The position numbers and the translations under genes are program-made. The notes under the pieces were generated by a model, which worked only from the letters and a program-made list of their open reading frames with translations, did not search any database and was not told the DNA's origin. A DNA stretch of 53,616 nucleotides from Cytophagales bacterium (lineage in GTDB: Bacteria; Bacteroidota; Bacteroidia; Cytophagales; CCMP332): the NCBI GenBank assembly GCA_028279065.1, contig JANQSY010000014.1, positions 1-53,616 on the forward strand. Reading direction: 5' to 3'. The stretch's first letter is position 1; every line of letters begins with the position of its first letter. This document shows, one piece after another, positions 1 to 53,616 of the stretch.

Positions 1-1
1 G

Positions 2-883
2 AGGGCGGGGACCTTTAGGTTTACGAGTGTGGATCCGCTGAAGCACGACTACCCGTACTATACTCCATACAACTATGCAGGAAATAAACCTATTTCCTAC
101 GTGGATAAAAATGGAAATCAAGAAGATTTTCCTCCATTAATCAAACAAAAACAAGATGCTGTTTTGAATCCAGATTTGAATAATCTCAAGACTCCGGATA
201 GAAATCTTAATCAGACTGGAACTTTTCGCTATCAACCAGGAAAACTTAAACCATCGGACAAGCCAAATGTCATTCCACAACTCAAAGCATTTTCTAAGTT
301 TAGTCTTTTACCTGGGATGGCTCCAATCATAGACATTGAAGATTCCTATTTTAAGAACGATATGCCACAGAGGGATATAGGATTAAAACACCAAAACTTT
401 GTTAACTCTGCTGTTCATGCTAAAAACTTGGAGAATATTAACAAAATTCAAATCCCTGGCTCGGGACTCCTTTTTGAATTAGGAAAAGGGATTCAGTCAA
501 TTCGTGTGGGAATTGCAACTGGAGATGCACGAAATCAAGCAGTTGATATTGGATCTGATATTAGTTTTAATAAGCAGCTAGCAGGTCAAAAAAATGAAAG
601 ATTCAATTTTATGAGGCAAACGCTTACTGAAATTGTAAAATTCAGTGATCAAGGGCTTCTAACAGAAAACGGAGAAGGATTATCTGATGATCAAATTATT
701 GGTTTAACCAATTTCTCAATGTTAATGAAGTATGAATCTTCAACGAATATTACCGGAATAAATGATTCAGTAATGAAAGATTTATTCGATAAGGTAGTAG
801 AAATAAAATCAAAATCTTTAAAGCCAGGGCTAAATAATACGATGGAATTAGATAGACCACCAAATAATATAGATGTTCAATAA
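2..883 (+). CDS. RHS repeat-associated core protein, C-terminal end (5' end outside window)
   Basis: This is the 3' end of an RHS-type gene. The frame is open to the left edge, reading RAGTFRFTSVDPL before the first possible start (GTG at 29), so the true start lies outside the window. The segment YTPYNYAGNKPISYVDKNG matches the end of the RHS core (DPL..YP..SPYNY..NNPI..iDpdG), after which these polymorphic toxins switch to a variable C-terminal domain. The roughly 245 residues after the core are hydrophilic and rich in Asn and Lys, and resemble no toxin fold I know. In this family the core forms a shell around a toxic tip that is delivered to competitors or acts in conflict between kin; that role is inferred here. 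A small lipoprotein gene follows at once and may be the cognate immunity gene. The RHS-core call is firm; the tip's activity is unknown. Confidence 0.75.
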   Translation, partial: RAGTFRFTSVDPLKHDYPYYTPYNYAGNKPISYVDKNGNQEDFPPLIKQKQDAVLNPDLNNLKTPDRNLNQTGTFRYQPGKLKPSDKPNVIPQLKAFSKFSLLPGMAPIIDIEDSYFKNDMPQRDIGLKHQNFVNSAVHAKNLENINKIQIPGSGLLFELGKGIQSIRVGIATGDARNQAVDIGSDISFNKQLAGQKNERFNFMRQTLTEIVKFSDQGLLTENGEGLSDDQIIGLTNFSMLMKYESSTNITGINDSVMKDLFDKVVEIKSKSLKPGLNNTMELDRPPNNIDVQ

Positions 884-884
884 T

Positions 885-1274
885 ATGGCAAGAACATTTA
901 TTTTTATTTTCATCTTTTGCTTTCTTTATGCTTGTAAATCGAATAGAAGGGACGACAATGACATTGTAAAGATTAAGTTCGAAAGTGTTGACGAAAAGAT
1001 ATTCTTTATTAAATATGTGGCCTTTATTCGATGGGAAGAAATCCTTTCTGACTCAGGATATAGTAAAAATGAAATAGTTTTTATTATTCAACAAAAAATT
1101 AATTCTGATTCAACTTATGTTCCAATAATCATGAAGAACTCTAAAATTGAAAAGGTTTTTTCCTACAAAACATATTTATCAGTTATAGATACTTTAAATC
1201 TTGATCTTGAGAAAGTAAAGAGGGCTGAAAATCTTCTGGATAGCCTTGAGCCATATGAGGTTATTACCAATTAA
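885..1274 (+). CDS. Small lipoprotein, candidate immunity protein for the RHS tip
   Basis: A protein of about 129 residues starting MARTFIFIFIFCFLYAC, a short hydrophobic signal ending in a lipobox-like LYAC. It is therefore probably lipid-anchored at Cys17. The remainder is Lys/Asp/Ile-rich with no recognised domain. I chose the ATG at 885 because the signal follows directly; an ATG at 873 in the same frame would add four residues and overlap the RHS stop. The start lies 2 bp after the RHS stop codon, so the genes are co-transcribed. The position directly behind a polymorphic-toxin tip is typical of immunity genes, but nothing in the sequence itself proves this. Base composition is AT-rich like the RHS tip, and differs from the housekeeping genes further right. 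Confidence 0.65.
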   Translation: MARTFIFIFIFCFLYACKSNRRDDNDIVKIKFESVDEKIFFIKYVAFIRWEEILSDSGYSKNEIVFIIQQKINSDSTYVPIIMKNSKIEKVFSYKTYLSVIDTLNLDLEKVKRAENLLDSLEPYEVITN

Positions 1275-1299
1275 AACAACCAAAAATTGGATTGTTTTT
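1273..1299 (+). terminator. Rho-independent-like terminator after the RHS/lipoprotein pair
   Basis: An A-rich arm AAAACAACC (1273-1281) pairs with GGATTGTTTT (1289-1298) with one bulge, and the descending arm ends in a T run. It overlaps the lipoprotein stop codon, as expected for a compact transcription end. Confidence 0.5.
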
Positions 1300-1392
1300 A
1301 AACGTCGGGCGCCACTCTCTAAAACCGAACCTCTCTAACTAAACAACAAAGGCAGAGACATACCTCCCTCACAAGTATCCCCCATTTGAGAA

Positions 1393-1410
1393 ACCTGCCT
1401 GCCAGCAGGT
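1393..1410. repeat. Short perfect inverted repeat
   Basis: ACCTGC (1393-1398) and GCAGGT (1405-1410) are perfect arms around a 6-base loop, in a gene-free stretch. There is no T run. It may be a short interspersed palindrome or half of a decayed element; function unknown. Confidence 0.3.
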
Positions 1411-1523
1411 GAGTTTTGTAATCCCCTAGATACGAGCTGAATGTCTCTAAAGAAGAGTAAAGCACTCTTTAGGGTTGTGGTAATATGGAAGTGGGAAATG
1501 TAGGAATGTAAAACTGATGAACG

Positions 1524-1871
1524 CTAGGGTTCCTTTACCAGAATTGCTAAAATGAAATCCTGATCTTCAAGTCTTGAAGTTGATAAGGAATTGATCGTGA
1601 ACCCTTGATTGATCCATTTGGATAATTCCTCCTTGAATTTCAAATCTCCCTCCTGATAACTATCATTTTTTAATCCGTACGAGAATTTCTTTTCAAATTC
1701 AACTATAGAAACCTTGTTATCCGGATGGTAAACAATCATTCCGGGTATCGCTGTAGTGGTTCCCTTTTTTAGGTGGTTTACACGAATCATGACTACTTGC
1801 TTTTCCTGGGCATAAATGGAATTTAATCCAAATGTTGCAAGGATGAGTGAGATTAACACTAATGATTTCAT
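1524..1871 (-). CDS. Small secreted hypothetical protein
   Basis: 115 residues with a clear signal peptide: MKSLVLISLILATFGLNSIYA, then Q at the likely cleavage site, a common pattern for exported Bacteroidota proteins. The mature part (about 94 residues) has no recognised domain. It has alternating hydrophobic and charged residues compatible with a small alpha/beta fold, and contains no cysteine. Neighbours on both sides are long non-coding stretches, so it is probably transcribed alone. The signal peptide, normal codon use and ATG start make a real gene likely. I cannot assign a function. Confidence 0.6.
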   Translation of the reverse strand: MKSLVLISLILATFGLNSIYAQEKQVVMIRVNHLKKGTTTAIPGMIVYHPDNKVSIVEFEKKFSYGLKNDSYQEGDLKFKEELSKWINQGFTINSLSTSRLEDQDFILAILVKEP

Positions 1872-2503
1872 GGAATTTGTTTTTCTAATAAGTTACATAA
1901 AATTTTTTTAGGTCCCTAGTTAATTTTTCAATTTCTCGTAAAGTTGTTTATGACCGTTCTCAAAATGGTCCTCGTATCAGCGCTGACTGTGGGTATGGTT
2001 ACAAGGACTTGAAGAACATTAGACGGAATATTGTTAGTTTAAGGTAGGAACGGCCATCGTACAGCCACCGCCAGTGCCTGCTCGGACGATGGTTATGGGG
2101 TGCATTATTTAGTGTTTAAGGTGAAAAATCTCAAAAAAAGCTGGGATGATCGAACTTGCTACTTGATCCACCACAGGCCAACTTGAAATAAATTATTGAT
2201 TTTTTTGGTTTTTCTATTTGGAATCCAGAGCAAATCGGTTGATTCCAGCAAGATTCGTTTCGTTGATTTGTCTAGTTCATGACTTTCTAATTAAGATACT
2301 TCACGATTTGCTTTTTATTTTTTTGACTTTCTGATCTTGTCTTGCGTGTATTCTTAAAGATCCAATTGATGTTCGCCGTCAGCAAAAATTCCTTTATCTG
2401 GCATTTAAGCAATAAAAAACCGATGCAAATGAGAACCTAATTGCAATTATCAATGCCCTGGAGTTGCTAATTATAGAAAATCGATTCGATCTTCAAGATT
2501 GAC
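1872..2503. other. Gene-poor stretch with a possible small-gene remnant
   Basis: No intact gene was found in about 630 bases. On the + strand at about 2335-2502 one frame reads protein-like text (KDPIDVRRQQKFLYLAFKQ, then a TAA at 2413-2415, then NLIAIINALELLIIENRF) but has no start codon. It could be the remnant of a small gene or chance. The rest is AT-rich with no repeat or RNA that I recognise. Confidence 0.35.
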
Positions 2504-2683
2504 CTATTCTTCAGAATCTGTGTATCCATGCCTCCTTGCGTTTGCGACACAATCAGATCTGTTTTTATAGCCTTCTGTAGAAGCACCTACTAGCTCTCCA
2601 TTCCTTGCTGTTCTTCTCCAGCGCCATTCGCCGGCCTCATCCTTGTAGAATTCCCACTTGTCATCTTTTCCAATATTATCCAT
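2504..2683 (-). CDS. DUF1508 (YegP-like) small protein
   Basis: A complete 59-residue reading frame, ATG at 2683 and TAG at 2506-2504. It starts MDNIGKDDKWEFYKDEAGEW and continues RWRRTARNGELVGASTEGY, then KNRSDCVANARRHGY. This matches the DUF1508 signature: an aromatic strand, a Trp-Arg-Trp strand, an NG turn, a [AS]-x-EGY motif and a helix with a late small/charged pattern. The family is a small alpha/beta fold found singly or in tandem in many bacteria, with no settled biochemical role; E. coli YegP has two copies and this gene has one. It lies alone in an accessory region next to another small, broken gene. The family assignment is good; function is unknown. Confidence 0.8.
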   Translation of the reverse strand: MDNIGKDDKWEFYKDEAGEWRWRRTARNGELVGASTEGYKNRSDCVANARRHGYTDSEE

Positions 2684-3124
2684 GGTTATGGTTATTAGTT
2701 TTATTCAAAACTGAAAGACAATTTTCATGCTGTCAATCCTCATTTATGAGGATTTTTCTTTTGACATTTAAATATCAAATAGATGGGTTTTAGAGACGAG
2801 AAAGAAAAGATTCTCAATAAATAGGGATTATATTTCCTGTCTTCCATGTAGGAAAACTTGGATTCTATTACGAATATTTTTTTTTAAGCGAAAATGGATT
2901 AGATATGCGTAAAGTTGAATCCTTCAGTTTAGTTGCCTATCGTTTTTCATGATGCGATAATAGCGTTCCTAGACGAACGAGTTTAGTATTCTTCTTTTCC
3001 TATGTTCTTTCAGTATTTATCGGAAATCTGAGGTTAAATAATATCCGTGGATAAAATACTAAGTTTTTGAAATCTTGAAGCCTGAGAAAAAAGATGGACA
3101 TAAATCTTTGAACGCCTCAATTGT
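2684..3124. other. Intergenic stretch, nothing recognised
   Basis: About 440 AT-rich bases with stops in all frames. No gene, tRNA or strong hairpin is seen. AATAGGGA at about 2825 resembles one arm of the palindrome at 3379-3394. Confidence 0.4.
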
Positions 3125-3337
3125 TTACCTGGTATGGCACTCTGGAACACAATGGGCACAACCATCCACATTCTTGTAAGATCCTTTTGCTCTGTAAATA
3201 GCAACTCTGCAATTGGGAAGGAAGCCAAGGTCCAATCTATTGGCGGGATCCGGTAGGTGATCGCAGCCCCTTGTAACATTGTGAACTTCATGCTAACCCG
3301 TGGATTGGGCATTTTTGTTAACAATGAATCTATCCAT
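3125..3337 (-). pseudogene. Small Cys-rich protein gene interrupted by an in-frame TAG
   Basis: Reading from the ATG at 3337, the frame gives MDRFIVNKNAQSTG, then TAG (3295-3293), then in the same frame HEVHNVTRGCDHLPDP, ANRLDLGFLPNCRVAIYRAK, GSYKNVDGCAHCVPECHTR and a TAA at 3127-3125. The whole frame is 70 codons. From memory this matches a small Bacteroidota family of 60-70 residues with an N-terminal [FY][IV][VI]NKNAQ..G[DE]HEVH, a CxxLP..NRidLG segment and a C-terminal GCxxC..eCHT cluster; its function is unknown. The stop sits where homologues have Asp or Glu, and a Glu codon GAG could become TAG by one change. All cysteines and the frame downstream are intact, so the lesion is recent, is read through, or is a sequencing error. 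Confidence 0.75.
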
Positions 3338-3378
3338 GGCTTTTAAGATCAATTTAGAACCAATTGACCTACTTTAAA

Positions 3379-3394
3379 TCCCTATTTATAGGGA
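3379..3394. promoter_or_regulatory. Operator-like palindrome
   Basis: TCCCTAT (3379-3385), TT, ATAGGGA (3388-3394) is a perfect inverted repeat. It lies about 42 bp upstream of the Cys-rich small gene's ATG on the minus strand. A dimeric regulator site is one reading; no regulator is known. Confidence 0.3.
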
Positions 3395-3487
3395 AATTTG
3401 AGAGGATTCATTACGCTTAGGAACCGTTTTCAAACTTGTTCTGATAATCCTGCTAAGAAATTTATCCCTCCTGGAACCGGGAACTCC

Positions 3488-3556
3488 GGCCTGCCTGAAG
3501 AAATGTGGGTTTCTTGAGAATCCAGGCCGCTCGCCTTCGGGATCTTTGGTGAGCGG
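3488..3556. other. Consecutive hairpins, possible structured RNA or palindromic element
   Basis: GGCCTG (3488-3493) pairs with CAGGCC (3523-3528) and encloses an inner AAGAAA/TTTCTT hairpin. It is followed by CCGCTCGCC (3527-3535) against GGTGAGCGG (3548-3556), which pair 8 of 9, around a TTCGGGATCT-type loop. Outer stem and next hairpin share two bases, so they could be alternative folds. A further hairpin with a T run follows at 3570. This is more structure than expected by chance in 100 bp, and no gene explains it. It matches no RNA class that I recognise. Confidence 0.4.
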
Positions 3557-3569
3557 AGCAAAGTGATTA

Positions 3570-3595
3570 CCTGAAATATAATTTTCAGGCTTTTT
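3570..3595 (+). terminator. Terminator-like hairpin upstream of the T9SS repeat protein
   Basis: CCTGAAA (3570-3576) pairs with TTTCAGG (3583-3589), followed by CTTTTTCTT. It has the form of an intrinsic terminator on the + strand, yet no + strand gene lies upstream. It may end a transcript that begins in the hairpin region just before it. Confidence 0.45.
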
Positions 3596-3631
3596 CTTCG
3601 TCTTTTCATAACTTAACAAAAAACATATGAC

Positions 3632-5254
3632 ATGAAATGGCAAGCATTAGCCTTACTGATCCTTTCTCCCTTTTCGTTAATAAGCCAAACCCCCCTGATC
3701 ACAACCAACATCCACCAAGGATTTTATGACTCCAATCCAAGAGTACTCTTTTCCGATGGGCAGCAACTCTTTTTTTCCGCCCAACCGGATAATACAAATA
3801 AATGGGACAACTATATCCTTAACTCCCCAACTGCCAGCCTTACTTCTTATGTTGACCCTGCTTCGCATCCTAACACTTCCAAACGCCATATAAAAACCGG
3901 TTCCGGAGTTTATTTCGTCGCAATGAGAGGTACCAATTTTTCAAGGGATCTTTTCTTTTATGACTACTCCTCTCAAACGACGATAACCATTGATGGATCA
4001 GGCTTTTATAATGAAAGTGACTTTCAGGGTATAGAGTTGAATGGAGGCCTGATCTGTAATGCGAATAATAGCCTTCATTATTGTACCGTGAATTCCGTAT
4101 CCGATTTGGGGTCTATCACCCCTTATTCCATTTACGCCAGGCTCAATGGAAAAGTGTTTTTTGCAGGAAATACCTCCTCACAAGGCAAAGAACTTTGGGT
4201 TACGGATGGAACTCAATCAGGCACACAGGTTTTTATGGATATCAATCCTGGCTCCTATGATGGACTGAGCGGGGAATACCCAGGAAACGATTTCTATAGA
4301 GAGATTATCGCTGCAACCTCTAGCTATTTGTTTTTTAATGCTGAGGATGGACTCGAATTTGGCGAGGAGGTATGGATTTCTGATGGGACCGTTCAGGGAA
4401 CCAAACCTCTTTTGGATTCAAATGGAAACAGGGTGAATGCTGCTCAGCGTTTTCGAACTCTTAATGATAAGGCATACTTCATTTCATCTGATTCTGCCCA
4501 TGGCAGGGAATTATGGGTAAGCGATGGAACTCAGACCGGTACCTATGTGCTCTACGATTTTTATCAGGGCCCTACAGATGGTGCTTGGCGCTTGATCAAA
4601 TCCGGAGATCGCCTCTGGATTAGTAGTAAAACGGCTGCAAGTAGTGCTACAAGGTATTTTATCTCTGACGGGACGAGTTCGGGCACCTACGAAATAAAAG
4701 GAAGTGGAGCCTATCCAAATGATGACTTGACCTTGAGCTCCTCTGAAGGAATTCATTACTCAAATGGCAGGTTTTATTTTCTGGCTCACGAGCACAGCAA
4801 TGGAATTGAGTTATATTCAGTTGGATTGAATGAAACGCAGGGAACATTGATCGCTGATCTTACTCCAGGCCCGGCTGATAGCGATATCGAGGAATTAGCG
4901 GTTGTGGACAATGCTCTTTACTTTCCCTGGTTTACCTCTCAATTCGGCAAAGAGCTATTTTATATCGATGTATCCTATTTGACCTCTTTGAATGATCGGA
5001 AACCAAGCTCAGGCGAATTAAGTCTTTTCCCAAACCCAACCGCTGATTTGCTAAATCTGGTGTTGGCCAATTCAAGATCAAACATTGAAGGTGCAGAAGT
5101 TTGGATCTATGATAATCTTGGAAAAATGGTTTTAAGAACTGATTTTCCAGGAAACCCCTCTCAAATTAGTCTAGAGAAACTAACCCCTGGAACCTACCAA
5201 TTGAACCTTAGGTTAGGGAATGAATTGATTTCTAAACGAATAATCAAAAACTGA
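3632..5254 (+). CDS. T9SS-sorted secreted protein with ELWVSDGT repeats
   Basis: 540 residues. A signal peptide (MKWQALALLILSPFSLISQ) leads into a beta-rich exported protein. The middle (about residues 180-430) holds about five degenerate copies of a motif such as ELWVTDGTQSGT, EVWISDGTVQGT and ELWVSDGTQTGT, each followed by a short D.NPG-like turn. This is a propeller-like repeat common in large exported Bacteroidota proteins. The last 75 or so residues begin LSLFPNPTADLLNL and end in a basic strand (LISKRIIKN), a type A T9SS sorting domain. The protein is thus expected to pass the outer membrane through T9SS and be anchored on the surface or released. Substrate or partner unknown; adhesion is a guess. 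It is flanked by terminator-like structure upstream and a gap downstream, so it is likely monocistronic. Confidence 0.85.
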   Translation: MKWQALALLILSPFSLISQTPLITTNIHQGFYDSNPRVLFSDGQQLFFSAQPDNTNKWDNYILNSPTASLTSYVDPASHPNTSKRHIKTGSGVYFVAMRGTNFSRDLFFYDYSSQTTITIDGSGFYNESDFQGIELNGGLICNANNSLHYCTVNSVSDLGSITPYSIYARLNGKVFFAGNTSSQGKELWVTDGTQSGTQVFMDINPGSYDGLSGEYPGNDFYREIIAATSSYLFFNAEDGLEFGEEVWISDGTVQGTKPLLDSNGNRVNAAQRFRTLNDKAYFISSDSAHGRELWVSDGTQTGTYVLYDFYQGPTDGAWRLIKSGDRLWISSKTAASSATRYFISDGTSSGTYEIKGSGAYPNDDLTLSSSEGIHYSNGRFYFLAHEHSNGIELYSVGLNETQGTLIADLTPGPADSDIEELAVVDNALYFPWFTSQFGKELFYIDVSYLTSLNDRKPSSGELSLFPNPTADLLNLVLANSRSNIEGAEVWIYDNLGKMVLRTDFPGNPSQISLEKLTPGTYQLNLRLGNELISKRIIKN

Positions 5255-5478
5255 CTGGCTAAATACTCGTAGTTCTTTGCAACAGAATTTAATACAACAA
5301 CCTCTCGTATCAATAATAACCAGAGGTACAGAATTTGAATCAACCTTAGGGAGATTTTCAAGGGATTTAAGGGTATTCAGAAAACCCATGTGAAATTCTG
5401 AGGCTGGCTGGCGTCATAAAAGATGTTGAATCTATCCGGGCTAAGAAAAATCTGTTATTAAAGCCACTTCTCTTTGCA

Positions 5479-5486
5479 TACCTTCG
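5479..5486 (+). promoter_or_regulatory. Probable -7 promoter box for the cyclophilin gene
   Basis: TACCTTCG matches the Bacteroidota -7 consensus TAnnTTTG with one change and lies about 27 bp before the ATG at 5514. The -33 element is not clear. Confidence 0.35.
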
Positions 5487-5513
5487 CAACCTGATCTTGA
5501 ATAAAACCAAAAA

Positions 5514-5945
5514 ATGACAGTAGAAATCATTACCGAAAAGGGAACCATGAGTGTTGAGTTCTATGAGAACGATGCTCCAAATACGGTTGCCAATTTTGTA
5601 AAACTATCCAAGGATGGGTTTTACAATGGACTCACGTTTCACAGGGTAATTCCAAATTTTGTGATCCAGGGTGGTTGCCCTGATGGCACCGGTGCAGGTG
5701 GTCCGGGATATACCATCGATTGTGAGCTTGATGGCGAAAATCAATACCACGACAGGGGAGTTCTTTCAATGGCCCATGCCGGAAGAAATACCGGTGGTAG
5801 CCAGTTCTTCATCTGCCATAGCAGGGACAACACATCCCACCTCGATAGGAATCACACCTGCTTCGGGAAGGTTACCGAAGGATTGGATGTAATAGATGAG
5901 ATCCGCCAGGGGGATAAGATCCAGGAGATCAAAATATCTGAGTAA
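5514..5945 (+). CDS. Peptidyl-prolyl cis-trans isomerase, cyclophilin type
   Basis: 143 residues, a minimal bacterial cyclophilin that speeds cis-trans isomerisation of X-Pro bonds during folding. Visible motifs are [13 protein letters not shown] (catalytic Arg44), the GTG-GGPGY loop (about 59-66), [15 protein letters not shown] (86-100) and a C-terminal [14 protein letters not shown]. His109 stands where human cyclophilin A has the cyclosporin-contacting Trp, as is usual in bacteria. There is no signal peptide, so it is probably cytoplasmic. A -7-like box lies upstream and a strong terminator directly downstream, so it forms a single-gene unit. Confidence 0.93.
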
Positions 5946-5977
5946 GCAGGCTGCTAAAAGATCACTAAAACAAAGAG

Positions 5978-6006
5978 GCCCCGATTAAATGACCGGGGCT
6001 TTTTTT
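5978..6006 (+). terminator. Intrinsic terminator of the cyclophilin gene
   Basis: GCCCCG (5978-5983) pairs with CGGGGC (5994-5999), followed by seven T. It lies 32 bp after the cyclophilin stop. The opposing broken gene ends at 6013, so it could serve both strands only weakly. Confidence 0.85.
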
Positions 6007-6012
6007 GGTTGC

Positions 6013-6438
6013 CTATTGTTCAGCTGTCTCCGAAGATCCACCCATTCCCAGTACCGCACCGATAATGCCCCCGGCAATTCCTCCCATCACAATTCCTGCT
6101 ACGCCATCGACAATAATGGCAGTGGTAGAACTCATGAGGGTAGTGTAGGAATACAGGCTGAGGTCAACCGTCATCGCCACAAGAACGGAGATCAGGGCTC
6201 CGGCACCAAAGCATGAGATGTTTGCCGATTTCAGGAAAATATAGCTTAGCAACAAGGCGTAGCGGACATTTGAAAGCATAATCGACTACCAGACCATGTC
6301 TTCCTAGGCTCTCATCACATCAGGGTTATTCAACTCTCCCATCATACCCATAAGGATCGCTCCATAGTTCAGCCATCCAAGTAAAGAGTAGGAGACAAAC
6401 CCGACTAGGGTTCCGAACAAGAGTTTTTTGATATCCAT
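6013..6438 (-). pseudogene. Small multi-span membrane protein gene broken by two in-frame TAG codons
   Basis: From ATG 6438 the frame reads MDIKKLLFGTLVGFVSYSLL, then GWLNYGAILMGMMGELNNPD, VMRA, TAG (6306-6304), EDMVW, TAG (6288-6286), then SIMLSNVRYALLLSYIFLK and a Gly/Ala-rich helix ending at TAA 6013. All of it is one frame of 142 codons with no frameshift. Together the parts give a four-helix membrane protein that I recognise as a common small uncharacterised Bacteroidota family: an N-terminal KKLLiGtlvG..YfLLGWLiYG, a central eMvWW.lilgNLayG.LLaYIFlK.AN, and a C-terminal helix with G-x3-G spacing. The second TAG stands at the second Trp of the WW pair (TGG to TAG is one change). As written only a 44-residue piece would be made from the first start. 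Confidence 0.75.
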
Positions 6439-6761
6439 GGCTAATAGGTTTGGTTACCATATAAGGTAGGAAACCCGTCGTCAGAAGTATGAGTTTAAGA
6501 ATTTTTTGAACGGTCAATTACGTGTTTTCTCGGCAATCTTGATCTAGCAATATTCGCATTTAGTATTGGCTAGTTTATAATTAAAATAGGCTTGTTCATA
6601 AACTGAGAGCCCCGTTTCATTGCTAATAATGCCTTGTTCACAAAATGGGCTCCGATTCTATCTCTGATTTGTCGTATTTAAAATTCTTAAAATCATACTT
6701 TCAGTTACCAAGAATAGTGGCTGTTGGGTATGATATTATTACTAACCCAAAACCATCTGAA
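6439..6761. other. Intergenic region before the fibre-protein pair
   Basis: About 320 bases with no gene supported on either strand. An ATG at 6645 in frame with the next gene would add 39 residues in front of a normal signal peptide, so I treat that part as leader. It holds the direct repeat listed at 6591-6644 and a TACTTTCA promoter-like box at about 6694. Confidence 0.4.
6591..6644 (+). repeat. Direct repeat upstream of the S74 fibre gene
   Basis: CTTGTTCATAAA (6591-6602) recurs as CTTGTTCACAAA (6633-6644), spaced exactly 42 bases (about four helical turns). Each copy is followed by a related G/C-rich tract. This suggests paired binding sites for a regulator of the downstream gene, or a short duplication. 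Confidence 0.35.
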
Positions 6762-8303
6762 ATGAAACAATTCATCATGATAATTTTCCTTTTGGCTGGC
6801 GTAATCTTCCGTGGCATGACTCAGGGTAACTTTTCAGATCCGAAGTTTGGCATTGGAGAATTCGTTTTCAATCCTACCGTCCAGTTTGAGGTGAGGGCGA
6901 AGGATTCAGTTGATAAAAGGACCCGAATTGCAAGATTTACCCTGAGTAATCAATTTCGACAGTTACACACGAGTGAAATGGTCGAGATCAGAAATAGTTC
7001 TGACGAGAATGGGACCATGGCCCCGACCATTCACGGTCATAAAGATTCCACCGGCGGCACAGGTTTTTTGATCATTGGGAGCACGAGTGACGATCAGGAC
7101 ACCATGACCAGCCCAATAACGCACTTTAAGGGCATGACTTATTCCAATATTGACTATCTGAGTACTGAAGGTCCCAGTGGTCCGGGAGCGATTGAGACCA
7201 GACCTTTATTCCAGTGGAGCAATAATTATTCTACGCAAATGACCCTGAGCCCTGACGGGGACCTGGGAATAGGAACGGTGAACATCAAGAACAAGGTCGA
7301 TGTAGAAGGAGATTGTGCAATAGGCACTTACGCAGGGGTAGATGAGGCCGAACCCGATGGAATGTTGGTTGAAGGGGATTTTGGGATTGGCGTATCCAGC
7401 CCCCTGGCAAGGGTGCATGCGGCATCCGATGCTAACAATACCAACCCAGTAGGGGACAAGGACGAAGATGTGCATTTTGATTTTGAGACAACCAAAGGGT
7501 CCGGAAGTAACGATGGCGAGGTATTCAGGATCTATTCCGAGCGAGATTCAAGTGAGATCGATATTTTTCGAGTGGGGAATAATGGAGGTGGAGGAACGGA
7601 AAATGTAGTCTTCACCATACGCGGGGATGGAAAAATGGGTGTGGGAAAGGTGAACAATAGTTACAAATTCACCATTACTGGAAATGGACTCGCATCAGGC
7701 GGAACCTGGACTCCTTCGGATACAAGGCTTAAAGAGAATGTCAGAGAGATCGAGGGTCCAATGGAAAAGGTGATGGACCTGTCCGGGGTGACTTATAATT
7801 ACAACGAAAATCCTCTCCTTCCTGAATCCCTCGTCGGTCAACAAAGCGCCGGTGTTCTTGCCCAGGAAGTGGAGGAGGTACTTCCGGAGTTGATAAGGGA
7901 ATCCGATGGATTAAAGGCGGTCAATTATGATGGGCTCATCGGTCTGCTGATAGCATCTTCGAACCAACTATCAGACAGAATCCAAGATGCCAGGGGGCAC
8001 CATTTTGCCAACACACTCCTTCTTAAGAGCAGGGGACCTGGTTCTCAGGAAGCCTCTCTTGATCCATCCGTTGAGCTGAATGATGGAAGCATCAGAGTTC
8101 AATACTCCATAAAGAAAGACTTTCTCGAAGGAGAAATAGGATTCTATGATCTACACGGGAAAGAAATGCTAAAAAGGAGCTTATCCAATATGTCAGGTGA
8201 GGTTCAGCTAGATCCTGGTTCGGTTAACTCCGGTCAGTATTACTGTGTACTGATCCTAGATGGAGACCTGCACACTTCTAAGAAAATTGTTATCAGCTAT
8301 TAA
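6762..8303 (+). CDS. Fibre-like secreted protein with peptidase S74 chaperone domain and T9SS-type C-terminus (copy 1)
   Basis: 513 residues from ATG 6762, chosen because MKQFIMIIFLLAGVIFRGMT is a clean signal peptide. Residues about 20-310 are beta-rich and match the shaft of tail-fibre-like proteins (many GIGT turns). From Trp316 the sequence reads WTPSDTRLKENVREIEG, the start of a peptidase S74 (intramolecular chaperone autoproteolysis) domain; Ser319 and Lys324 have the S-x4-K spacing of the known catalytic dyad, and QEVEEVLPELI with NYDGLIGLLI follow as usual. The last 75 or so residues (IGFYDLHGKEMLKRSL to a terminal KKIVISY) look like a T9SS sorting domain. S74 domains trimerise a fibre and then cut themselves off; here that would also remove the T9SS tail. 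A paralogue follows 10 bp later. Confidence 0.82.
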   Translation: MKQFIMIIFLLAGVIFRGMTQGNFSDPKFGIGEFVFNPTVQFEVRAKDSVDKRTRIARFTLSNQFRQLHTSEMVEIRNSSDENGTMAPTIHGHKDSTGGTGFLIIGSTSDDQDTMTSPITHFKGMTYSNIDYLSTEGPSGPGAIETRPLFQWSNNYSTQMTLSPDGDLGIGTVNIKNKVDVEGDCAIGTYAGVDEAEPDGMLVEGDFGIGVSSPLARVHAASDANNTNPVGDKDEDVHFDFETTKGSGSNDGEVFRIYSERDSSEIDIFRVGNNGGGGTENVVFTIRGDGKMGVGKVNNSYKFTITGNGLASGGTWTPSDTRLKENVREIEGPMEKVMDLSGVTYNYNENPLLPESLVGQQSAGVLAQEVEEVLPELIRESDGLKAVNYDGLIGLLIASSNQLSDRIQDARGHHFANTLLLKSRGPGSQEASLDPSVELNDGSIRVQYSIKKDFLEGEIGFYDLHGKEMLKRSLSNMSGEVQLDPGSVNSGQYYCVLILDGDLHTSKKIVISY

Positions 8304-8313
8304 ACAGAAAATC

Positions 8314-9894
8314 ATGAAAAAATTAATCTATAATTCATTAATCATGCGATTTATATTCAATCTAACGATCTGCTTATTATGCAGCATTGGCGCGATCAGC
8401 CAGGGAAATTTTGGTGACGCCGTGTGGGGAATTGGCGAGACAAACTTTGTCCCGACTCAGCAATTTGAGGTCAGGGCCGATGACGGGGGTGCGGTCAGGG
8501 AAAGGATAGCAAGATTCACCCTGGACTCAGGCGATACAAGCTCTGGCTATGATGTTTACAAGCATGATATGTTCGAAATCAGAAATTCCACCGGGGCCTT
8601 AAATACTATGGCACCTACCATCCATGGGCACAGGGAAACAACCAACGGAACTTCCTTTACCATAATTGGTAGTACTCATGCCGATCAGGATACCGGGGAC
8701 AAGGCCATAACCAATTTTATTTCGAGAACATATACAGACTTTCTGTATCAGATCACCACTGGTCCGGCAGGGGAGGATGAAGTTGAGAACAGGCCATTGT
8801 TCAGGTGGAGTAATAACTACACGACCTTGATGCAAATGGAGGCCAGTGGAAATCTCGGAATAGGTACCACAGGTGCGGTAAACGTTTTGGATGTAGAAGG
8901 AGGGGTGGCCATAGGATCGGGTTATGCAGGAACCAATACGGCCCCGACCAATGGCTTAATAGTTGAAGGAAATGTTGGCATTGGAACCAATTCGCCGGGT
9001 ACCAATACCAGATTCCATGCGGTTTCCGATGAAATAATTGACCAGGGCGATGATCATTTCTTTTTCGAAACAACCAGCGGTAGTGGAAACAATGATGGGA
9101 CGGTATTCAGGATCTACTCCAGAAGAGGCAGCGGCTTTACCAACGGCGATATTTTCAGGGTGGAAAACCAAAGCCTGACGGGGTCATCTGCAGCATTTAG
9201 AATCCGGGGTGATGGAAAAACCGGGGTTGGGTTGATTAATTCCGGCTATATATTCACCGTTAATGGGAGCGCTTTGGCCTTTGGTGGGTCATGGACTCCA
9301 TCGGATAAAAGGTTAAAAGAGAATATCCGTGTGATAACAGATCCTGTGGAGAAGCTTAAAGAACTGAGAGGTGTTCGATATGAATATCGGGAAACTGAAA
9401 AACTCCCAGTTGAAATGCATGGACAACCAAGTGTAGGCATCATCGCTCAAGAGGTAGAGCAGGTCTTTCCCGAATTGGTCAGGGAGTCCGATGGAATTAT
9501 GGCCGTGAACTATGATGGTTTAATCGGGCTTTTAATTGAGTCTCAGAAAGAACAGCAAGAGTCGTTAGAGGAACTTCTGTCTGAAATCTCCGAAATGGAG
9601 AATGAGCTGGCAAATGACATGGAAGCGGATTCCAAAGCCGGGAAGTTATATCAAAACAACCCTAACCCCTTTAGTTTCGAGTCCGAGATCCAGTACGAGA
9701 TCGTAAGAGACTATTCCAATGCATTTATCGGATTCTATGACCTTAACGGTATGGAAATAATGACCGTGCCTTTGCATTCGGCCAGGGGAGAAATAAAAAT
9801 AAATTCCTCTGACCTCGGAAGGGGACAATTTTTATACTCATTGGTTCTTGATGGAAGAATTATTGAAACAAAACGCTTGATGATAGGATACTAG
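8314..9894 (+). CDS. Fibre-like secreted protein with peptidase S74 chaperone domain and T9SS-type C-terminus (copy 2)
   Basis: 526 residues from ATG 8314. An alternative ATG at 8344 gives a shorter signal; an ATG at 8260 would lie inside the previous gene. The architecture is that of copy 1: signal peptide, beta-rich shaft with repeated GIGT turns, S74 domain with PSDKRLKENIRVI (Ser330 and Lys335 as the presumed dyad), QEVEQVFPELVRESDG and NYDGLIGLLIE. A short coiled-coil-like stretch (QKEQQESLEELLSEISEME) is absent from copy 1. A typical T9SS type A tail begins LYQNNPNPFSFESEIQYEI. The two copies share many blocks but are diverged, indicating an old tandem duplication kept in one transcript. 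A strong terminator follows. They are likely surface filaments or adhesins. Confidence 0.85.
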   Translation: MKKLIYNSLIMRFIFNLTICLLCSIGAISQGNFGDAVWGIGETNFVPTQQFEVRADDGGAVRERIARFTLDSGDTSSGYDVYKHDMFEIRNSTGALNTMAPTIHGHRETTNGTSFTIIGSTHADQDTGDKAITNFISRTYTDFLYQITTGPAGEDEVENRPLFRWSNNYTTLMQMEASGNLGIGTTGAVNVLDVEGGVAIGSGYAGTNTAPTNGLIVEGNVGIGTNSPGTNTRFHAVSDEIIDQGDDHFFFETTSGSGNNDGTVFRIYSRRGSGFTNGDIFRVENQSLTGSSAAFRIRGDGKTGVGLINSGYIFTVNGSALAFGGSWTPSDKRLKENIRVITDPVEKLKELRGVRYEYRETEKLPVEMHGQPSVGIIAQEVEQVFPELVRESDGIMAVNYDGLIGLLIESQKEQQESLEELLSEISEMENELANDMEADSKAGKLYQNNPNPFSFESEIQYEIVRDYSNAFIGFYDLNGMEIMTVPLHSARGEIKINSSDLGRGQFLYSLVLDGRIIETKRLMIGY

Positions 9895-9914
9895 ATATCC
9901 GAGTCACAAGACTT

Positions 9915-9948
9915 AAAAAATTCCGGCAATACTGCCGGAATTTTTTTT
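9915..9948 (+). terminator. Intrinsic terminator of the fibre operon
   Basis: AAAAAATTCCGGCA (9915-9928) pairs with TGCCGGAATTTTTT (9933 on) around a four-base loop, continuing into a T run. The arms are symmetric, so it can work in both directions. Confidence 0.9.
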
Positions 9949-10249
9949 GTCCCGACATTCTTATCGCATTCCGCCAAACGGCCAAGAGTATTAGTCCTGC
10001 TGTTCAGGATTCTCGTCACGTCATCCTGCCTGTCCACATTCGGCACCTCTGCAACTTCTGTTTAGTCCAGCAATAACTGGCCCGGACTGTTGGCTGATGG
10101 CTTTTCGGTCGATTGCCACCGATCCAATGGTCAAACAGTACCGTGATTTTAATTCAATTACCTGTTTTTCATCAATACCAAACCCTGATGAACATCCTGT
10201 TTTTGGATCAAGGAAATACTCTTCTTGGCGATATGAAAAAAATATCGCT
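9949..10249. other. Intergenic stretch before asnA, nothing recognised
   Basis: About 300 bases. An open frame continues upstream of the asnA start on +, and another runs on -, but neither looks like a known protein. No clear promoter box was seen. Confidence 0.35.
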
Positions 10250-11377
10250 ATGAGTAACAAAGCTTCAGACCTCGCCGGACCGGGTATCAGCACTTATGAA
10301 GAGGTATCCAAGGTCCTTCCAACAGATTACACCGCTCTTCTGTCTCCCATGAAACGAATGGAAGCCCTATATGCTGTCAAAGAATTTATCGAAAAAGGAC
10401 TAGCAGAGGAGTTGAATCTTCAAATGGTCCAGGTTCCTTTGATCGTAAGTAAGGACTCAGGAGTAAATGACTACCTGGACAGAGATGGTTCCAGAACACC
10501 TGTAGAATTTCCTGCCGGATTAGGACTTGAGAAAAGGATCGAAGCGCAAGTGGTCCAGGCGGCTACAAAATGGAAACGCATGGCACTGGCTCAATTCGAT
10601 TGTGAACCAGGAAAGGGGATAAACACAGACATGCGTGCGGTTCGAAAGGATTATTTCCTTGACCATGATCATTCCAGCTATGTTGATCAATGGGATTGGG
10701 AAAAAAGAATAACAGATGCGGATCGAAATTTGGATTATCTAAAAAGCACGGTGAAAAAGATCTGGAAGGTTCTTAGAGGAGCGGGAATGATGGCAAGGGA
10801 GAGATTCCCCGAGCTCCGGGATCCAAGGTTCCCCGAATTTCCGGAAGAGCTTGAATTCTTCCATGCGGAAGAGATCCTTGAAATGTACCCGGATCTTCCA
10901 AGGAAACAGAGGGAAACGAAACTTATTCAAGAACATCCAGCCGTTTTTATAATTGGAATTGGATGGGTACTAAACGATGGTTATCCCCATGAAATGAGGG
11001 CGGCGGATTACGATGATTGGGTGACCCCAACCATAGAAAGGAATGGGGAGCTAATGCATGGATTGAATGGAGATATTCTGGTCTGGAACCCCGTTACTAA
11101 AAGGCGGCATGAGCTGTCATCCATGGGGGTAAGGGTCACAAAAGAGACATTGAAGCAGCAACTCGAGATCTCAGGCCAGAACGATTTTCTTGAGCTACCT
11201 TATCACCAGGCCATCCTGAATGATGAGATCCCCTTGAGCATAGGAGGAGGGATTGGTCAGGCAAGGACCTATATGTACTTATTGCGGACTGCCCATCTTG
11301 GTGAGGTCACCGTTTCAATCTGGCCGGACCAGCTCAAAAAGATCTGTAGCGAGAAGAACATCCACGTATTGGAATAG
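10250..11377 (+). CDS. asnA: Aspartate-ammonia ligase (asparagine synthetase A)
   Basis: 375 residues; makes asparagine from aspartate, ammonia and ATP. It is a class II aminoacyl-tRNA synthetase-like enzyme. Visible family blocks: QVPLIVSKDSGVNDYLDR (substrate-pocket start), ATKWKRMALAQFD, GKGINTDMRAVRKDY, SSYVDQWDWEKRI, the FIIGIGWVLNDGYPHEMRAADYDDW segment (read in two parts), GDILVWNPVTKRRHELSSMG and GGGIGQARTYMYLL (class II motif 3). E. coli AsnA has 330 residues; this one is longer because of an N-terminal lead of about 35 residues and an inserted stretch (about 195-225). I start at ATG 10250 because the frame upstream (to 10097) shows no family similarity. It is cytoplasmic and stands alone between secreted-protein genes. 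Confidence 0.94.
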   Translation: MSNKASDLAGPGISTYEEVSKVLPTDYTALLSPMKRMEALYAVKEFIEKGLAEELNLQMVQVPLIVSKDSGVNDYLDRDGSRTPVEFPAGLGLEKRIEAQVVQAATKWKRMALAQFDCEPGKGINTDMRAVRKDYFLDHDHSSYVDQWDWEKRITDADRNLDYLKSTVKKIWKVLRGAGMMARERFPELRDPRFPEFPEELEFFHAEEILEMYPDLPRKQRETKLIQEHPAVFIIGIGWVLNDGYPHEMRAADYDDWVTPTIERNGELMHGLNGDILVWNPVTKRRHELSSMGVRVTKETLKQQLEISGQNDFLELPYHQAILNDEIPLSIGGGIGQARTYMYLLRTAHLGEVTVSIWPDQLKKICSEKNIHVLE

Positions 11378-11455
11378 GGTTTGCTGATCCTCGTGATCGG
11401 TTTATCTGTCGATTCCGGGACATAGGTTCAGGGGAAGAAATATCATAATTGTAAA

Positions 11456-12301
11456 ATGAAGAAGATACTTTTTCCCTTGACCTTTCTTTTTCTTGCCATC
11501 CTGAGTTTTAATTTTATTTCCCTTCAGTATCATGTCAGGTCTTCCGGATCTCCGGGAGGCAATACCGGGGCTCCGGGTGAGTTTAATGGAAGGACCTGCG
11601 CAAATGTGGCTTGCCACTCAGGGGGTGATACCTTCAGGGCGGGAATGATCAGTTCCAATATCCCTGCAGGCGGCTATGTTCCCGGAGAGACCTATACCAT
11701 CACGGGCACGGTTTCGGAACCCGGACGGATCAAGTTTGGATTCGAGATCTCGCCTCAGGATTCACTGGGAAATTTCATTGGAACCCTGATCCGGACAAAT
11801 ACGATGGAGACAAAATTTACGAACGGAAACAGATCCCTCACTCATACCTCTAATGGAAATGCTGGTCCCGGGGAAATGAGATCCTGGTCTTTCGACTGGA
11901 CCGCTCCTCCAAAAGGCACTGGAGGATTTTCCTTTTGGGGCGCTTTCAATGCCGCAAACAATAACGGGAATAATGACGGGGACATCATCCTGAGATCCAA
12001 TCTTAGGATAGAAGAGGATCTGACGGTTTCAGGCATTGGGGGCCTTGATCCCCGAAAAGTATTTATCGGTCCTAACCCTGCCAGGGATTTATTGAGGATA
12101 TCACTTAGTGAAAGCTTTAACGAGAGGCTTCTCTATCAGTTTGTGGATCAAGATGGTAGGGTGGTTTTAAGCGGAAAGATCAAAAAAGGATGGACCACTG
12201 GATCTCTAAACCTGGAAGGAATAAAACCGGGGAATTACATCTTAAGGATCAATTCAAGATCAGAAAGCTTCAGTCTGAGAAAGAGAATAATCAAAATGTA
12301 A
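11456..12301 (+). CDS. Choice-of-anchor V-like secreted protein with T9SS sorting domain
   Basis: 281 residues. The signal peptide (MKKILFPLTFLFLAILSFNF) is followed by SSGSPGGNTGAPGEF and RTCANVACHSGG, the Gly-rich entry and Cys/His motif of the choice-of-anchor V family. A beta-sandwich follows (GETYTITGTVSEPGRIKFGF, then WSFDWTAPP, FSFWGAFNAANNNGNNDGD), resembling reelin-like domains. Residues about 205-281 form a type A T9SS sorting domain (VFIGPNPARDLLRISL to a basic end KRIIKM). In this family the Cys/His motif is usually heme-like CxxCH; here it is Cys48-x4-Cys53-His54, so a heme would need an unusual CX4CH site, or the cysteines pair instead. Probably a single gene. Function unknown. 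Confidence 0.8.
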   Translation: MKKILFPLTFLFLAILSFNFISLQYHVRSSGSPGGNTGAPGEFNGRTCANVACHSGGDTFRAGMISSNIPAGGYVPGETYTITGTVSEPGRIKFGFEISPQDSLGNFIGTLIRTNTMETKFTNGNRSLTHTSNGNAGPGEMRSWSFDWTAPPKGTGGFSFWGAFNAANNNGNNDGDIILRSNLRIEEDLTVSGIGGLDPRKVFIGPNPARDLLRISLSESFNERLLYQFVDQDGRVVLSGKIKKGWTTGSLNLEGIKPGNYILRINSRSESFSLRKRIIKM

Positions 12302-12506
12302 AGTTTTCGGACCTCTCCTTGGAGATAATTCCATCCATGCACCAAGAGGCCGAATTTTTTGACTCAAATCATAATTATTTGTGAAAGGTAAGCGTTGAAT
12401 ATGTTCCCTAAGACCTTTCAACCGGCCTTACCGGAATAAGGAGAAAATGCTATAAATCGGGGATGTATAAGCCAGATTTTCATATTTTCAGTACTTGTGG
12501 ATGGGT

Positions 12507-12514
12507 TAGTTTTG
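12507..12514 (+). promoter_or_regulatory. -7 promoter box for the sensor-kinase cluster
   Basis: TAGTTTTG is an exact match to TAnnTTTG, 22 bp before the ATG at 12537. A weak -33 (TTTTC at 12485-12489) lies 17 bp upstream. Confidence 0.42.
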
Positions 12515-12536
12515 AACTTGATCCGAATATTTGGGA

Positions 12537-15479
12537 ATGGCATGTAGGTTTAGATTTATAGGGGCTTTTTTTCTCCCGATATGTTGTTCACTCCTTTCCC
12601 TCGGAGTCAAAGGACAGCATTTCTCTCATAAGGTTTTTACGAAAGTTGATGGTTTGCCTACTGATGTCATTTATGACATCATCGAGGACGATCAGGGGTT
12701 TTTATGGATTGCTACCGGTTATGGCATTTCAAAATTCGATGGCTATTCTTTTTCAAACTATGGTGTCGATAATGGCTTAGCTGATATTGATGCTTTTGTG
12801 CTTCGTAAAGACCGATTTGGAAGAATATGGGTAATCGGTAATTCAAGCAGACTATCGGTTATAGAGAATGGCAAGGTTCGGCCTTATGAGTACAACCATA
12901 TTCTGGAAAAGCATCCGGCACTTTGTATTGATCTTTTTGTAGAATCTGACCGAACCCTCCATTACTCTACTACAGATGGCCAACTAATTATCAAGCCCGA
13001 CGGAAATTACCAACTGATCGATTCAACAGTTAACTATATAGGAATGAGGGTGGTTGAAACAGATGAGAAAAAGCCGTATATGAGCCAATACAGAATGGAG
13101 AAACCCCCCAGACCTAGGGGGCCTAAGGTTGTTCGGTTCTGTTTTGAGGGAAAATGTCATAGAACCAATAGTACAATTGGACATTATGGGAGAAAGATCT
13201 TGATGCTCAATGATACCAACTGGGTCTTCAATGTAACGGAGGATTCTCTGGCCCTTGTCACTAAGGAAGGAATTTTTCCATACGCGAAGCTGGAAGCTGA
13301 GATTCAGTGCCTTTTGCTAATCGATGGAGAAATATGGGTTGGAACGGCAGACGGAATTGAAGTTCTTTCCATAGGCCAGGGCTTCAAAATCACTGGGTCG
13401 AGGACAATTTACAGGAACCAATCTTTTTCCAGCATATACTGGGATGTCCGCAAGGGTGTATGGTGTTCCACACTAAATCATGGGTTGATCTATATTCCTC
13501 AGCTAAAGTTCAGGTCCTTTTCGAAAACCGACGGACTTCCATTTGATTTGATTACGGCAATAGAACTCGACAAAAATGGAAGGATTTTTCTTGGGGGTGA
13601 AAACGGGGACCTGGCCGTATTAGAAAAAGATGGAACAAGTTTTCTGCTTCCTGATGTTTTGGTTTACAAAAAGCGAATACGAGATCTTTTTTTGTCGTCC
13701 AATGGAGACATATATTTTGATGCATATCAATCCCTGGTTTACAGAATTGATCCCTCTCTAAATATTTTCAAGATTCCTCTCTCAAAAACAGAACCCAAAC
13801 GGACACTTAAATATATTTCGGAAAATAGGGGAAATATTTATACAAGCACAGGAAAAGGAATCGCAAAAATTATTAATGATAAAATAGAAAAACAATCTGG
13901 AAAGAATTATATAAGGGTAACCGCTTTTTGCAATCGGGATGATTCGGTATTTTATATGGCAACCCTTGATGGGATTATTTGTTTTAATCAAAATTCCAAG
14001 CGTAGCTGGAATCCTTTTCCATATTTCAATCAAAGATCTACCCATATTCAAAGATTTGATGACAAGTCATTCCTGTTCACCTCAGATGGAGCCGGACTCT
14101 TTTTTATTTACAATGATACTATTATCAATATTGGAAGAGCGCAGGGACTGAAAAAGCTTTTTTTCCAAAAAGCAAGGGTTAGCGGGAATACAGTTTGGGG
14201 AATCACCAAGCAGGGTTTGACCAAGCTTAAAATCAATAGCATTGATCCGCTGAACTTTAACTTCGAGGAATTCGACTTCAGGGATGGTTTGGGGTATGGT
14301 AGATTCTTTGATCTAAAATTGGTGGATTCTACTGTTTTTTTGGCAAGTACAAAGGGATTAATTGTGTTTAATGAAAGGGATGCCCAATTTAATCTTGACC
14401 CTCCGAAAATAGTTCTCACAAAGGTATTGTTGGATGGACGTGAAATTCCATCAATTGATTCAGTCATTTCTTTTCAAGGCACATCCACTATTGAGTTCAA
14501 CTTCACAGGGTTGAATTTTATCAGCGGAGGGGATTTTTTATACAAGTATAGACTGAGCGGATTGGATGAAAATTGGTCCTACACTAAAGGAAGACAAATT
14601 CAATTCTATTCACTCCCTGCGGGCAAATATGATTTCCGGGTTGCTGCCAGGGATCATAAGGATGTATGGTCAAAGGACCTGGCTAGCTTCAGCTTTCAGG
14701 TTTTTCCTCCTTTTTGGAAAACCTGGTGGTTTTATGTACTGGAAGCCTTGCTTGGTTCCCTGATCATCTTTTCCCTTGTTAATTGGAGGATCCGTTATTT
14801 ACATGGTGTAGAGGTAAAAAAGGAAAAAGAAGAAAGGGAAAAGGCTCAATTAGAGTTGGATGCCCTTAAGCATCAAATGAACCCCCATTTTCTTTTCAAC
14901 ACCCTGAATTCGATCCAGGCCTTTGTGAGTTCAAGTGACAGGGGTGAGGCGGTCAGGTACTTGTCACGTTTTTCCAGATTGATCAGAAGAAACCTTGAGC
15001 ATTCAAAGGATACCAATGTGTCTCTAAAGGAGGAAATAGATTTTTTGCAGATCTACCTTGACCTTGAGCGAATGAGGTTTGATGATGCTTTTGATTATGA
15101 AATTAAGTTGGACGGGATCCGCGGTATAGATCGTATCAGGATCCCGAATTTAATAGTTCAGCCTTATGTTGAAAATGCAATTCTACACGGGATGAACAAT
15201 CTTAAAAGAAAGGGGTATATCAAGGTTGAATTTAGCTTTGATGATGATATGCTCAAATGCGTGGTAGAGGATAATGGAGTGGGTCGGAGCAAAGAAAAGG
15301 AAGACAAAGGAAAGGGAGAAAGGGAGCATAGATCGGTTGGAATGACCATAACTCAAAGAAGGCTTAAACTTTTGAACTCTAAGATTGTAAATCCAAAGGT
15401 AAAGGTCATTGATCTGGTCAAAAATGGAATGCCCAGTGGCACAAGAATTGAAATTATAATGCCTTATTTGGTAGATTAG
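12537..15479 (+). CDS. Sensor histidine kinase, Reg_prop/Y_Y_Y/LytS type (kinase 1)
   Basis: 980 residues from ATG 12537 (a TTG at 12531 is in frame). A signal peptide leads into a long periplasmic sensor of Reg_prop beta-propeller repeats (first one GLPTDVIYDIIEDDQGFLWI; others near LRKDRFGRIWVIG and WVGTADGIEVL). A Y_Y_Y domain follows (YKYRLSGLDENWSYTKGRQI, then LPAGKYDFRVAARD), then one membrane span near residue 725-750 (WWFYVLEALLGSLIIFSLVN) and a LytS-type cytoplasmic kinase. QMNPHFLFNTLNSIQAF carries the presumed phospho-acceptor His784, and NLIVQPYVENAILHG plus VVEDNGVGRSKEK are the ATP-binding N and G boxes. The nearest response regulator is the LytTR gene at 21504, so the three kinases probably share it. 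Ligand unknown; relatives in gut Bacteroides sense glycan fragments. Confidence 0.9.
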   Translation: MACRFRFIGAFFLPICCSLLSLGVKGQHFSHKVFTKVDGLPTDVIYDIIEDDQGFLWIATGYGISKFDGYSFSNYGVDNGLADIDAFVLRKDRFGRIWVIGNSSRLSVIENGKVRPYEYNHILEKHPALCIDLFVESDRTLHYSTTDGQLIIKPDGNYQLIDSTVNYIGMRVVETDEKKPYMSQYRMEKPPRPRGPKVVRFCFEGKCHRTNSTIGHYGRKILMLNDTNWVFNVTEDSLALVTKEGIFPYAKLEAEIQCLLLIDGEIWVGTADGIEVLSIGQGFKITGSRTIYRNQSFSSIYWDVRKGVWCSTLNHGLIYIPQLKFRSFSKTDGLPFDLITAIELDKNGRIFLGGENGDLAVLEKDGTSFLLPDVLVYKKRIRDLFLSSNGDIYFDAYQSLVYRIDPSLNIFKIPLSKTEPKRTLKYISENRGNIYTSTGKGIAKIINDKIEKQSGKNYIRVTAFCNRDDSVFYMATLDGIICFNQNSKRSWNPFPYFNQRSTHIQRFDDKSFLFTSDGAGLFFIYNDTIINIGRAQGLKKLFFQKARVSGNTVWGITKQGLTKLKINSIDPLNFNFEEFDFRDGLGYGRFFDLKLVDSTVFLASTKGLIVFNERDAQFNLDPPKIVLTKVLLDGREIPSIDSVISFQGTSTIEFNFTGLNFISGGDFLYKYRLSGLDENWSYTKGRQIQFYSLPAGKYDFRVAARDHKDVWSKDLASFSFQVFPPFWKTWWFYVLEALLGSLIIFSLVNWRIRYLHGVEVKKEKEEREKAQLELDALKHQMNPHFLFNTLNSIQAFVSSSDRGEAVRYLSRFSRLIRRNLEHSKDTNVSLKEEIDFLQIYLDLERMRFDDAFDYEIKLDGIRGIDRIRIPNLIVQPYVENAILHGMNNLKRKGYIKVEFSFDDDMLKCVVEDNGVGRSKEKEDKGKGEREHRSVGMTITQRRLKLLNSKIVNPKVKVIDLVKNGMPSGTRIEIIMPYLVD

Positions 15480-15511
15480 GATTCATTGTTTTATTCGAAA
15501 TAATTGATTTC

Positions 15512-18457
15512 ATGGGCATGATTACCCGGTTCAAGCTAGTTTTCAGATCCTTTTTCTTGTTTGTTTTTTTTCTGATTTCCACTTTCGGAATCGGGCAGCA
15601 TTATCCGCATAAGGTTTTCACCAAAATAGATGGACTGCCAACCGAGGTCATTTATGATATGGTTGAGGATGATCAGGGATTTTTATGGATTGCAACAGGT
15701 TATGGTATTTCAAAATATGATGGTTATTCCTTTACTAACTATGGTATCGACCAGGGCTTAGCTGACATTGATGCTTTTGTGCTTCGCAAAGACCGTTTTG
15801 GAAGGATCTGGGTAATCGGCAATTCCAGCAGGCTGTCAATCCTGGAAAACGGAAGGATATATCCTTTTGAGTTCAACAATATACTGGAAGATCTTAAAGT
15901 GATCTGTATTGATCTTTTCATTGACAAGGATAATACCCTCCACTATTCAAGCGCAGTGGGCGAAATAATCATTAAGAGTAATGGGGAATATAGAATCATA
16001 GATTCCGTAGATGCTCCGGTTAACCTACAGGTACACCAAACCGATGAAGGCAATCCTTATGTCCGGCAGTATAGAGCATTTACTCCCGGAAGACCAAGGA
16101 AGCACCCGATCAGATTCTGTTTGGCCGGAAAGTGTCAGACCACAATTACTTCAATTGGAAGCCTGGGAAGGGTCGCATTAAAAATTCTGAATGATAATTG
16201 GGTAGTTAATATAGGCTCGGACACACTGGCCATGATCTCGGCTAATGGAATATTTCCTTTTGCCAAGCTTGAATCGGAAATTCGATGCTTGTCAATTATC
16301 GAAAATGATATCTGGGTTGGGACGGCTAATGGAATAAGGGTTATTTCAATTGATGATAACTGCAAAATAACAAACGCAAGAACCATTTACAGGAACAGAT
16401 CTTTTTCCAGAATATACCAGGATGGCTGGGGTGGGGTTTGGTGTTCTACCATAAACCATGGAATGATCTATATCCCCCAGCTTAAGGTCAAACTTTTTTC
16501 TACAGAGGATGGTCTTTCATTTGATCTGGTATCCGCGGTTCAACCTGATAAACAGGGGAGGATTTTTTTAGGCGGAGAAAATGGAGAAATATCGGTTCTG
16601 GAGCCTGATGGAAACAGCTATCTTCTCCCAAATATGCTAAGGAACAAAAGGAGGATAAGGGATTTTTTTCTCATGTCCAATGGGGATATTTATTTTGATG
16701 CATACCAGTCTGAGGTTTACCGAATTGACTCCAAACTATCAATTCATAGAATGGAACAACCAAAAACCGGCCCCTTTTCTACCATAAAATATATTCATGA
16801 AAGCGATGGAGAGCTATTCGGCGGCACCGCAAGGGGTATTGCTTCAATAGTTGGGAAGGATGTGATCAGGCCAAAAGCCCCAAACCAGTTTCGGTTGACT
16901 TCCTTCTGTAGTAAAAATGACTCGGTTTTTTATATGTCCACCCTTGATGGGATCACATGCTTTAATATTAATAGCGAAAGCCATTGGGATCCCTTTCCGG
17001 AATTTAATCAAAGGGCAACTCATATTTTGAAGATCAGTGATATGGATTATGTTTTTTCTACTGATGGAAAGGGAATTTTCTTTATTCATAATGACAGCTT
17101 GATCAATATTGGAAAGGATCAAGGACTCAAGAAGTTGTTTTTTCAAAAGCTTATGGTGAATGGCAAAACCATTTGGGGGATTACAAAGCATGGATTGACC
17201 AAATTTGAGATCAATAGCCTGGATCCGCTGGACTTCACCTTTGAGGAATATGACTATAAGGATGGTTTGGGTTACGGACGCCTGCTGGATCTGGAACTTG
17301 GTGACTCCTGCATCTATTTGGCAAGCACTGAGGGGTTGATCGTTTTTAATGAAAAGGATGCACAGCTGAACCTGGAACCTCCAAATATCATTCTAAACAA
17401 AGTGTTGGTGAATGGGCTGGAGATTGATCCAAAGGACTCTATGTGCACTGTTCAGGGATCCTCAAATATCGAGTTTAATTTTACCGGTTTGAATTTCGTG
17501 AGCGGGGGAGATATGCTTTACAGGTATAAGCTTGAGGGATTGCATACCGATTGGTCGTTCACCAAGGGAAGGCAGCTCCAGTACAATACCCTTGGACCGG
17601 GAAAGTATAGATTTTTGGTGGCAGCCCGGGATCACAAAGAGGTTTGGTCCCGGGAGCTGGCGAGTTTTGGATTTCAAGTATTCCCTCCCTTTTGGCAAAC
17701 CTGGTGGTTCTATGTACTGGAAGCCTTGCTTGGTTCCCTGATCATCTTTTCCCTTGTGAATTGGAGGATCCGTTATTTACATGGTGTTGAGGTAAAAAAG
17801 GAAAAAGAAGAAAGGGAAAAGGCTCAACTGGAATTGGATGCCCTAAAGCATCAAATGAACCCCCATTTTCTGTTCAACACCCTGAACTCGATCCAGGCCT
17901 TTGTGAGTTCAAGCGACAAGGGTGAGGCGGTCAGGTACTTATCACGTTTTTCCAGATTGATCAGAAGAAACCTTGAGCATTCGAAGGATACCAATGTGTC
18001 TCTAAAGGAGGAAATAGATTTTTTGCAGATCTACCTTGACCTTGAGCGAATGAGGTTTGACAATGCTTTTGATTATGAAATTGGGGTGGATGGGATCCAG
18101 GGTATGGATAGCATCCGGATCCCGAATCTAATAGTTCAGCCTTATGTTGAAAATGCCGTTCTGCATGGGATGAACAATCTGAAAAGAAAGGGTCATATAA
18201 AAGTTGATTTCAGCTTTGAGGATGATATGCTCAAATGCGTAGTGGAAGACAATGGGGTAGGGCGCAGCAAGGAAAAAGAAGAGAAGGGAAAAGAGGGCAG
18301 GGAAAACAGATCTGTGGGAATGACCATCACCCAAAGAAGACTTAAGTTGTTGAATGCCAGAATCGTAAACCCCAAGGTGCAGGTCATCGATCTTTTTGAG
18401 AATGGCAATCCCTGCGGTACCCGGATTGAGATCGTTATGCCCTATCTAATTGAATAA
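15512..18457 (+). CDS. Sensor histidine kinase, Reg_prop/Y_Y_Y/LytS type (kinase 2)
   Basis: 981 residues, 32 bp downstream of kinase 1 and its closest paralogue, with the same order: signal peptide, Reg_prop propeller (GLPTEVIYDMVEDDQGFLWI), Y_Y_Y (YRYKLEGLHTDWSFTKGRQL), one span, LytS kinase with QMNPHFLFNTLNSIQAF (His785), NLIVQPYVENAVLHG and VVEDNGVGRSKEK. The sensor is clearly diverged from kinase 1, whereas about 400 bp from the span through the phospho-acceptor helix (about 17690-18088) is nearly identical at DNA level, including silent sites. That contrast points to gene conversion or very recent recombination. An ATG at 15518 is an equally possible start. Kinases 1 and 2 may form homo- or heterodimers through the shared segment; that is inference. 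Confidence 0.9.
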   Translation: MGMITRFKLVFRSFFLFVFFLISTFGIGQHYPHKVFTKIDGLPTEVIYDMVEDDQGFLWIATGYGISKYDGYSFTNYGIDQGLADIDAFVLRKDRFGRIWVIGNSSRLSILENGRIYPFEFNNILEDLKVICIDLFIDKDNTLHYSSAVGEIIIKSNGEYRIIDSVDAPVNLQVHQTDEGNPYVRQYRAFTPGRPRKHPIRFCLAGKCQTTITSIGSLGRVALKILNDNWVVNIGSDTLAMISANGIFPFAKLESEIRCLSIIENDIWVGTANGIRVISIDDNCKITNARTIYRNRSFSRIYQDGWGGVWCSTINHGMIYIPQLKVKLFSTEDGLSFDLVSAVQPDKQGRIFLGGENGEISVLEPDGNSYLLPNMLRNKRRIRDFFLMSNGDIYFDAYQSEVYRIDSKLSIHRMEQPKTGPFSTIKYIHESDGELFGGTARGIASIVGKDVIRPKAPNQFRLTSFCSKNDSVFYMSTLDGITCFNINSESHWDPFPEFNQRATHILKISDMDYVFSTDGKGIFFIHNDSLINIGKDQGLKKLFFQKLMVNGKTIWGITKHGLTKFEINSLDPLDFTFEEYDYKDGLGYGRLLDLELGDSCIYLASTEGLIVFNEKDAQLNLEPPNIILNKVLVNGLEIDPKDSMCTVQGSSNIEFNFTGLNFVSGGDMLYRYKLEGLHTDWSFTKGRQLQYNTLGPGKYRFLVAARDHKEVWSRELASFGFQVFPPFWQTWWFYVLEALLGSLIIFSLVNWRIRYLHGVEVKKEKEEREKAQLELDALKHQMNPHFLFNTLNSIQAFVSSSDKGEAVRYLSRFSRLIRRNLEHSKDTNVSLKEEIDFLQIYLDLERMRFDNAFDYEIGVDGIQGMDSIRIPNLIVQPYVENAVLHGMNNLKRKGHIKVDFSFEDDMLKCVVEDNGVGRSKEKEEKGKEGRENRSVGMTITQRRLKLLNARIVNPKVQVIDLFENGNPCGTRIEIVMPYLIE

Positions 18458-18479
18458 GTTGGTCACCTTTGAGGATCCA

Positions 18480-18511
18480 TTTCGATGTAGCCAGAATTTC
18501 TTTTATATTCG
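18480..18511 (+). promoter_or_regulatory. Possible promoter for kinase 3 and the regulator
   Basis: TTTCG (18480-18484) and TATATTCG (18504-18511) are separated by 19 bp, close to the TTTG-N19-21-TAnnTTTG pattern with one mismatch in each box. The ATG follows 22 bp later. The 76 bp gap before kinase 3 is larger than the gap between kinases 1 and 2. Confidence 0.33.
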
Positions 18512-18533
18512 ATAGTGGGACAAATGAAAAAAC

Positions 18534-21494
18534 ATGACATGTCCTTCTATAAACCTTTTGAGACGACTTTATATTCAAGGCTTTCTATTGATCTTTTGGT
18601 CCCTTCAGGTCCATGGACAACATAAGGCCTATCGACAGTTTACTGTTGAAGATGGGTTAGCCAGCAATGTTGTTTATGATGTAGTTTCTGATGAAAGTGG
18701 TGTTCTTTGGTTTGCTACAAATTCCGGGGTTTCAAGGTATGATGGGTATGAGTTTGTGAATTATTATCAAGAAAATGGCCTTGCGGATATTGAAAACTTT
18801 GAGTTTAGAAAGGATGGTTTTAATCGAATATGGCTTATGGGCTATTCAAATCAACTTTCAACTATCCAAAACGATGTTATAGCTCCCTACCAATTCAATC
18901 ACTATTTGGTGTCCAGACTTTCGAAAAGGTCCCTTCCTGTAGATTTATTTGTGGACCAGAGTAATATTTTCTATTCAACAAAGACTGGGATTTTTTTGAT
19001 TGATGATAATGGTGAGATATCTCCACATTCCTTTAATAATTATAGATCAAATGAATATTCTCTGATTGACTTGGGGGGAGATAATTTGTTTAGAGAATTT
19101 CCTGGAAAAGTTGATTTAAATCAACGGCCTTTTAGAATAAGGGTTATTTTTGATTCTTCTGATAGGTATTTTAATGACCATTATAATCGACCTGGAAGGC
19201 AGTCTGCTCGTTTAAACGCGAATTGCTGGGTGGTGCAAAAAAATCTTAAGGATATTTTTTGTATTTGTAAGGACACTTCATATTCGTTCTATGAGGGAAA
19301 TTCTGATATTTTAAGATTGAAAAGGATTGGAAATTCACTTTTCATTGGAACTAGAAATGGCTTTTTGGAACTAACACTGAATAACAATGAATTGTCAGAG
19401 GTTTCGGATGTTCTTTTTAGAAATTATTCAATAACAGGAATAGAAGAAGACTTTCAAGGGGGAATTTGGATCACGACTCTTTTTAATGGAGTTTTTTATT
19501 TTCCGAATAATGGATTAAAGTTTTTGGTGAGTAATTCCTCGGCAAATATGGAACCTATTACCTGCATCGAAGGAAATAATTCTTCTATTCTAGCAGGAGG
19601 AAAGTCTGGTAAGATTTATTCTTGGAGGGAAGGGTCTGGGTTAGTTAATGTTCCTTATTATACTAATCAAAAACAGGTTAAAGACATAATTGCCGACTCA
19701 GATGGTGGATATTATTTTTCCTCCTATGGAGATCAGGTTTTTTATTTAAACACTCATGGAGAAGTTATTAATTTTTCTCCTTTAGGATTTTCAAAGTTCA
19801 TTTTACCTAGGGTTTCATTTAATGAATTAGATTTTTTTAATGATAGCATATTTGCCTATGGACCAGGAGGGGTTTTTTTGTTGGGAAGTTCACAATACCC
19901 TTACCTTACAAAATTCAAAAATATAGACTCTGTTAAAGTATTGGATTTTATTATAACCGAAAAAGGCGATTTTTTAATTGCTAGTTTGGAAGGTGTATTA
20001 ATTTGCAAAAGTGGTAGTGATGAAATATTGTGGTTATTTGAATATGTTCAAAAGCTAAAGGGTAGAATTAACAAGATTGAGAAGGTCTTCGATAATTATT
20101 ATATTTTTTTTACGAGCCATTATGGACCTGTTATGTTAAAATATGGTAATTGGAGGGAGTTGCCACTTCAACTAGAGAGTAAATACAAAAATGCTACTTC
20201 GGCAGAAACTTTTGATGATATTCTATTAATTGGGGGAAATTGGGGAGTTGATTTATTTAGGTTTGATACCTCAGGAATTCAACTGCCTTTTGCTAGAATT
20301 GACCATAATAATGGTTTGCTGGGCAATCAGGTATTGGATTTAAAGGTTCAAGAACAAATGCTGTTTATAGGTACGAGGAAGGGTGTTTGTGTGGTTGATC
20401 TAAAGAAGTATCTCTCTTTGACCCAGCCCCCAAAAGTGTTTTGGAAAAAGGTAAATGGTTTTCCCTTTTCTGAAGGAACTAAATATGAATTTCCTTTTTC
20501 GCAAAACCGCCTTGAATTGAGTTTTGATTGTTTGGACTTCAGAAATAGTCGATCTTTATCCTTTTTTTACGCGATACCAAAGCTTTTTTCCGATACACTT
20601 CAACTTTTATCAAACAATGTTTCATTGGCAAATCTGAAAGCGGGTAAGTATGATCTTTATCTGTTTGTTAATGGGAAAATTGACAATGAAAACCTTGTGA
20701 AGCTGCAGTTTTCTTTTTCAATATCTCCCCCTTTCTGGCAAACGTGGTGGTTTTATTTGTTGGAGTTTTTGTTGCTTTCCGGATTGATCTTGAGTATAAT
20801 TCAATGGAGGGGAAGAGTATTGAGGGAGAGAACTATTAAAGCAGAATTCGCGAAACGGGAAAAACTTGATCTGGAGATCAGGGCTCTGAGAAATTTGATC
20901 AATCCTCATTTTTTGTTTAACACCCTTAACTCCATACAGGCGTTTGTAATCGATAAGGATTCGGTCTCGGCGGCCAAGTACCTCTCAAGTTTTTCAAGGC
21001 TTGTACGCAGGACCTTTGGTCAGGCAAGGGAGGCTTCCGTCACTCTTGCCGAGGAGGAAAAGTATCTGGATGAATACATTGGCCTTGAACAGCTGAGGTT
21101 TGACTTTGGGTTTTCCTATTCCGTTAAACTCAAAAATATCGATGAGCCGGAGATGATTCGGATGCCTTCGATGCTGGTGCAGCCCTTTGTGGAAAACTCT
21201 ATTCTTCATGGGGTTGCAAACCTAGAAGAAAAGGGGAAGATTGAGATCGAATTTGAGCTCATAAATCAGACCTTGAAATGTACTATCCAGGATAACGGCA
21301 TAGGCAGGAAAGCAGCGTCCAGGCTAAAAAAAGGACCTGTAGAAAGTCATAAATCCCTTGGGACATCCATTACCTTTAAAAGACTTGAGATGTACAACAA
21401 TAGGAGGGGTACTGTCCCTTATAAGGTCATCGATCTTGAGGAGAACGGAAAACCATTGGGAACAAGAGTTGAATTGTATATTGATGTATTATAG
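18534..21494 (+). CDS. Sensor histidine kinase, Reg_prop/LytS type, diverged (kinase 3)
   Basis: 986 residues with the same plan as kinases 1 and 2 but distant in sequence and more AT-rich in its sensor half. A signal peptide (IQGFLLIFWSLQVHGQ) precedes Reg_prop repeats (GLASNVVYDVVSDESGVLWF, then GLADIENFEFRKDGFNRIWL). The propeller is degenerate, and the Y_Y_Y region is weak: FSFSISPPFWQTWWFYLLEF marks its end and the membrane span near residue 735. The kinase has NLINPHFLFNTLNSIQAF with presumed phospho-acceptor His792, MLVQPFVENSILHG (N box) and IQDNGIGRKAASR (G box). Stop TAG 21494 is 9 bp before the response regulator, so this kinase is its direct operon partner. Kinases 1 and 2 may feed the same regulator. 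Confidence 0.88.
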   Translation: MTCPSINLLRRLYIQGFLLIFWSLQVHGQHKAYRQFTVEDGLASNVVYDVVSDESGVLWFATNSGVSRYDGYEFVNYYQENGLADIENFEFRKDGFNRIWLMGYSNQLSTIQNDVIAPYQFNHYLVSRLSKRSLPVDLFVDQSNIFYSTKTGIFLIDDNGEISPHSFNNYRSNEYSLIDLGGDNLFREFPGKVDLNQRPFRIRVIFDSSDRYFNDHYNRPGRQSARLNANCWVVQKNLKDIFCICKDTSYSFYEGNSDILRLKRIGNSLFIGTRNGFLELTLNNNELSEVSDVLFRNYSITGIEEDFQGGIWITTLFNGVFYFPNNGLKFLVSNSSANMEPITCIEGNNSSILAGGKSGKIYSWREGSGLVNVPYYTNQKQVKDIIADSDGGYYFSSYGDQVFYLNTHGEVINFSPLGFSKFILPRVSFNELDFFNDSIFAYGPGGVFLLGSSQYPYLTKFKNIDSVKVLDFIITEKGDFLIASLEGVLICKSGSDEILWLFEYVQKLKGRINKIEKVFDNYYIFFTSHYGPVMLKYGNWRELPLQLESKYKNATSAETFDDILLIGGNWGVDLFRFDTSGIQLPFARIDHNNGLLGNQVLDLKVQEQMLFIGTRKGVCVVDLKKYLSLTQPPKVFWKKVNGFPFSEGTKYEFPFSQNRLELSFDCLDFRNSRSLSFFYAIPKLFSDTLQLLSNNVSLANLKAGKYDLYLFVNGKIDNENLVKLQFSFSISPPFWQTWWFYLLEFLLLSGLILSIIQWRGRVLRERTIKAEFAKREKLDLEIRALRNLINPHFLFNTLNSIQAFVIDKDSVSAAKYLSSFSRLVRRTFGQAREASVTLAEEEKYLDEYIGLEQLRFDFGFSYSVKLKNIDEPEMIRMPSMLVQPFVENSILHGVANLEEKGKIEIEFELINQTLKCTIQDNGIGRKAASRLKKGPVESHKSLGTSITFKRLEMYNNRRGTVPYKVIDLEENGKPLGTRVELYIDVL

Positions 21495-21503
21495 ATTTTA
21501 GAC

Positions 21504-22262
21504 ATGAAAATTGATGTATTAATAATTGATGATGAGTCAAGGGCAAGGGATGGTCTGAAGAATCAGTTAGAGGTTCTCGGAAATCCGGTAAATATTCTGG
21601 CTGAAGGGGGTTCTGTTGCCGAAGGGTACGAGTTGATAAAAAAACATAAACCCGACCTTGTCTTTTTGGATATCGAAATGACCGATGGGAATGGTTTTGA
21701 CCTGTTACGTCAGATTGGAGAGATTGATTTTATCGTGGTTTTTGTGACGGCCTTTGATCAATATGCCATCCAGGCCATAAAGTTCTCAGCCCTGGACTAT
21801 TTGTTGAAACCCCTGGACCCTGATGAACTGGATGAAGTGCTCAAAAAAGCATACGAAAGTTTTGACCAGAAAGAGAATGCGAAAAAAGTCCAAAACCTCC
21901 TGGTTAACTCTGAACTGGAAAATCCCAATGACCGGAAATTGGCTATAAAATGTGTCGATTCAATAAAATATCTGAGAATTGATGATATAAGTCATTTTGT
22001 TGCCGATGGTAGCTATACCAAGATCTGCATGAAAGACGGGAAGAGTATCCTGGCATCCAAAATGCTGAAATACTTTGAACAGACCCTATCGGATTTTTCC
22101 CAGTTCCTGAGGATCCATCGCTCATCTATGGTAAATCTTAAATATGTTGAGGAATATCAGTACAGCTCTGGGGGTTCAGTACTGATGGTGACAGGCCAAA
22201 ATCTTTATCCTTCCGAGGATAGAAAGAAAAAGCTCCTCAACAAACTGAACCAACTAAATTGA
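21504..22262 (+). CDS. LytTR-family response regulator
   Basis: 252 residues. The receiver domain (1-120) has the acidic pocket Asp9/Asp10, phospho-acceptor Asp56 in LVFLDIEM, Thr82 in FVTAF and Lys102 in YLLKPL. Residues about 145-250 form a LytTR DNA-binding domain (IKYLRIDDISHFVADGSYTK; FLRIHRSSMVNLKYVEEY). It is the only regulator among three LytS-type kinases and follows kinase 3 by 9 bp. LytTR proteins bind paired direct repeats upstream of their targets, and the cassette starting at 22319 is the obvious candidate, but no clean paired site was seen in the 56 bp between. All receiver residues are present, so it should be functional. Confidence 0.95.
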   Translation: MKIDVLIIDDESRARDGLKNQLEVLGNPVNILAEGGSVAEGYELIKKHKPDLVFLDIEMTDGNGFDLLRQIGEIDFIVVFVTAFDQYAIQAIKFSALDYLLKPLDPDELDEVLKKAYESFDQKENAKKVQNLLVNSELENPNDRKLAIKCVDSIKYLRIDDISHFVADGSYTKICMKDGKSILASKMLKYFEQTLSDFSQFLRIHRSSMVNLKYVEEYQYSSGGSVLMVTGQNLYPSEDRKKKLLNKLNQLN

Positions 22263-22318
22263 AATAATTGGTGTTTTTGGCTTAGGCCATTCAAAAGATC
22301 GCCTTATTTGTCCTTGGC

Positions 22319-23287
22319 ATGAGCTTGAAAATGAGTTTTCTGTTCAGGGCGGTATTGTTTCTTTCGCCGTTGGTTTCTGCAGTCGGCTCAGGTGATTTCC
22401 ATGCCAATGAATATTTCATTTCCCATAGTTCTTTTAAGACCGCAGAGCCAAAAATCGAAGCTGATTCAATTCTAATTCCCTTGAAGAGGATCGGTAAGCT
22501 ATTTTTTGTTGATGCTCAGGTGGATGGGCAATCTGGCAATTTCCTTTTAGATCTGGGAGCCGTCAATTTGGTTCTCAACAAGACCTATTTCAGAAATTCA
22601 TACTCTGACCAGCGATCATCATCGGGTGGAGTGAGTGGATCAGAGCTGGGCTCGGAGAAGACTATGATCCAAAGCCTGAACATTCAAGGCTTGTCCTTTT
22701 CTGATCTTGAAGCCGAGGTTTTTAACCTTGGTAATATCGAGAACAAGACCGGGATCAAGATACTGGGCCTTTTAGGATCAAATCTCTTTAAGACTGTTGA
22801 GATCGTTATTGATACTCGAAAACTGCAACTCAAGATCTTTCCGTTGAATAAGGCGGGTAGATCAGCTCGGAGAGTTGAAAAAAATGAGATCCAAATCCCT
22901 TTCAGAACCGTTAATAACGTATTGCTCGTAAACGGAGAAGTTTCAGGGAAGAAGCTTCTTTTTTCCTTTGACACAGGGGCTGAAGTGAATGTTTTGGATA
23001 AGCAGAACCATCCGAAAGTCTTGGAAAGCGTAATCATCAGAAAAAGGGTCCTGCTTAGAGGTTTAGGTGGAGAACCCACTGAGGTCCTTGTCGGAAATTT
23101 GCCTGAATTAGAAATTGGTTCCTCTGTTTTCAAGGACATGAATACCATAATTGCAGACCTTTCAAGCATGAGCGCTAATTATGGGATCAGGATTGATGGC
23201 ATGTTGGGATATGATTTTTTTTCGAAAGGCGTCCTGGTGATCAATATGGAGACCAAGGTAATGGCCATAAATTTGTATAAGAAATGA
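22319..23287 (+). CDS. Secreted two-lobed retropepsin-like aspartic protease
   Basis: 322 residues. A signal peptide is followed by two homologous lobes. Lobe 1 has FLLDLGAVNLVL (Asp78-Leu-Gly) and a closing ILGLLGSNLFKTVEIVID; lobe 2 has LLFSFDTGAEVNVLD (Asp218-Thr-Gly) and a closing GMLGYDFFSKGVLVIN. These are the D-[TS]-G-A and L-G-x-[DN]-[FL][FL] marks of retropepsin-like proteases. Normally two such lobes pair to form one active site; here both aspartates remain, but lobe 1 has Leu in place of Thr/Ser beside the Asp, so activity may be weak or lost. The stop overlaps the start of the next gene by 4 bp (ATGA). It may process or bind a surface partner encoded by the downstream genes. The gap to the regulator is 56 bp and contains a TTATTTG box at about 22304. 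Confidence 0.8.
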   Translation: MSLKMSFLFRAVLFLSPLVSAVGSGDFHANEYFISHSSFKTAEPKIEADSILIPLKRIGKLFFVDAQVDGQSGNFLLDLGAVNLVLNKTYFRNSYSDQRSSSGGVSGSELGSEKTMIQSLNIQGLSFSDLEAEVFNLGNIENKTGIKILGLLGSNLFKTVEIVIDTRKLQLKIFPLNKAGRSARRVEKNEIQIPFRTVNNVLLVNGEVSGKKLLFSFDTGAEVNVLDKQNHPKVLESVIIRKRVLLRGLGGEPTEVLVGNLPELEIGSSVFKDMNTIIADLSSMSANYGIRIDGMLGYDFFSKGVLVINMETKVMAINLYKK

Positions 23288-24741
23288 GGCCCTTTATCGT
23301 CATTGGTATTGTATTTCTACTCTTCTGTTTTTACCTCAGGACCGAAGCTCAGTCATTGGAACTAAAGATCCTGAATGACCAGGTTTACGCAATTATCGAT
23401 CTCAGTATGGATGATGAAATCATGGACAGTCTGCTTTTCGATCTCGGCCTCGACAGTTCTGAAATAGCCCAGTTAAAACAAGGCCCCGAGAAGGGAAGAG
23501 AAGTCGGAAACTGGACCTGTGTTTCCTCAGAACGAGGAGAGATCCAATTAAAAAGACCATTGGATGAGCTTACAGGGAAATTGGATAGGAATGAGGTGAT
23601 CTTTCTTGACGACAAACCAATTGATGTTAAACCTTCAAGCTATTGGTATCAGGATGTAGGATATGGGGTCAATAGCTTCAAAAAAATCCAGTCGGTCAAG
23701 GAATTGGAAAATGGAAAAACAAGGTTTTTCCTGCTTGGGCATTTTAGAAAAAACGAGGCCTATATAGCCGGTAATTTTAATGGTTGGAGCACCATTGGAA
23801 CCCCCCTTAATAAAACCGACTCCGGCTGGCATGTAGATCTCAAAATTCCCTATGGGAAAACAGTCTACAAATTTGTGGTAGATGGGGACTGGCTTTTGGA
23901 TCCCCTGAACCGACAATCGCAAAAAGATGAAAACGGCCTTGTTAATTCCGTTTATTTTAAGCCCAACTACTCTTTCACTCTGGGTGGGCATGAATCAGCC
24001 AAGAAGGTCTTTGTGGCGGGAGATTTTAATCAATGGAGGGATAAAGAGTTGCCCTTGATCTATGAAAAAGGTCAATGGAGGCTTCCCATTTATCTTCGGG
24101 AGGGCACCTACGGCTATAAATTCATAGTTGATGATAATTGGATACTTGATCCTAAAAACCCCTTGTCAAGACCCGATGGTGTTGGAAATCTTAATTCGTG
24201 GTTTTCATTCGGGGATACCATCTTTTTTATCCTGAAGGGTAATAAAAATGCAGACCGCGTCAATGTGGCAGGCAACTTTAATGACTGGAATTCCGTAGAG
24301 CTTTCGATGATCAAAACAGACTCTGGTTGGGTCTTGCCCTACGTGCTACCTGATGGAAATTGGGAATACAAATTCATTGTTGACGGCGCATGGATAACAG
24401 ACCCTGAAAATCGCGTCACGACGGGTGTAGGTGATTTCAGGAATTCGATTTTGTCTGTTGGAAAGAATTATACTTTCCGTCTGAACGGCTTTCAGGATGC
24501 CGGAAGAGTGATCTGTACCGGGAGCTTTAATAACTGGAATAATAATGGATACAAAATGGCCAGAAAAGATGGACATTGGGAGATCTCGCTTTTCATGAGA
24601 CCGGGTAAGCATACTTATAAGTTTCTTGTTGATGGGGAATGGGTCCTTGACCCAGGAAATCCACTTTGGGAACAAAATGAGTTTGGTACCGGGAATTCTG
24701 TCCTATGGCTGGATGCCAGGACTTTGATGGGTGTTGAGTAA
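23284..24741 (+). CDS. Secreted protein with four glycogen-binding (CBM48/AMPK-type) modules
   Basis: 485 residues. An N-terminal signal (MRPFIVIGIVFLLFCFYLRTEA) and a unique region of about 130 residues precede four tandem modules of about 80-85 residues. Each has a core such as AYIAGNFNGWSTIGTPLNK, VFVAGDFNQWRDKELPL, VNVAGNFNDWNSVELSM or VICTGSFNNWNNNGYKM, then a partner strand YKF[VIL]VDG.W[LIV].DP.N. That is the AMPK beta/CBM48 glycogen-binding fold, which binds alpha-glucans. Such modules usually sit on enzymes; here no catalytic domain is visible, so the protein may be a binder or scaffold. The start overlaps the upstream protease stop (ATGA), and the stop overlaps the next start (TAATG), so translation is coupled. 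Confidence 0.88.
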   Translation: MRPFIVIGIVFLLFCFYLRTEAQSLELKILNDQVYAIIDLSMDDEIMDSLLFDLGLDSSEIAQLKQGPEKGREVGNWTCVSSERGEIQLKRPLDELTGKLDRNEVIFLDDKPIDVKPSSYWYQDVGYGVNSFKKIQSVKELENGKTRFFLLGHFRKNEAYIAGNFNGWSTIGTPLNKTDSGWHVDLKIPYGKTVYKFVVDGDWLLDPLNRQSQKDENGLVNSVYFKPNYSFTLGGHESAKKVFVAGDFNQWRDKELPLIYEKGQWRLPIYLREGTYGYKFIVDDNWILDPKNPLSRPDGVGNLNSWFSFGDTIFFILKGNKNADRVNVAGNFNDWNSVELSMIKTDSGWVLPYVLPDGNWEYKFIVDGAWITDPENRVTTGVGDFRNSILSVGKNYTFRLNGFQDAGRVICTGSFNNWNNNGYKMARKDGHWEISLFMRPGKHTYKFLVDGEWVLDPGNPLWEQNEFGTGNSVLWLDARTLMGVE

Positions 24742-25445
24742 TGCGTATCATTCTTATGGTCTCCCTTTTGATTTCAATAGGTCTTGGAAACTCCATAGGT
24801 CAAAAGAATTCCATTGTAATTTCGGTTGGCGCTGGATTTCCCTGGGGGCATCTGAGCGATATGCAGGTCGTAAAAGACAATACTTCTCCTGAACCCGGTC
24901 CCATAATTGGGATTTCCTACATTCGCGAATTTTGGAAAGGTGGTGGACCAATGATCTCTTTTTCGGCAAGTAATTATGCCATTGACCAAACAGAGCTGAT
25001 CGAATTGGATCAAATGGATCCTTCCTTTACCATCATCGAGTCCCTCTCAGAAAATTGGAGGAACATGGCCATTTTGGTTGGGTTATCTCAAAAAATTGAA
25101 ATAGGAAGATCCAAAAAGATCGCTATTGGTTTTTCCGGGCAAATTGGGTTCTTTTTTGCCAACACTATTGATTTTTCCTACCTGGATGAATTGAATAGCA
25201 ACAGCCAGCAAATTGTCAGCTTTTCTGGAAATACATCAATCTCTTTTGCTGCTGATCTTGGAACTTATTTTGACTACAAATTTGGGTCTGGAGTTTCAGC
25301 AAGGTTGATGATTGGGTACAGAATTGGTGGTGCGACCAATGAGATCCAAACCCTGGATCTTCCACAGGGTATCAATAAATTCTATTCGGAGGATATAACA
25401 GTTCAGGCTATCAATCTCCAAATTGGATTATGTTATAAATTTTGA
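24741..25445 (+). CDS. Outer-membrane beta-barrel protein
   Basis: 234 residues. The signal peptide MRIILMVSLLISIGLGNSIG is followed by about eight to ten alternating beta strands with aromatic girdles, ending with INLQIGLCYKF, whose C-terminal Phe is the mark of BAM-inserted barrels. It matches the small porin-like barrels common in Bacteroidota (outer membrane beta-barrel domain). The start codon shares a base with the previous stop (TAATG). It may be the outer-membrane anchor for the CBM48 repeat protein or the protease; that is inferred from position only. No homologue-level name is possible. Confidence 0.75.
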   Translation: MRIILMVSLLISIGLGNSIGQKNSIVISVGAGFPWGHLSDMQVVKDNTSPEPGPIIGISYIREFWKGGGPMISFSASNYAIDQTELIELDQMDPSFTIIESLSENWRNMAILVGLSQKIEIGRSKKIAIGFSGQIGFFFANTIDFSYLDELNSNSQQIVSFSGNTSISFAADLGTYFDYKFGSGVSARLMIGYRIGGATNEIQTLDLPQGINKFYSEDITVQAINLQIGLCYKF

Positions 25446-25479
25446 CCGTCCATTAAAGATCAAATTAAGACGTATCAGG

Positions 25480-26055
25480 ATGAACAAGATATTGTTATGC
25501 TTTGCTTTGGTCCTTTCCGGACTGTCCTCATATTCCCAACCATGCGAATACGAGATCAAAGAAATAGATGATTTCATGGGATCCAAAAGGATCTCAACAG
25601 CTCCACAAACCGTTTGGTCGGATGAGAATGAAGCGCTTGTTTTCGTCCTGAGTAACGACAATGGAAAAAAGGCTCTTGAAATGGTCCATATGAAAAGAGA
25701 CTCACAAATGATGTGCTTTGATGAAGGCTCCAGGATCGAGATAATTCTTGAGAATGGGGAGGTGGTTACTCTGGAAAATGTCTCCGGTCCGGAATGCGCC
25801 GATGGGATCTATTCCGACCTGCACAAAACGATGGAGCATTTTTTAGGAGCTGGTTTTCAAATTGAACAAAAAGAAGAAGAGATCTTAAAAGCTTACCCGA
25901 TAAAGGAGATCAAGGTTTTCTTTGAAGTACCTGGATTCGATGATTATAAATTGCCAGAAAAGGTAAGATTACATGAACAAGGGTTTGATCTCTTCGGTAA
26001 GCAGGACTTTCAAGCTCATAAGTATTTTGTTTTGACCCTTCCCTGCATTGATTAG
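25480..26055 (+). CDS. Small exported hypothetical protein
   Basis: 191 residues from ATG 25480, chosen because MNKILLCFALVLSGLSSYSQ is a signal peptide; a start at 25423 would sit inside the barrel gene. The mature protein has a few spaced cysteines (after PCEYEI, near MMCFDEG, PECADG and the final LPCID) that could form disulfides. No family is recognised. It sits 34 bp after the barrel gene and is the last member of the cassette: a -7 box for accA follows. It could be a small periplasmic partner of the cassette. Confidence that it is a gene is high; its role is unknown. Confidence 0.65.
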   Translation: MNKILLCFALVLSGLSSYSQPCEYEIKEIDDFMGSKRISTAPQTVWSDENEALVFVLSNDNGKKALEMVHMKRDSQMMCFDEGSRIEIILENGEVVTLENVSGPECADGIYSDLHKTMEHFLGAGFQIEQKEEEILKAYPIKEIKVFFEVPGFDDYKLPEKVRLHEQGFDLFGKQDFQAHKYFVLTLPCID

Positions 26056-26079
26056 ATGAAAGAAGTTGATGTAAATTTG
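26048..26079 (+). promoter_or_regulatory. Promoter of the accA unit
   Basis: TTG (26048-26050), 21 bp, then TAAATTTG (26072-26079), an exact -7 box. The ATG of accA is at 26099, giving a leader of about 12-14 nt. The -33 element overlaps the end of the preceding gene. Confidence 0.55.
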
Positions 26080-26098
26080 CCCTCCAATTCATAGGGGC

Positions 26099-27043
26099 AT
26101 GCATCTTGAATTTGAAAAACCAATTGCAGAACTTGAAGCCAAGCTTCAGGAAATGGTCCAGGTTGCTGGAGATAACAAAGTTGACGTAGGGAAGGCAGCT
26201 AAAGACCTTGAGAATAAAATAAAGAAACTGAAAAAAGAAACCTATTCTAATCTCACCCGGTGGCAACGGGTGCAGCTGTCAAGGCATCCGGACAGGCCAT
26301 ATACCCTTGATTATATCTACAACATGGTAGACAATTTTGTTGAACTCCATGGCGATAGGGTTGTATCAGATGACAAGGCCATGGTCGGAGGTTTGGGTGA
26401 GATCAGCGGCAGGACAGTAATGTGCATAGGCCAACAAAAGGGGAGGAATACCAAACAAAGACAGGAGAGAAACTTTGGTATGGCCAATCCTGAGGGTTAC
26501 AGGAAAGCACTGAGGTTGATGAAACTGGCTGAGAAATTTAACAAGCCTGTGGTATGTTTCATTGATACTCCCGGAGCATTTCCAGGACTTGAGGCGGAGG
26601 AAAGGGGCCAAGGTGAAGCAATCGCCAGAAACCTCTTCGAAATGGCAAAACTTGAAGTGCCCATTATCTGCATCATCATTGGGGAAGGGGCCTCAGGAGG
26701 TGCACTTGGAATTGGTGTCGGGGACAGAGTTATTATGCTTGAGAACACCTGGTATTCAGTGATTTCTCCGGAATCCTGCTCCTCGATACTATGGAGATCC
26801 TGGGAGTATAAGGAGCAAGCAGCCGAAGCTCTGAAGCTTACAGCTGAAGACATGAAGGGATTTGGGCTTGTTGATCAGATCGTTCCCGAACCCCTAGGTG
26901 GGGCCCATGTTGATCCCAAATTGATGTACAGCCGGGTGAAAAAATGCATCCTTGAAGAACTGGTTGGTCTTGACAAGCTAAAGCCAGATGAACTTGTCAA
27001 TAAGCGGATCGACAAGTTCTCAAAAATGGGCGTTGTAGCTTGA
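26099..27043 (+). CDS. accA: Acetyl-CoA carboxylase carboxyltransferase subunit alpha
   Basis: 314 residues (E. coli AccA has 319). With AccD it forms the carboxyltransferase that moves CO2 from biotin to acetyl-CoA to make malonyl-CoA, the first step of fatty-acid synthesis. The N-terminus is helical ([15 protein letters not shown]), then [20 protein letters not shown]. The crotonase-fold core shows [20 protein letters not shown] preceded by [13 protein letters not shown], whose Gly-Gly peptides form the oxyanion hole, and [20 protein letters not shown]. The family is cytoplasmic and essential. The next gene's TTG start overlaps its stop, and a promoter lies upstream. No accD is seen in the window. 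Confidence 0.97.
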
Positions 27044-27720
27044 AATTAAACCTGAGCGCTGCCTTTTCCGGAATCGACTGGAAGAACCACTTCATCGAAC
27101 TGATCACTGTGATCATCGGGATCACCATAGCCTTTTCGCTGAATAACTGGAATGAGGGAAGAAAGGATCGCACCCAGGAAAAGGCTTACCTAAAAGCACT
27201 TTCGGTTGAATTGGAAAAAGACCAAAACCTTCTAAAAAGCCTTCTCGATACCAGTTCTTACTTCTTGGGACGAACCGAAAATTTGTTGGCTAACTTGAGT
27301 GAAGAAGAATTCTTAGAAGACTCTTTGGCCCTATATCTATCAAGCACTTATTCTTTTGCTTCTTTCAAACCAAACAATAACACCTTCGAAGGTCTGAAAA
27401 CCTCCGGAAAGATTGGTTTGATCGAAGATTTCGAATTGAGGCAAAAGATCATCCACCATTATAATCAGAATTATGGGGAGTGCATGAATTTTGATGATTT
27501 TTATAAAACCTTTCTTGAGAGCCAATTAATGCCTATTATACTTAAGAATGTAGATTTCAGGAGTTTTCCCCAGATAGGGAATTCGGAATTCACTCAAAAT
27601 GTTTATTTCATCAATCTCATGTATTCTTCTCAATATTACCAGGCTACAAGAATTCAGATCTATCAGGAGGCGTTAGATCATTGTGAAACACTAATAGCCG
27701 AATTAAGACCATACCTATAA
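27040..27720 (+). CDS. DUF6090-family membrane-anchored protein
   Basis: 226 residues. A TTG start at 27040 overlaps the accA TGA (TTGA). One N-terminal transmembrane helix lies at about 15-35 ([21 protein letters not shown]), ending in the INNWNE-like mark of the DUF6090 family. A long charged helical region follows ([20 protein letters not shown]), then a mixed C-terminal half. Bacteroidota genomes carry many such proteins of unknown role, often in paralogous arrays. The helical part probably faces the periplasm. There is no catalytic motif. Its coupling to accA may be an accident of gene order. Confidence 0.7.
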
Positions 27721-27723
27721 CAT

Positions 27724-28563
27724 ATGAAGCTGAGCGTAATAGAATCAGGATTATTTAAGTTGGACGGAGGAGCGATGTTTGGTGTTGTTCCTAAGTCTTT
27801 ATGGAAAGGGAAGAACCCTCCGGACGGAAACAATATGTGTACCTGGTCCTTGCGCTTACTCCTGATCGAAGACGGAGATAGGTTGGTTTTGGTAGATACC
27901 GGGATAGGGGACAAGCAAAGTGAAAGGTTCTTCAGTTTCTATTTCCTTCATGGGGAAGACAGTTTAAAAAATTCCTTAAGAAATGCAGGTTATGATTTCT
28001 CTGATGTAACAGATGTTTTGCTTACCCATCTTCATTTTGATCATTGTGGAGGAGCAATAAAGAGAGATGGGGATCGCCTTGTTCCGGCTTTTCAAAATGC
28101 CACCTATTGGTCAAATTCTCAACATTGGAAATGGGCCGTTGAGCCAAATCCACGTGAGAAAGCTAGTTTTTTAAGTGAGAACATTCTGCCCATTCAGGAA
28201 TCAGGTCAATTGAAGTTCATTGAACCTGGATCGGAGAGTCCATTTTCTTTTATGGATATGATATTTGTTGATGGGCATACTGAAAAAATGATGCTTCCCA
28301 GGATCAGGTATAAGGAGCAAACTATTGTTTACTGTGCTGATCTCTTACCCTCTGCGCACCATATTCCTGTGCCATGGGTCATGGCCTATGATACCAGACC
28401 GCTCTTGACCATGGGTGAAAAGAAAATATTTCTTAATGAAGCTGTAGAGAACAATTACACGCTCTTTTTTGAACATGATCATCAGAGGCATTGTTGTTCC
28501 CTGGTTTCTACTGAAAAAGGGGTGAGAATGAATGAGGACTTTCCTCTTTCAGAGATCCTTTAA
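27724..28563 (+). CDS. MBL-fold metallo-hydrolase
   Basis: 279 residues with the metal signature THLHFDHCGG: His102-x-His104-x-Asp106-His107. Asp59 in LVDTGIG and the later VDGHTEKMM (His) and FFEHDH supply the other metal ligands and match the lactonase-like or glyoxalase II-type family. There is no signal peptide, so it is cytoplasmic. The substrate cannot be told: family members open lactones, hydrolyse thioesters, or act on phosphodiesters. The gene is 3 bp after the DUF6090 gene and 3 bp before a patatin-like gene, so it is in one operon. Position next to fatty-acid genes makes an ester or thioester substrate plausible. Confidence 0.87.
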   Translation: MKLSVIESGLFKLDGGAMFGVVPKSLWKGKNPPDGNNMCTWSLRLLLIEDGDRLVLVDTGIGDKQSERFFSFYFLHGEDSLKNSLRNAGYDFSDVTDVLLTHLHFDHCGGAIKRDGDRLVPAFQNATYWSNSQHWKWAVEPNPREKASFLSENILPIQESGQLKFIEPGSESPFSFMDMIFVDGHTEKMMLPRIRYKEQTIVYCADLLPSAHHIPVPWVMAYDTRPLLTMGEKKIFLNEAVENNYTLFFEHDHQRHCCSLVSTEKGVRMNEDFPLSEIL

Positions 28564-28566
28564 AAA

Positions 28567-29328
28567 ATGGGTAAGAAAATCGCACTTAGCCTTTCAGGGG
28601 GAGGGGCCAGGGGTTTCTTTCATTTGGGAGTTCTCGTTGGCCTTAATGATCTGGGGGTAAAGGTTGATCGTTTGTTGGGTACCAGCGCCGGAGCCTTGGT
28701 GGCAAGTTTTTATTCATCTGGTATGCCCCCAATGGAGATCGCTGAAACCTTTTTCAATTTTGCCTTTTTAAAGCACTTAAGACTTTCATTAAATGTTAAG
28801 GGTCTGATAAGCACGAAGCCAATTTTCAAGGCTATTAGCCCCTATTTTCCTGAGAATGACTTTTCCTCTTTGAAGATCCCTGTGACTATCTCTTGTATCG
28901 ACTTTAGAGGAGGGTCGGTAAGGTATTTCTCTGAAGGTGAATTATTAAAACCGTTGGTTGCCTCATTTGCCATTCCGGTAATTTTTGATCCTGTAGAAAT
29001 TGATGGAAAACTTTATGTGGATGGTGGTAGTTTGGACAATATGCCCATTCAGGGAATAAAAAAAGAAGAATATTTTTTGATAGGATCAAACTCAAACCCG
29101 ATAGGTGAATTTGATGGTAAATTGAACTTTTTGTCTTCAACTGAAAGGGCATTTTTTCTGGCTGTTAGTGGCAATGTAGAATCGAGCAAAGGGAAATGTG
29201 ATTTAGTCCTGGAAAATCCTGGAATGGGAAAGTACCGGGCTTCGGATCTAAAAAAAGGGAAAGAGATGATCAGGCTTGGGATTGAAGAGGTCAAAAGGAA
29301 GGAAAAGGAGCTCCTTCAAATGAAGTAA
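28567..29328 (+). CDS. Patatin-like phospholipase
   Basis: 253 residues, cytoplasmic (no signal peptide). Patatin family acyl hydrolase with a Ser-Asp dyad: LSGGGARG forms the oxyanion hole (9-16), GTSAG carries nucleophile Ser40, and YVDGGSLDNMP carries Asp152. It is close in size and layout to the RssA-like clade. The reaction is hydrolysis of acyl groups from lipids; the substrate is unknown. The gene is 3 bp downstream of the MBL-fold gene, so both may act on the same membrane lipid or acyl turnover. All catalytic motifs are intact. Confidence 0.9.
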   Translation: MGKKIALSLSGGGARGFFHLGVLVGLNDLGVKVDRLLGTSAGALVASFYSSGMPPMEIAETFFNFAFLKHLRLSLNVKGLISTKPIFKAISPYFPENDFSSLKIPVTISCIDFRGGSVRYFSEGELLKPLVASFAIPVIFDPVEIDGKLYVDGGSLDNMPIQGIKKEEYFLIGSNSNPIGEFDGKLNFLSSTERAFFLAVSGNVESSKGKCDLVLENPGMGKYRASDLKKGKEMIRLGIEEVKRKEKELLQMK

Positions 29329-29381
29329 GTTCAATTCTTTAATATTGAAACAGAATTCAGGATTGATAAGAGATAACAGCG

Positions 29382-31049
29382 ATGTTGACTTTTGAAAACA
29401 TGGGTAAAACCCCTACGGGATCTTCTCTAAATACAAAGGGATGGATCCAGGAAGCAGCACTCAGAATGCTTTACAATAACCTTGATCCTGAAGTTGCTGA
29501 AAGGCCTGAAGACCTTGTGGTTTATGGGGGTACAGGAAAAGCGGCAAGGGATTGGGAATCCTTTGACAGGATAGTTAGAGCCTTAAAGGACCTGAATGAG
29601 GATGAAACTCTGCTGGTTCAATCAGGAAAACCAGTCGGGATCCTTCCTACACATCCTGACGCACCCCGAGTTTTGATCTCAAACTCTATGTTGGTTCCAA
29701 ACTGGGCGAATTGGGAACATTTTAGGGAGCTTGAAAAAAAAGGTCTGATAATGTATGGCCAAATGACCGCAGGGTCATGGATCTATATCGGATCACAGGG
29801 TATTGTGCAGGGTACATATGAAACCTTTGCCTCTCTGGCAAAGAGGCATTTTAATGATTCCCTAAAGGGAACCTTAAATGTTACTGCCGGCCTTGGAGGG
29901 ATGGGAGGGGCTCAGCCCCTTGCTGTCACTATGAATGAAGGGGTTTGTCTTGCAGCTGAAATGGAGGAATGGAGGATTGATAAACGGCTGGAAACCAGGT
30001 ATCTGGATAAAAAAACCCATAGCATTGAGGAGGGGATACAAATGGCCTTAAGCGCTAAGGAATCTGGTGAGGCAATTTCAATAGGGGTTGTATGCAATAT
30101 TGTTGATCTTCTCCAGGTACTTATTGACCAAAGAGTGATCCCTGATTCACTTACAGATCAGACTTCAGCACATGATGAACTTAATGGGTATTGGCCAGAA
30201 AATTTAACGGTTGATGAGGCCAATAAGCTTAGGAAAAGCGACCCTGGTCTATATATAAAGAAGTCCTTGGACACCATGGCAAGGCATGTGAATCAGATGC
30301 TTGAGCTTCAGAAATTGGGTGCGATTACCTTTGACTACGGAAACAATCTTCGGGGTCAGGCCTATGATAAAAGAGGAGTCAAAAACGCATTTGATTTTCC
30401 TGGCTTTGTTCCTGCTTATATCAGACCTCTTTTTTGCGAAGGTAAGGGTCCATTTCGATGGGCAGCCCTTTCAGGGGATCCTGAGGATATCTATGAAACC
30501 GACAGGGCCATCCTTGAACTTTTTCCGGAGGATAAAGCCCTGGAAAGATGGATAAAAATGGCGCAGGAAAGGATAGCCTTTCAGGGACTTCCATGTAGGA
30601 TTTGCTGGTTACCCCAAGGGGCGAGACAGAAGGCGGGATTGGCTTTCAATGAATTGGTTAAGGAAGGAAGAGTTAAAGCTCCAATTGTGATTGGAAGAGA
30701 CCACTTGGATACTGGCTCGGTAGCTTCCCCTAACCGCGAAACCGAAGCCATGAAGGATGGATCTGATGCAGTGGCGGATTGGCCGATTCTTAATGCCTTG
30801 ATCAATACAGCCGGTGGTGCCAGTTGGGTTTCAGTTCATCATGGTGGTGGGGTAGGAATGGGTTACTCCATCCACGCTGGGGTGGTTATAGTTGCTGATG
30901 GGACTGATTCAGCTAAACAAAGACTCTCCAGGGTATTGAACAATGATCCTGCAATGGGAGTAATCAGACATATGGATGCTGGATATGACATTGCCAAGGA
31001 AACAGCTAAAGAGTTTGACTTGGACATTAAAGATCGATTAGGAGGATAA
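29382..31049 (+). CDS. hutU: Urocanate hydratase
   Basis: 555 residues, the usual size (Pseudomonas HutU is about 556). It converts urocanate to imidazolone propionate in histidine breakdown, using tightly bound NAD as an electrophile. Seen motifs: [37 protein letters not shown] (dinucleotide site), [36 protein letters not shown] with the active-site Cys, and [17 protein letters not shown]. The gene lies 53 bp after the patatin-like gene with no obvious terminator between. No other hut genes lie nearby, so the pathway is dispersed or incomplete here. A possible upstream ATG was not needed. Confidence 0.97.
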
Positions 31050-31053
31050 AGAA

Positions 31054-31662
31054 TTGAAGAAGCTTTTATTATTTGTATTAACTTTTTTGTCAATCCATTT
31101 TGCCTGGGGACAGGACCCTGAAAAAACCAAGGTTGACTTCGGTTTAAAAGTAGGAGTCAATGTTGGGGGAATTGAGGGTTCTTATGATGACGAATTAAAT
31201 GCGAATTATAAGGTAAGCCTGCATGGTGGATTTTTTCTTTCTTACCCACTTTTGAGAGATAGACTAAGCTTCCAGTTTGAAGCTCTTTTTTCTGGCAAGG
31301 GCTACAAAGCCGATGTTTTTGATTCCCTTGTCCGGAATAGCATTACCCATAATCTTTTTTACCTGGACCTTCCATTTATTCTTAACCTTGAATTGGGCAG
31401 CGGCTGGGCAGTACATGCAGGTTTTCAATATTCAATCTTGATCTTTGAGGAATACGTAAACTTCACCACTGAGAGAAAGGACGATTTGCAAGTATCCAAT
31501 AATGATTATGGAATTGTCGCGGGTGTTTCATATGATGTTGACAAAAAAAATCAGATTGGGATAAGGTACATTTATGGCTTGCCTGACATAATGGAATACC
31601 AGAATAGTACCACAGCACATTCCAGTCTCTTTCAGGCTTATGTAGCTTTTACGCTATTCTAG
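31054..31662 (+). CDS. Small outer-membrane beta-barrel protein
   Basis: 202 residues from a TTG start at 31054, 4 bp after the hutU stop. The signal peptide is MKKLLLFVLTFLSIHFAWGQ. The rest reads as an eight-strand barrel in the PorT/OmpA-like style (VDFGLKVGVNVGGIEGSYDD; LSFQFEALFSGKGYK; WAVHAGFQYSILIFEEYVN), ending SLFQAYVAFTLF with a final Phe. It is co-transcribed with hutU by position, although no functional link is evident. The stop overlaps the end of the converging tyrS gene by 4 bp. Confidence 0.75.
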   Translation: MKKLLLFVLTFLSIHFAWGQDPEKTKVDFGLKVGVNVGGIEGSYDDELNANYKVSLHGGFFLSYPLLRDRLSFQFEALFSGKGYKADVFDSLVRNSITHNLFYLDLPFILNLELGSGWAVHAGFQYSILIFEEYVNFTTERKDDLQVSNNDYGIVAGVSYDVDKKNQIGIRYIYGLPDIMEYQNSTTAHSSLFQAYVAFTLF

Positions 31663-32945
31663 CCTTCTACTTCCACCAAGTGGTAGTTCTTTTTCCCTTT
31701 TTGAACAATAAGGTATTTATTTTGGATCAGCTCGAATCCTTTTGTATCGGAATTTGGTTCTACTTTTTCCCGATTGATACTTAGTCCACCTCCTTGAAGC
31801 ATTCTTCTGGCTTCTCCTTTTGAAGAGAATATGATTCCCATGGTGGTTTCGGAAAGAAAATGTGGAAGATCCGATACTTCATTAAAATCCTTCCTTTTTA
31901 TATTGACTTTAGGAACTCCTTCAAATACCTCCAGGAATGTTCTTTCATCAATTTTTCTGAGCGCCTCTTTTGGATCTTTCCCAAAAAGGATTTGAGAGGC
32001 GGAGATAGCGGAATCCAGATCTGAGCGGCTGTGAACTCTCTCTGTCATTTCCGAAGCAAGAGTATTCTGAAGTACCCTTTCATGAGGTGCCTTGTGGTGC
32101 TGATTTTCAAGGTCTTCAATGACCTCACGATCTTTCAATGAATAAACCCTGACAAGCTTCTTTGCATCCTCGTCTGAGACATTTAGAAAGAACTGATAGA
32201 ATTTATACGGACTTGTCATGTTTGGGTCCAGCCAAACATTCCCCTGCTCTGTCTTTCCAAATTTGCTTCCATCAGCCTTGGTTAGCAGAGGTCCGGTGAC
32301 CCCAAAAACCTCCTTTCCGGATTTTCTCCTTATTAATTCAGATCCGGAAAGAATATTTCCCCATTGGTCAGAGCCACCCATTTGGATCGTACAATTATGG
32401 TCACGGTTTAAGACGAAAAAGTCGTAGGCTTGCATCAGTTGATATGAAAACTCAGTATATGAGATTCCAGTCTCCAGCCTCGTCTTTACAGAGTCCTTTG
32501 CCATCATATAATTAACTGTTATCAACTTGCCGGAATCCCGAAGGAACTCAATGTATCCAACTCCTTTGAACCAATCGTAATTGTTGACTGATATAGCAGG
32601 GTTGGACTTTGAATCAAAATCGAGGAATTTCCTTAGCTGCTTCTCTACCTGTTCTTCATTAAATCGTAATTCTTCTTCAGTCAGGAATTTCCTTTCCTCT
32701 GACTTGCCTGAAGGATCCCCGATCATGCCTGTGGCTCCACCAACTAGAGCAATTGGGATATGACCGTTCCTTTGAAAATGTACCAAGAACATTGCGGTGG
32801 CAAGACTTCCAATGTGAAGGGAAGGGGCTGTTGGATCAAATCCTACATAGCCCTTGGCCGGACCTTTTAAAAGGAATTCTTCCGTATCCGGCATGATATC
32901 GGAAAGCATTCCCCGCCAACGCAACTCTTCAATAAAATTTCCCAT
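31659..32945 (-). CDS. tyrS: Tyrosyl-tRNA synthetase
   Basis: 428 residues; charges tRNA-Tyr. It is class I: the HIGH-type motif is SLHIGSLATAMFL, the KMSKS-type loop is KADGSKFGKTEQGN, and the tyrosine pocket includes QAYDFF and GGSDQWGNILSGSELI. The C-terminal S4-like RNA-binding domain is at about 340-425 (EARRMLQGGGLSINREKVE). It is the standard bacterial TyrS form. It lies 11 bp downstream of a T9SS-sorted gene on the same strand and is probably read through from that promoter. No terminator was recognised between the converging genes here. Confidence 0.97.
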   Translation of the reverse strand: MGNFIEELRWRGMLSDIMPDTEEFLLKGPAKGYVGFDPTAPSLHIGSLATAMFLVHFQRNGHIPIALVGGATGMIGDPSGKSEERKFLTEEELRFNEEQVEKQLRKFLDFDSKSNPAISVNNYDWFKGVGYIEFLRDSGKLITVNYMMAKDSVKTRLETGISYTEFSYQLMQAYDFFVLNRDHNCTIQMGGSDQWGNILSGSELIRRKSGKEVFGVTGPLLTKADGSKFGKTEQGNVWLDPNMTSPYKFYQFFLNVSDEDAKKLVRVYSLKDREVIEDLENQHHKAPHERVLQNTLASEMTERVHSRSDLDSAISASQILFGKDPKEALRKIDERTFLEVFEGVPKVNIKRKDFNEVSDLPHFLSETTMGIIFSSKGEARRMLQGGGLSINREKVEPNSDTKGFELIQNKYLIVQKGKKNYHLVEVEG

Positions 32946-32956
32946 TTACCGAAAAA

Positions 32957-34057
32957 CTAATTCTTTATAAACCTTTCAAAAACCAACTGACCGTTGGGGG
33001 TAGTCATCCTAAGAAAATAAACTCCTTTTGAAAGTGTGGAGATATCCAATCCTTTTTCTATCTGCTGATCTTGAATTTTGAAAATTTCTCTTCCATGAGA
33101 ATCCAATATTTCAACAGGCTGTGTTCCATATTGCAGATCAAAGAAGAGCTTGTCCGAAGCAGGATTAGGATAGACCACGGATTTAATTAAACCTAGGGAA
33201 CTTGCATCATCGATTGAGTTGACAACCGGATTCTTTTGAAAGCTGTTACCAATGATGTCTCCGGCAGAATCAAGTTCAAAGCTTAATAGTGGATAATCAA
33301 AGCCATTTCCAAGATAGTTCACGGAACGCACGACAATGTTTGGCAGGATTGGGATCGGGATTGGAACCCAGATAAAAACCGTGGGAAAGATCTCGACCTT
33401 GGCAAAAAGTGAAAACCCAATATTTTGCCAGGACTCAATTCTTAGCGCCTGATTGCTGCTTGTATCTATGTTCAGAATGCCATATCCGTTAATGGAATCA
33501 ATTTGCTGAACATTGAATTCAACCCTGACTGAATCAACATAGGTAGGGTTTCCCCCTATATCAAAGGTGTCCTGGAATGGAAAGGTGACGGACCCGGTCC
33601 CAGAAGAAGAATAGTTGTCTCCATAGGTAGCAGGGAATTGAATAAGAGTTATAGGAGGATCAACGAGAATAGAAGCTCCGGGAAAGAAGGTGTCCAGATC
33701 CAGGTTAAAGCCATACACCTTGATGTCTGTAAGACTCTGGTTGAGGTACGTGTACGAGATTCCTTCCTCGAGGGCAATGTTTGAGGCCGGAAAATCAGAA
33801 CCATAAGGGGTAGAATTTGGATCTACAAATCTTAGTGTATCTGGGGTATTGGAGCTTAAACCGAAGTTCCAAATTTGCGCTGCACCTGGATTTCCAGCTG
33901 ATTGAGGACCTATATAGGTAGAATCAAAATACAATTCAACTTCATCTCCAATATTTCCAAAATCCTGTGGCCCAAGGCTGATCTGAGCAAACAGATCTGT
34001 TCTGACAAGAGTGAACAAAATGAGGATTAATAAGGAATTCCTTATCTGTTTTTTCAT
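32957..34057 (-). CDS. T9SS type A sorting-domain secreted protein
   Basis: 366 residues. The signal peptide (MKKQIRNSLLILILFTLVRT) leads into an all-beta region of about 260 residues rich in Asp, Gly and Pro with no domain that I recognise. A type A T9SS sorting domain starts at about residue 285 (KSVVYPNPASDKLFFDL) and ends in the basic GQLVFERFIKN. The protein is therefore expected on the cell surface or released. The mature region includes FGLSSNTPDTLRF and a 'TYGDNYSSSGTGSV' patch. It shares its strand and a likely promoter with tyrS. Function unknown. Confidence 0.82.
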   Translation of the reverse strand: MKKQIRNSLLILILFTLVRTDLFAQISLGPQDFGNIGDEVELYFDSTYIGPQSAGNPGAAQIWNFGLSSNTPDTLRFVDPNSTPYGSDFPASNIALEEGISYTYLNQSLTDIKVYGFNLDLDTFFPGASILVDPPITLIQFPATYGDNYSSSGTGSVTFPFQDTFDIGGNPTYVDSVRVEFNVQQIDSINGYGILNIDTSSNQALRIESWQNIGFSLFAKVEIFPTVFIWVPIPIPILPNIVVRSVNYLGNGFDYPLLSFELDSAGDIIGNSFQKNPVVNSIDDASSLGLIKSVVYPNPASDKLFFDLQYGTQPVEILDSHGREIFKIQDQQIEKGLDISTLSKGVYFLRMTTPNGQLVFERFIKN

Positions 34058-34061
34058 TGTG

Positions 34062-34069
34062 CAAATATA
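34062..34069 (-). promoter_or_regulatory. -7 promoter box, close to the start codon
   Basis: Read on the minus strand, TATATTTG is an exact TAnnTTTG box ending only 4 bp before the ATG at 34057. If used, transcripts would begin at or within a few bases of the start codon, giving a near-leaderless mRNA. Confidence 0.45.
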
Positions 34070-34110
34070 GCCAAGGCCAGATTGGTTTATTGAATCGGGT
34101 TTCGTAAGAT

Positions 34111-35148
34111 TTGCTCAAAATTCATAAGTTGAAGGACTACGATCAGATCTGCTCGGATATTTCTGAAGGAAGGTTTTCACCGATATATTTCTTAAGTGGC
34201 GATGAGCCCTATTTCATAGATCGAATTGCCCAATTGATCGAATCTAATGCACTTCAGGATAGCCAAAAAGACTTCAATCAGGTCATTCTTTATGGTAGGG
34301 ATTCAAAAATGGAAGATATCCTGGGTAATGCCAGGAAGTTCCCTGTAATGTCTGACCGACAGGTTATAGTGGTAAGGGAAGCCCAGGAGATGAGCGACTG
34401 GAGAGATTCAAAAAAGGTTCAGTTGCTTCAACAATACCTGGAAAATTTGGTTCCTTCAACCATTTTGGTTTTTTGCTATAAGTATAAAACCCTTCCGGCC
34501 AAAAGCTCCATTAAAGGACCGATCCAAAAGGGTGGGGTATTGCTTGAAACAAAAAAGATATATGATAGTCAGATCCCAAAGTATATTAAAGGGATGCTGC
34601 ATGAAGAGGGGTTAAAACTTACAGATAAGGCTGTAGATGTTTTATTTGAGCTGGTTGGAAACGACATCGAACGATTACACAACGAGATCCAAAAGCTGAA
34701 GATCATTGATGACCATGACGAGATCATTGATGAAAAGCAGATCGGAAAGCACATTGGCCTTAGCAATCCCTTTTCGATCATCGACCTTCATCATTCAATA
34801 GCCCATAAGCAGGTGGAGAAGTCTTTTTCTATGGCGTTTGCCATGTACAAGGGGGAAAAAAGTGAGGTATTGCCTTTCATTTCTTCCTTGTATCGATTTT
34901 TCAGCCGGGTGATAGATGCTCATAAATGTGGTAAGAAGGATCCAAATGGAATAAAACTCGCCCTTAGGGTAAATTATTACCAGGCTCAGGATCTGGCCGC
35001 GGCCATTTACAACTATCCGTATGATCAGGTATTAAGTTTTTTTGACCACCTTCTTGAGGCGGATAAGTCTGTCAAAGGTGTATCAGAAGGGCACTCAAAT
35101 GCCCATCAGATCACTCAGGAACTACTTTCAAAGATCTTTTTTAACTAA
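34111..35148 (+). CDS. holA: DNA polymerase III subunit delta
   Basis: 345 residues, the usual size. HolA opens the sliding clamp as part of the clamp loader. The start is TTG 34111, the first start after an in-frame TAA at 34105-34107, and it gives MLKIHKLKDYDQICSDI followed by the family opening FSPIYFLSGDEPYFIDRI. Further blocks are KFPVMSDRQVIVVREAQEM and LVPSTILVFCYKYKTLP, then a helical lid (VLFELVGNDIERLHNEIQKL) and a C-terminal collar domain (LPFISSLYRFFSRVIDA). It is cytoplasmic and standalone, divergent from the T9SS/tyrS pair. No delta-prime gene is near. Confidence 0.92.
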   Translation: MLKIHKLKDYDQICSDISEGRFSPIYFLSGDEPYFIDRIAQLIESNALQDSQKDFNQVILYGRDSKMEDILGNARKFPVMSDRQVIVVREAQEMSDWRDSKKVQLLQQYLENLVPSTILVFCYKYKTLPAKSSIKGPIQKGGVLLETKKIYDSQIPKYIKGMLHEEGLKLTDKAVDVLFELVGNDIERLHNEIQKLKIIDDHDEIIDEKQIGKHIGLSNPFSIIDLHHSIAHKQVEKSFSMAFAMYKGEKSEVLPFISSLYRFFSRVIDAHKCGKKDPNGIKLALRVNYYQAQDLAAAIYNYPYDQVLSFFDHLLEADKSVKGVSEGHSNAHQITQELLSKIFFN

Positions 35149-35243
35149 ATGGGATCTCGCTACCACTTAAAGGGCCAAAAGTGCTTTTGAATAAATCTAA
35201 ATTTTTAATGATAGAAACATAACCCCCCATTTCCACTTTTTTC

Positions 35244-35251
35244 TAGTTTTG
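35244..35251 (+). promoter_or_regulatory. -7 promoter box for the TonB-receptor operon
   Basis: TAGTTTTG is an exact TAnnTTTG box, 26 bp before the ATG at 35278. No clear -33 TTG at the usual spacing. Confidence 0.45.
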
Positions 35252-35277
35252 GCCATTCGTTTCGGAAAACCCTGTGA

Positions 35278-37605
35278 ATGTCGAAAAACGCTACTCTTCT
35301 TGTCCTTTTATTCTTTATTTCCCTTTCTGCTTTTGGGCAGGAAACCGGCGAAATAAGGGGATTTGTTACCGATAAATCGAGCTCTGAACCCATTATTTTT
35401 ACAACGGTTTTTCTTGAAGGAACCCAATATGGGGTGTCCACGGATGTCAATGGATATTTTTCGCTGACTAAGGTTCCTGCAGGCACCTATACCCTGAAGG
35501 TGTCCAGTATTGAATATTCAGATTATTCTGAGGAGATCACCATTACCGCAGGAAAGATCATTACCAAGCAGATCCAACTTGAAGAGGCAAATCTTCAGTT
35601 AGAAGAGGTCGTGGTTACGGGAAGAAAGGCTGAACGGCAGGAAAATGTGGAGGTATCAATTACAGCTGTAAAACCAAAAGCAATCCAGGCACTTCCCTCA
35701 GTTGGAGGCGAACCTGACCTTGCTCAGTATATCCAAACCTTACCTGGAGTTGTTTTTACAGGAGATCAGGGGGGGCAATTATTTATCCGGGGTGGATCAC
35801 CTGTCCAAAATCTAATCTGGATGGACGGTTTAGTACTATATAACCCCTTCCATTCCATTGGTCTCTATTCGATTTTTGATACCGACATTCTTAAGAATGT
35901 CAATGTTTACACCGGAGGTTTTAACGCAGAATATGGTGGAAGGACCTCGGCTGTGATCGATGTTGCCACCAAGGACGGAAATAAAAACCGCGTGGAAGGA
36001 AAGGTATCTGTAAACCCCTTCACCTCAAAAGCCCAGATCGAAGGCCCGATAAAAAGAGGACAGAAAGGTGCCGGTTCTTCATTTCTGTTTAATTCCAGGA
36101 TCTCTTACCTGGATGAATCTTCCAAGTTATTTTATCCTTATGTGAATGACGGTGATGGGCTTCCTTTTAGCTTTCAGGATTTTTATGGCAAGGTGACCCT
36201 TGCTTCTACCGGAGGAAGTAAGATTAGCTTTTTCGGATTTAATTTCCAGGACCAGGCCGGGCTTAGCGAGGGTGTGAACCTGGAATGGACCCAAAGAGGT
36301 GCAGGTACTAAATTCATCTTCCTTCCTGCTCGTTCTTCCGTTCTGATCGGTGGTTCTTTAGGAGCTTCAGATTATGATATTGAGATCCAGGAAACCTCAC
36401 AAAATCCAAGAAGGTCAGGGATTACAAGTTTTAACTTCAATCTTGACTTCACATATTTCATTCAGAAAAGTGAGATCAAGTATGGGATTCAATACTTAGG
36501 AAATACAACGTCCTTTGAGACCAGGACCCCTACAAATCAAAATGTCAATGAGACCTCCAATAACACCGAGATCTCAGGTTTTGCCAAATTCAGGTTGGTA
36601 AAACCAAGGTATGTTATTGAACCAAGTTTCAGACTTCATTATTATGCTTCTCTTGCCCAGATGAGTCCTGAGCTTCGACTTGGTGCCAAGGCCAACATTA
36701 CCACTGATTTCAGAGTGAAACTTGCCCTTGGAAACTACTCCCAAAATTTGATCGCAACCAGATCAGATAGAGATGTTGTTAATCTCTTCGCAGGATACAT
36801 CAGTTCTCCCAATACCGTTTATGATCAGAACCGGGAGATCGTTGATGACAGACTTCAAAGAGCCTGGCATGCAATCGGAGGGATCGAGTTTGATATGTTT
36901 GGAGATAAGGTTGAGGTGAATATTGAGGCTTATGTCAAGAACTTCACTCAAAATATCAACGTCAACCGTTTGAAGATCTATAAGGATGATCCAACATTCA
37001 TCACAGAAACGGGTGTCTCCTCGGGAATTGACTTCCTTGTCAAATATGCATACAGGAAGGTTTTCTTCCAGGCTGGTTATTCATTGGGCTACAATACCCG
37101 AACTGGTCCTGTAGGAGATGGAATTGTTAGGTCAAATTCCTCACTGGTTGATCTTTCCCAGCCAATCCCATATGATGATTACAATCCTTCCTTTGATCGT
37201 AGACACAATATAAACCTGCTTTTCACCTATAACTTCGGAAGCAACAAAAGCTGGGAGTTCAGTGCAAGGTATAATATCGGTTCAGGATTCCCGTTTACTC
37301 AAACAAGAGGGTTCTACGAGAACCTTTCCCTTACCACGGATGGAACTTCAAATCCTCTTACTGAAAACGGTCAACTGGGGATCATTTATGCTGATTTGAA
37401 CGAAGGAAGGCTCCCCTGGTACCAAAGGATGGACTTGTCTTTAAAGAAAACCTATGTACTTGGACCCAATTCCAATTTGGATGTCATATTCAGCGTTATC
37501 AACGTCTTCAATCGGGAAAATTTATTTTACTTTGACCGAGTTACAGGGGAAAGGGTCAACCAGTTGCCATTCTTGCCAAGTATTGGCCTTTCCTGGACCT
37601 TTTAA
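35278..37605 (+). CDS. TonB-dependent outer-membrane receptor with carboxypeptidase-like regulatory domain
   Basis: 775 residues. The signal peptide MSKNATLLVLLFFISLSAFG is followed by a carboxypeptidase-D regulatory-like beta domain (about 23-105; GEIRGFVTDKSSSEPIIF and YFSLTKVPAGTYTLKVSS). A plug domain comes next at about 115-225 (LEEVVVTGRKAERQE; IQTLPGVVFTGDQGGQLFIR), then a 22-strand barrel ending LPSIGLSWTF. No SusD-type partner follows; instead a large TPR protein starts 5 bp later. Its cargo is unknown. The operon continues into TPR, barrel, HU-SPOR and ExbB/ExbD/TonB-like genes, so the receptor is encoded with its own energiser. Confidence 0.93.
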   Translation: MSKNATLLVLLFFISLSAFGQETGEIRGFVTDKSSSEPIIFTTVFLEGTQYGVSTDVNGYFSLTKVPAGTYTLKVSSIEYSDYSEEITITAGKIITKQIQLEEANLQLEEVVVTGRKAERQENVEVSITAVKPKAIQALPSVGGEPDLAQYIQTLPGVVFTGDQGGQLFIRGGSPVQNLIWMDGLVLYNPFHSIGLYSIFDTDILKNVNVYTGGFNAEYGGRTSAVIDVATKDGNKNRVEGKVSVNPFTSKAQIEGPIKRGQKGAGSSFLFNSRISYLDESSKLFYPYVNDGDGLPFSFQDFYGKVTLASTGGSKISFFGFNFQDQAGLSEGVNLEWTQRGAGTKFIFLPARSSVLIGGSLGASDYDIEIQETSQNPRRSGITSFNFNLDFTYFIQKSEIKYGIQYLGNTTSFETRTPTNQNVNETSNNTEISGFAKFRLVKPRYVIEPSFRLHYYASLAQMSPELRLGAKANITTDFRVKLALGNYSQNLIATRSDRDVVNLFAGYISSPNTVYDQNREIVDDRLQRAWHAIGGIEFDMFGDKVEVNIEAYVKNFTQNINVNRLKIYKDDPTFITETGVSSGIDFLVKYAYRKVFFQAGYSLGYNTRTGPVGDGIVRSNSSLVDLSQPIPYDDYNPSFDRRHNINLLFTYNFGSNKSWEFSARYNIGSGFPFTQTRGFYENLSLTTDGTSNPLTENGQLGIIYADLNEGRLPWYQRMDLSLKKTYVLGPNSNLDVIFSVINVFNRENLFYFDRVTGERVNQLPFLPSIGLSWTF

Positions 37606-37610
37606 GCTAG

Positions 37611-40600
37611 ATGCATAAGATCGGCCTCTTCATAGTTGCCGTTTGGCCGGCAATTGCTATTGCCCAAAATACATATTCCCTAAAGTATCCCAATCGCACT
37701 TACTTTCAGTCCCGCGAATTATCGTTTAAAGGAAAACATAACTCTGCACTCCAGAAATGGGAGGACATTGAGGTCAAGCCTGTTTCTATCCTTGAAAAGA
37801 ATGATATTCTGCTTAAGGAACTTTCAAGGACCGTTCTTCTGAGAGAACATGGTGATAAAGCCTTGGAAGCTTTTTTTGAACAAGAGCAAACCAACCCAAA
37901 TAGATCCTCAACCTTCTTGCTTTTGGGACTGAAGTCGTTTCATGAAAGGAATTATTCTGCGAGCATAAAGTACTTTCAGTTTGTCCAGGTTCAGGATCTA
38001 AATTCTGATCAAACTGAAGAATTTTATTTTAAAACAGGGTACTCCTATCTGATGGAGGACCAGATACCCCCTTCTTTAGCTGCATTCAACAAAGTCAAGG
38101 GAAGATCCGGGGGCTATGGACCAGCAGCAGCTTATTATGCCGGGTATCTTGAATTCCAGAATAAGAATTTTCCAGAAGCGAAGAGAAACCTATCCCTTGT
38201 TGGGGATGATCCGGGCTTTGCCAATATCGTAAATGATCTCCTGGCTGCTATTTATTACAAGGAGGGCGATGCGGATAAGTTGATCGCATTTGCAGATCAG
38301 CTAGGGGAAAAGGGCAGGTCAAAAGGACACATAAAAAACCTTGATCTTCTTGTGGGTGATGCGTATTTCTCAAAAGGCAACTATCCAAAGGCCTGGGAAT
38401 ACTTTAAAAGATCCGAGCCAAGAAATCCTGGAGGCATATCTGCGGAACTAGCCTACAGATATGGAAAAACACTGTTTGAGATCAAGGATTATGAAAGGGC
38501 TGAAAAATACCTGAAGATAGGTGTCACCAAAGCTAGAAATGACACCCTGGCTCAGTTTTGCTCTTATTATGCAGGCATGAACTATAGCATGCTTGGGGAT
38601 AATGCGAGTGCGGGTATTTCATTTGACAAAGCATCTCAATACTCTGTAAACCAGACAATCAAAGAAAATTCTGAGTTCAACAAGGCGAAGATCAGGATCA
38701 AAGAAGGTTTTACTTCCCAGGCCATTGAAGGATTAGAAAACTATATAAAGGTATATCCAAGAGGAACCTACAAGGAAGAGGCAACTAGCCTTCTGGCAGA
38801 GGCATATTTAAACACAAACAGGTATCTGGAGGGAGTTCATCATTTGGAAGGAATCCAGGTCTGGAACTCTAAGAACAAAAGATCTTTCCAGAGTTTATGC
38901 TTTAAATATGCCTCTGAGAAATTTAATGATCGGTCGTTTGATTCATCGATCTACTATTATCAAAGATCCCTTCGCTTTCCGGAAGACCCAGACCTGCAGG
39001 TAGCGGCAAACTTCTGGATGGGCGAAGCCTCATCTATCAAGAAAAGATGGTCAAAATCCATTCTATTTTACGGCCGGGTCTTTGCCCTGGACCCAAGGGG
39101 AAAAGGTTCATTTTATTACCCCTCACGATATGGAATTGCCTTCGCATATTTTAAGTCCAAAGAATACGACAAAGCGAAAGGCCATTACAAGACCTATGTG
39201 GAGAAATATGAAACAAAAGGGGGGCGTGACTATGAGGATGCCCTTTTAAGATTGGGGGATTCTTACTTCGTCACCAGGGATTATGCCAAGGCAGCTGTTA
39301 CCTTCAAAAAGATCTTCAACAGAGGGTTAAAAGGAAGGGATTATGCAGCCTTCAGGTTAGGTGAGATCTATTGGATAGAAAATGATGCCAAACAGTCGAA
39401 AACCTACTTTGGAAAGCTAATAACGCAATACCCAAAATCTCCATATCTGGACGATGCTATCTATGAAAGCGCAAATGTGAGTTTTGAATCTGGTGATTTC
39501 GAGGTGGCGGCAAAAGAGTATTCAGTGCTTCTCAATAAGCATTCATTAAGCCCTTATGTTCCGGAATCATTGCATAAAAGGGGAATGTCTTATGCAGGGC
39601 TAGGACTAAACAGCAAAGCGATCAAGGACTTTCGAACTTACCTTGACAGATACACAAGGAACAAAAAGGCAGTTGAGGTCTTAAGCTCTCTGCATGAGGC
39701 TCTTATCCATGAGGGAAGAGAAAGTGAATTTGATGAGGATAAGATCGCTTTCCAAAAAGCGAACCCGGAAAGCAGGGCACTGGAATCCATTGAATTTGAG
39801 AATGCTAAGGAGTTTCACCTTTCCGGAGAATTGGAAAGGGCCATTTCCCTGCTTGAAAATTTCTTGAAGGACTATCCTGCCTCCTCATACCGGTATGAGG
39901 TCATAGGTTTCCTGGCGGATGATTATTATGAGACCGGTGAGTTAGATTCGGCCAGAAAGTACTATGACCTTGTTATCGAATATGGGATCTCGGAAAAGTT
40001 AAGGTCTGCATATGAAAGGATATCCAGAGTTGATCTGGCAAATGGGGACTACCAAAGCTCAATAAATAATCTCATAGGATGGTCAACGCTTGCAGAAGGA
40101 GAGGAGGAAAGGCTTTTGGCCTTGGAGGGTTTGATGAAAGCTTATTTTGAGACCAAACAATTCGACTCCTGTTTGGCAATATCCAAGAGGATTTCAAATT
40201 TTGAATCTCCGTTTGGAAACAGAAACCTTGCTCTGCTTTTCTGGGGCAAATCCCTGTTGGAGATGGGAAAGCTTGATGAAGCTAAAGCCCAGTTTGAGAT
40301 CACGGTTGAAGAAGCAACGGATGAAAATGCAGCAGAGGCAAAATTCCTGATTGCCAGGATCGAATTTCAACTTGCGGAATTCAAAGAATCGATCCAAACA
40401 TGCCTTGATCTGATCTCTTCGTTTTCTCATTATGCAGAATGGAATGACAAGGCATACCTTCTGATAGCCGACAACTTCATTGGACTCGAAGACCTTTTTC
40501 AAGCCAGGGCAACATTAGAGTCCATTATCCAAAATTCTCCCTCTTCGGAAACTGTCGATCAGGCGAGGGAAAAGCTTCTAATTGTGGAAGAAAAGGAAGA

Positions 40601-40634
40601 CCTGCTCAATAAAATGGTTGATTCAATTGAATAA
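37611..40634 (+). CDS. Large tetratricopeptide-repeat protein, probably exported
   Basis: 1007 residues. The N-terminus (MHKIGLFIVAVWPAIAIA) is a signal peptide. Almost all the rest is TPR helix pairs, at least 15-20 by eye (for example YPKAWEYFKRSEPRNPGGIS, YERAEKYLKIGVTKAR and YAKAAVTFKKIFNRGLKGRD), with several Tol-Pal/YbgF-like YP.S.Y..DA units (ITQYPKSPYLDDAIYESA). It is likely a periplasmic scaffold. The gene begins 5 bp after the TonB receptor and its stop overlaps the next start. It takes the place usually filled by SusD in SusC-like operons, so it could bind the receptor or the barrel encoded downstream. Ligand unknown. Confidence 0.88.
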   Translation: MHKIGLFIVAVWPAIAIAQNTYSLKYPNRTYFQSRELSFKGKHNSALQKWEDIEVKPVSILEKNDILLKELSRTVLLREHGDKALEAFFEQEQTNPNRSSTFLLLGLKSFHERNYSASIKYFQFVQVQDLNSDQTEEFYFKTGYSYLMEDQIPPSLAAFNKVKGRSGGYGPAAAYYAGYLEFQNKNFPEAKRNLSLVGDDPGFANIVNDLLAAIYYKEGDADKLIAFADQLGEKGRSKGHIKNLDLLVGDAYFSKGNYPKAWEYFKRSEPRNPGGISAELAYRYGKTLFEIKDYERAEKYLKIGVTKARNDTLAQFCSYYAGMNYSMLGDNASAGISFDKASQYSVNQTIKENSEFNKAKIRIKEGFTSQAIEGLENYIKVYPRGTYKEEATSLLAEAYLNTNRYLEGVHHLEGIQVWNSKNKRSFQSLCFKYASEKFNDRSFDSSIYYYQRSLRFPEDPDLQVAANFWMGEASSIKKRWSKSILFYGRVFALDPRGKGSFYYPSRYGIAFAYFKSKEYDKAKGHYKTYVEKYETKGGRDYEDALLRLGDSYFVTRDYAKAAVTFKKIFNRGLKGRDYAAFRLGEIYWIENDAKQSKTYFGKLITQYPKSPYLDDAIYESANVSFESGDFEVAAKEYSVLLNKHSLSPYVPESLHKRGMSYAGLGLNSKAIKDFRTYLDRYTRNKKAVEVLSSLHEALIHEGRESEFDEDKIAFQKANPESRALESIEFENAKEFHLSGELERAISLLENFLKDYPASSYRYEVIGFLADDYYETGELDSARKYYDLVIEYGISEKLRSAYERISRVDLANGDYQSSINNLIGWSTLAEGEEERLLALEGLMKAYFETKQFDSCLAISKRISNFESPFGNRNLALLFWGKSLLEMGKLDEAKAQFEITVEEATDENAAEAKFLIARIEFQLAEFKESIQTCLDLISSFSHYAEWNDKAYLLIADNFIGLEDLFQARATLESIIQNSPSSETVDQAREKLLIVEEKEDLLNKMVDSIE

Positions 40635-42288
40635 GAATATTTTAATCATATCGGCCCTTTTATTTTTCATAGGTCTGGGTATCCAACCAATTCTTGCCCA
40701 GGATCTTCAGGGAGAGATCGATGAAGGAGAGATCATTATCAGGAAGGGAAAGCCCATAAAACTTCCACCGGCAAACAGGAATTATAGAAAGATCAAAATA
40801 CCACCCCCCAGCGGAATGGATAGGGATGTGGAATTGGAATTTAGAAAAGTAAATGTTGGTCTTTCTCCTCTCGACCCTTCAATAAGGGCTAAGAAGGTAA
40901 AGCCGGAACCCTTATCAAAACTATATGGAGCATATGTCAAAGGAGGTCTGGGAAACTATGGTACAACCAATCTTGAATTCTATTTAAGCAATAAAAGAAG
41001 CAAAGAAGCAGGCTATGGGATCTATGTTGATCACCTTGCCAGTGCCAGGGGTCCAGGAGATGACAGAGACCTTTCAGGTGAAAGTCATAATAGGATAGGG
41101 GTCTTTGGGGAATATGCCCTGTTCAATTCCCTCGCTTTTGCAAGGGCGGAATACCAAAGGGACCATGTGAATTATTATGGTTTCAATCAACAGAGCGATT
41201 TCTCCACTGATACCCTTGATTTGGAGCATAATTTCAATCGATTTGCGCTGGACCTTGGCATCAGATCATATAATCCTGGGAGTTATTGGGAGTATGAGAT
41301 TGGCTTGGGATACAATTACACAGGAGACAATTTCAACTACTCCGAGCATTTAATAAACGGTGTCATTGCAGCCTCCTATGAAATTCAACCAGGAACCAAA
41401 GGTGGGCTGGACATTGAAGGCACCTTCTCTTCTTATGGTTCTTCAAGTTTAACTTATGACAGGAATCTGGCCAGTTTTTTACCCTACATAAGCCAGGATA
41501 AGGAGAAGTATTCATTTAAGGCTGGAGTAAGAATTGCCTACGAGAGCGATACTCTGTTAGAAAATGATATTCACTTTTATCCATCCTTGATCTTTAAATA
41601 CCACGTATTGCCTGAAGTATTGGATGCATATGCGGGTGTTGATGGTTCACCAGAGATCCTTTCATTCAATGAACAAACGAGAGAAAACCCATGGTTAGGT
41701 CAGAATGTATATCTGGGAACACAAAATCTGGTCCTGAACCTTTTTGGAGGTGTTAGGGGTAATCTATCCAAAAAACTATGGTATGATCTGGGATTAAAAT
41801 ATAAGACTATTGACCGTCTCCCGATGTTCATCAATGACTTCCAGGATACCTCTCGCTTTACAATCCTATATGAAAGGGGAAATTCCTCTTTATTTCAATT
41901 AGAAGCTATGGTAAGTTGGGAGGTTTTCAGCAAAACGTCTCTTGAATTTGAAGCAAGGGTCAATAACTATAGCATGGCTGAGCAGCAGAGAGCATGGCAC
42001 CTTCCTTTGCTCGAGTTGAAATTCCAAGGAAATTATCTTCTCAGAGAAAAAGCCATGCTGAAATTTGGCTTCCTTTTCCAGGATGGAATATATGTCTTTG
42101 ATTCTCAAGGGAATGAGTCCAAACTTGATCCAATCACAGATCTCGGGATCGGGGTAGATTATTTTGTATCAAACAGGTTTACTGTATTCGCAGACCTAAA
42201 TAACCTGTTGGGAAAAAACTATCAGAGATACCTCAATTATCCTGTAAAAGGGTTTAATTTTATCGCAGGAGCAAGTTATTCATTTTAA
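40627..42288 (+). CDS. Outer-membrane beta-barrel protein
   Basis: 553 residues from a TTG start at 40627, chosen because MNKNILIISALLFFIGLGIQ is a signal peptide; a longer frame from 40582 would lie wholly inside the TPR gene. After a Lys/Pro-rich lead (about 30-75; KLPPANRNYRKIKIPPPSG) the rest is a large barrel of long amphipathic strands ending FNFIAGASYSF. It overlaps the TPR gene by 8 bp and shares one base with the next gene (TAATG). It may form an outer-membrane complex with the TPR scaffold. I know no named family from sequence alone. It has a TonB-receptor-like barrel size but no plug domain. Confidence 0.78.
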   Translation: MNKNILIISALLFFIGLGIQPILAQDLQGEIDEGEIIIRKGKPIKLPPANRNYRKIKIPPPSGMDRDVELEFRKVNVGLSPLDPSIRAKKVKPEPLSKLYGAYVKGGLGNYGTTNLEFYLSNKRSKEAGYGIYVDHLASARGPGDDRDLSGESHNRIGVFGEYALFNSLAFARAEYQRDHVNYYGFNQQSDFSTDTLDLEHNFNRFALDLGIRSYNPGSYWEYEIGLGYNYTGDNFNYSEHLINGVIAASYEIQPGTKGGLDIEGTFSSYGSSSLTYDRNLASFLPYISQDKEKYSFKAGVRIAYESDTLLENDIHFYPSLIFKYHVLPEVLDAYAGVDGSPEILSFNEQTRENPWLGQNVYLGTQNLVLNLFGGVRGNLSKKLWYDLGLKYKTIDRLPMFINDFQDTSRFTILYERGNSSLFQLEAMVSWEVFSKTSLEFEARVNNYSMAEQQRAWHLPLLELKFQGNYLLREKAMLKFGFLFQDGIYVFDSQGNESKLDPITDLGIGVDYFVSNRFTVFADLNNLLGKNYQRYLNYPVKGFNFIAGASYSF

Positions 42289-43490
42289 TGATTGAGAAGC
42301 ACGTAAAAGACCTCCTGATACAGAAGGGGTCGGTTTCTATTGTTGGTCTTGGGGTATTTACCCTTGATTATAAAAAGCCCAAAATTGACAAGGCGGGAAA
42401 GAAGATAAGCCCACCAAGCAAGGATGTCCAGTTCAAATGGAATCCCAAGGAAAGAGATTCTGGCCTGATGGCATTCATTGCCAAGGAAAGGAAGATCAAA
42501 CTGGCGGAAGCTCAAACCTTTATAAAGAAGGAGGTGGCCGCCTTGAAAAAGACCTTAGATAGCAGCAAGAAAGTAGATTGGAAAGATCTGGGCGTTTTTA
42601 GTGGGGATCCTAATAACATCTTATTTAAATCGGCAGGCAAAAACCTTCACACAGGAGTATCCGGGACCAAGAATGTCAAGTCCGGTGGTGCAGAAACCAA
42701 AATAGAGAAAGCAAAGGCAAGCTCCGTGGCCAAGGCTAAACCTGCACCAAAGGTAAAAGCTGAGCCTTCGAAGGAAACCAGTGCCCCTAAGGTCACCAAT
42801 AAAGAGGAAAGCAAAGCACCTACAAAATCACCAACCCCTGAGGTAAAAAAGGTGGAAACTCCAAAAAAGGCGGAATCCCCAAAAAAGGATGAGCCTGCAA
42901 AAAAGGAAGAAGCTCCAAAGGTGATCCCGCCTATTGCATCGAAAACTGATGAACCAAAACCTCAGGAGGAAAGGAAGCCAATAGAAACTTCCACTCCGGA
43001 AAAAAAAGCAGTTCAGGAACCTCCAAAAAAGAAAGAAAAGGAGGAGAAAAAAGGCTCTATGGCTTGGTTATGGATCCTTTTGATCATTGTTCTTGCTGGC
43101 TCCGCCATCACACTTTTCCTAATTAACAGGGAACCAGCTCCCCCTCCGGTAGTTGAAAAACCTGTGGTCAAAAAGGAGGAACCAAAAGACCCTGAACCGG
43201 TAGTTGAGGAAGAACCTCCACCACCTCCGCCTAAGATTCTTACAATTTCTGAAAGGACAGGCCGTTTTTATGTCATATTGGGTGGGTTTTCCAATAAGGA
43301 TAATGCTATGAAGCTTAGGGACGAAATTGAACAGAAAGGGGCGTCGGACGCCAAGGTTGTATTCCCATATCCACCCAAAAACTTATACAGAGTTTCCATC
43401 GACGACTATGATACTCAGGATGCCGCAATAGAGGCCATGAGGAAGCTTAGGGCCGATTACGGAAACTATATTTGGGTTTTAACTTACTAG
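42288..43490 (+). CDS. HU-CCDC81-type domain protein with membrane span and SPOR domain
   Basis: 400 residues in four parts. Residues 1-115 are an HU/IHF-like domain of the bacterial CCDC81 type (VKDLLIQKGSVSIVGLGVFT; FIKKEVAALKKTLDSSKKV). Residues 120-250 are a Lys/Pro/Glu-rich linker. One membrane span lies at about 258-280 (SMAWLWILLIIVLAGSAITL). A Pro/Glu-rich neck follows, and a C-terminal SPOR domain lies at about 328-400 (GRFYVILGGFSNKDNAMKLR; YRVSIDDYDTQDAAIEAMRK). SPOR domains bind denuded septal peptidoglycan. The layout places the HU-like part in the cytosol and SPOR in the periplasm, so the protein could link nucleoid and cell wall. It starts at TAATG behind the barrel gene and ends 1 bp before exbB. 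Confidence 0.9.
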   Translation: MIEKHVKDLLIQKGSVSIVGLGVFTLDYKKPKIDKAGKKISPPSKDVQFKWNPKERDSGLMAFIAKERKIKLAEAQTFIKKEVAALKKTLDSSKKVDWKDLGVFSGDPNNILFKSAGKNLHTGVSGTKNVKSGGAETKIEKAKASSVAKAKPAPKVKAEPSKETSAPKVTNKEESKAPTKSPTPEVKKVETPKKAESPKKDEPAKKEEAPKVIPPIASKTDEPKPQEERKPIETSTPEKKAVQEPPKKKEKEEKKGSMAWLWILLIIVLAGSAITLFLINREPAPPPVVEKPVVKKEEPKDPEPVVEEEPPPPPPKILTISERTGRFYVILGGFSNKDNAMKLRDEIEQKGASDAKVVFPYPPKNLYRVSIDDYDTQDAAIEAMRKLRADYGNYIWVLTY

Positions 43491-43491
43491 A

Positions 43492-44169
43492 ATGGTCATT
43501 TTACAAGTCCTAGAACAGGATACCTCTTCAGCCGGGGATATCACAGAGGGTACTCTGTCGGTTTTCGAGCTGTTGACCAAGGGAGGATGGGTGATGATAC
43601 CTCTTATCCTATTATCCTTCCTGGCAATCTACATTTTCGTTGAAAGATGGTTGACCATTCGGAAGGCCGCCCGCCACCCCGGAGAATTCATGGAGAAGAT
43701 CAGGAGTTTGGTCCTTGAGGGAAAGGTGGATGAGGCTCAGCGTGTCTGTCATAAAACAGATACCCCTGTAGCCAGAATGATAGAAAAAGGGCTTCAAAGA
43801 CTGGGCAATCCCCTGAAAAACATAGAGGCCTCGATAGAGAATGTAGGAAAGATCGAGATCTATAATCTGGAAAAAAACCTTCCGGTCATTGCTACTATTT
43901 CCGGAGCTGCCCCGATGTTGGGTTTCTTCGGAACCGTTACCGGGATGATCCAGGCTTTTATAGCCATAGCTCAGGAAGAAGGATCGGTTAGTCCAAAATT
44001 GCTTTCTTCCGGGATCTATGAGGCTATGATCACCACTGCAACCGGGTTGTTGATAGGGATCATTGCCTATGTAGGGTATAACTACCTGGTTAGTCAGGTA
44101 TCGAAAGTGATCTATAAGATGGAATACACTTCCATTGAGTTCATTGACCTGCTTCAGGAACCACATTAA
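43492..44169 (+). CDS. MotA/TolQ/ExbB proton-channel protein
   Basis: 225 residues. Three membrane spans: about 27-50 (GGWVMIPLILLSFLAIYIFV), about 130-150 in the ISGAAPMLGFFGTVTGMIQA block, and about 175-200 (GLLIGIIAYVGYNYLVSQ). The GxxAPxLGxxGTVxGMI motif is diagnostic for ExbB/TolQ. It forms the inner-membrane pentamer that uses proton flow to drive TonB or TolA. Its stop overlaps the exbD start (TAATG). The neighbours exbD and a TonB-like gene make an energiser operon, which argues for ExbB over TolQ. Confidence 0.93.
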   Translation: MVILQVLEQDTSSAGDITEGTLSVFELLTKGGWVMIPLILLSFLAIYIFVERWLTIRKAARHPGEFMEKIRSLVLEGKVDEAQRVCHKTDTPVARMIEKGLQRLGNPLKNIEASIENVGKIEIYNLEKNLPVIATISGAAPMLGFFGTVTGMIQAFIAIAQEEGSVSPKLLSSGIYEAMITTATGLLIGIIAYVGYNYLVSQVSKVIYKMEYTSIEFIDLLQEPH

Positions 44170-44579
44170 TGGACCTGAAATCAAAAAATAAGATCGAAGC
44201 AGGATTCAATATGTCCTCTATGACGGACGTGATTTTCCTGTTGTTGATCTTTTTTATGCTGACGGCAACCTTTGTCACTCCTTCCGGATTGCCCGTTAAC
44301 CTTCCAAAAAGCAAGAGTTCCACTACAGTTTTGCAGAAGGTTTCAGTGACAGTAAGCAAGGATTTGAGGTTTTTTGTTAATGGGAATGAAACTTCCAGGG
44401 GCAGATTGGAATCAGATTTGCGGTCTGCATTGGAGGAAACAAAATCATCAGGGGAGCAAAAAGGTGTGGTTGTGCTTCATATTGATTCGGAAGTTCCCGT
44501 AGAAGAATTGGTAAATGTGGCAGGAATTGCCACTGCAATGAAGGCCAAGGTCACCATAGCTACCAAGCCCGATAGGTAA
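44169..44579 (+). CDS. ExbD/TolR family biopolymer-transport protein
   Basis: 136 residues. One N-terminal membrane span (MTDVIFLLLIFFMLTATFV) has the conserved Asp20 that takes part in proton movement, preceded by FNMSSM. The periplasmic part (about 45-136) has the NLPKSKSSTT turn and ends VEELVNVAGIATAMKAKVTI. It joins ExbB in the motor. The start overlaps exbB by one base, and the next gene begins 1 bp after its stop. Confidence 0.93.
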   Translation: MDLKSKNKIEAGFNMSSMTDVIFLLLIFFMLTATFVTPSGLPVNLPKSKSSTTVLQKVSVTVSKDLRFFVNGNETSRGRLESDLRSALEETKSSGEQKGVVVLHIDSEVPVEELVNVAGIATAMKAKVTIATKPDR

Positions 44580-44580
44580 A

Positions 44581-45408
44581 ATGGAACCTGAAAACAGGAA
44601 AAATAAACGTACGGGATTCATAGTGAGCCTTACGGTTCACCTTGCCTTGTTGCTGCTTTTTATTTTCTTATTAGCCTGGAAAGAGCCATACCCACCACTG
44701 CCAGAATATGGTATCGAACTGAACCTTGGATTTGATGCTCAGGGAGCGGGTGATGTTGAATCCGAACAAATCTCCGAAGAGCAAAATGAGGATCCGGAAG
44801 AGGAGCAGGTTGAGGAGGCAACGGAGGATGATACCCAGGAGGAAATGCAACCTGAAGAAGTGGAGGAGATCTCAGAAGAAATCGAGTCGGAATCTTTTGA
44901 TGAATCGGAATCCGATGTTTCCGCCACAGATGCTTCAGTAGCTGAAGAAAAGGTGGAGGTCCAGGATCCTGAGGAAGATAAGAAGGAGGAAGAGGAAAAA
45001 AAGGAAGAACCCAAAGTCCTTGTCACTTATTCTTCAGGAGGCAACAGTGAAGGAAATACGGAAGGTTCCGGAAATATGGGTGACCCTGAAGGAAATGAAG
45101 ATTCTGACAACTATGAAGGCAACCTTGGAGGGGGTGGCGGTGCGGTATTGGATCTTTCTGGTTGGAAATGGGAAAAACCTCCCAAGCCCGATGATAGGTC
45201 AGATGCGCGAGGAAGAATTGTTTTCCAAATAACTGTTGACAGGTCAGGAAAGGTTACCAGAATAAAGACCCTTGAGAAGACCGTTTCTCCCCTTGTGGAA
45301 AAGGTTTACCGCGAGGAGGTCTTAAAAACCAAATTCATAAAAATAGGTTCCGGAATGGCTGCTGACCAATCGGTTGGCAAAATCACATTCGTGATCAAAT
45401 CAAGCTAA
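44581..45408 (+). CDS. TonB-like energy transducer with acidic linker
   Basis: 275 residues. A short cytosolic lead and one span (about 11-32; GFIVSLTVHLALLLLFIFLL, with the TonB-type Ser/His in the SLTVHLAL stretch). A very acidic linker of about 100 residues runs from about 52 to 150 (EQISEEQNEDPEEEQVEEAT), followed by a Gly/Asn/Ser patch (GGNSEGNTEGSGN). The C-terminal domain, about 200-275 (GRIVFQITVDRSGKVTRIKT), has the TonB beta-alpha-beta form. Classic TonB has a Pro-Lys-rich linker; this one is Glu/Asp-rich. Position after ExbB and ExbD supports the call. The receptor at 35278 is the nearest candidate partner. Confidence 0.82.
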   Translation: MEPENRKNKRTGFIVSLTVHLALLLLFIFLLAWKEPYPPLPEYGIELNLGFDAQGAGDVESEQISEEQNEDPEEEQVEEATEDDTQEEMQPEEVEEISEEIESESFDESESDVSATDASVAEEKVEVQDPEEDKKEEEEKKEEPKVLVTYSSGGNSEGNTEGSGNMGDPEGNEDSDNYEGNLGGGGGAVLDLSGWKWEKPPKPDDRSDARGRIVFQITVDRSGKVTRIKTLEKTVSPLVEKVYREEVLKTKFIKIGSGMAADQSVGKITFVIKSS

Positions 45409-46647
45409 GTGGATTATAAGGAAGCCACAGATTTCCTATATGGAAATTTACCTATGTTCCAAAGGGTTGGGCCCGTAGCATTCAAGAAGGACCTGACCAA
45501 CACCATTAAACTTTTAGGACATCTTGGAAACCCTCATAATTCGTTTAAATCGATCCACATTGCGGGTACAAATGGAAAAGGAAGCACAGCAAGCATAATT
45601 GCCTCAGTTCTCAGCTCATCAGGATTTTCTACTGGGCTTTATACCTCTCCTCATCTTAGATCTTTTACGGAAAGAATAAGGGTAGATGGTAAGGAGATCC
45701 CAGAATTGAGTGTAACTCGATTTGTAGAGGAGAACATGAATTTCCTTAAAAAGTTAAAGCCAAGTTTTTTTGAGATGACGGTGGCCATGGCTTTTGATCA
45801 TTTTAGAAATGAAGAGGTTGATTTCGCTGTTGTGGAAGTTGGACTTGGGGGAAGATTGGATTCTACCAACGTGATCAATCCTGAGATCTGTTTGATCACA
45901 AATATTGGAATGGACCACATGGAATTCCTTGGGGAGACCATTAAGGAAATTGCTTGGGAGAAAGCAGGGATAATCAAGAAAGGTGCTCCCTTGGTGGTTT
46001 CTGAATACCATGAAGATTCGTTTGAAGTGTTTTCTGAAAAATGCTTACAACAAGAAACGAAATTGATCAAGGCATGGGAGTTTGGGAAGAAGGAGAGTAC
46101 CCTCATCGAGGAGCTAGGTTTTAAATTCAAGCTTCATGGGGATCACCAAAAAAAGAACTTAACTGGAGCGATCTGCCTACTTCATGAGCTAATTCAAGCC
46201 GGAGTCAAAATATCAGTGAAGGACATGAAAAGGGGATTAAAGGATCTGGAGATCAATTCAGGACTTAGGGGAAGATGGTATCAATTGGGGTCAAAACCCG
46301 ACATTTTTTGTGATTGTGCCCATAATCAGGAAGCTCTGGAAAGCATTCAACCAATGATCGGGGGTCTGAAAGGGACGCTGCACGTTGTTTGGGGCTCAGT
46401 ATCAGATAAGGATGTAAAAAAGAATCTCCTAATGATGCCAGAAACAGCATCCTACTATTATTGCGCCCCCGATGTTCCAAGGAAAATGAATGCCGATGAA
46501 TTGAGATTAGTAGGTGAGAGCACAGGTAGAAAAGGATCAAGTTATGGATCTGTCCTCAATGCTCTGGAGGCTGCAAAAGAAAAGGCCGGAAAACAGGATT
46601 CGATCTTTATTGGAGGTAGCACCTTCGTTGTTGCAGAAGTGGTTTGA
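45409..46647 (+). CDS. folC: Bifunctional folylpolyglutamate synthase/dihydrofolate synthase
   Basis: 412 residues from GTG 45409, directly after the TonB-like stop (TAA then GTG). FolC adds glutamates to folates and makes dihydrofolate from dihydropteroate. Seen: P-loop HIAGTNGKGSTASIIASVL, GLYTSPHLRSFTERIRV, FFEMTVAMAF, VEVGLGGRLDSTNVI (Mg2+-binding region), ITNIGMDHMEFLG, WEKAGIIKKG and a C-terminal ligase domain with FCDCAHNQEALESI. The length is normal. Its 3' end is one base from trmB. Confidence 0.96.
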   Translation: MDYKEATDFLYGNLPMFQRVGPVAFKKDLTNTIKLLGHLGNPHNSFKSIHIAGTNGKGSTASIIASVLSSSGFSTGLYTSPHLRSFTERIRVDGKEIPELSVTRFVEENMNFLKKLKPSFFEMTVAMAFDHFRNEEVDFAVVEVGLGGRLDSTNVINPEICLITNIGMDHMEFLGETIKEIAWEKAGIIKKGAPLVVSEYHEDSFEVFSEKCLQQETKLIKAWEFGKKESTLIEELGFKFKLHGDHQKKNLTGAICLLHELIQAGVKISVKDMKRGLKDLEINSGLRGRWYQLGSKPDIFCDCAHNQEALESIQPMIGGLKGTLHVVWGSVSDKDVKKNLLMMPETASYYYCAPDVPRKMNADELRLVGESTGRKGSSYGSVLNALEAAKEKAGKQDSIFIGGSTFVVAEVV

Positions 46648-46648
46648 G

Positions 46649-47305
46649 ATGAGCAGGAATAAGACTTCAAAGTTTGAGGCCAATAGGAGAGCCACGAATA
46701 TTATTCAGGCAGGAAAGCCCCTTTTTGAGGGGATCAAAGGGAAATGGCGGGAAAGTTTTTTTAAAAATCCAAATCCAATCATTGTTGAACTGGGATGCGG
46801 AAGGGGTGAATACTCTGTAGGGTTAGCTCAGCTAGATCAGGAAAAGAATTATATAGGTGTAGATATCAAGGGGGATAGAATATATCGAGGAAGTCAGGAA
46901 GCCATTTCGTTAGGACTTAAAAATGTTGGCTTTCTTAGAACCAAGATCCATGATATTGAGAATTTTTTTGAAGAAGGGGAGATAGACGGGGTATGGATCA
47001 CCTTTCCAGATCCAAGACCAAAAAAAAGGGATATTAGAAGAAGGATCACCAATCCAAGGTTCCTCGAGATTTACTGGAAGCTTTGCAAACCAGGATCCCA
47101 ATTCCACTTGAAAACCGACAACAGCGGGTTTTTTGATTATAGTCTTGAAGTGCTCCAGAATTATGATATAGGTGACATGGTAATCACCAGGGACCTCTAT
47201 AATTCTGAGTATTTAAAGGAGCATCATGGGATCACAACGAAATACGAAAAAATCTGGACAGAAAAGGGATCAAAAATCCACTACCTGCGTTTTAAAATGA
47301 TATAA
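46649..47305 (+). CDS. trmB: tRNA (guanine-N7-)-methyltransferase
   Basis: 218 residues from ATG 46649, one base after the folC stop (TGAGATG). The frame is open upstream to 46514, but that part lies in folC and lacks similarity. TrmB adds the m7G46 methyl from S-adenosylmethionine. Seen: VELGCGRGEYSVGLAQ (motif I), NYIGVDIKGDRIYRGSQEA, ITFPDPRPKKRDIRRRI (the PDPWPK-like substrate loop, with Arg for Trp), LKTDNSGFFDYSLEVL and GITTKYEKIWTEKGSKIHYL. The family is cytoplasmic. Confidence 0.95.
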   Translation: MSRNKTSKFEANRRATNIIQAGKPLFEGIKGKWRESFFKNPNPIIVELGCGRGEYSVGLAQLDQEKNYIGVDIKGDRIYRGSQEAISLGLKNVGFLRTKIHDIENFFEEGEIDGVWITFPDPRPKKRDIRRRITNPRFLEIYWKLCKPGSQFHLKTDNSGFFDYSLEVLQNYDIGDMVITRDLYNSEYLKEHHGITTKYEKIWTEKGSKIHYLRFKMI

Positions 47306-47309
47306 ATTT

Positions 47310-47317
47310 TATATTTC
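47310..47317 (+). promoter_or_regulatory. Possible -7 box for gdhA
   Basis: TATATTTC differs from TAnnTTTG at one base and lies 23 bp before the gdhA ATG. It overlaps the short gap after trmB. Confidence 0.3.
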
Positions 47318-47340
47318 GGGAAATAAAATCCACAGAGCCA

Positions 47341-48690
47341 ATGGCAGATATATTCGAAAACCTGATCGCAAAAAATCCAGGTGAGACCGAGTTCCATCAA
47401 GCGGCCAAAGAGGTCATAAGTTCTATCCAGCCAGTCCTGGATGCGAACCCAAAATTTGTTGAAGAAAGAATTGTAGAAAGGGTACTTGAACCTGAAAGAC
47501 TCATAAGCTTCAAAGTGGAATGGATCGATGACCGTGGAAGGGTTCATATCAATAAGGGCTTTAGGGTCCAAATGAACAGTGCCATGGGGCCATACAAGGG
47601 GGGATTAAGATTCCACCCCTCAGTAAATCAAAGCATTCTGAAATTCCTGGCCTTTGAACAAGTATTCAAAAATGCCCTTACCACTCTTCCACTGGGAGGA
47701 GGAAAAGGAGGATCTGATTTTGATCCTAAGGGAAGGTCTGACAAGGAGGTTATGAAATTTTGCCAGGCCTTTATGCGGGAGTTGATGAGGCATATTGGCC
47801 CTCACCTTGATGTTCCGGCTGGAGACATTGGTGTAGGTGGTAGGGAGATCGGCTACCTTTTTGGCTCGTACAAAAAGATCCGCAATGAGTTTTCCGGGGT
47901 TCTGACAGGAAAAGGATTGAATTGGGGGGGAAGCAATATGCGCCCTGAAGCTACCGGCTATGGACTTATCTATTTTGCGGATAGCATGCTTAAGGCAAAT
48001 GGTGATTCGCTTGAGGGCAAGACCTGTATAATTTCTGGCTCAGGTAACGTTGCGCTCTATGCCATCGAAAAGCTTAATTCCTTGGGAGCTAAGGTCATTT
48101 CCGCATCGGATTCTTCAGGATTCATCGTGGATGAAGCCGGGATTGACAAGGGTAAATTGGATTTCCTTATGGACCTGAAGTTTAACCGAAGGGGAAGGAT
48201 CTCCGAATATGCTGAAAAGTATTCAGAAGCGAGATACGTGGCAAAGAATAAAGAATTGGATTACAACCCGCTCTGGGAATTGAAAGCAGATTGCGCCTTT
48301 CCTTGTGCCACTCAAAACGAGATCAACAAAAAGGATGCGGAACATCTGGTTAAAAATGAGACCAAATTATTGGCTGAAGGTGCCAATATGCCGACTACCC
48401 TGGATGGTATTGAGTTGATCCAGAAATCCGGTGCCCTGTATGCACCTGCCAAGGCTTCTAATGCCGGTGGTGTTGCTACCTCTGGTCTCGAAATGACTCA
48501 AAACCGGATGGGATTGTACTGGAAGAGAGAGGAAGTGGATGAAAGACTCCAGGAGATCATGAAAAATATCCATGACACATCCTTGAGCGTAGCAGAAAAG
48601 TATGGACATCCCGGAGATTACCTTTCAGGGGCTAACATGGCTGCTTTCGAGAAAGTCGCTCAATCAATGGTTGATCAGGGAGTGATCTGA
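47341..48690 (+). CDS. gdhA: NADP-specific glutamate dehydrogenase
   Basis: 449 residues, the standard hexameric class. It interconverts 2-oxoglutarate plus ammonia and glutamate, a main ammonia-assimilation route. Seen: the substrate block PYKGGLRFHPSVNQSILKFL, the catalytic-Lys block PLGGGKGGSDFDPKGRSDKE, DVPAGDIGVGGREIGYLFG, and the Rossmann entry IISGSGNVALYAIEKL. C-terminal ASNAGGVATSGLEMTQN closes the substrate site. A weak promoter box lies upstream. It converges on the OMP/TrpF-like pair with only one base between the stops' ends. Confidence 0.97.
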   Translation: MADIFENLIAKNPGETEFHQAAKEVISSIQPVLDANPKFVEERIVERVLEPERLISFKVEWIDDRGRVHINKGFRVQMNSAMGPYKGGLRFHPSVNQSILKFLAFEQVFKNALTTLPLGGGKGGSDFDPKGRSDKEVMKFCQAFMRELMRHIGPHLDVPAGDIGVGGREIGYLFGSYKKIRNEFSGVLTGKGLNWGGSNMRPEATGYGLIYFADSMLKANGDSLEGKTCIISGSGNVALYAIEKLNSLGAKVISASDSSGFIVDEAGIDKGKLDFLMDLKFNRRGRISEYAEKYSEARYVAKNKELDYNPLWELKADCAFPCATQNEINKKDAEHLVKNETKLLAEGANMPTTLDGIELIQKSGALYAPAKASNAGGVATSGLEMTQNRMGLYWKREEVDERLQEIMKNIHDTSLSVAEKYGHPGDYLSGANMAAFEKVAQSMVDQGVI

Positions 48691-49323
48691 TCAGTACCTG
48701 TTCTTTACGATGGGGATCTTATACCAGACAGAAAAAGCTAGACTGAAATTATGCATTTCAGTCGTAAAGACCTGGTTGGTTTGAATGTCGGTTAGGGCGT
48801 TGGTAATACCATAAGTCATCCTGGCGTTGAAGCCAACACCGGGATTGAATTCGAAGCCAATAGCACCAAGAACGCTAAAGTCCCAACGGTTGAATTCATC
48901 CTCGATCATGACGTTGCTTCCTTCTACTTCTGCAAAGGCGGAGAGAAGGTTTGAAAATGCAACGCCTATTTGGACATCCAGAAAGTCACCCTTTGGTTGG
49001 TACCCCAGGATCAATGGGATCTCTATGTAGGAGGTTTTTACGGTCATTCCTGGAATGGTATCTCTTGCTGCAAAATTTGCTCCCTTTCCCATGATCAGGA
49101 ATTCTACCTGATAATAGATTTCATCCATATTCTGTGCTCGCAAGAAGCCTCCTGCAAGAAAGGATGATTTCATAGTTGAAGGAGTCTGTAAAATGAACTT
49201 TGCATCAAAGGTGCTGAGGTTCAATCCAATTTTGGGACCGGCACTAATATCCCATTGGGCAATAGATTTAGGGGCAATTGCCAGTAAAATGATAATAACG
49301 AATGAAAATATCCGGATCTTCAT
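48691..49323 (-). CDS. Outer-membrane beta-barrel protein (porin-family-like)
   Basis: 210 residues from ATG 49323 (a TTG one codon before is also in frame). The signal peptide is MKIRIFSFVIIILLAIAPKS, then IAQWDISAGPKIGLNLSTFD, a barrel entry typical of the small Bacteroidota outer membrane beta-barrel/PorT family. Repeated amphipathic strands follow (YYQVEFLIMGKGANFAA; YIEIPLILGYQPKG; GFEFNPGVGFNARMTYGITN). The ATG shares a base with the stop of the TrpF-like gene (TGATG), so both are one transcript. Function unknown. Confidence 0.78.
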   Translation of the reverse strand: MKIRIFSFVIIILLAIAPKSIAQWDISAGPKIGLNLSTFDAKFILQTPSTMKSSFLAGGFLRAQNMDEIYYQVEFLIMGKGANFAARDTIPGMTVKTSYIEIPLILGYQPKGDFLDVQIGVAFSNLLSAFAEVEGSNVMIEDEFNRWDFSVLGAIGFEFNPGVGFNARMTYGITNALTDIQTNQVFTTEMHNFSLAFSVWYKIPIVKNRY

Positions 49324-49934
49324 CAATCTACCTCCAAAAATTCCAGAACTGGGGCCAGCTCAGCAAAATCCTTATATCCCGGCTTTATTTCTTTTCCTCC
49401 ATGCATAACCAAACCGATGTTTTCACCCAAATTTCCAAGGAACTCAATGTTTTCTTCCAGTTTCGAGGTTTCAATAAAAACCGGAAAAGGGCTTATTCTG
49501 TTCAAGTTACCAAAAAAACCACTGTCGGGATTGTTAAGCTCCTGACCTTCAAGGTTTAAAATGATCCCATCAATTCCAGCGTGCTTTGCCATCCAACTTA
49601 ATTTGGTTTCACCTGGCAGCACTTCCAATTGGACCATAAGCCTGGAATCTGAGTCTTCGAACTCGGGGATCAGCTGTTCAGGAATGATCAGGTAGTCGGG
49701 ATTCAGGTCATTTTCCAGGGATTCCAGGCTATCGGGATCCACTTTGTTTATTTGGATGGCCATTTCAATTCCCTCCACCCAATCTCTGATCTCCTTAATA
49801 TCCTGAATTGGAATGTGATCAGGATTTTCTTTATCAATTGCGAAACCGAGGATTTGAACTCCCATCCCCGCACAATACCTTGCGTCAGACAGATTGCTTA
49901 CATTTTTGACCAGGATCTTCTTTTTTAAACTCAA
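49323..49934 (-). CDS. TrpF-like TIM-barrel protein, probably catalytically inactive
   Basis: 203 residues from TTG 49934. The fold resembles phosphoribosylanthranilate isomerase: ILVKNVSNLSDARYCAGMGV aligns with the TrpF opening [KR]-[IV]-C-G-[IL]-T-[NR], then DA, then a G-[AV]..lGf motif. The end (GGKEIKPGYKDFAELAPVLE) resembles the final SGVE..pG.KD..k. The catalytic Cys of the KxCG motif is gone (the local sequence reads V-K-N-V), and no Asp is seen in the second catalytic region (GIDGIILNLEG has Asn at the usual place). So this is probably not a working TrpF. No other trp gene is nearby. A frame from an ATG upstream at about 49965 is joined only by a frameshift. Confidence 0.6.
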   Translation of the reverse strand: MSLKKKILVKNVSNLSDARYCAGMGVQILGFAIDKENPDHIPIQDIKEIRDWVEGIEMAIQINKVDPDSLESLENDLNPDYLIIPEQLIPEFEDSDSRLMVQLEVLPGETKLSWMAKHAGIDGIILNLEGQELNNPDSGFFGNLNRISPFPVFIETSKLEENIEFLGNLGENIGLVMHGGKEIKPGYKDFAELAPVLEFLEVD

Positions 49935-50031
49935 AAGGATCTTTTTTCAAATTTACTTTTTTCATGATTCTTTCGTTTGACTTATGTTGTATTTGACCTT
50001 TATAAGAACCAAAAGTCCTTATTTGAGATTG

Positions 50032-50039
50032 TATTTTTG
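50032..50039 (+). promoter_or_regulatory. -7 promoter box for the lipoprotein/subtilase/rpe operon
   Basis: TATTTTTG is an exact TAnnTTTG box, about 45 bp before the TTG start at 50084. No -33 TTG at the usual spacing. Confidence 0.4.
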
Positions 50040-50083
50040 GGAATTGTTTTTTTTGACCTGATCCTTATTTGATTTTATCGGTT

Positions 50084-50797
50084 TTGAAAAGATTATTGAT
50101 CCTTGTAGGCTTTTTGGTTTTCAGCTGTAATGAGCCCTCTGAAGAGATCCAGGAAGTTGATCGCGGCTATGAATACTATCCTCTCCAAGTTGGTCTGGAA
50201 AGGACGTATAGGGTGATGCGAATTGACTATTTCCTCGGAATCGATTCTGCTACCGGAATTCCAGAGACTGTTGCAGATACAAGCCGATTTCTCCTAATGG
50301 AAAGGATAAGCGGGACGGATGAAGGACTTCCAGGGCAAGTGTTTTTCCTTGAACATTCCTTTTCGAAGTCGGATACAAGCTTTCCATGGTCGCTCATTCC
50401 GGATTCTATTTACAAGGTCCAGAACAATGAAGTTTACCTAAACAAAACCAGAAATAACAGGACGACTACTGAGCTTCGTTTTCCTGTTCAACATGGTGCA
50501 TCCTGGGATGGAAACGCATTTAACTCCGACCCAAACCAGATATTCATAGTTGACTCAACCGGGTTTTCGGTCTTGCTGGATAGTATTCAGTACTCTGATT
50601 GTATACGTGTCACCAAGAGCGATATAGAAAATCCCATTGAACGGGACAAGAGGTTTGATATTTATTCAAGATGGAATGGACCCGTGTATAGATTCATGTC
50701 TGTTCTAAAGTACAAACAACCTATCGACCCCAACGCAACAGGCCTGGAGCGGATAAATAAAGGATACGAAGAAATATGGGTTGCTATCGATGATTAA
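50084..50797 (+). CDS. Putative lipoprotein
   Basis: 237 residues from TTG 50084, giving MKRLLILVGFLVFSCNEPSE: a short signal ending in a lipobox with Cys15. A TTG at 50069 would add five residues. The mature part is beta-rich with no recognised domain. It includes YEYYPLQVGLERTYRV and later WNGPVYRFMSVLKYKQP, compatible with a beta-sandwich at the outer membrane. It overlaps the next start by 8 bp, so the two are in one operon. Function unknown. Confidence 0.7.
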   Translation: MKRLLILVGFLVFSCNEPSEEIQEVDRGYEYYPLQVGLERTYRVMRIDYFLGIDSATGIPETVADTSRFLLMERISGTDEGLPGQVFFLEHSFSKSDTSFPWSLIPDSIYKVQNNEVYLNKTRNNRTTTELRFPVQHGASWDGNAFNSDPNQIFIVDSTGFSVLLDSIQYSDCIRVTKSDIENPIERDKRFDIYSRWNGPVYRFMSVLKYKQPIDPNATGLERINKGYEEIWVAIDD

Positions 50798-52460
50798 CAA
50801 AAGCTTATTTCTGACCTTTTTCTTGTTCGTCTGTCTTCCGGCGTCAGCTCAAACTATGCTTGATTCCGGGTGGTATCTGATTGAATTTAGAGACAAAAAG
50901 GACAATCCATATTCTTTGGAAGACCCTTCAAAATATTTGTCTGAAAGATCGATCTTAAGAAGAATAAGACAAGGCATCAATCTTGACTCCACCGATCTTC
51001 CTGTAATTGAATCATATGTAGATCAGGTTATGGCCACGGGTGCTACTGTCAAGCATATTTCCAAATGGATGAATTCGGTATTGATCCTTGCTGATCCCTC
51101 TCAATTGGATTCTGTTATGTCCCTTGATTGCGTTTCGGGTTACGACCGGGTAGCAAAAAAATCCAAAAGAGGTGGAAGGTTTGTTTTGGAAGAATTCTTT
51201 GAATCGGAAAATCACAGTCAAAGGGTGGGGGAGCAAGATGAATATGGTAAAGCTTGGGAGCAGACTGAAATGCTTAATGCCCAGAATATTCACGAGGAGG
51301 GGTATGATGGGCAGGAGATCTGGATCGGGGTTTTTGATTCTGGTTTTGATAATGTGGATTCAATGAGTTCTTTTCAGGACCTACGTGATAGAAATGGGAT
51401 TCTTCATGCTTATGATATGGTAGAACCAGGGAATTCGGTTTATGAAGAGCATATTCATGGAACATATGTTCTATCCACCATGGCAGCTGCAGTTCCCGGA
51501 GAATACCGGGGCATGGCTCTATCATCCAAGTACCTGTTGTTCCGGACAGAAGATGTTTTTTCCGAAACCAAACTAGAGGAGATCAATTGGCTGAAAGCCG
51601 CAGAAGTGGCTGATTCTTTAGGGGTAGATATTATCAACACCTCTCTGACCTACAAATATTTTGATGGAACAGAGGTCCCTGATTACTCACCTGATGACAT
51701 GGATGGGAGGACCAGTTACATCAGCCAGGCTTCGGCCCTTGCTCATAGAAAAGGGATCCTTTGCGTAACTAGTGCCGGGAATGATGGGAACAAATCCTGG
51801 AATACCATCGGGACCCCAGCTGATACCGATTCAATTCTTGCAGTTGGGTCCGTTGACTCCACTGGAAAAAAATCTAAGTTCAGTTCATTTGGTCCAACAG
51901 CTGATGGACGGATAAAACCAGATGTCATGGCCATGGGACAATTGACTGCTGTGATCAATTCAAGAGATAATATCCTCAGGGGAAATGGGACTTCTTTTTC
52001 AGGTCCTGTACTTGCGGGTTTTGCTGCTTGTGTCTGGTCAAAATACAGAGATATGACCAATTATGCTCTTCGGGATCTGATCATAAGATCTGGCAGCTAT
52101 TACAATACTCCAAGTGACTCCACAGGATATGGAATTCCTGATTATGATCTGATTAAAGATCTTGCCTGGGACGAAAAGCCAGGTGAATTGGTTAAGCTTT
52201 TCCCAAATCCTTTTTTTGGGACCTCTAATAATGGCTCTTATCAGATCAATGTGGAATGGGATCCAAATCTTCTTTTTCAAACCGTAGATGTTCAGATCTA
52301 TACTTCAGGGGGAAGAAGGGTAAGTTCTTACTCGTATTATATAGAGCGAAGTTCTGACGTTTTGGACCTAAAGGTATTGGGCTCTCAGGGGGGTATGTAT
52401 TATTTTCGTGTCCAAAGCCAATCGGGAAGTACGGTTCAAAAATTAATTATTCTCAACTGA
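50790..52460 (+). CDS. S8-family subtilisin-like serine peptidase with T9SS sorting domain
   Basis: 556 residues from ATG 50790 (the frame is open to 50781). The signal peptide is MINKSLFLTFFLFVCLPASA. A propeptide-like region to about 165 is followed by the subtilase core. Triad: Asp183 in GVFDSGFD, His223 in HIHGTYVLS, Ser402 in GNGTSFSGP; the oxyanion Asn331 is in TSAGNDG. The last 80 or so residues start VKLFPNPFFGTSNNG and look like a T9SS sorting domain. It is therefore a secreted, probably surface-bound protease. It overlaps the upstream lipoprotein gene by 8 bp, and its stop overlaps the rpe start (TGATG). Confidence 0.93.
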   Translation: MINKSLFLTFFLFVCLPASAQTMLDSGWYLIEFRDKKDNPYSLEDPSKYLSERSILRRIRQGINLDSTDLPVIESYVDQVMATGATVKHISKWMNSVLILADPSQLDSVMSLDCVSGYDRVAKKSKRGGRFVLEEFFESENHSQRVGEQDEYGKAWEQTEMLNAQNIHEEGYDGQEIWIGVFDSGFDNVDSMSSFQDLRDRNGILHAYDMVEPGNSVYEEHIHGTYVLSTMAAAVPGEYRGMALSSKYLLFRTEDVFSETKLEEINWLKAAEVADSLGVDIINTSLTYKYFDGTEVPDYSPDDMDGRTSYISQASALAHRKGILCVTSAGNDGNKSWNTIGTPADTDSILAVGSVDSTGKKSKFSSFGPTADGRIKPDVMAMGQLTAVINSRDNILRGNGTSFSGPVLAGFAACVWSKYRDMTNYALRDLIIRSGSYYNTPSDSTGYGIPDYDLIKDLAWDEKPGELVKLFPNPFFGTSNNGSYQINVEWDPNLLFQTVDVQIYTSGGRRVSSYSYYIERSSDVLDLKVLGSQGGMYYFRVQSQSGSTVQKLIILN

Positions 52461-53137
52461 TGGTAAAAGAAGTTCTGGTAGCACCCTCAATGCTTGCTTG
52501 TGATTTTTCCAAAATCGGTGAAGAGGTCGAAATGGTGAATAAAAGCGAAGCGGATTGGTTTCACCTGGACATCATGGACGGTGTTTTTGTGCCGAATATT
52601 TCATTTGGTTTTCCGGTTGTGGAGGCGATTGGAAGTTTAGCCACCAAACCCCTCGATGTCCATTTGATGATCGAAAAACCAGAGAGGTACATTTCAAAAT
52701 TTGTTAAAGCAGGGACATCCTACCTTACTGTTCATGTAGAGGCTTCACCTCATCTACATAGAACCATCCAGGAAATAAAGGATGCGGGGATCAAGGGTGG
52801 TGTGGTTTTAAATCCGCATACACCAATATCCAGTATCGAAAACGTAGTTTCAGACCTCGATATGGTACTGATCATGTCTGTAAATCCAGGATTTGGTGGG
52901 CAATCTTTCATTCCAAATGCCGTTAATAAGATCCAAATGTTGAGACAGGTCATTGACCAGGAAAATCCAAATTGCTTGATCGAAGTAGATGGAGGTGTGA
53001 GTATGAAAAATGCCCAGCAACTGATCGATGCTGGTGCCGATGTCCTGGTTGCAGGGTCTTCAATATTTGGATCCCAGGATCCCACAGCCGAGATCTCTGC
53101 TTTAAAAACCCTCAAAAAAGGCCAAAAACTGGCTTGA
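52460..53137 (+). CDS. rpe: Ribulose-phosphate 3-epimerase
   Basis: 225 residues; interconverts D-ribulose 5-phosphate and D-xylulose 5-phosphate in the pentose phosphate pathway. TIM barrel with metal ligands visible in HLDIMDGVFVPNISFG (His/Asp), LDVHLMIEKPERYI (His), MSVNPGFGGQSFIPNAVNKI and EVDGGV (Asp). The length is standard (E. coli 225). It starts with TGATG overlap to the protease gene, and the following gene's TTG overlaps its TGA. It is housekeeping by function but co-transcribed with surface genes. Confidence 0.97.
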   Translation: MVKEVLVAPSMLACDFSKIGEEVEMVNKSEADWFHLDIMDGVFVPNISFGFPVVEAIGSLATKPLDVHLMIEKPERYISKFVKAGTSYLTVHVEASPHLHRTIQEIKDAGIKGGVVLNPHTPISSIENVVSDLDMVLIMSVNPGFGGQSFIPNAVNKIQMLRQVIDQENPNCLIEVDGGVSMKNAQQLIDAGADVLVAGSSIFGSQDPTAEISALKTLKKGQKLA

Positions 53138-53520
53138 CGAAACTGTCCCTTAGATATTCTTTATTTCTACCACTAATTCTCTGTTCCTGCGGGATCCCTC
53201 TTTTCGCTCAGGAGAGAGCTGTTTTATATGGAATTGTGGAGGACCAATCAGGGAATCCTATTGAATTTGCGAATGTCGCTAGGACAGATAATCTACAGGG
53301 TGTTTCCACCAACTCAAAAGGAGAGTACATATTCAAAACCCAGCCAGGAAAAGATATTCCGTTTAAATGCACATTCGTTGGTAAGCAAACCGTCACTTTT
53401 TATGTTACTCTGCAGCCGGGAGATTCGGTGTTCAAGGAGATCGTTTTGGTTCAAGCCGTTGAAGAACTAGAACAGGTTGAAGTAGTAGGAGACCTTCAAG
53501 AGGGGGTCAGGGCTAGATAA
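53134..53520 (+). pseudogene. Carboxypeptidase-regulatory-like domain protein, apparent truncated TonB-receptor front end
   Basis: 128 residues from TTG 53134 (TTGA overlap with rpe). It opens MTKLSLRYSLFLPLILCSCG, a signal peptide, then a full carboxypeptidase-D regulatory-like domain (LYGIVEDQSGNPIEFANVAR; NLQGVSTNSKGEYIFKTQPG). It ends VEELEQVEVVGDLQEGVRAR followed by TAA. Full-length relatives reach the same 'leeVeVvG..' and then run into a plug domain and barrel. Here the frame stops exactly at that junction, so this is likely a receptor cut short. It may still make a small exported domain. The 96 bp after it carry no barrel or plug. Confidence 0.65.
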
Positions 53521-53547
53521 GATTATTACCTTCCTGTAGTTAAGCTT

Positions 53548-53581
53548 GTGTGAAGTACATTAAACAAGGTTTACCTCACAC
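53548..53581. repeat. Imperfect inverted repeat after the truncated receptor
   Basis: GTGTGAAGTA (53548-53557) and TACCTCACAC (53572-53581) pair in 9 of 10 positions. It could be a weak terminator, or an end of an inserted element that cut the receptor gene. No target duplication can be seen because the window ends. Confidence 0.35.
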
Positions 53582-53616
53582 CCAAAGGAAATACTGAAAT
53601 TAACGTTTTAGAAGTT

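Follow-up and report, generated by a model that had tools for sequence, protein, structure and literature searches.

In the window, the whole stretch of 53,616 nucleotides of Cytophagales DNA that was analysed, the locus probably consists of two units joined in this species: a genus-specific sensor cluster, and a two-gene module encoding a predicted exported aspartic protease (ASP) and a predicted exported protein with four glycogen-binding-type modules (CBM). We are highly confident that ASP and CBM form a functional unit, and consider it very probable that this unit is, in general, independent of the kinases. Here the pair sits between the regulator gene and the barrel gene of the sensor cluster, which adjoins accA, and it may be co-transcribed and locally co-regulated with the sensor genes. 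The genes are collected in Table 1. The open reading frames and Pfam matches agree with the gene inventory and positions of an earlier note on this DNA, which had listed three kinases, a regulator, a protease, a four-module binder and a small exported protein.

Table 1. Genes of the locus, with positions in the window
Gene	Product	Position	Strand	Basis and remarks
HK1	Reg_prop/Y_Y_Y/LytS-type sensor kinase, 982 aa	12531..15479	+	Pfam His_kinase 5e-25, Y_Y_Y 6e-14, Reg_prop 7e-13; tandem duplicate of HK2 (69% aa)
HK2	Reg_prop/Y_Y_Y/LytS-type sensor kinase, 981 aa	15512..18457	+	Pfam
HK3	Reg_prop/LytS-type sensor kinase, 986 aa	18534..21494	+	Pfam; tree (groups with the regulator-adjoining kinase of G002)
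RR	REC + LytTR response regulator	21504..22262	+	Pfam; G002 regulator at the same site, 62% identity
ASP	Exported two-lobed pepsin-like aspartic protease (predicted)	22319..23287	+	Pfam PF13650; AlphaFold model; VIA Z
CBM	Exported protein (predicted), small N-terminal alpha/beta domain and four AMPK-type CBM48 modules	23284..24741	+	Pfam AMPK1_CBM x4; model; W/K/W/N ligands
BAR	Exported 234-aa protein, probable small outer-membrane barrel	24741..25445	+	28% identical to the G002 protein directly after the regulator; genus-limited among 148 genomes
SML	Small exported protein, 191 aa	25480..26055	+	G002 protein after the barrel, 69-72% identity
accA		starts 26099		After SML; G002 accA, 90% identity

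The genes of the locus are closely packed. HK1 starts either with TTG at 12531 or with ATG at 12537, the spacing is 9 bp between HK3 and RR and 56 bp between RR and ASP, and the CBM and BAR genes overlap by 1 nt (TAATG). The ASP and CBM genes overlap by 4 nt (ATGA) and are apparently translationally coupled. Pfam and NCBIfam gave nothing above cut-off for BAR and SML, and the barrel nature of BAR is probable from its sequence pattern. Among the Pfam-profiled genes at 6.6-34 kb of the window there is no SusC/D pair or glycoside hydrolase, as the earlier note had observed, and this region thereby lacks the SusC/SusD pair with carbohydrate-active enzymes that marks a PUL. Upstream, at 6645-9894, two Peptidase_S74 (endosialidase chaperone) genes follow one another with overlapping ORFs; they encode 552 and 544 aa, and the product of the first matches Por_Secre_tail weakly.

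How constant is the pairing across the Bacteroidota? In a class sample of 395 genomes, with both genes required at E<=1e-15, 20 genomes besides the window carry ASP and CBM, and in all 20 the two genes are adjacent and on the same strand. The gap between them ranges from -101 to +4 nt, the larger overlaps reflecting automatic start calls. Moreover, a scan of genome contigs with the protease alignment gave 189 candidate relatives, from which 80 loci were kept, belonging to Mucilaginibacter, Chitinophagaceae, Cyclobacteriaceae, Saprospiraceae, Rufibacter, Flavobacteriales MAGs and others. By an automatic test, CBM directly follows ASP in 77 of these loci. Two of the three exceptions end at a contig edge (42 and 282 bases left); in the third (L137:5060-5760, from a MAG) a binder lies immediately downstream of the protease and contains a single in-frame stop, which makes it a possible pseudogene or assembly error. 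The evidence for the pairing is one of genetic adjacency: because the two genes are kept side by side, usually with an overlap of a few bases, while their surroundings change, the pair very probably has a joint function. With these counts, the coupling of the protease to a glycogen-type binder, pointed out in the earlier note, is borne out. The protease family extends beyond the pair: a weaker protease relative, with no binder match, is present in eight genomes of the class.

The surroundings of the pair were compared over the 93 distinct loci left after seven duplicates had been removed. Common to them are ASP (93) and CBM (91) only, and the next neighbour, a PhzF-like gene, is present in 34; PhzF-like, SMC-like, sigma-factor-like and MBL-fold neighbours recur mainly within Mucilaginibacter. 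A search of the 93 loci for a third partner gene that recurs found none, nor was an alpha-glucan enzyme recognised as a recurrent neighbour in them. The MBL-fold gene downstream in the window was considered as a partner and set aside as a coincidence, because the only other genome of the genus in the comparison (G002) carries the MBL gene without the pair. A kinase of Reg_prop size is absent from the 80 scanned loci. One locus, L108 of genome G483, has a Reg_prop-type kinase and a LytTR-type regulator near the pair; both lie upstream of it (L108:4110-7725), with two opposite-strand genes between, and this locus leaves room for a rare kinase association of the pair. In L113, L114, L116, L117 and L118, opposite-strand exopolysaccharide-like genes adjoin the pair, and by eye their N-termini are dTDP-rhamnose epimerase-like, glycosyltransferase-like and chain-length regulator-like. 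These neighbours possibly hint that, in that lineage, the pair is linked to an envelope glycan.

The sensor cluster has the opposite distribution. The family comparison comprised two further genomes, including G002, in which the order on one contig (G002:C87) is kinase, kinase, regulator, barrel, small protein, accA, MBL-fold, patatin and urocanase-like. This is the order of the window minus ASP, CBM and a DUF6090 gene, and with two kinases instead of three. The G002 regulator and barrel are about 240 bp apart, and tblastn on this contig found no remnant of ASP, CBM or the DUF6090 gene; the G002 assembly has 470 contigs and is 93% complete, although the site lies intact within a single contig. 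The DUF6090 gene lies at 27040-27720 of the window, between accA and the MBL-fold gene, and its absence there in G002 is a second presence/absence difference nearby. In the order sample of 148 genomes, BAR is confined to the window genome and G002, SML is found in the same two plus one marginal match (E 5e-5), and genome contigs scanned with BAR as the query yielded zero relatives. Judged from gene order and distribution, BAR and SML belong with the kinases and the regulator, within this genus only. The earlier note had placed the barrel with the kinases and also with the pair: the first placement holds within the genus, given the G002 order, and the second fails, since G002 has the barrel without the pair. 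ASP and CBM are side by side in none of the other genomes of the order sample; one (G140) has distant homologues of both on separate contigs, unpaired.

These distributions bear on the alternative that the locus is a single, self-contained system sensing alpha-glucan or the envelope, in which the kinases sense and the protease, binder and barrel are output or sensor partners. The local arrangement invites it: all genes share a strand, the gaps from HK3 to the barrel are at most 56 bp, two junctions overlap, and co-transcription is plausible. However, G002 has the cluster without the pair, and about 90 other loci have the pair without such kinases. Protease and binder are thus found apart from the kinases in most lineages, the pattern that the earlier note had held to speak against its own proposal of one sensing system comprising kinases, regulator, protease, binder and barrel. 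That proposal has to be given up in this form, and we consider a single system very improbable. Upstream of 22319 there is no match to the promoter motif of Bacteroidota, TTTG-N-TANNTTTG, which is no commoner than expected by chance. If two units have been joined, how did the pair reach the cluster? Horizontal gain in the window species appears more likely than ancestral loss. A FastTree tree of the concatenated pair places the window with two MAGs, one of Flavobacteriales and one of Owenweeksia (0.92), and then with L108 and L109 (0.94), FastTree local support being the sole measure of placement. This grouping, together with the side-by-side occurrence in this genome only among the 148 of the order, argues against a pair that is ancestral to the genus and was lost from G002. 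Base composition fits such an ancestral pair, as its GC and third-position GC equal those of the surroundings and carry no foreign signal; we nevertheless regard ancestry with loss as unlikely.

Next, we consider the sensor cluster itself. HK1, HK2 and HK3 each match Reg_prop and His_kinase in Pfam, Y_Y_Y is present in HK1 and HK2 only, and HATPase_c is weak in all three. With Pfam matches above cut-off in the three kinases and the regulator, and the same couple in G002, the genes encode a Reg_prop/LytS-LytTR two-component system. Its sensor and transmitter domains are like those of the Reg_prop/Y_Y_Y and LytS/LytTR systems of Bacteroidota, but a SusC/D pair or glycoside hydrolase is not adjacent, and the kinase and the regulator are separate proteins. 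In the kinase tree, the first G002 kinase falls with HK1/HK2, the second with HK3; two kinases are therefore the probable ancestral state of the cluster, and HK1/HK2 would have arisen later by tandem duplication. Between HK1 and HK2, the DNA of codons ~721-880 (window ~14691-15170 in HK1 and ~17672-18151 in HK2) is 89-97% identical, with third-position identity of 0.80-0.93, whereas the sensor parts mostly have 47-82% DNA identity per 40-codon block. Because the identity changes abruptly along the genes, the transmitter region, with the membrane anchor and the phospho-acceptor, was likely homogenised by recent gene conversion while the sensors diverged. We infer that HK1 and HK2 must both keep addressing the single regulator. 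Two kinds of periplasmic propeller sensor would then report to one LytTR regulator, and BAR and SML are likely to be either local targets or accessory proteins of the envelope.

What kind of protease is ASP? Pfam finds two Asp_protease_2 stretches (E 1e-16), and each lobe matches the retropepsin-type models PF13650 and PF13975. The catalytic motifs are DLG at aa 78-80 in lobe 1 and DTG at aa 218-220 in lobe 2. The catalytic Asp is present in lobe 1 of 100 of the 101 homologues, the exception being a truncated ORF, and in lobe 2 of all 101. Lobe 1 reads DTGA in 96 of them and DLG in the window and L108, while lobe 2 is without the glycine in 18. Because of the DLG in lobe 1 here and the missing lobe-2 glycine in those homologues, the activity of ASP cannot be assumed. 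The AlphaFold model (42 sequences) is of high confidence, with a mean pLDDT of 88. By Foldseek and VIA-align, its first match is 9iy9 (Z 22.1, 269 residues, rmsd 3.8), a Bacteroides fragilis protein described as a putative endopeptidase ("Exported protein"). This structure, also the best PDB profile match, shares with ASP the two-lobed bacterial aspartic-protease fold and export, but it is 14% identical and its chain is about 100 residues longer. Pepsins, rhizopuspepsin and renin follow with VIA-align Z of about 17 over both lobes, and the model superposes on pepsins over residues ~46-321, with one Asp per lobe, as in the two-lobed A1-type fold. Members of pepsin family A1 (1pso, 3app and 2apr) likewise have a single chain and two lobes with one catalytic Asp each, although the identity is 12-14% and the ASP lobes match retropepsin-type Pfam models. 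Since the model matches 9iy9 and the pepsins over both lobes, ASP is, on this prediction and despite the Pfam names, a single-chain two-lobed pepsin-like protein and not a retropepsin-type homodimer.

Bacterial aspartic peptidases with partner genes have a precedent. The retropepsin-like Rlo proteases and RimB of Pseudomonas are clan AA aspartic peptidases encoded in operons with partner genes, for an inactive transglutaminase membrane protein and an ATP-grasp protein, and Rlo is exported (PMC12239564). ASP resembles them as a bacterial clan AA aspartic peptidase with a partner gene, but differs in its predicted glucan-binder partner and in its two lobes in one chain as opposed to the homodimer described for retropepsins (PMC12239564).

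The partner, CBM, has four AMPK1_CBM stretches (Pfam, E 4e-55), and its model (pLDDT 89, pTM 0.72) shows a small N-terminal alpha/beta domain followed by four CBM48 folds. The AMPK beta CBM (1z0n and 4yee) superposes at about 1.3-2 angstrom over ~85 residues. From the alignment and the residues with which AMPK holds glycogen, we take the ligand positions to be those of W100, K126, W133 and N150 of AMPK beta1, and these W/K/W/N residues are present in all four modules of the window protein. Ligand residues were counted over 86 full-length homologues, 12 others having shorter or truncated binders. Those of module 1 (W168/K196/W203/N221) are kept in 85-86 and those of module 4 in 77-85 of the 86. 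Modules 2 and 3 keep them less well, with K or R at the K position in 76 and 74, respectively. The modules are thus of the CBM48/AMPK type in fold and in mostly kept ligand residues, and alpha-glucan binding by them is plausible. In contrast to the AMPK beta CBM, four such modules stand in tandem here, in an exported protein with no catalytic domain. Against the T9SS plug protein model NF052315, the CBM modules score 32 bits, below the cut-off of 100. A PorZ match was likewise weak and below its cut-off.

How might the pair work? Both proteins have hydrophobic, export-type N-termini, and on that N-terminal hydrophobicity we infer that they act outside the cytoplasm. ASP and CBM would be made together and exported, and CBM would attach there to alpha-(1,4)-glucan, be it storage, capsular or food-derived. 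ASP may then act together with CBM, either by processing it or because CBM keeps the protease close to substrates at the glucan, so that CBM could be a substrate, an anchor or an inhibitor of the protease. Our tentative proposal is that CBM places or restrains ASP at alpha-glucan. By extension, and with the same reserve, the pair may represent an undescribed two-protein proteolytic system of Bacteroidota, in which a co-translated alpha-glucan binder directs or gates an exported pepsin-like protease. A literature search, in which subscription journals were mostly outside the scope, found no paper in which an aspartic protease has a CBM48 or glycogen-binding protein as its partner.

The pair could also work without glucan, the modules serving as an E-set scaffold for folding, anchoring or inhibiting the protease, in the manner of a chaperone or inhibitor pair. 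The strict 1:1 coupling, the order of protease and then binder, the weak module match to the T9SS plug protein model and the lack of any recognised glucan enzyme nearby are in keeping with this. However, in modules 1 and 4 the four AMPK ligand positions rank with the most strongly conserved residues, which a scaffold as such would not require, and we judge a scaffold to be an unlikely explanation. A different doubt concerns the protease: with DLG in lobe 1 of the window and of L108, ASP of this species might be a pseudo-enzyme whose DLG lobe does not cleave, and the pair would then act by binding only. The retention of the Asp in both lobes and the DTGA in lobe 1 of nearly all homologues argue against this, and we rate it as improbable.

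Grouping the pair with the neighbouring sensor kinases was tempting but wrong, and the comparison corrects it. The conservation of the pair from Mucilaginibacter to Chitinophagaceae, Cyclobacteriaceae, Saprospiraceae and Flavobacteriales MAGs is strong evidence for a joint function. Knowledge of bacterial pepsin-like proteases is sparse, and exported proteins that consist of CBM48 modules only are not known to have an assigned role; the pairing provides each of the two with a partner. If glucan-directed action of the protease is true, it would mean proteolysis at, or in response to, extracytoplasmic alpha-glucan.
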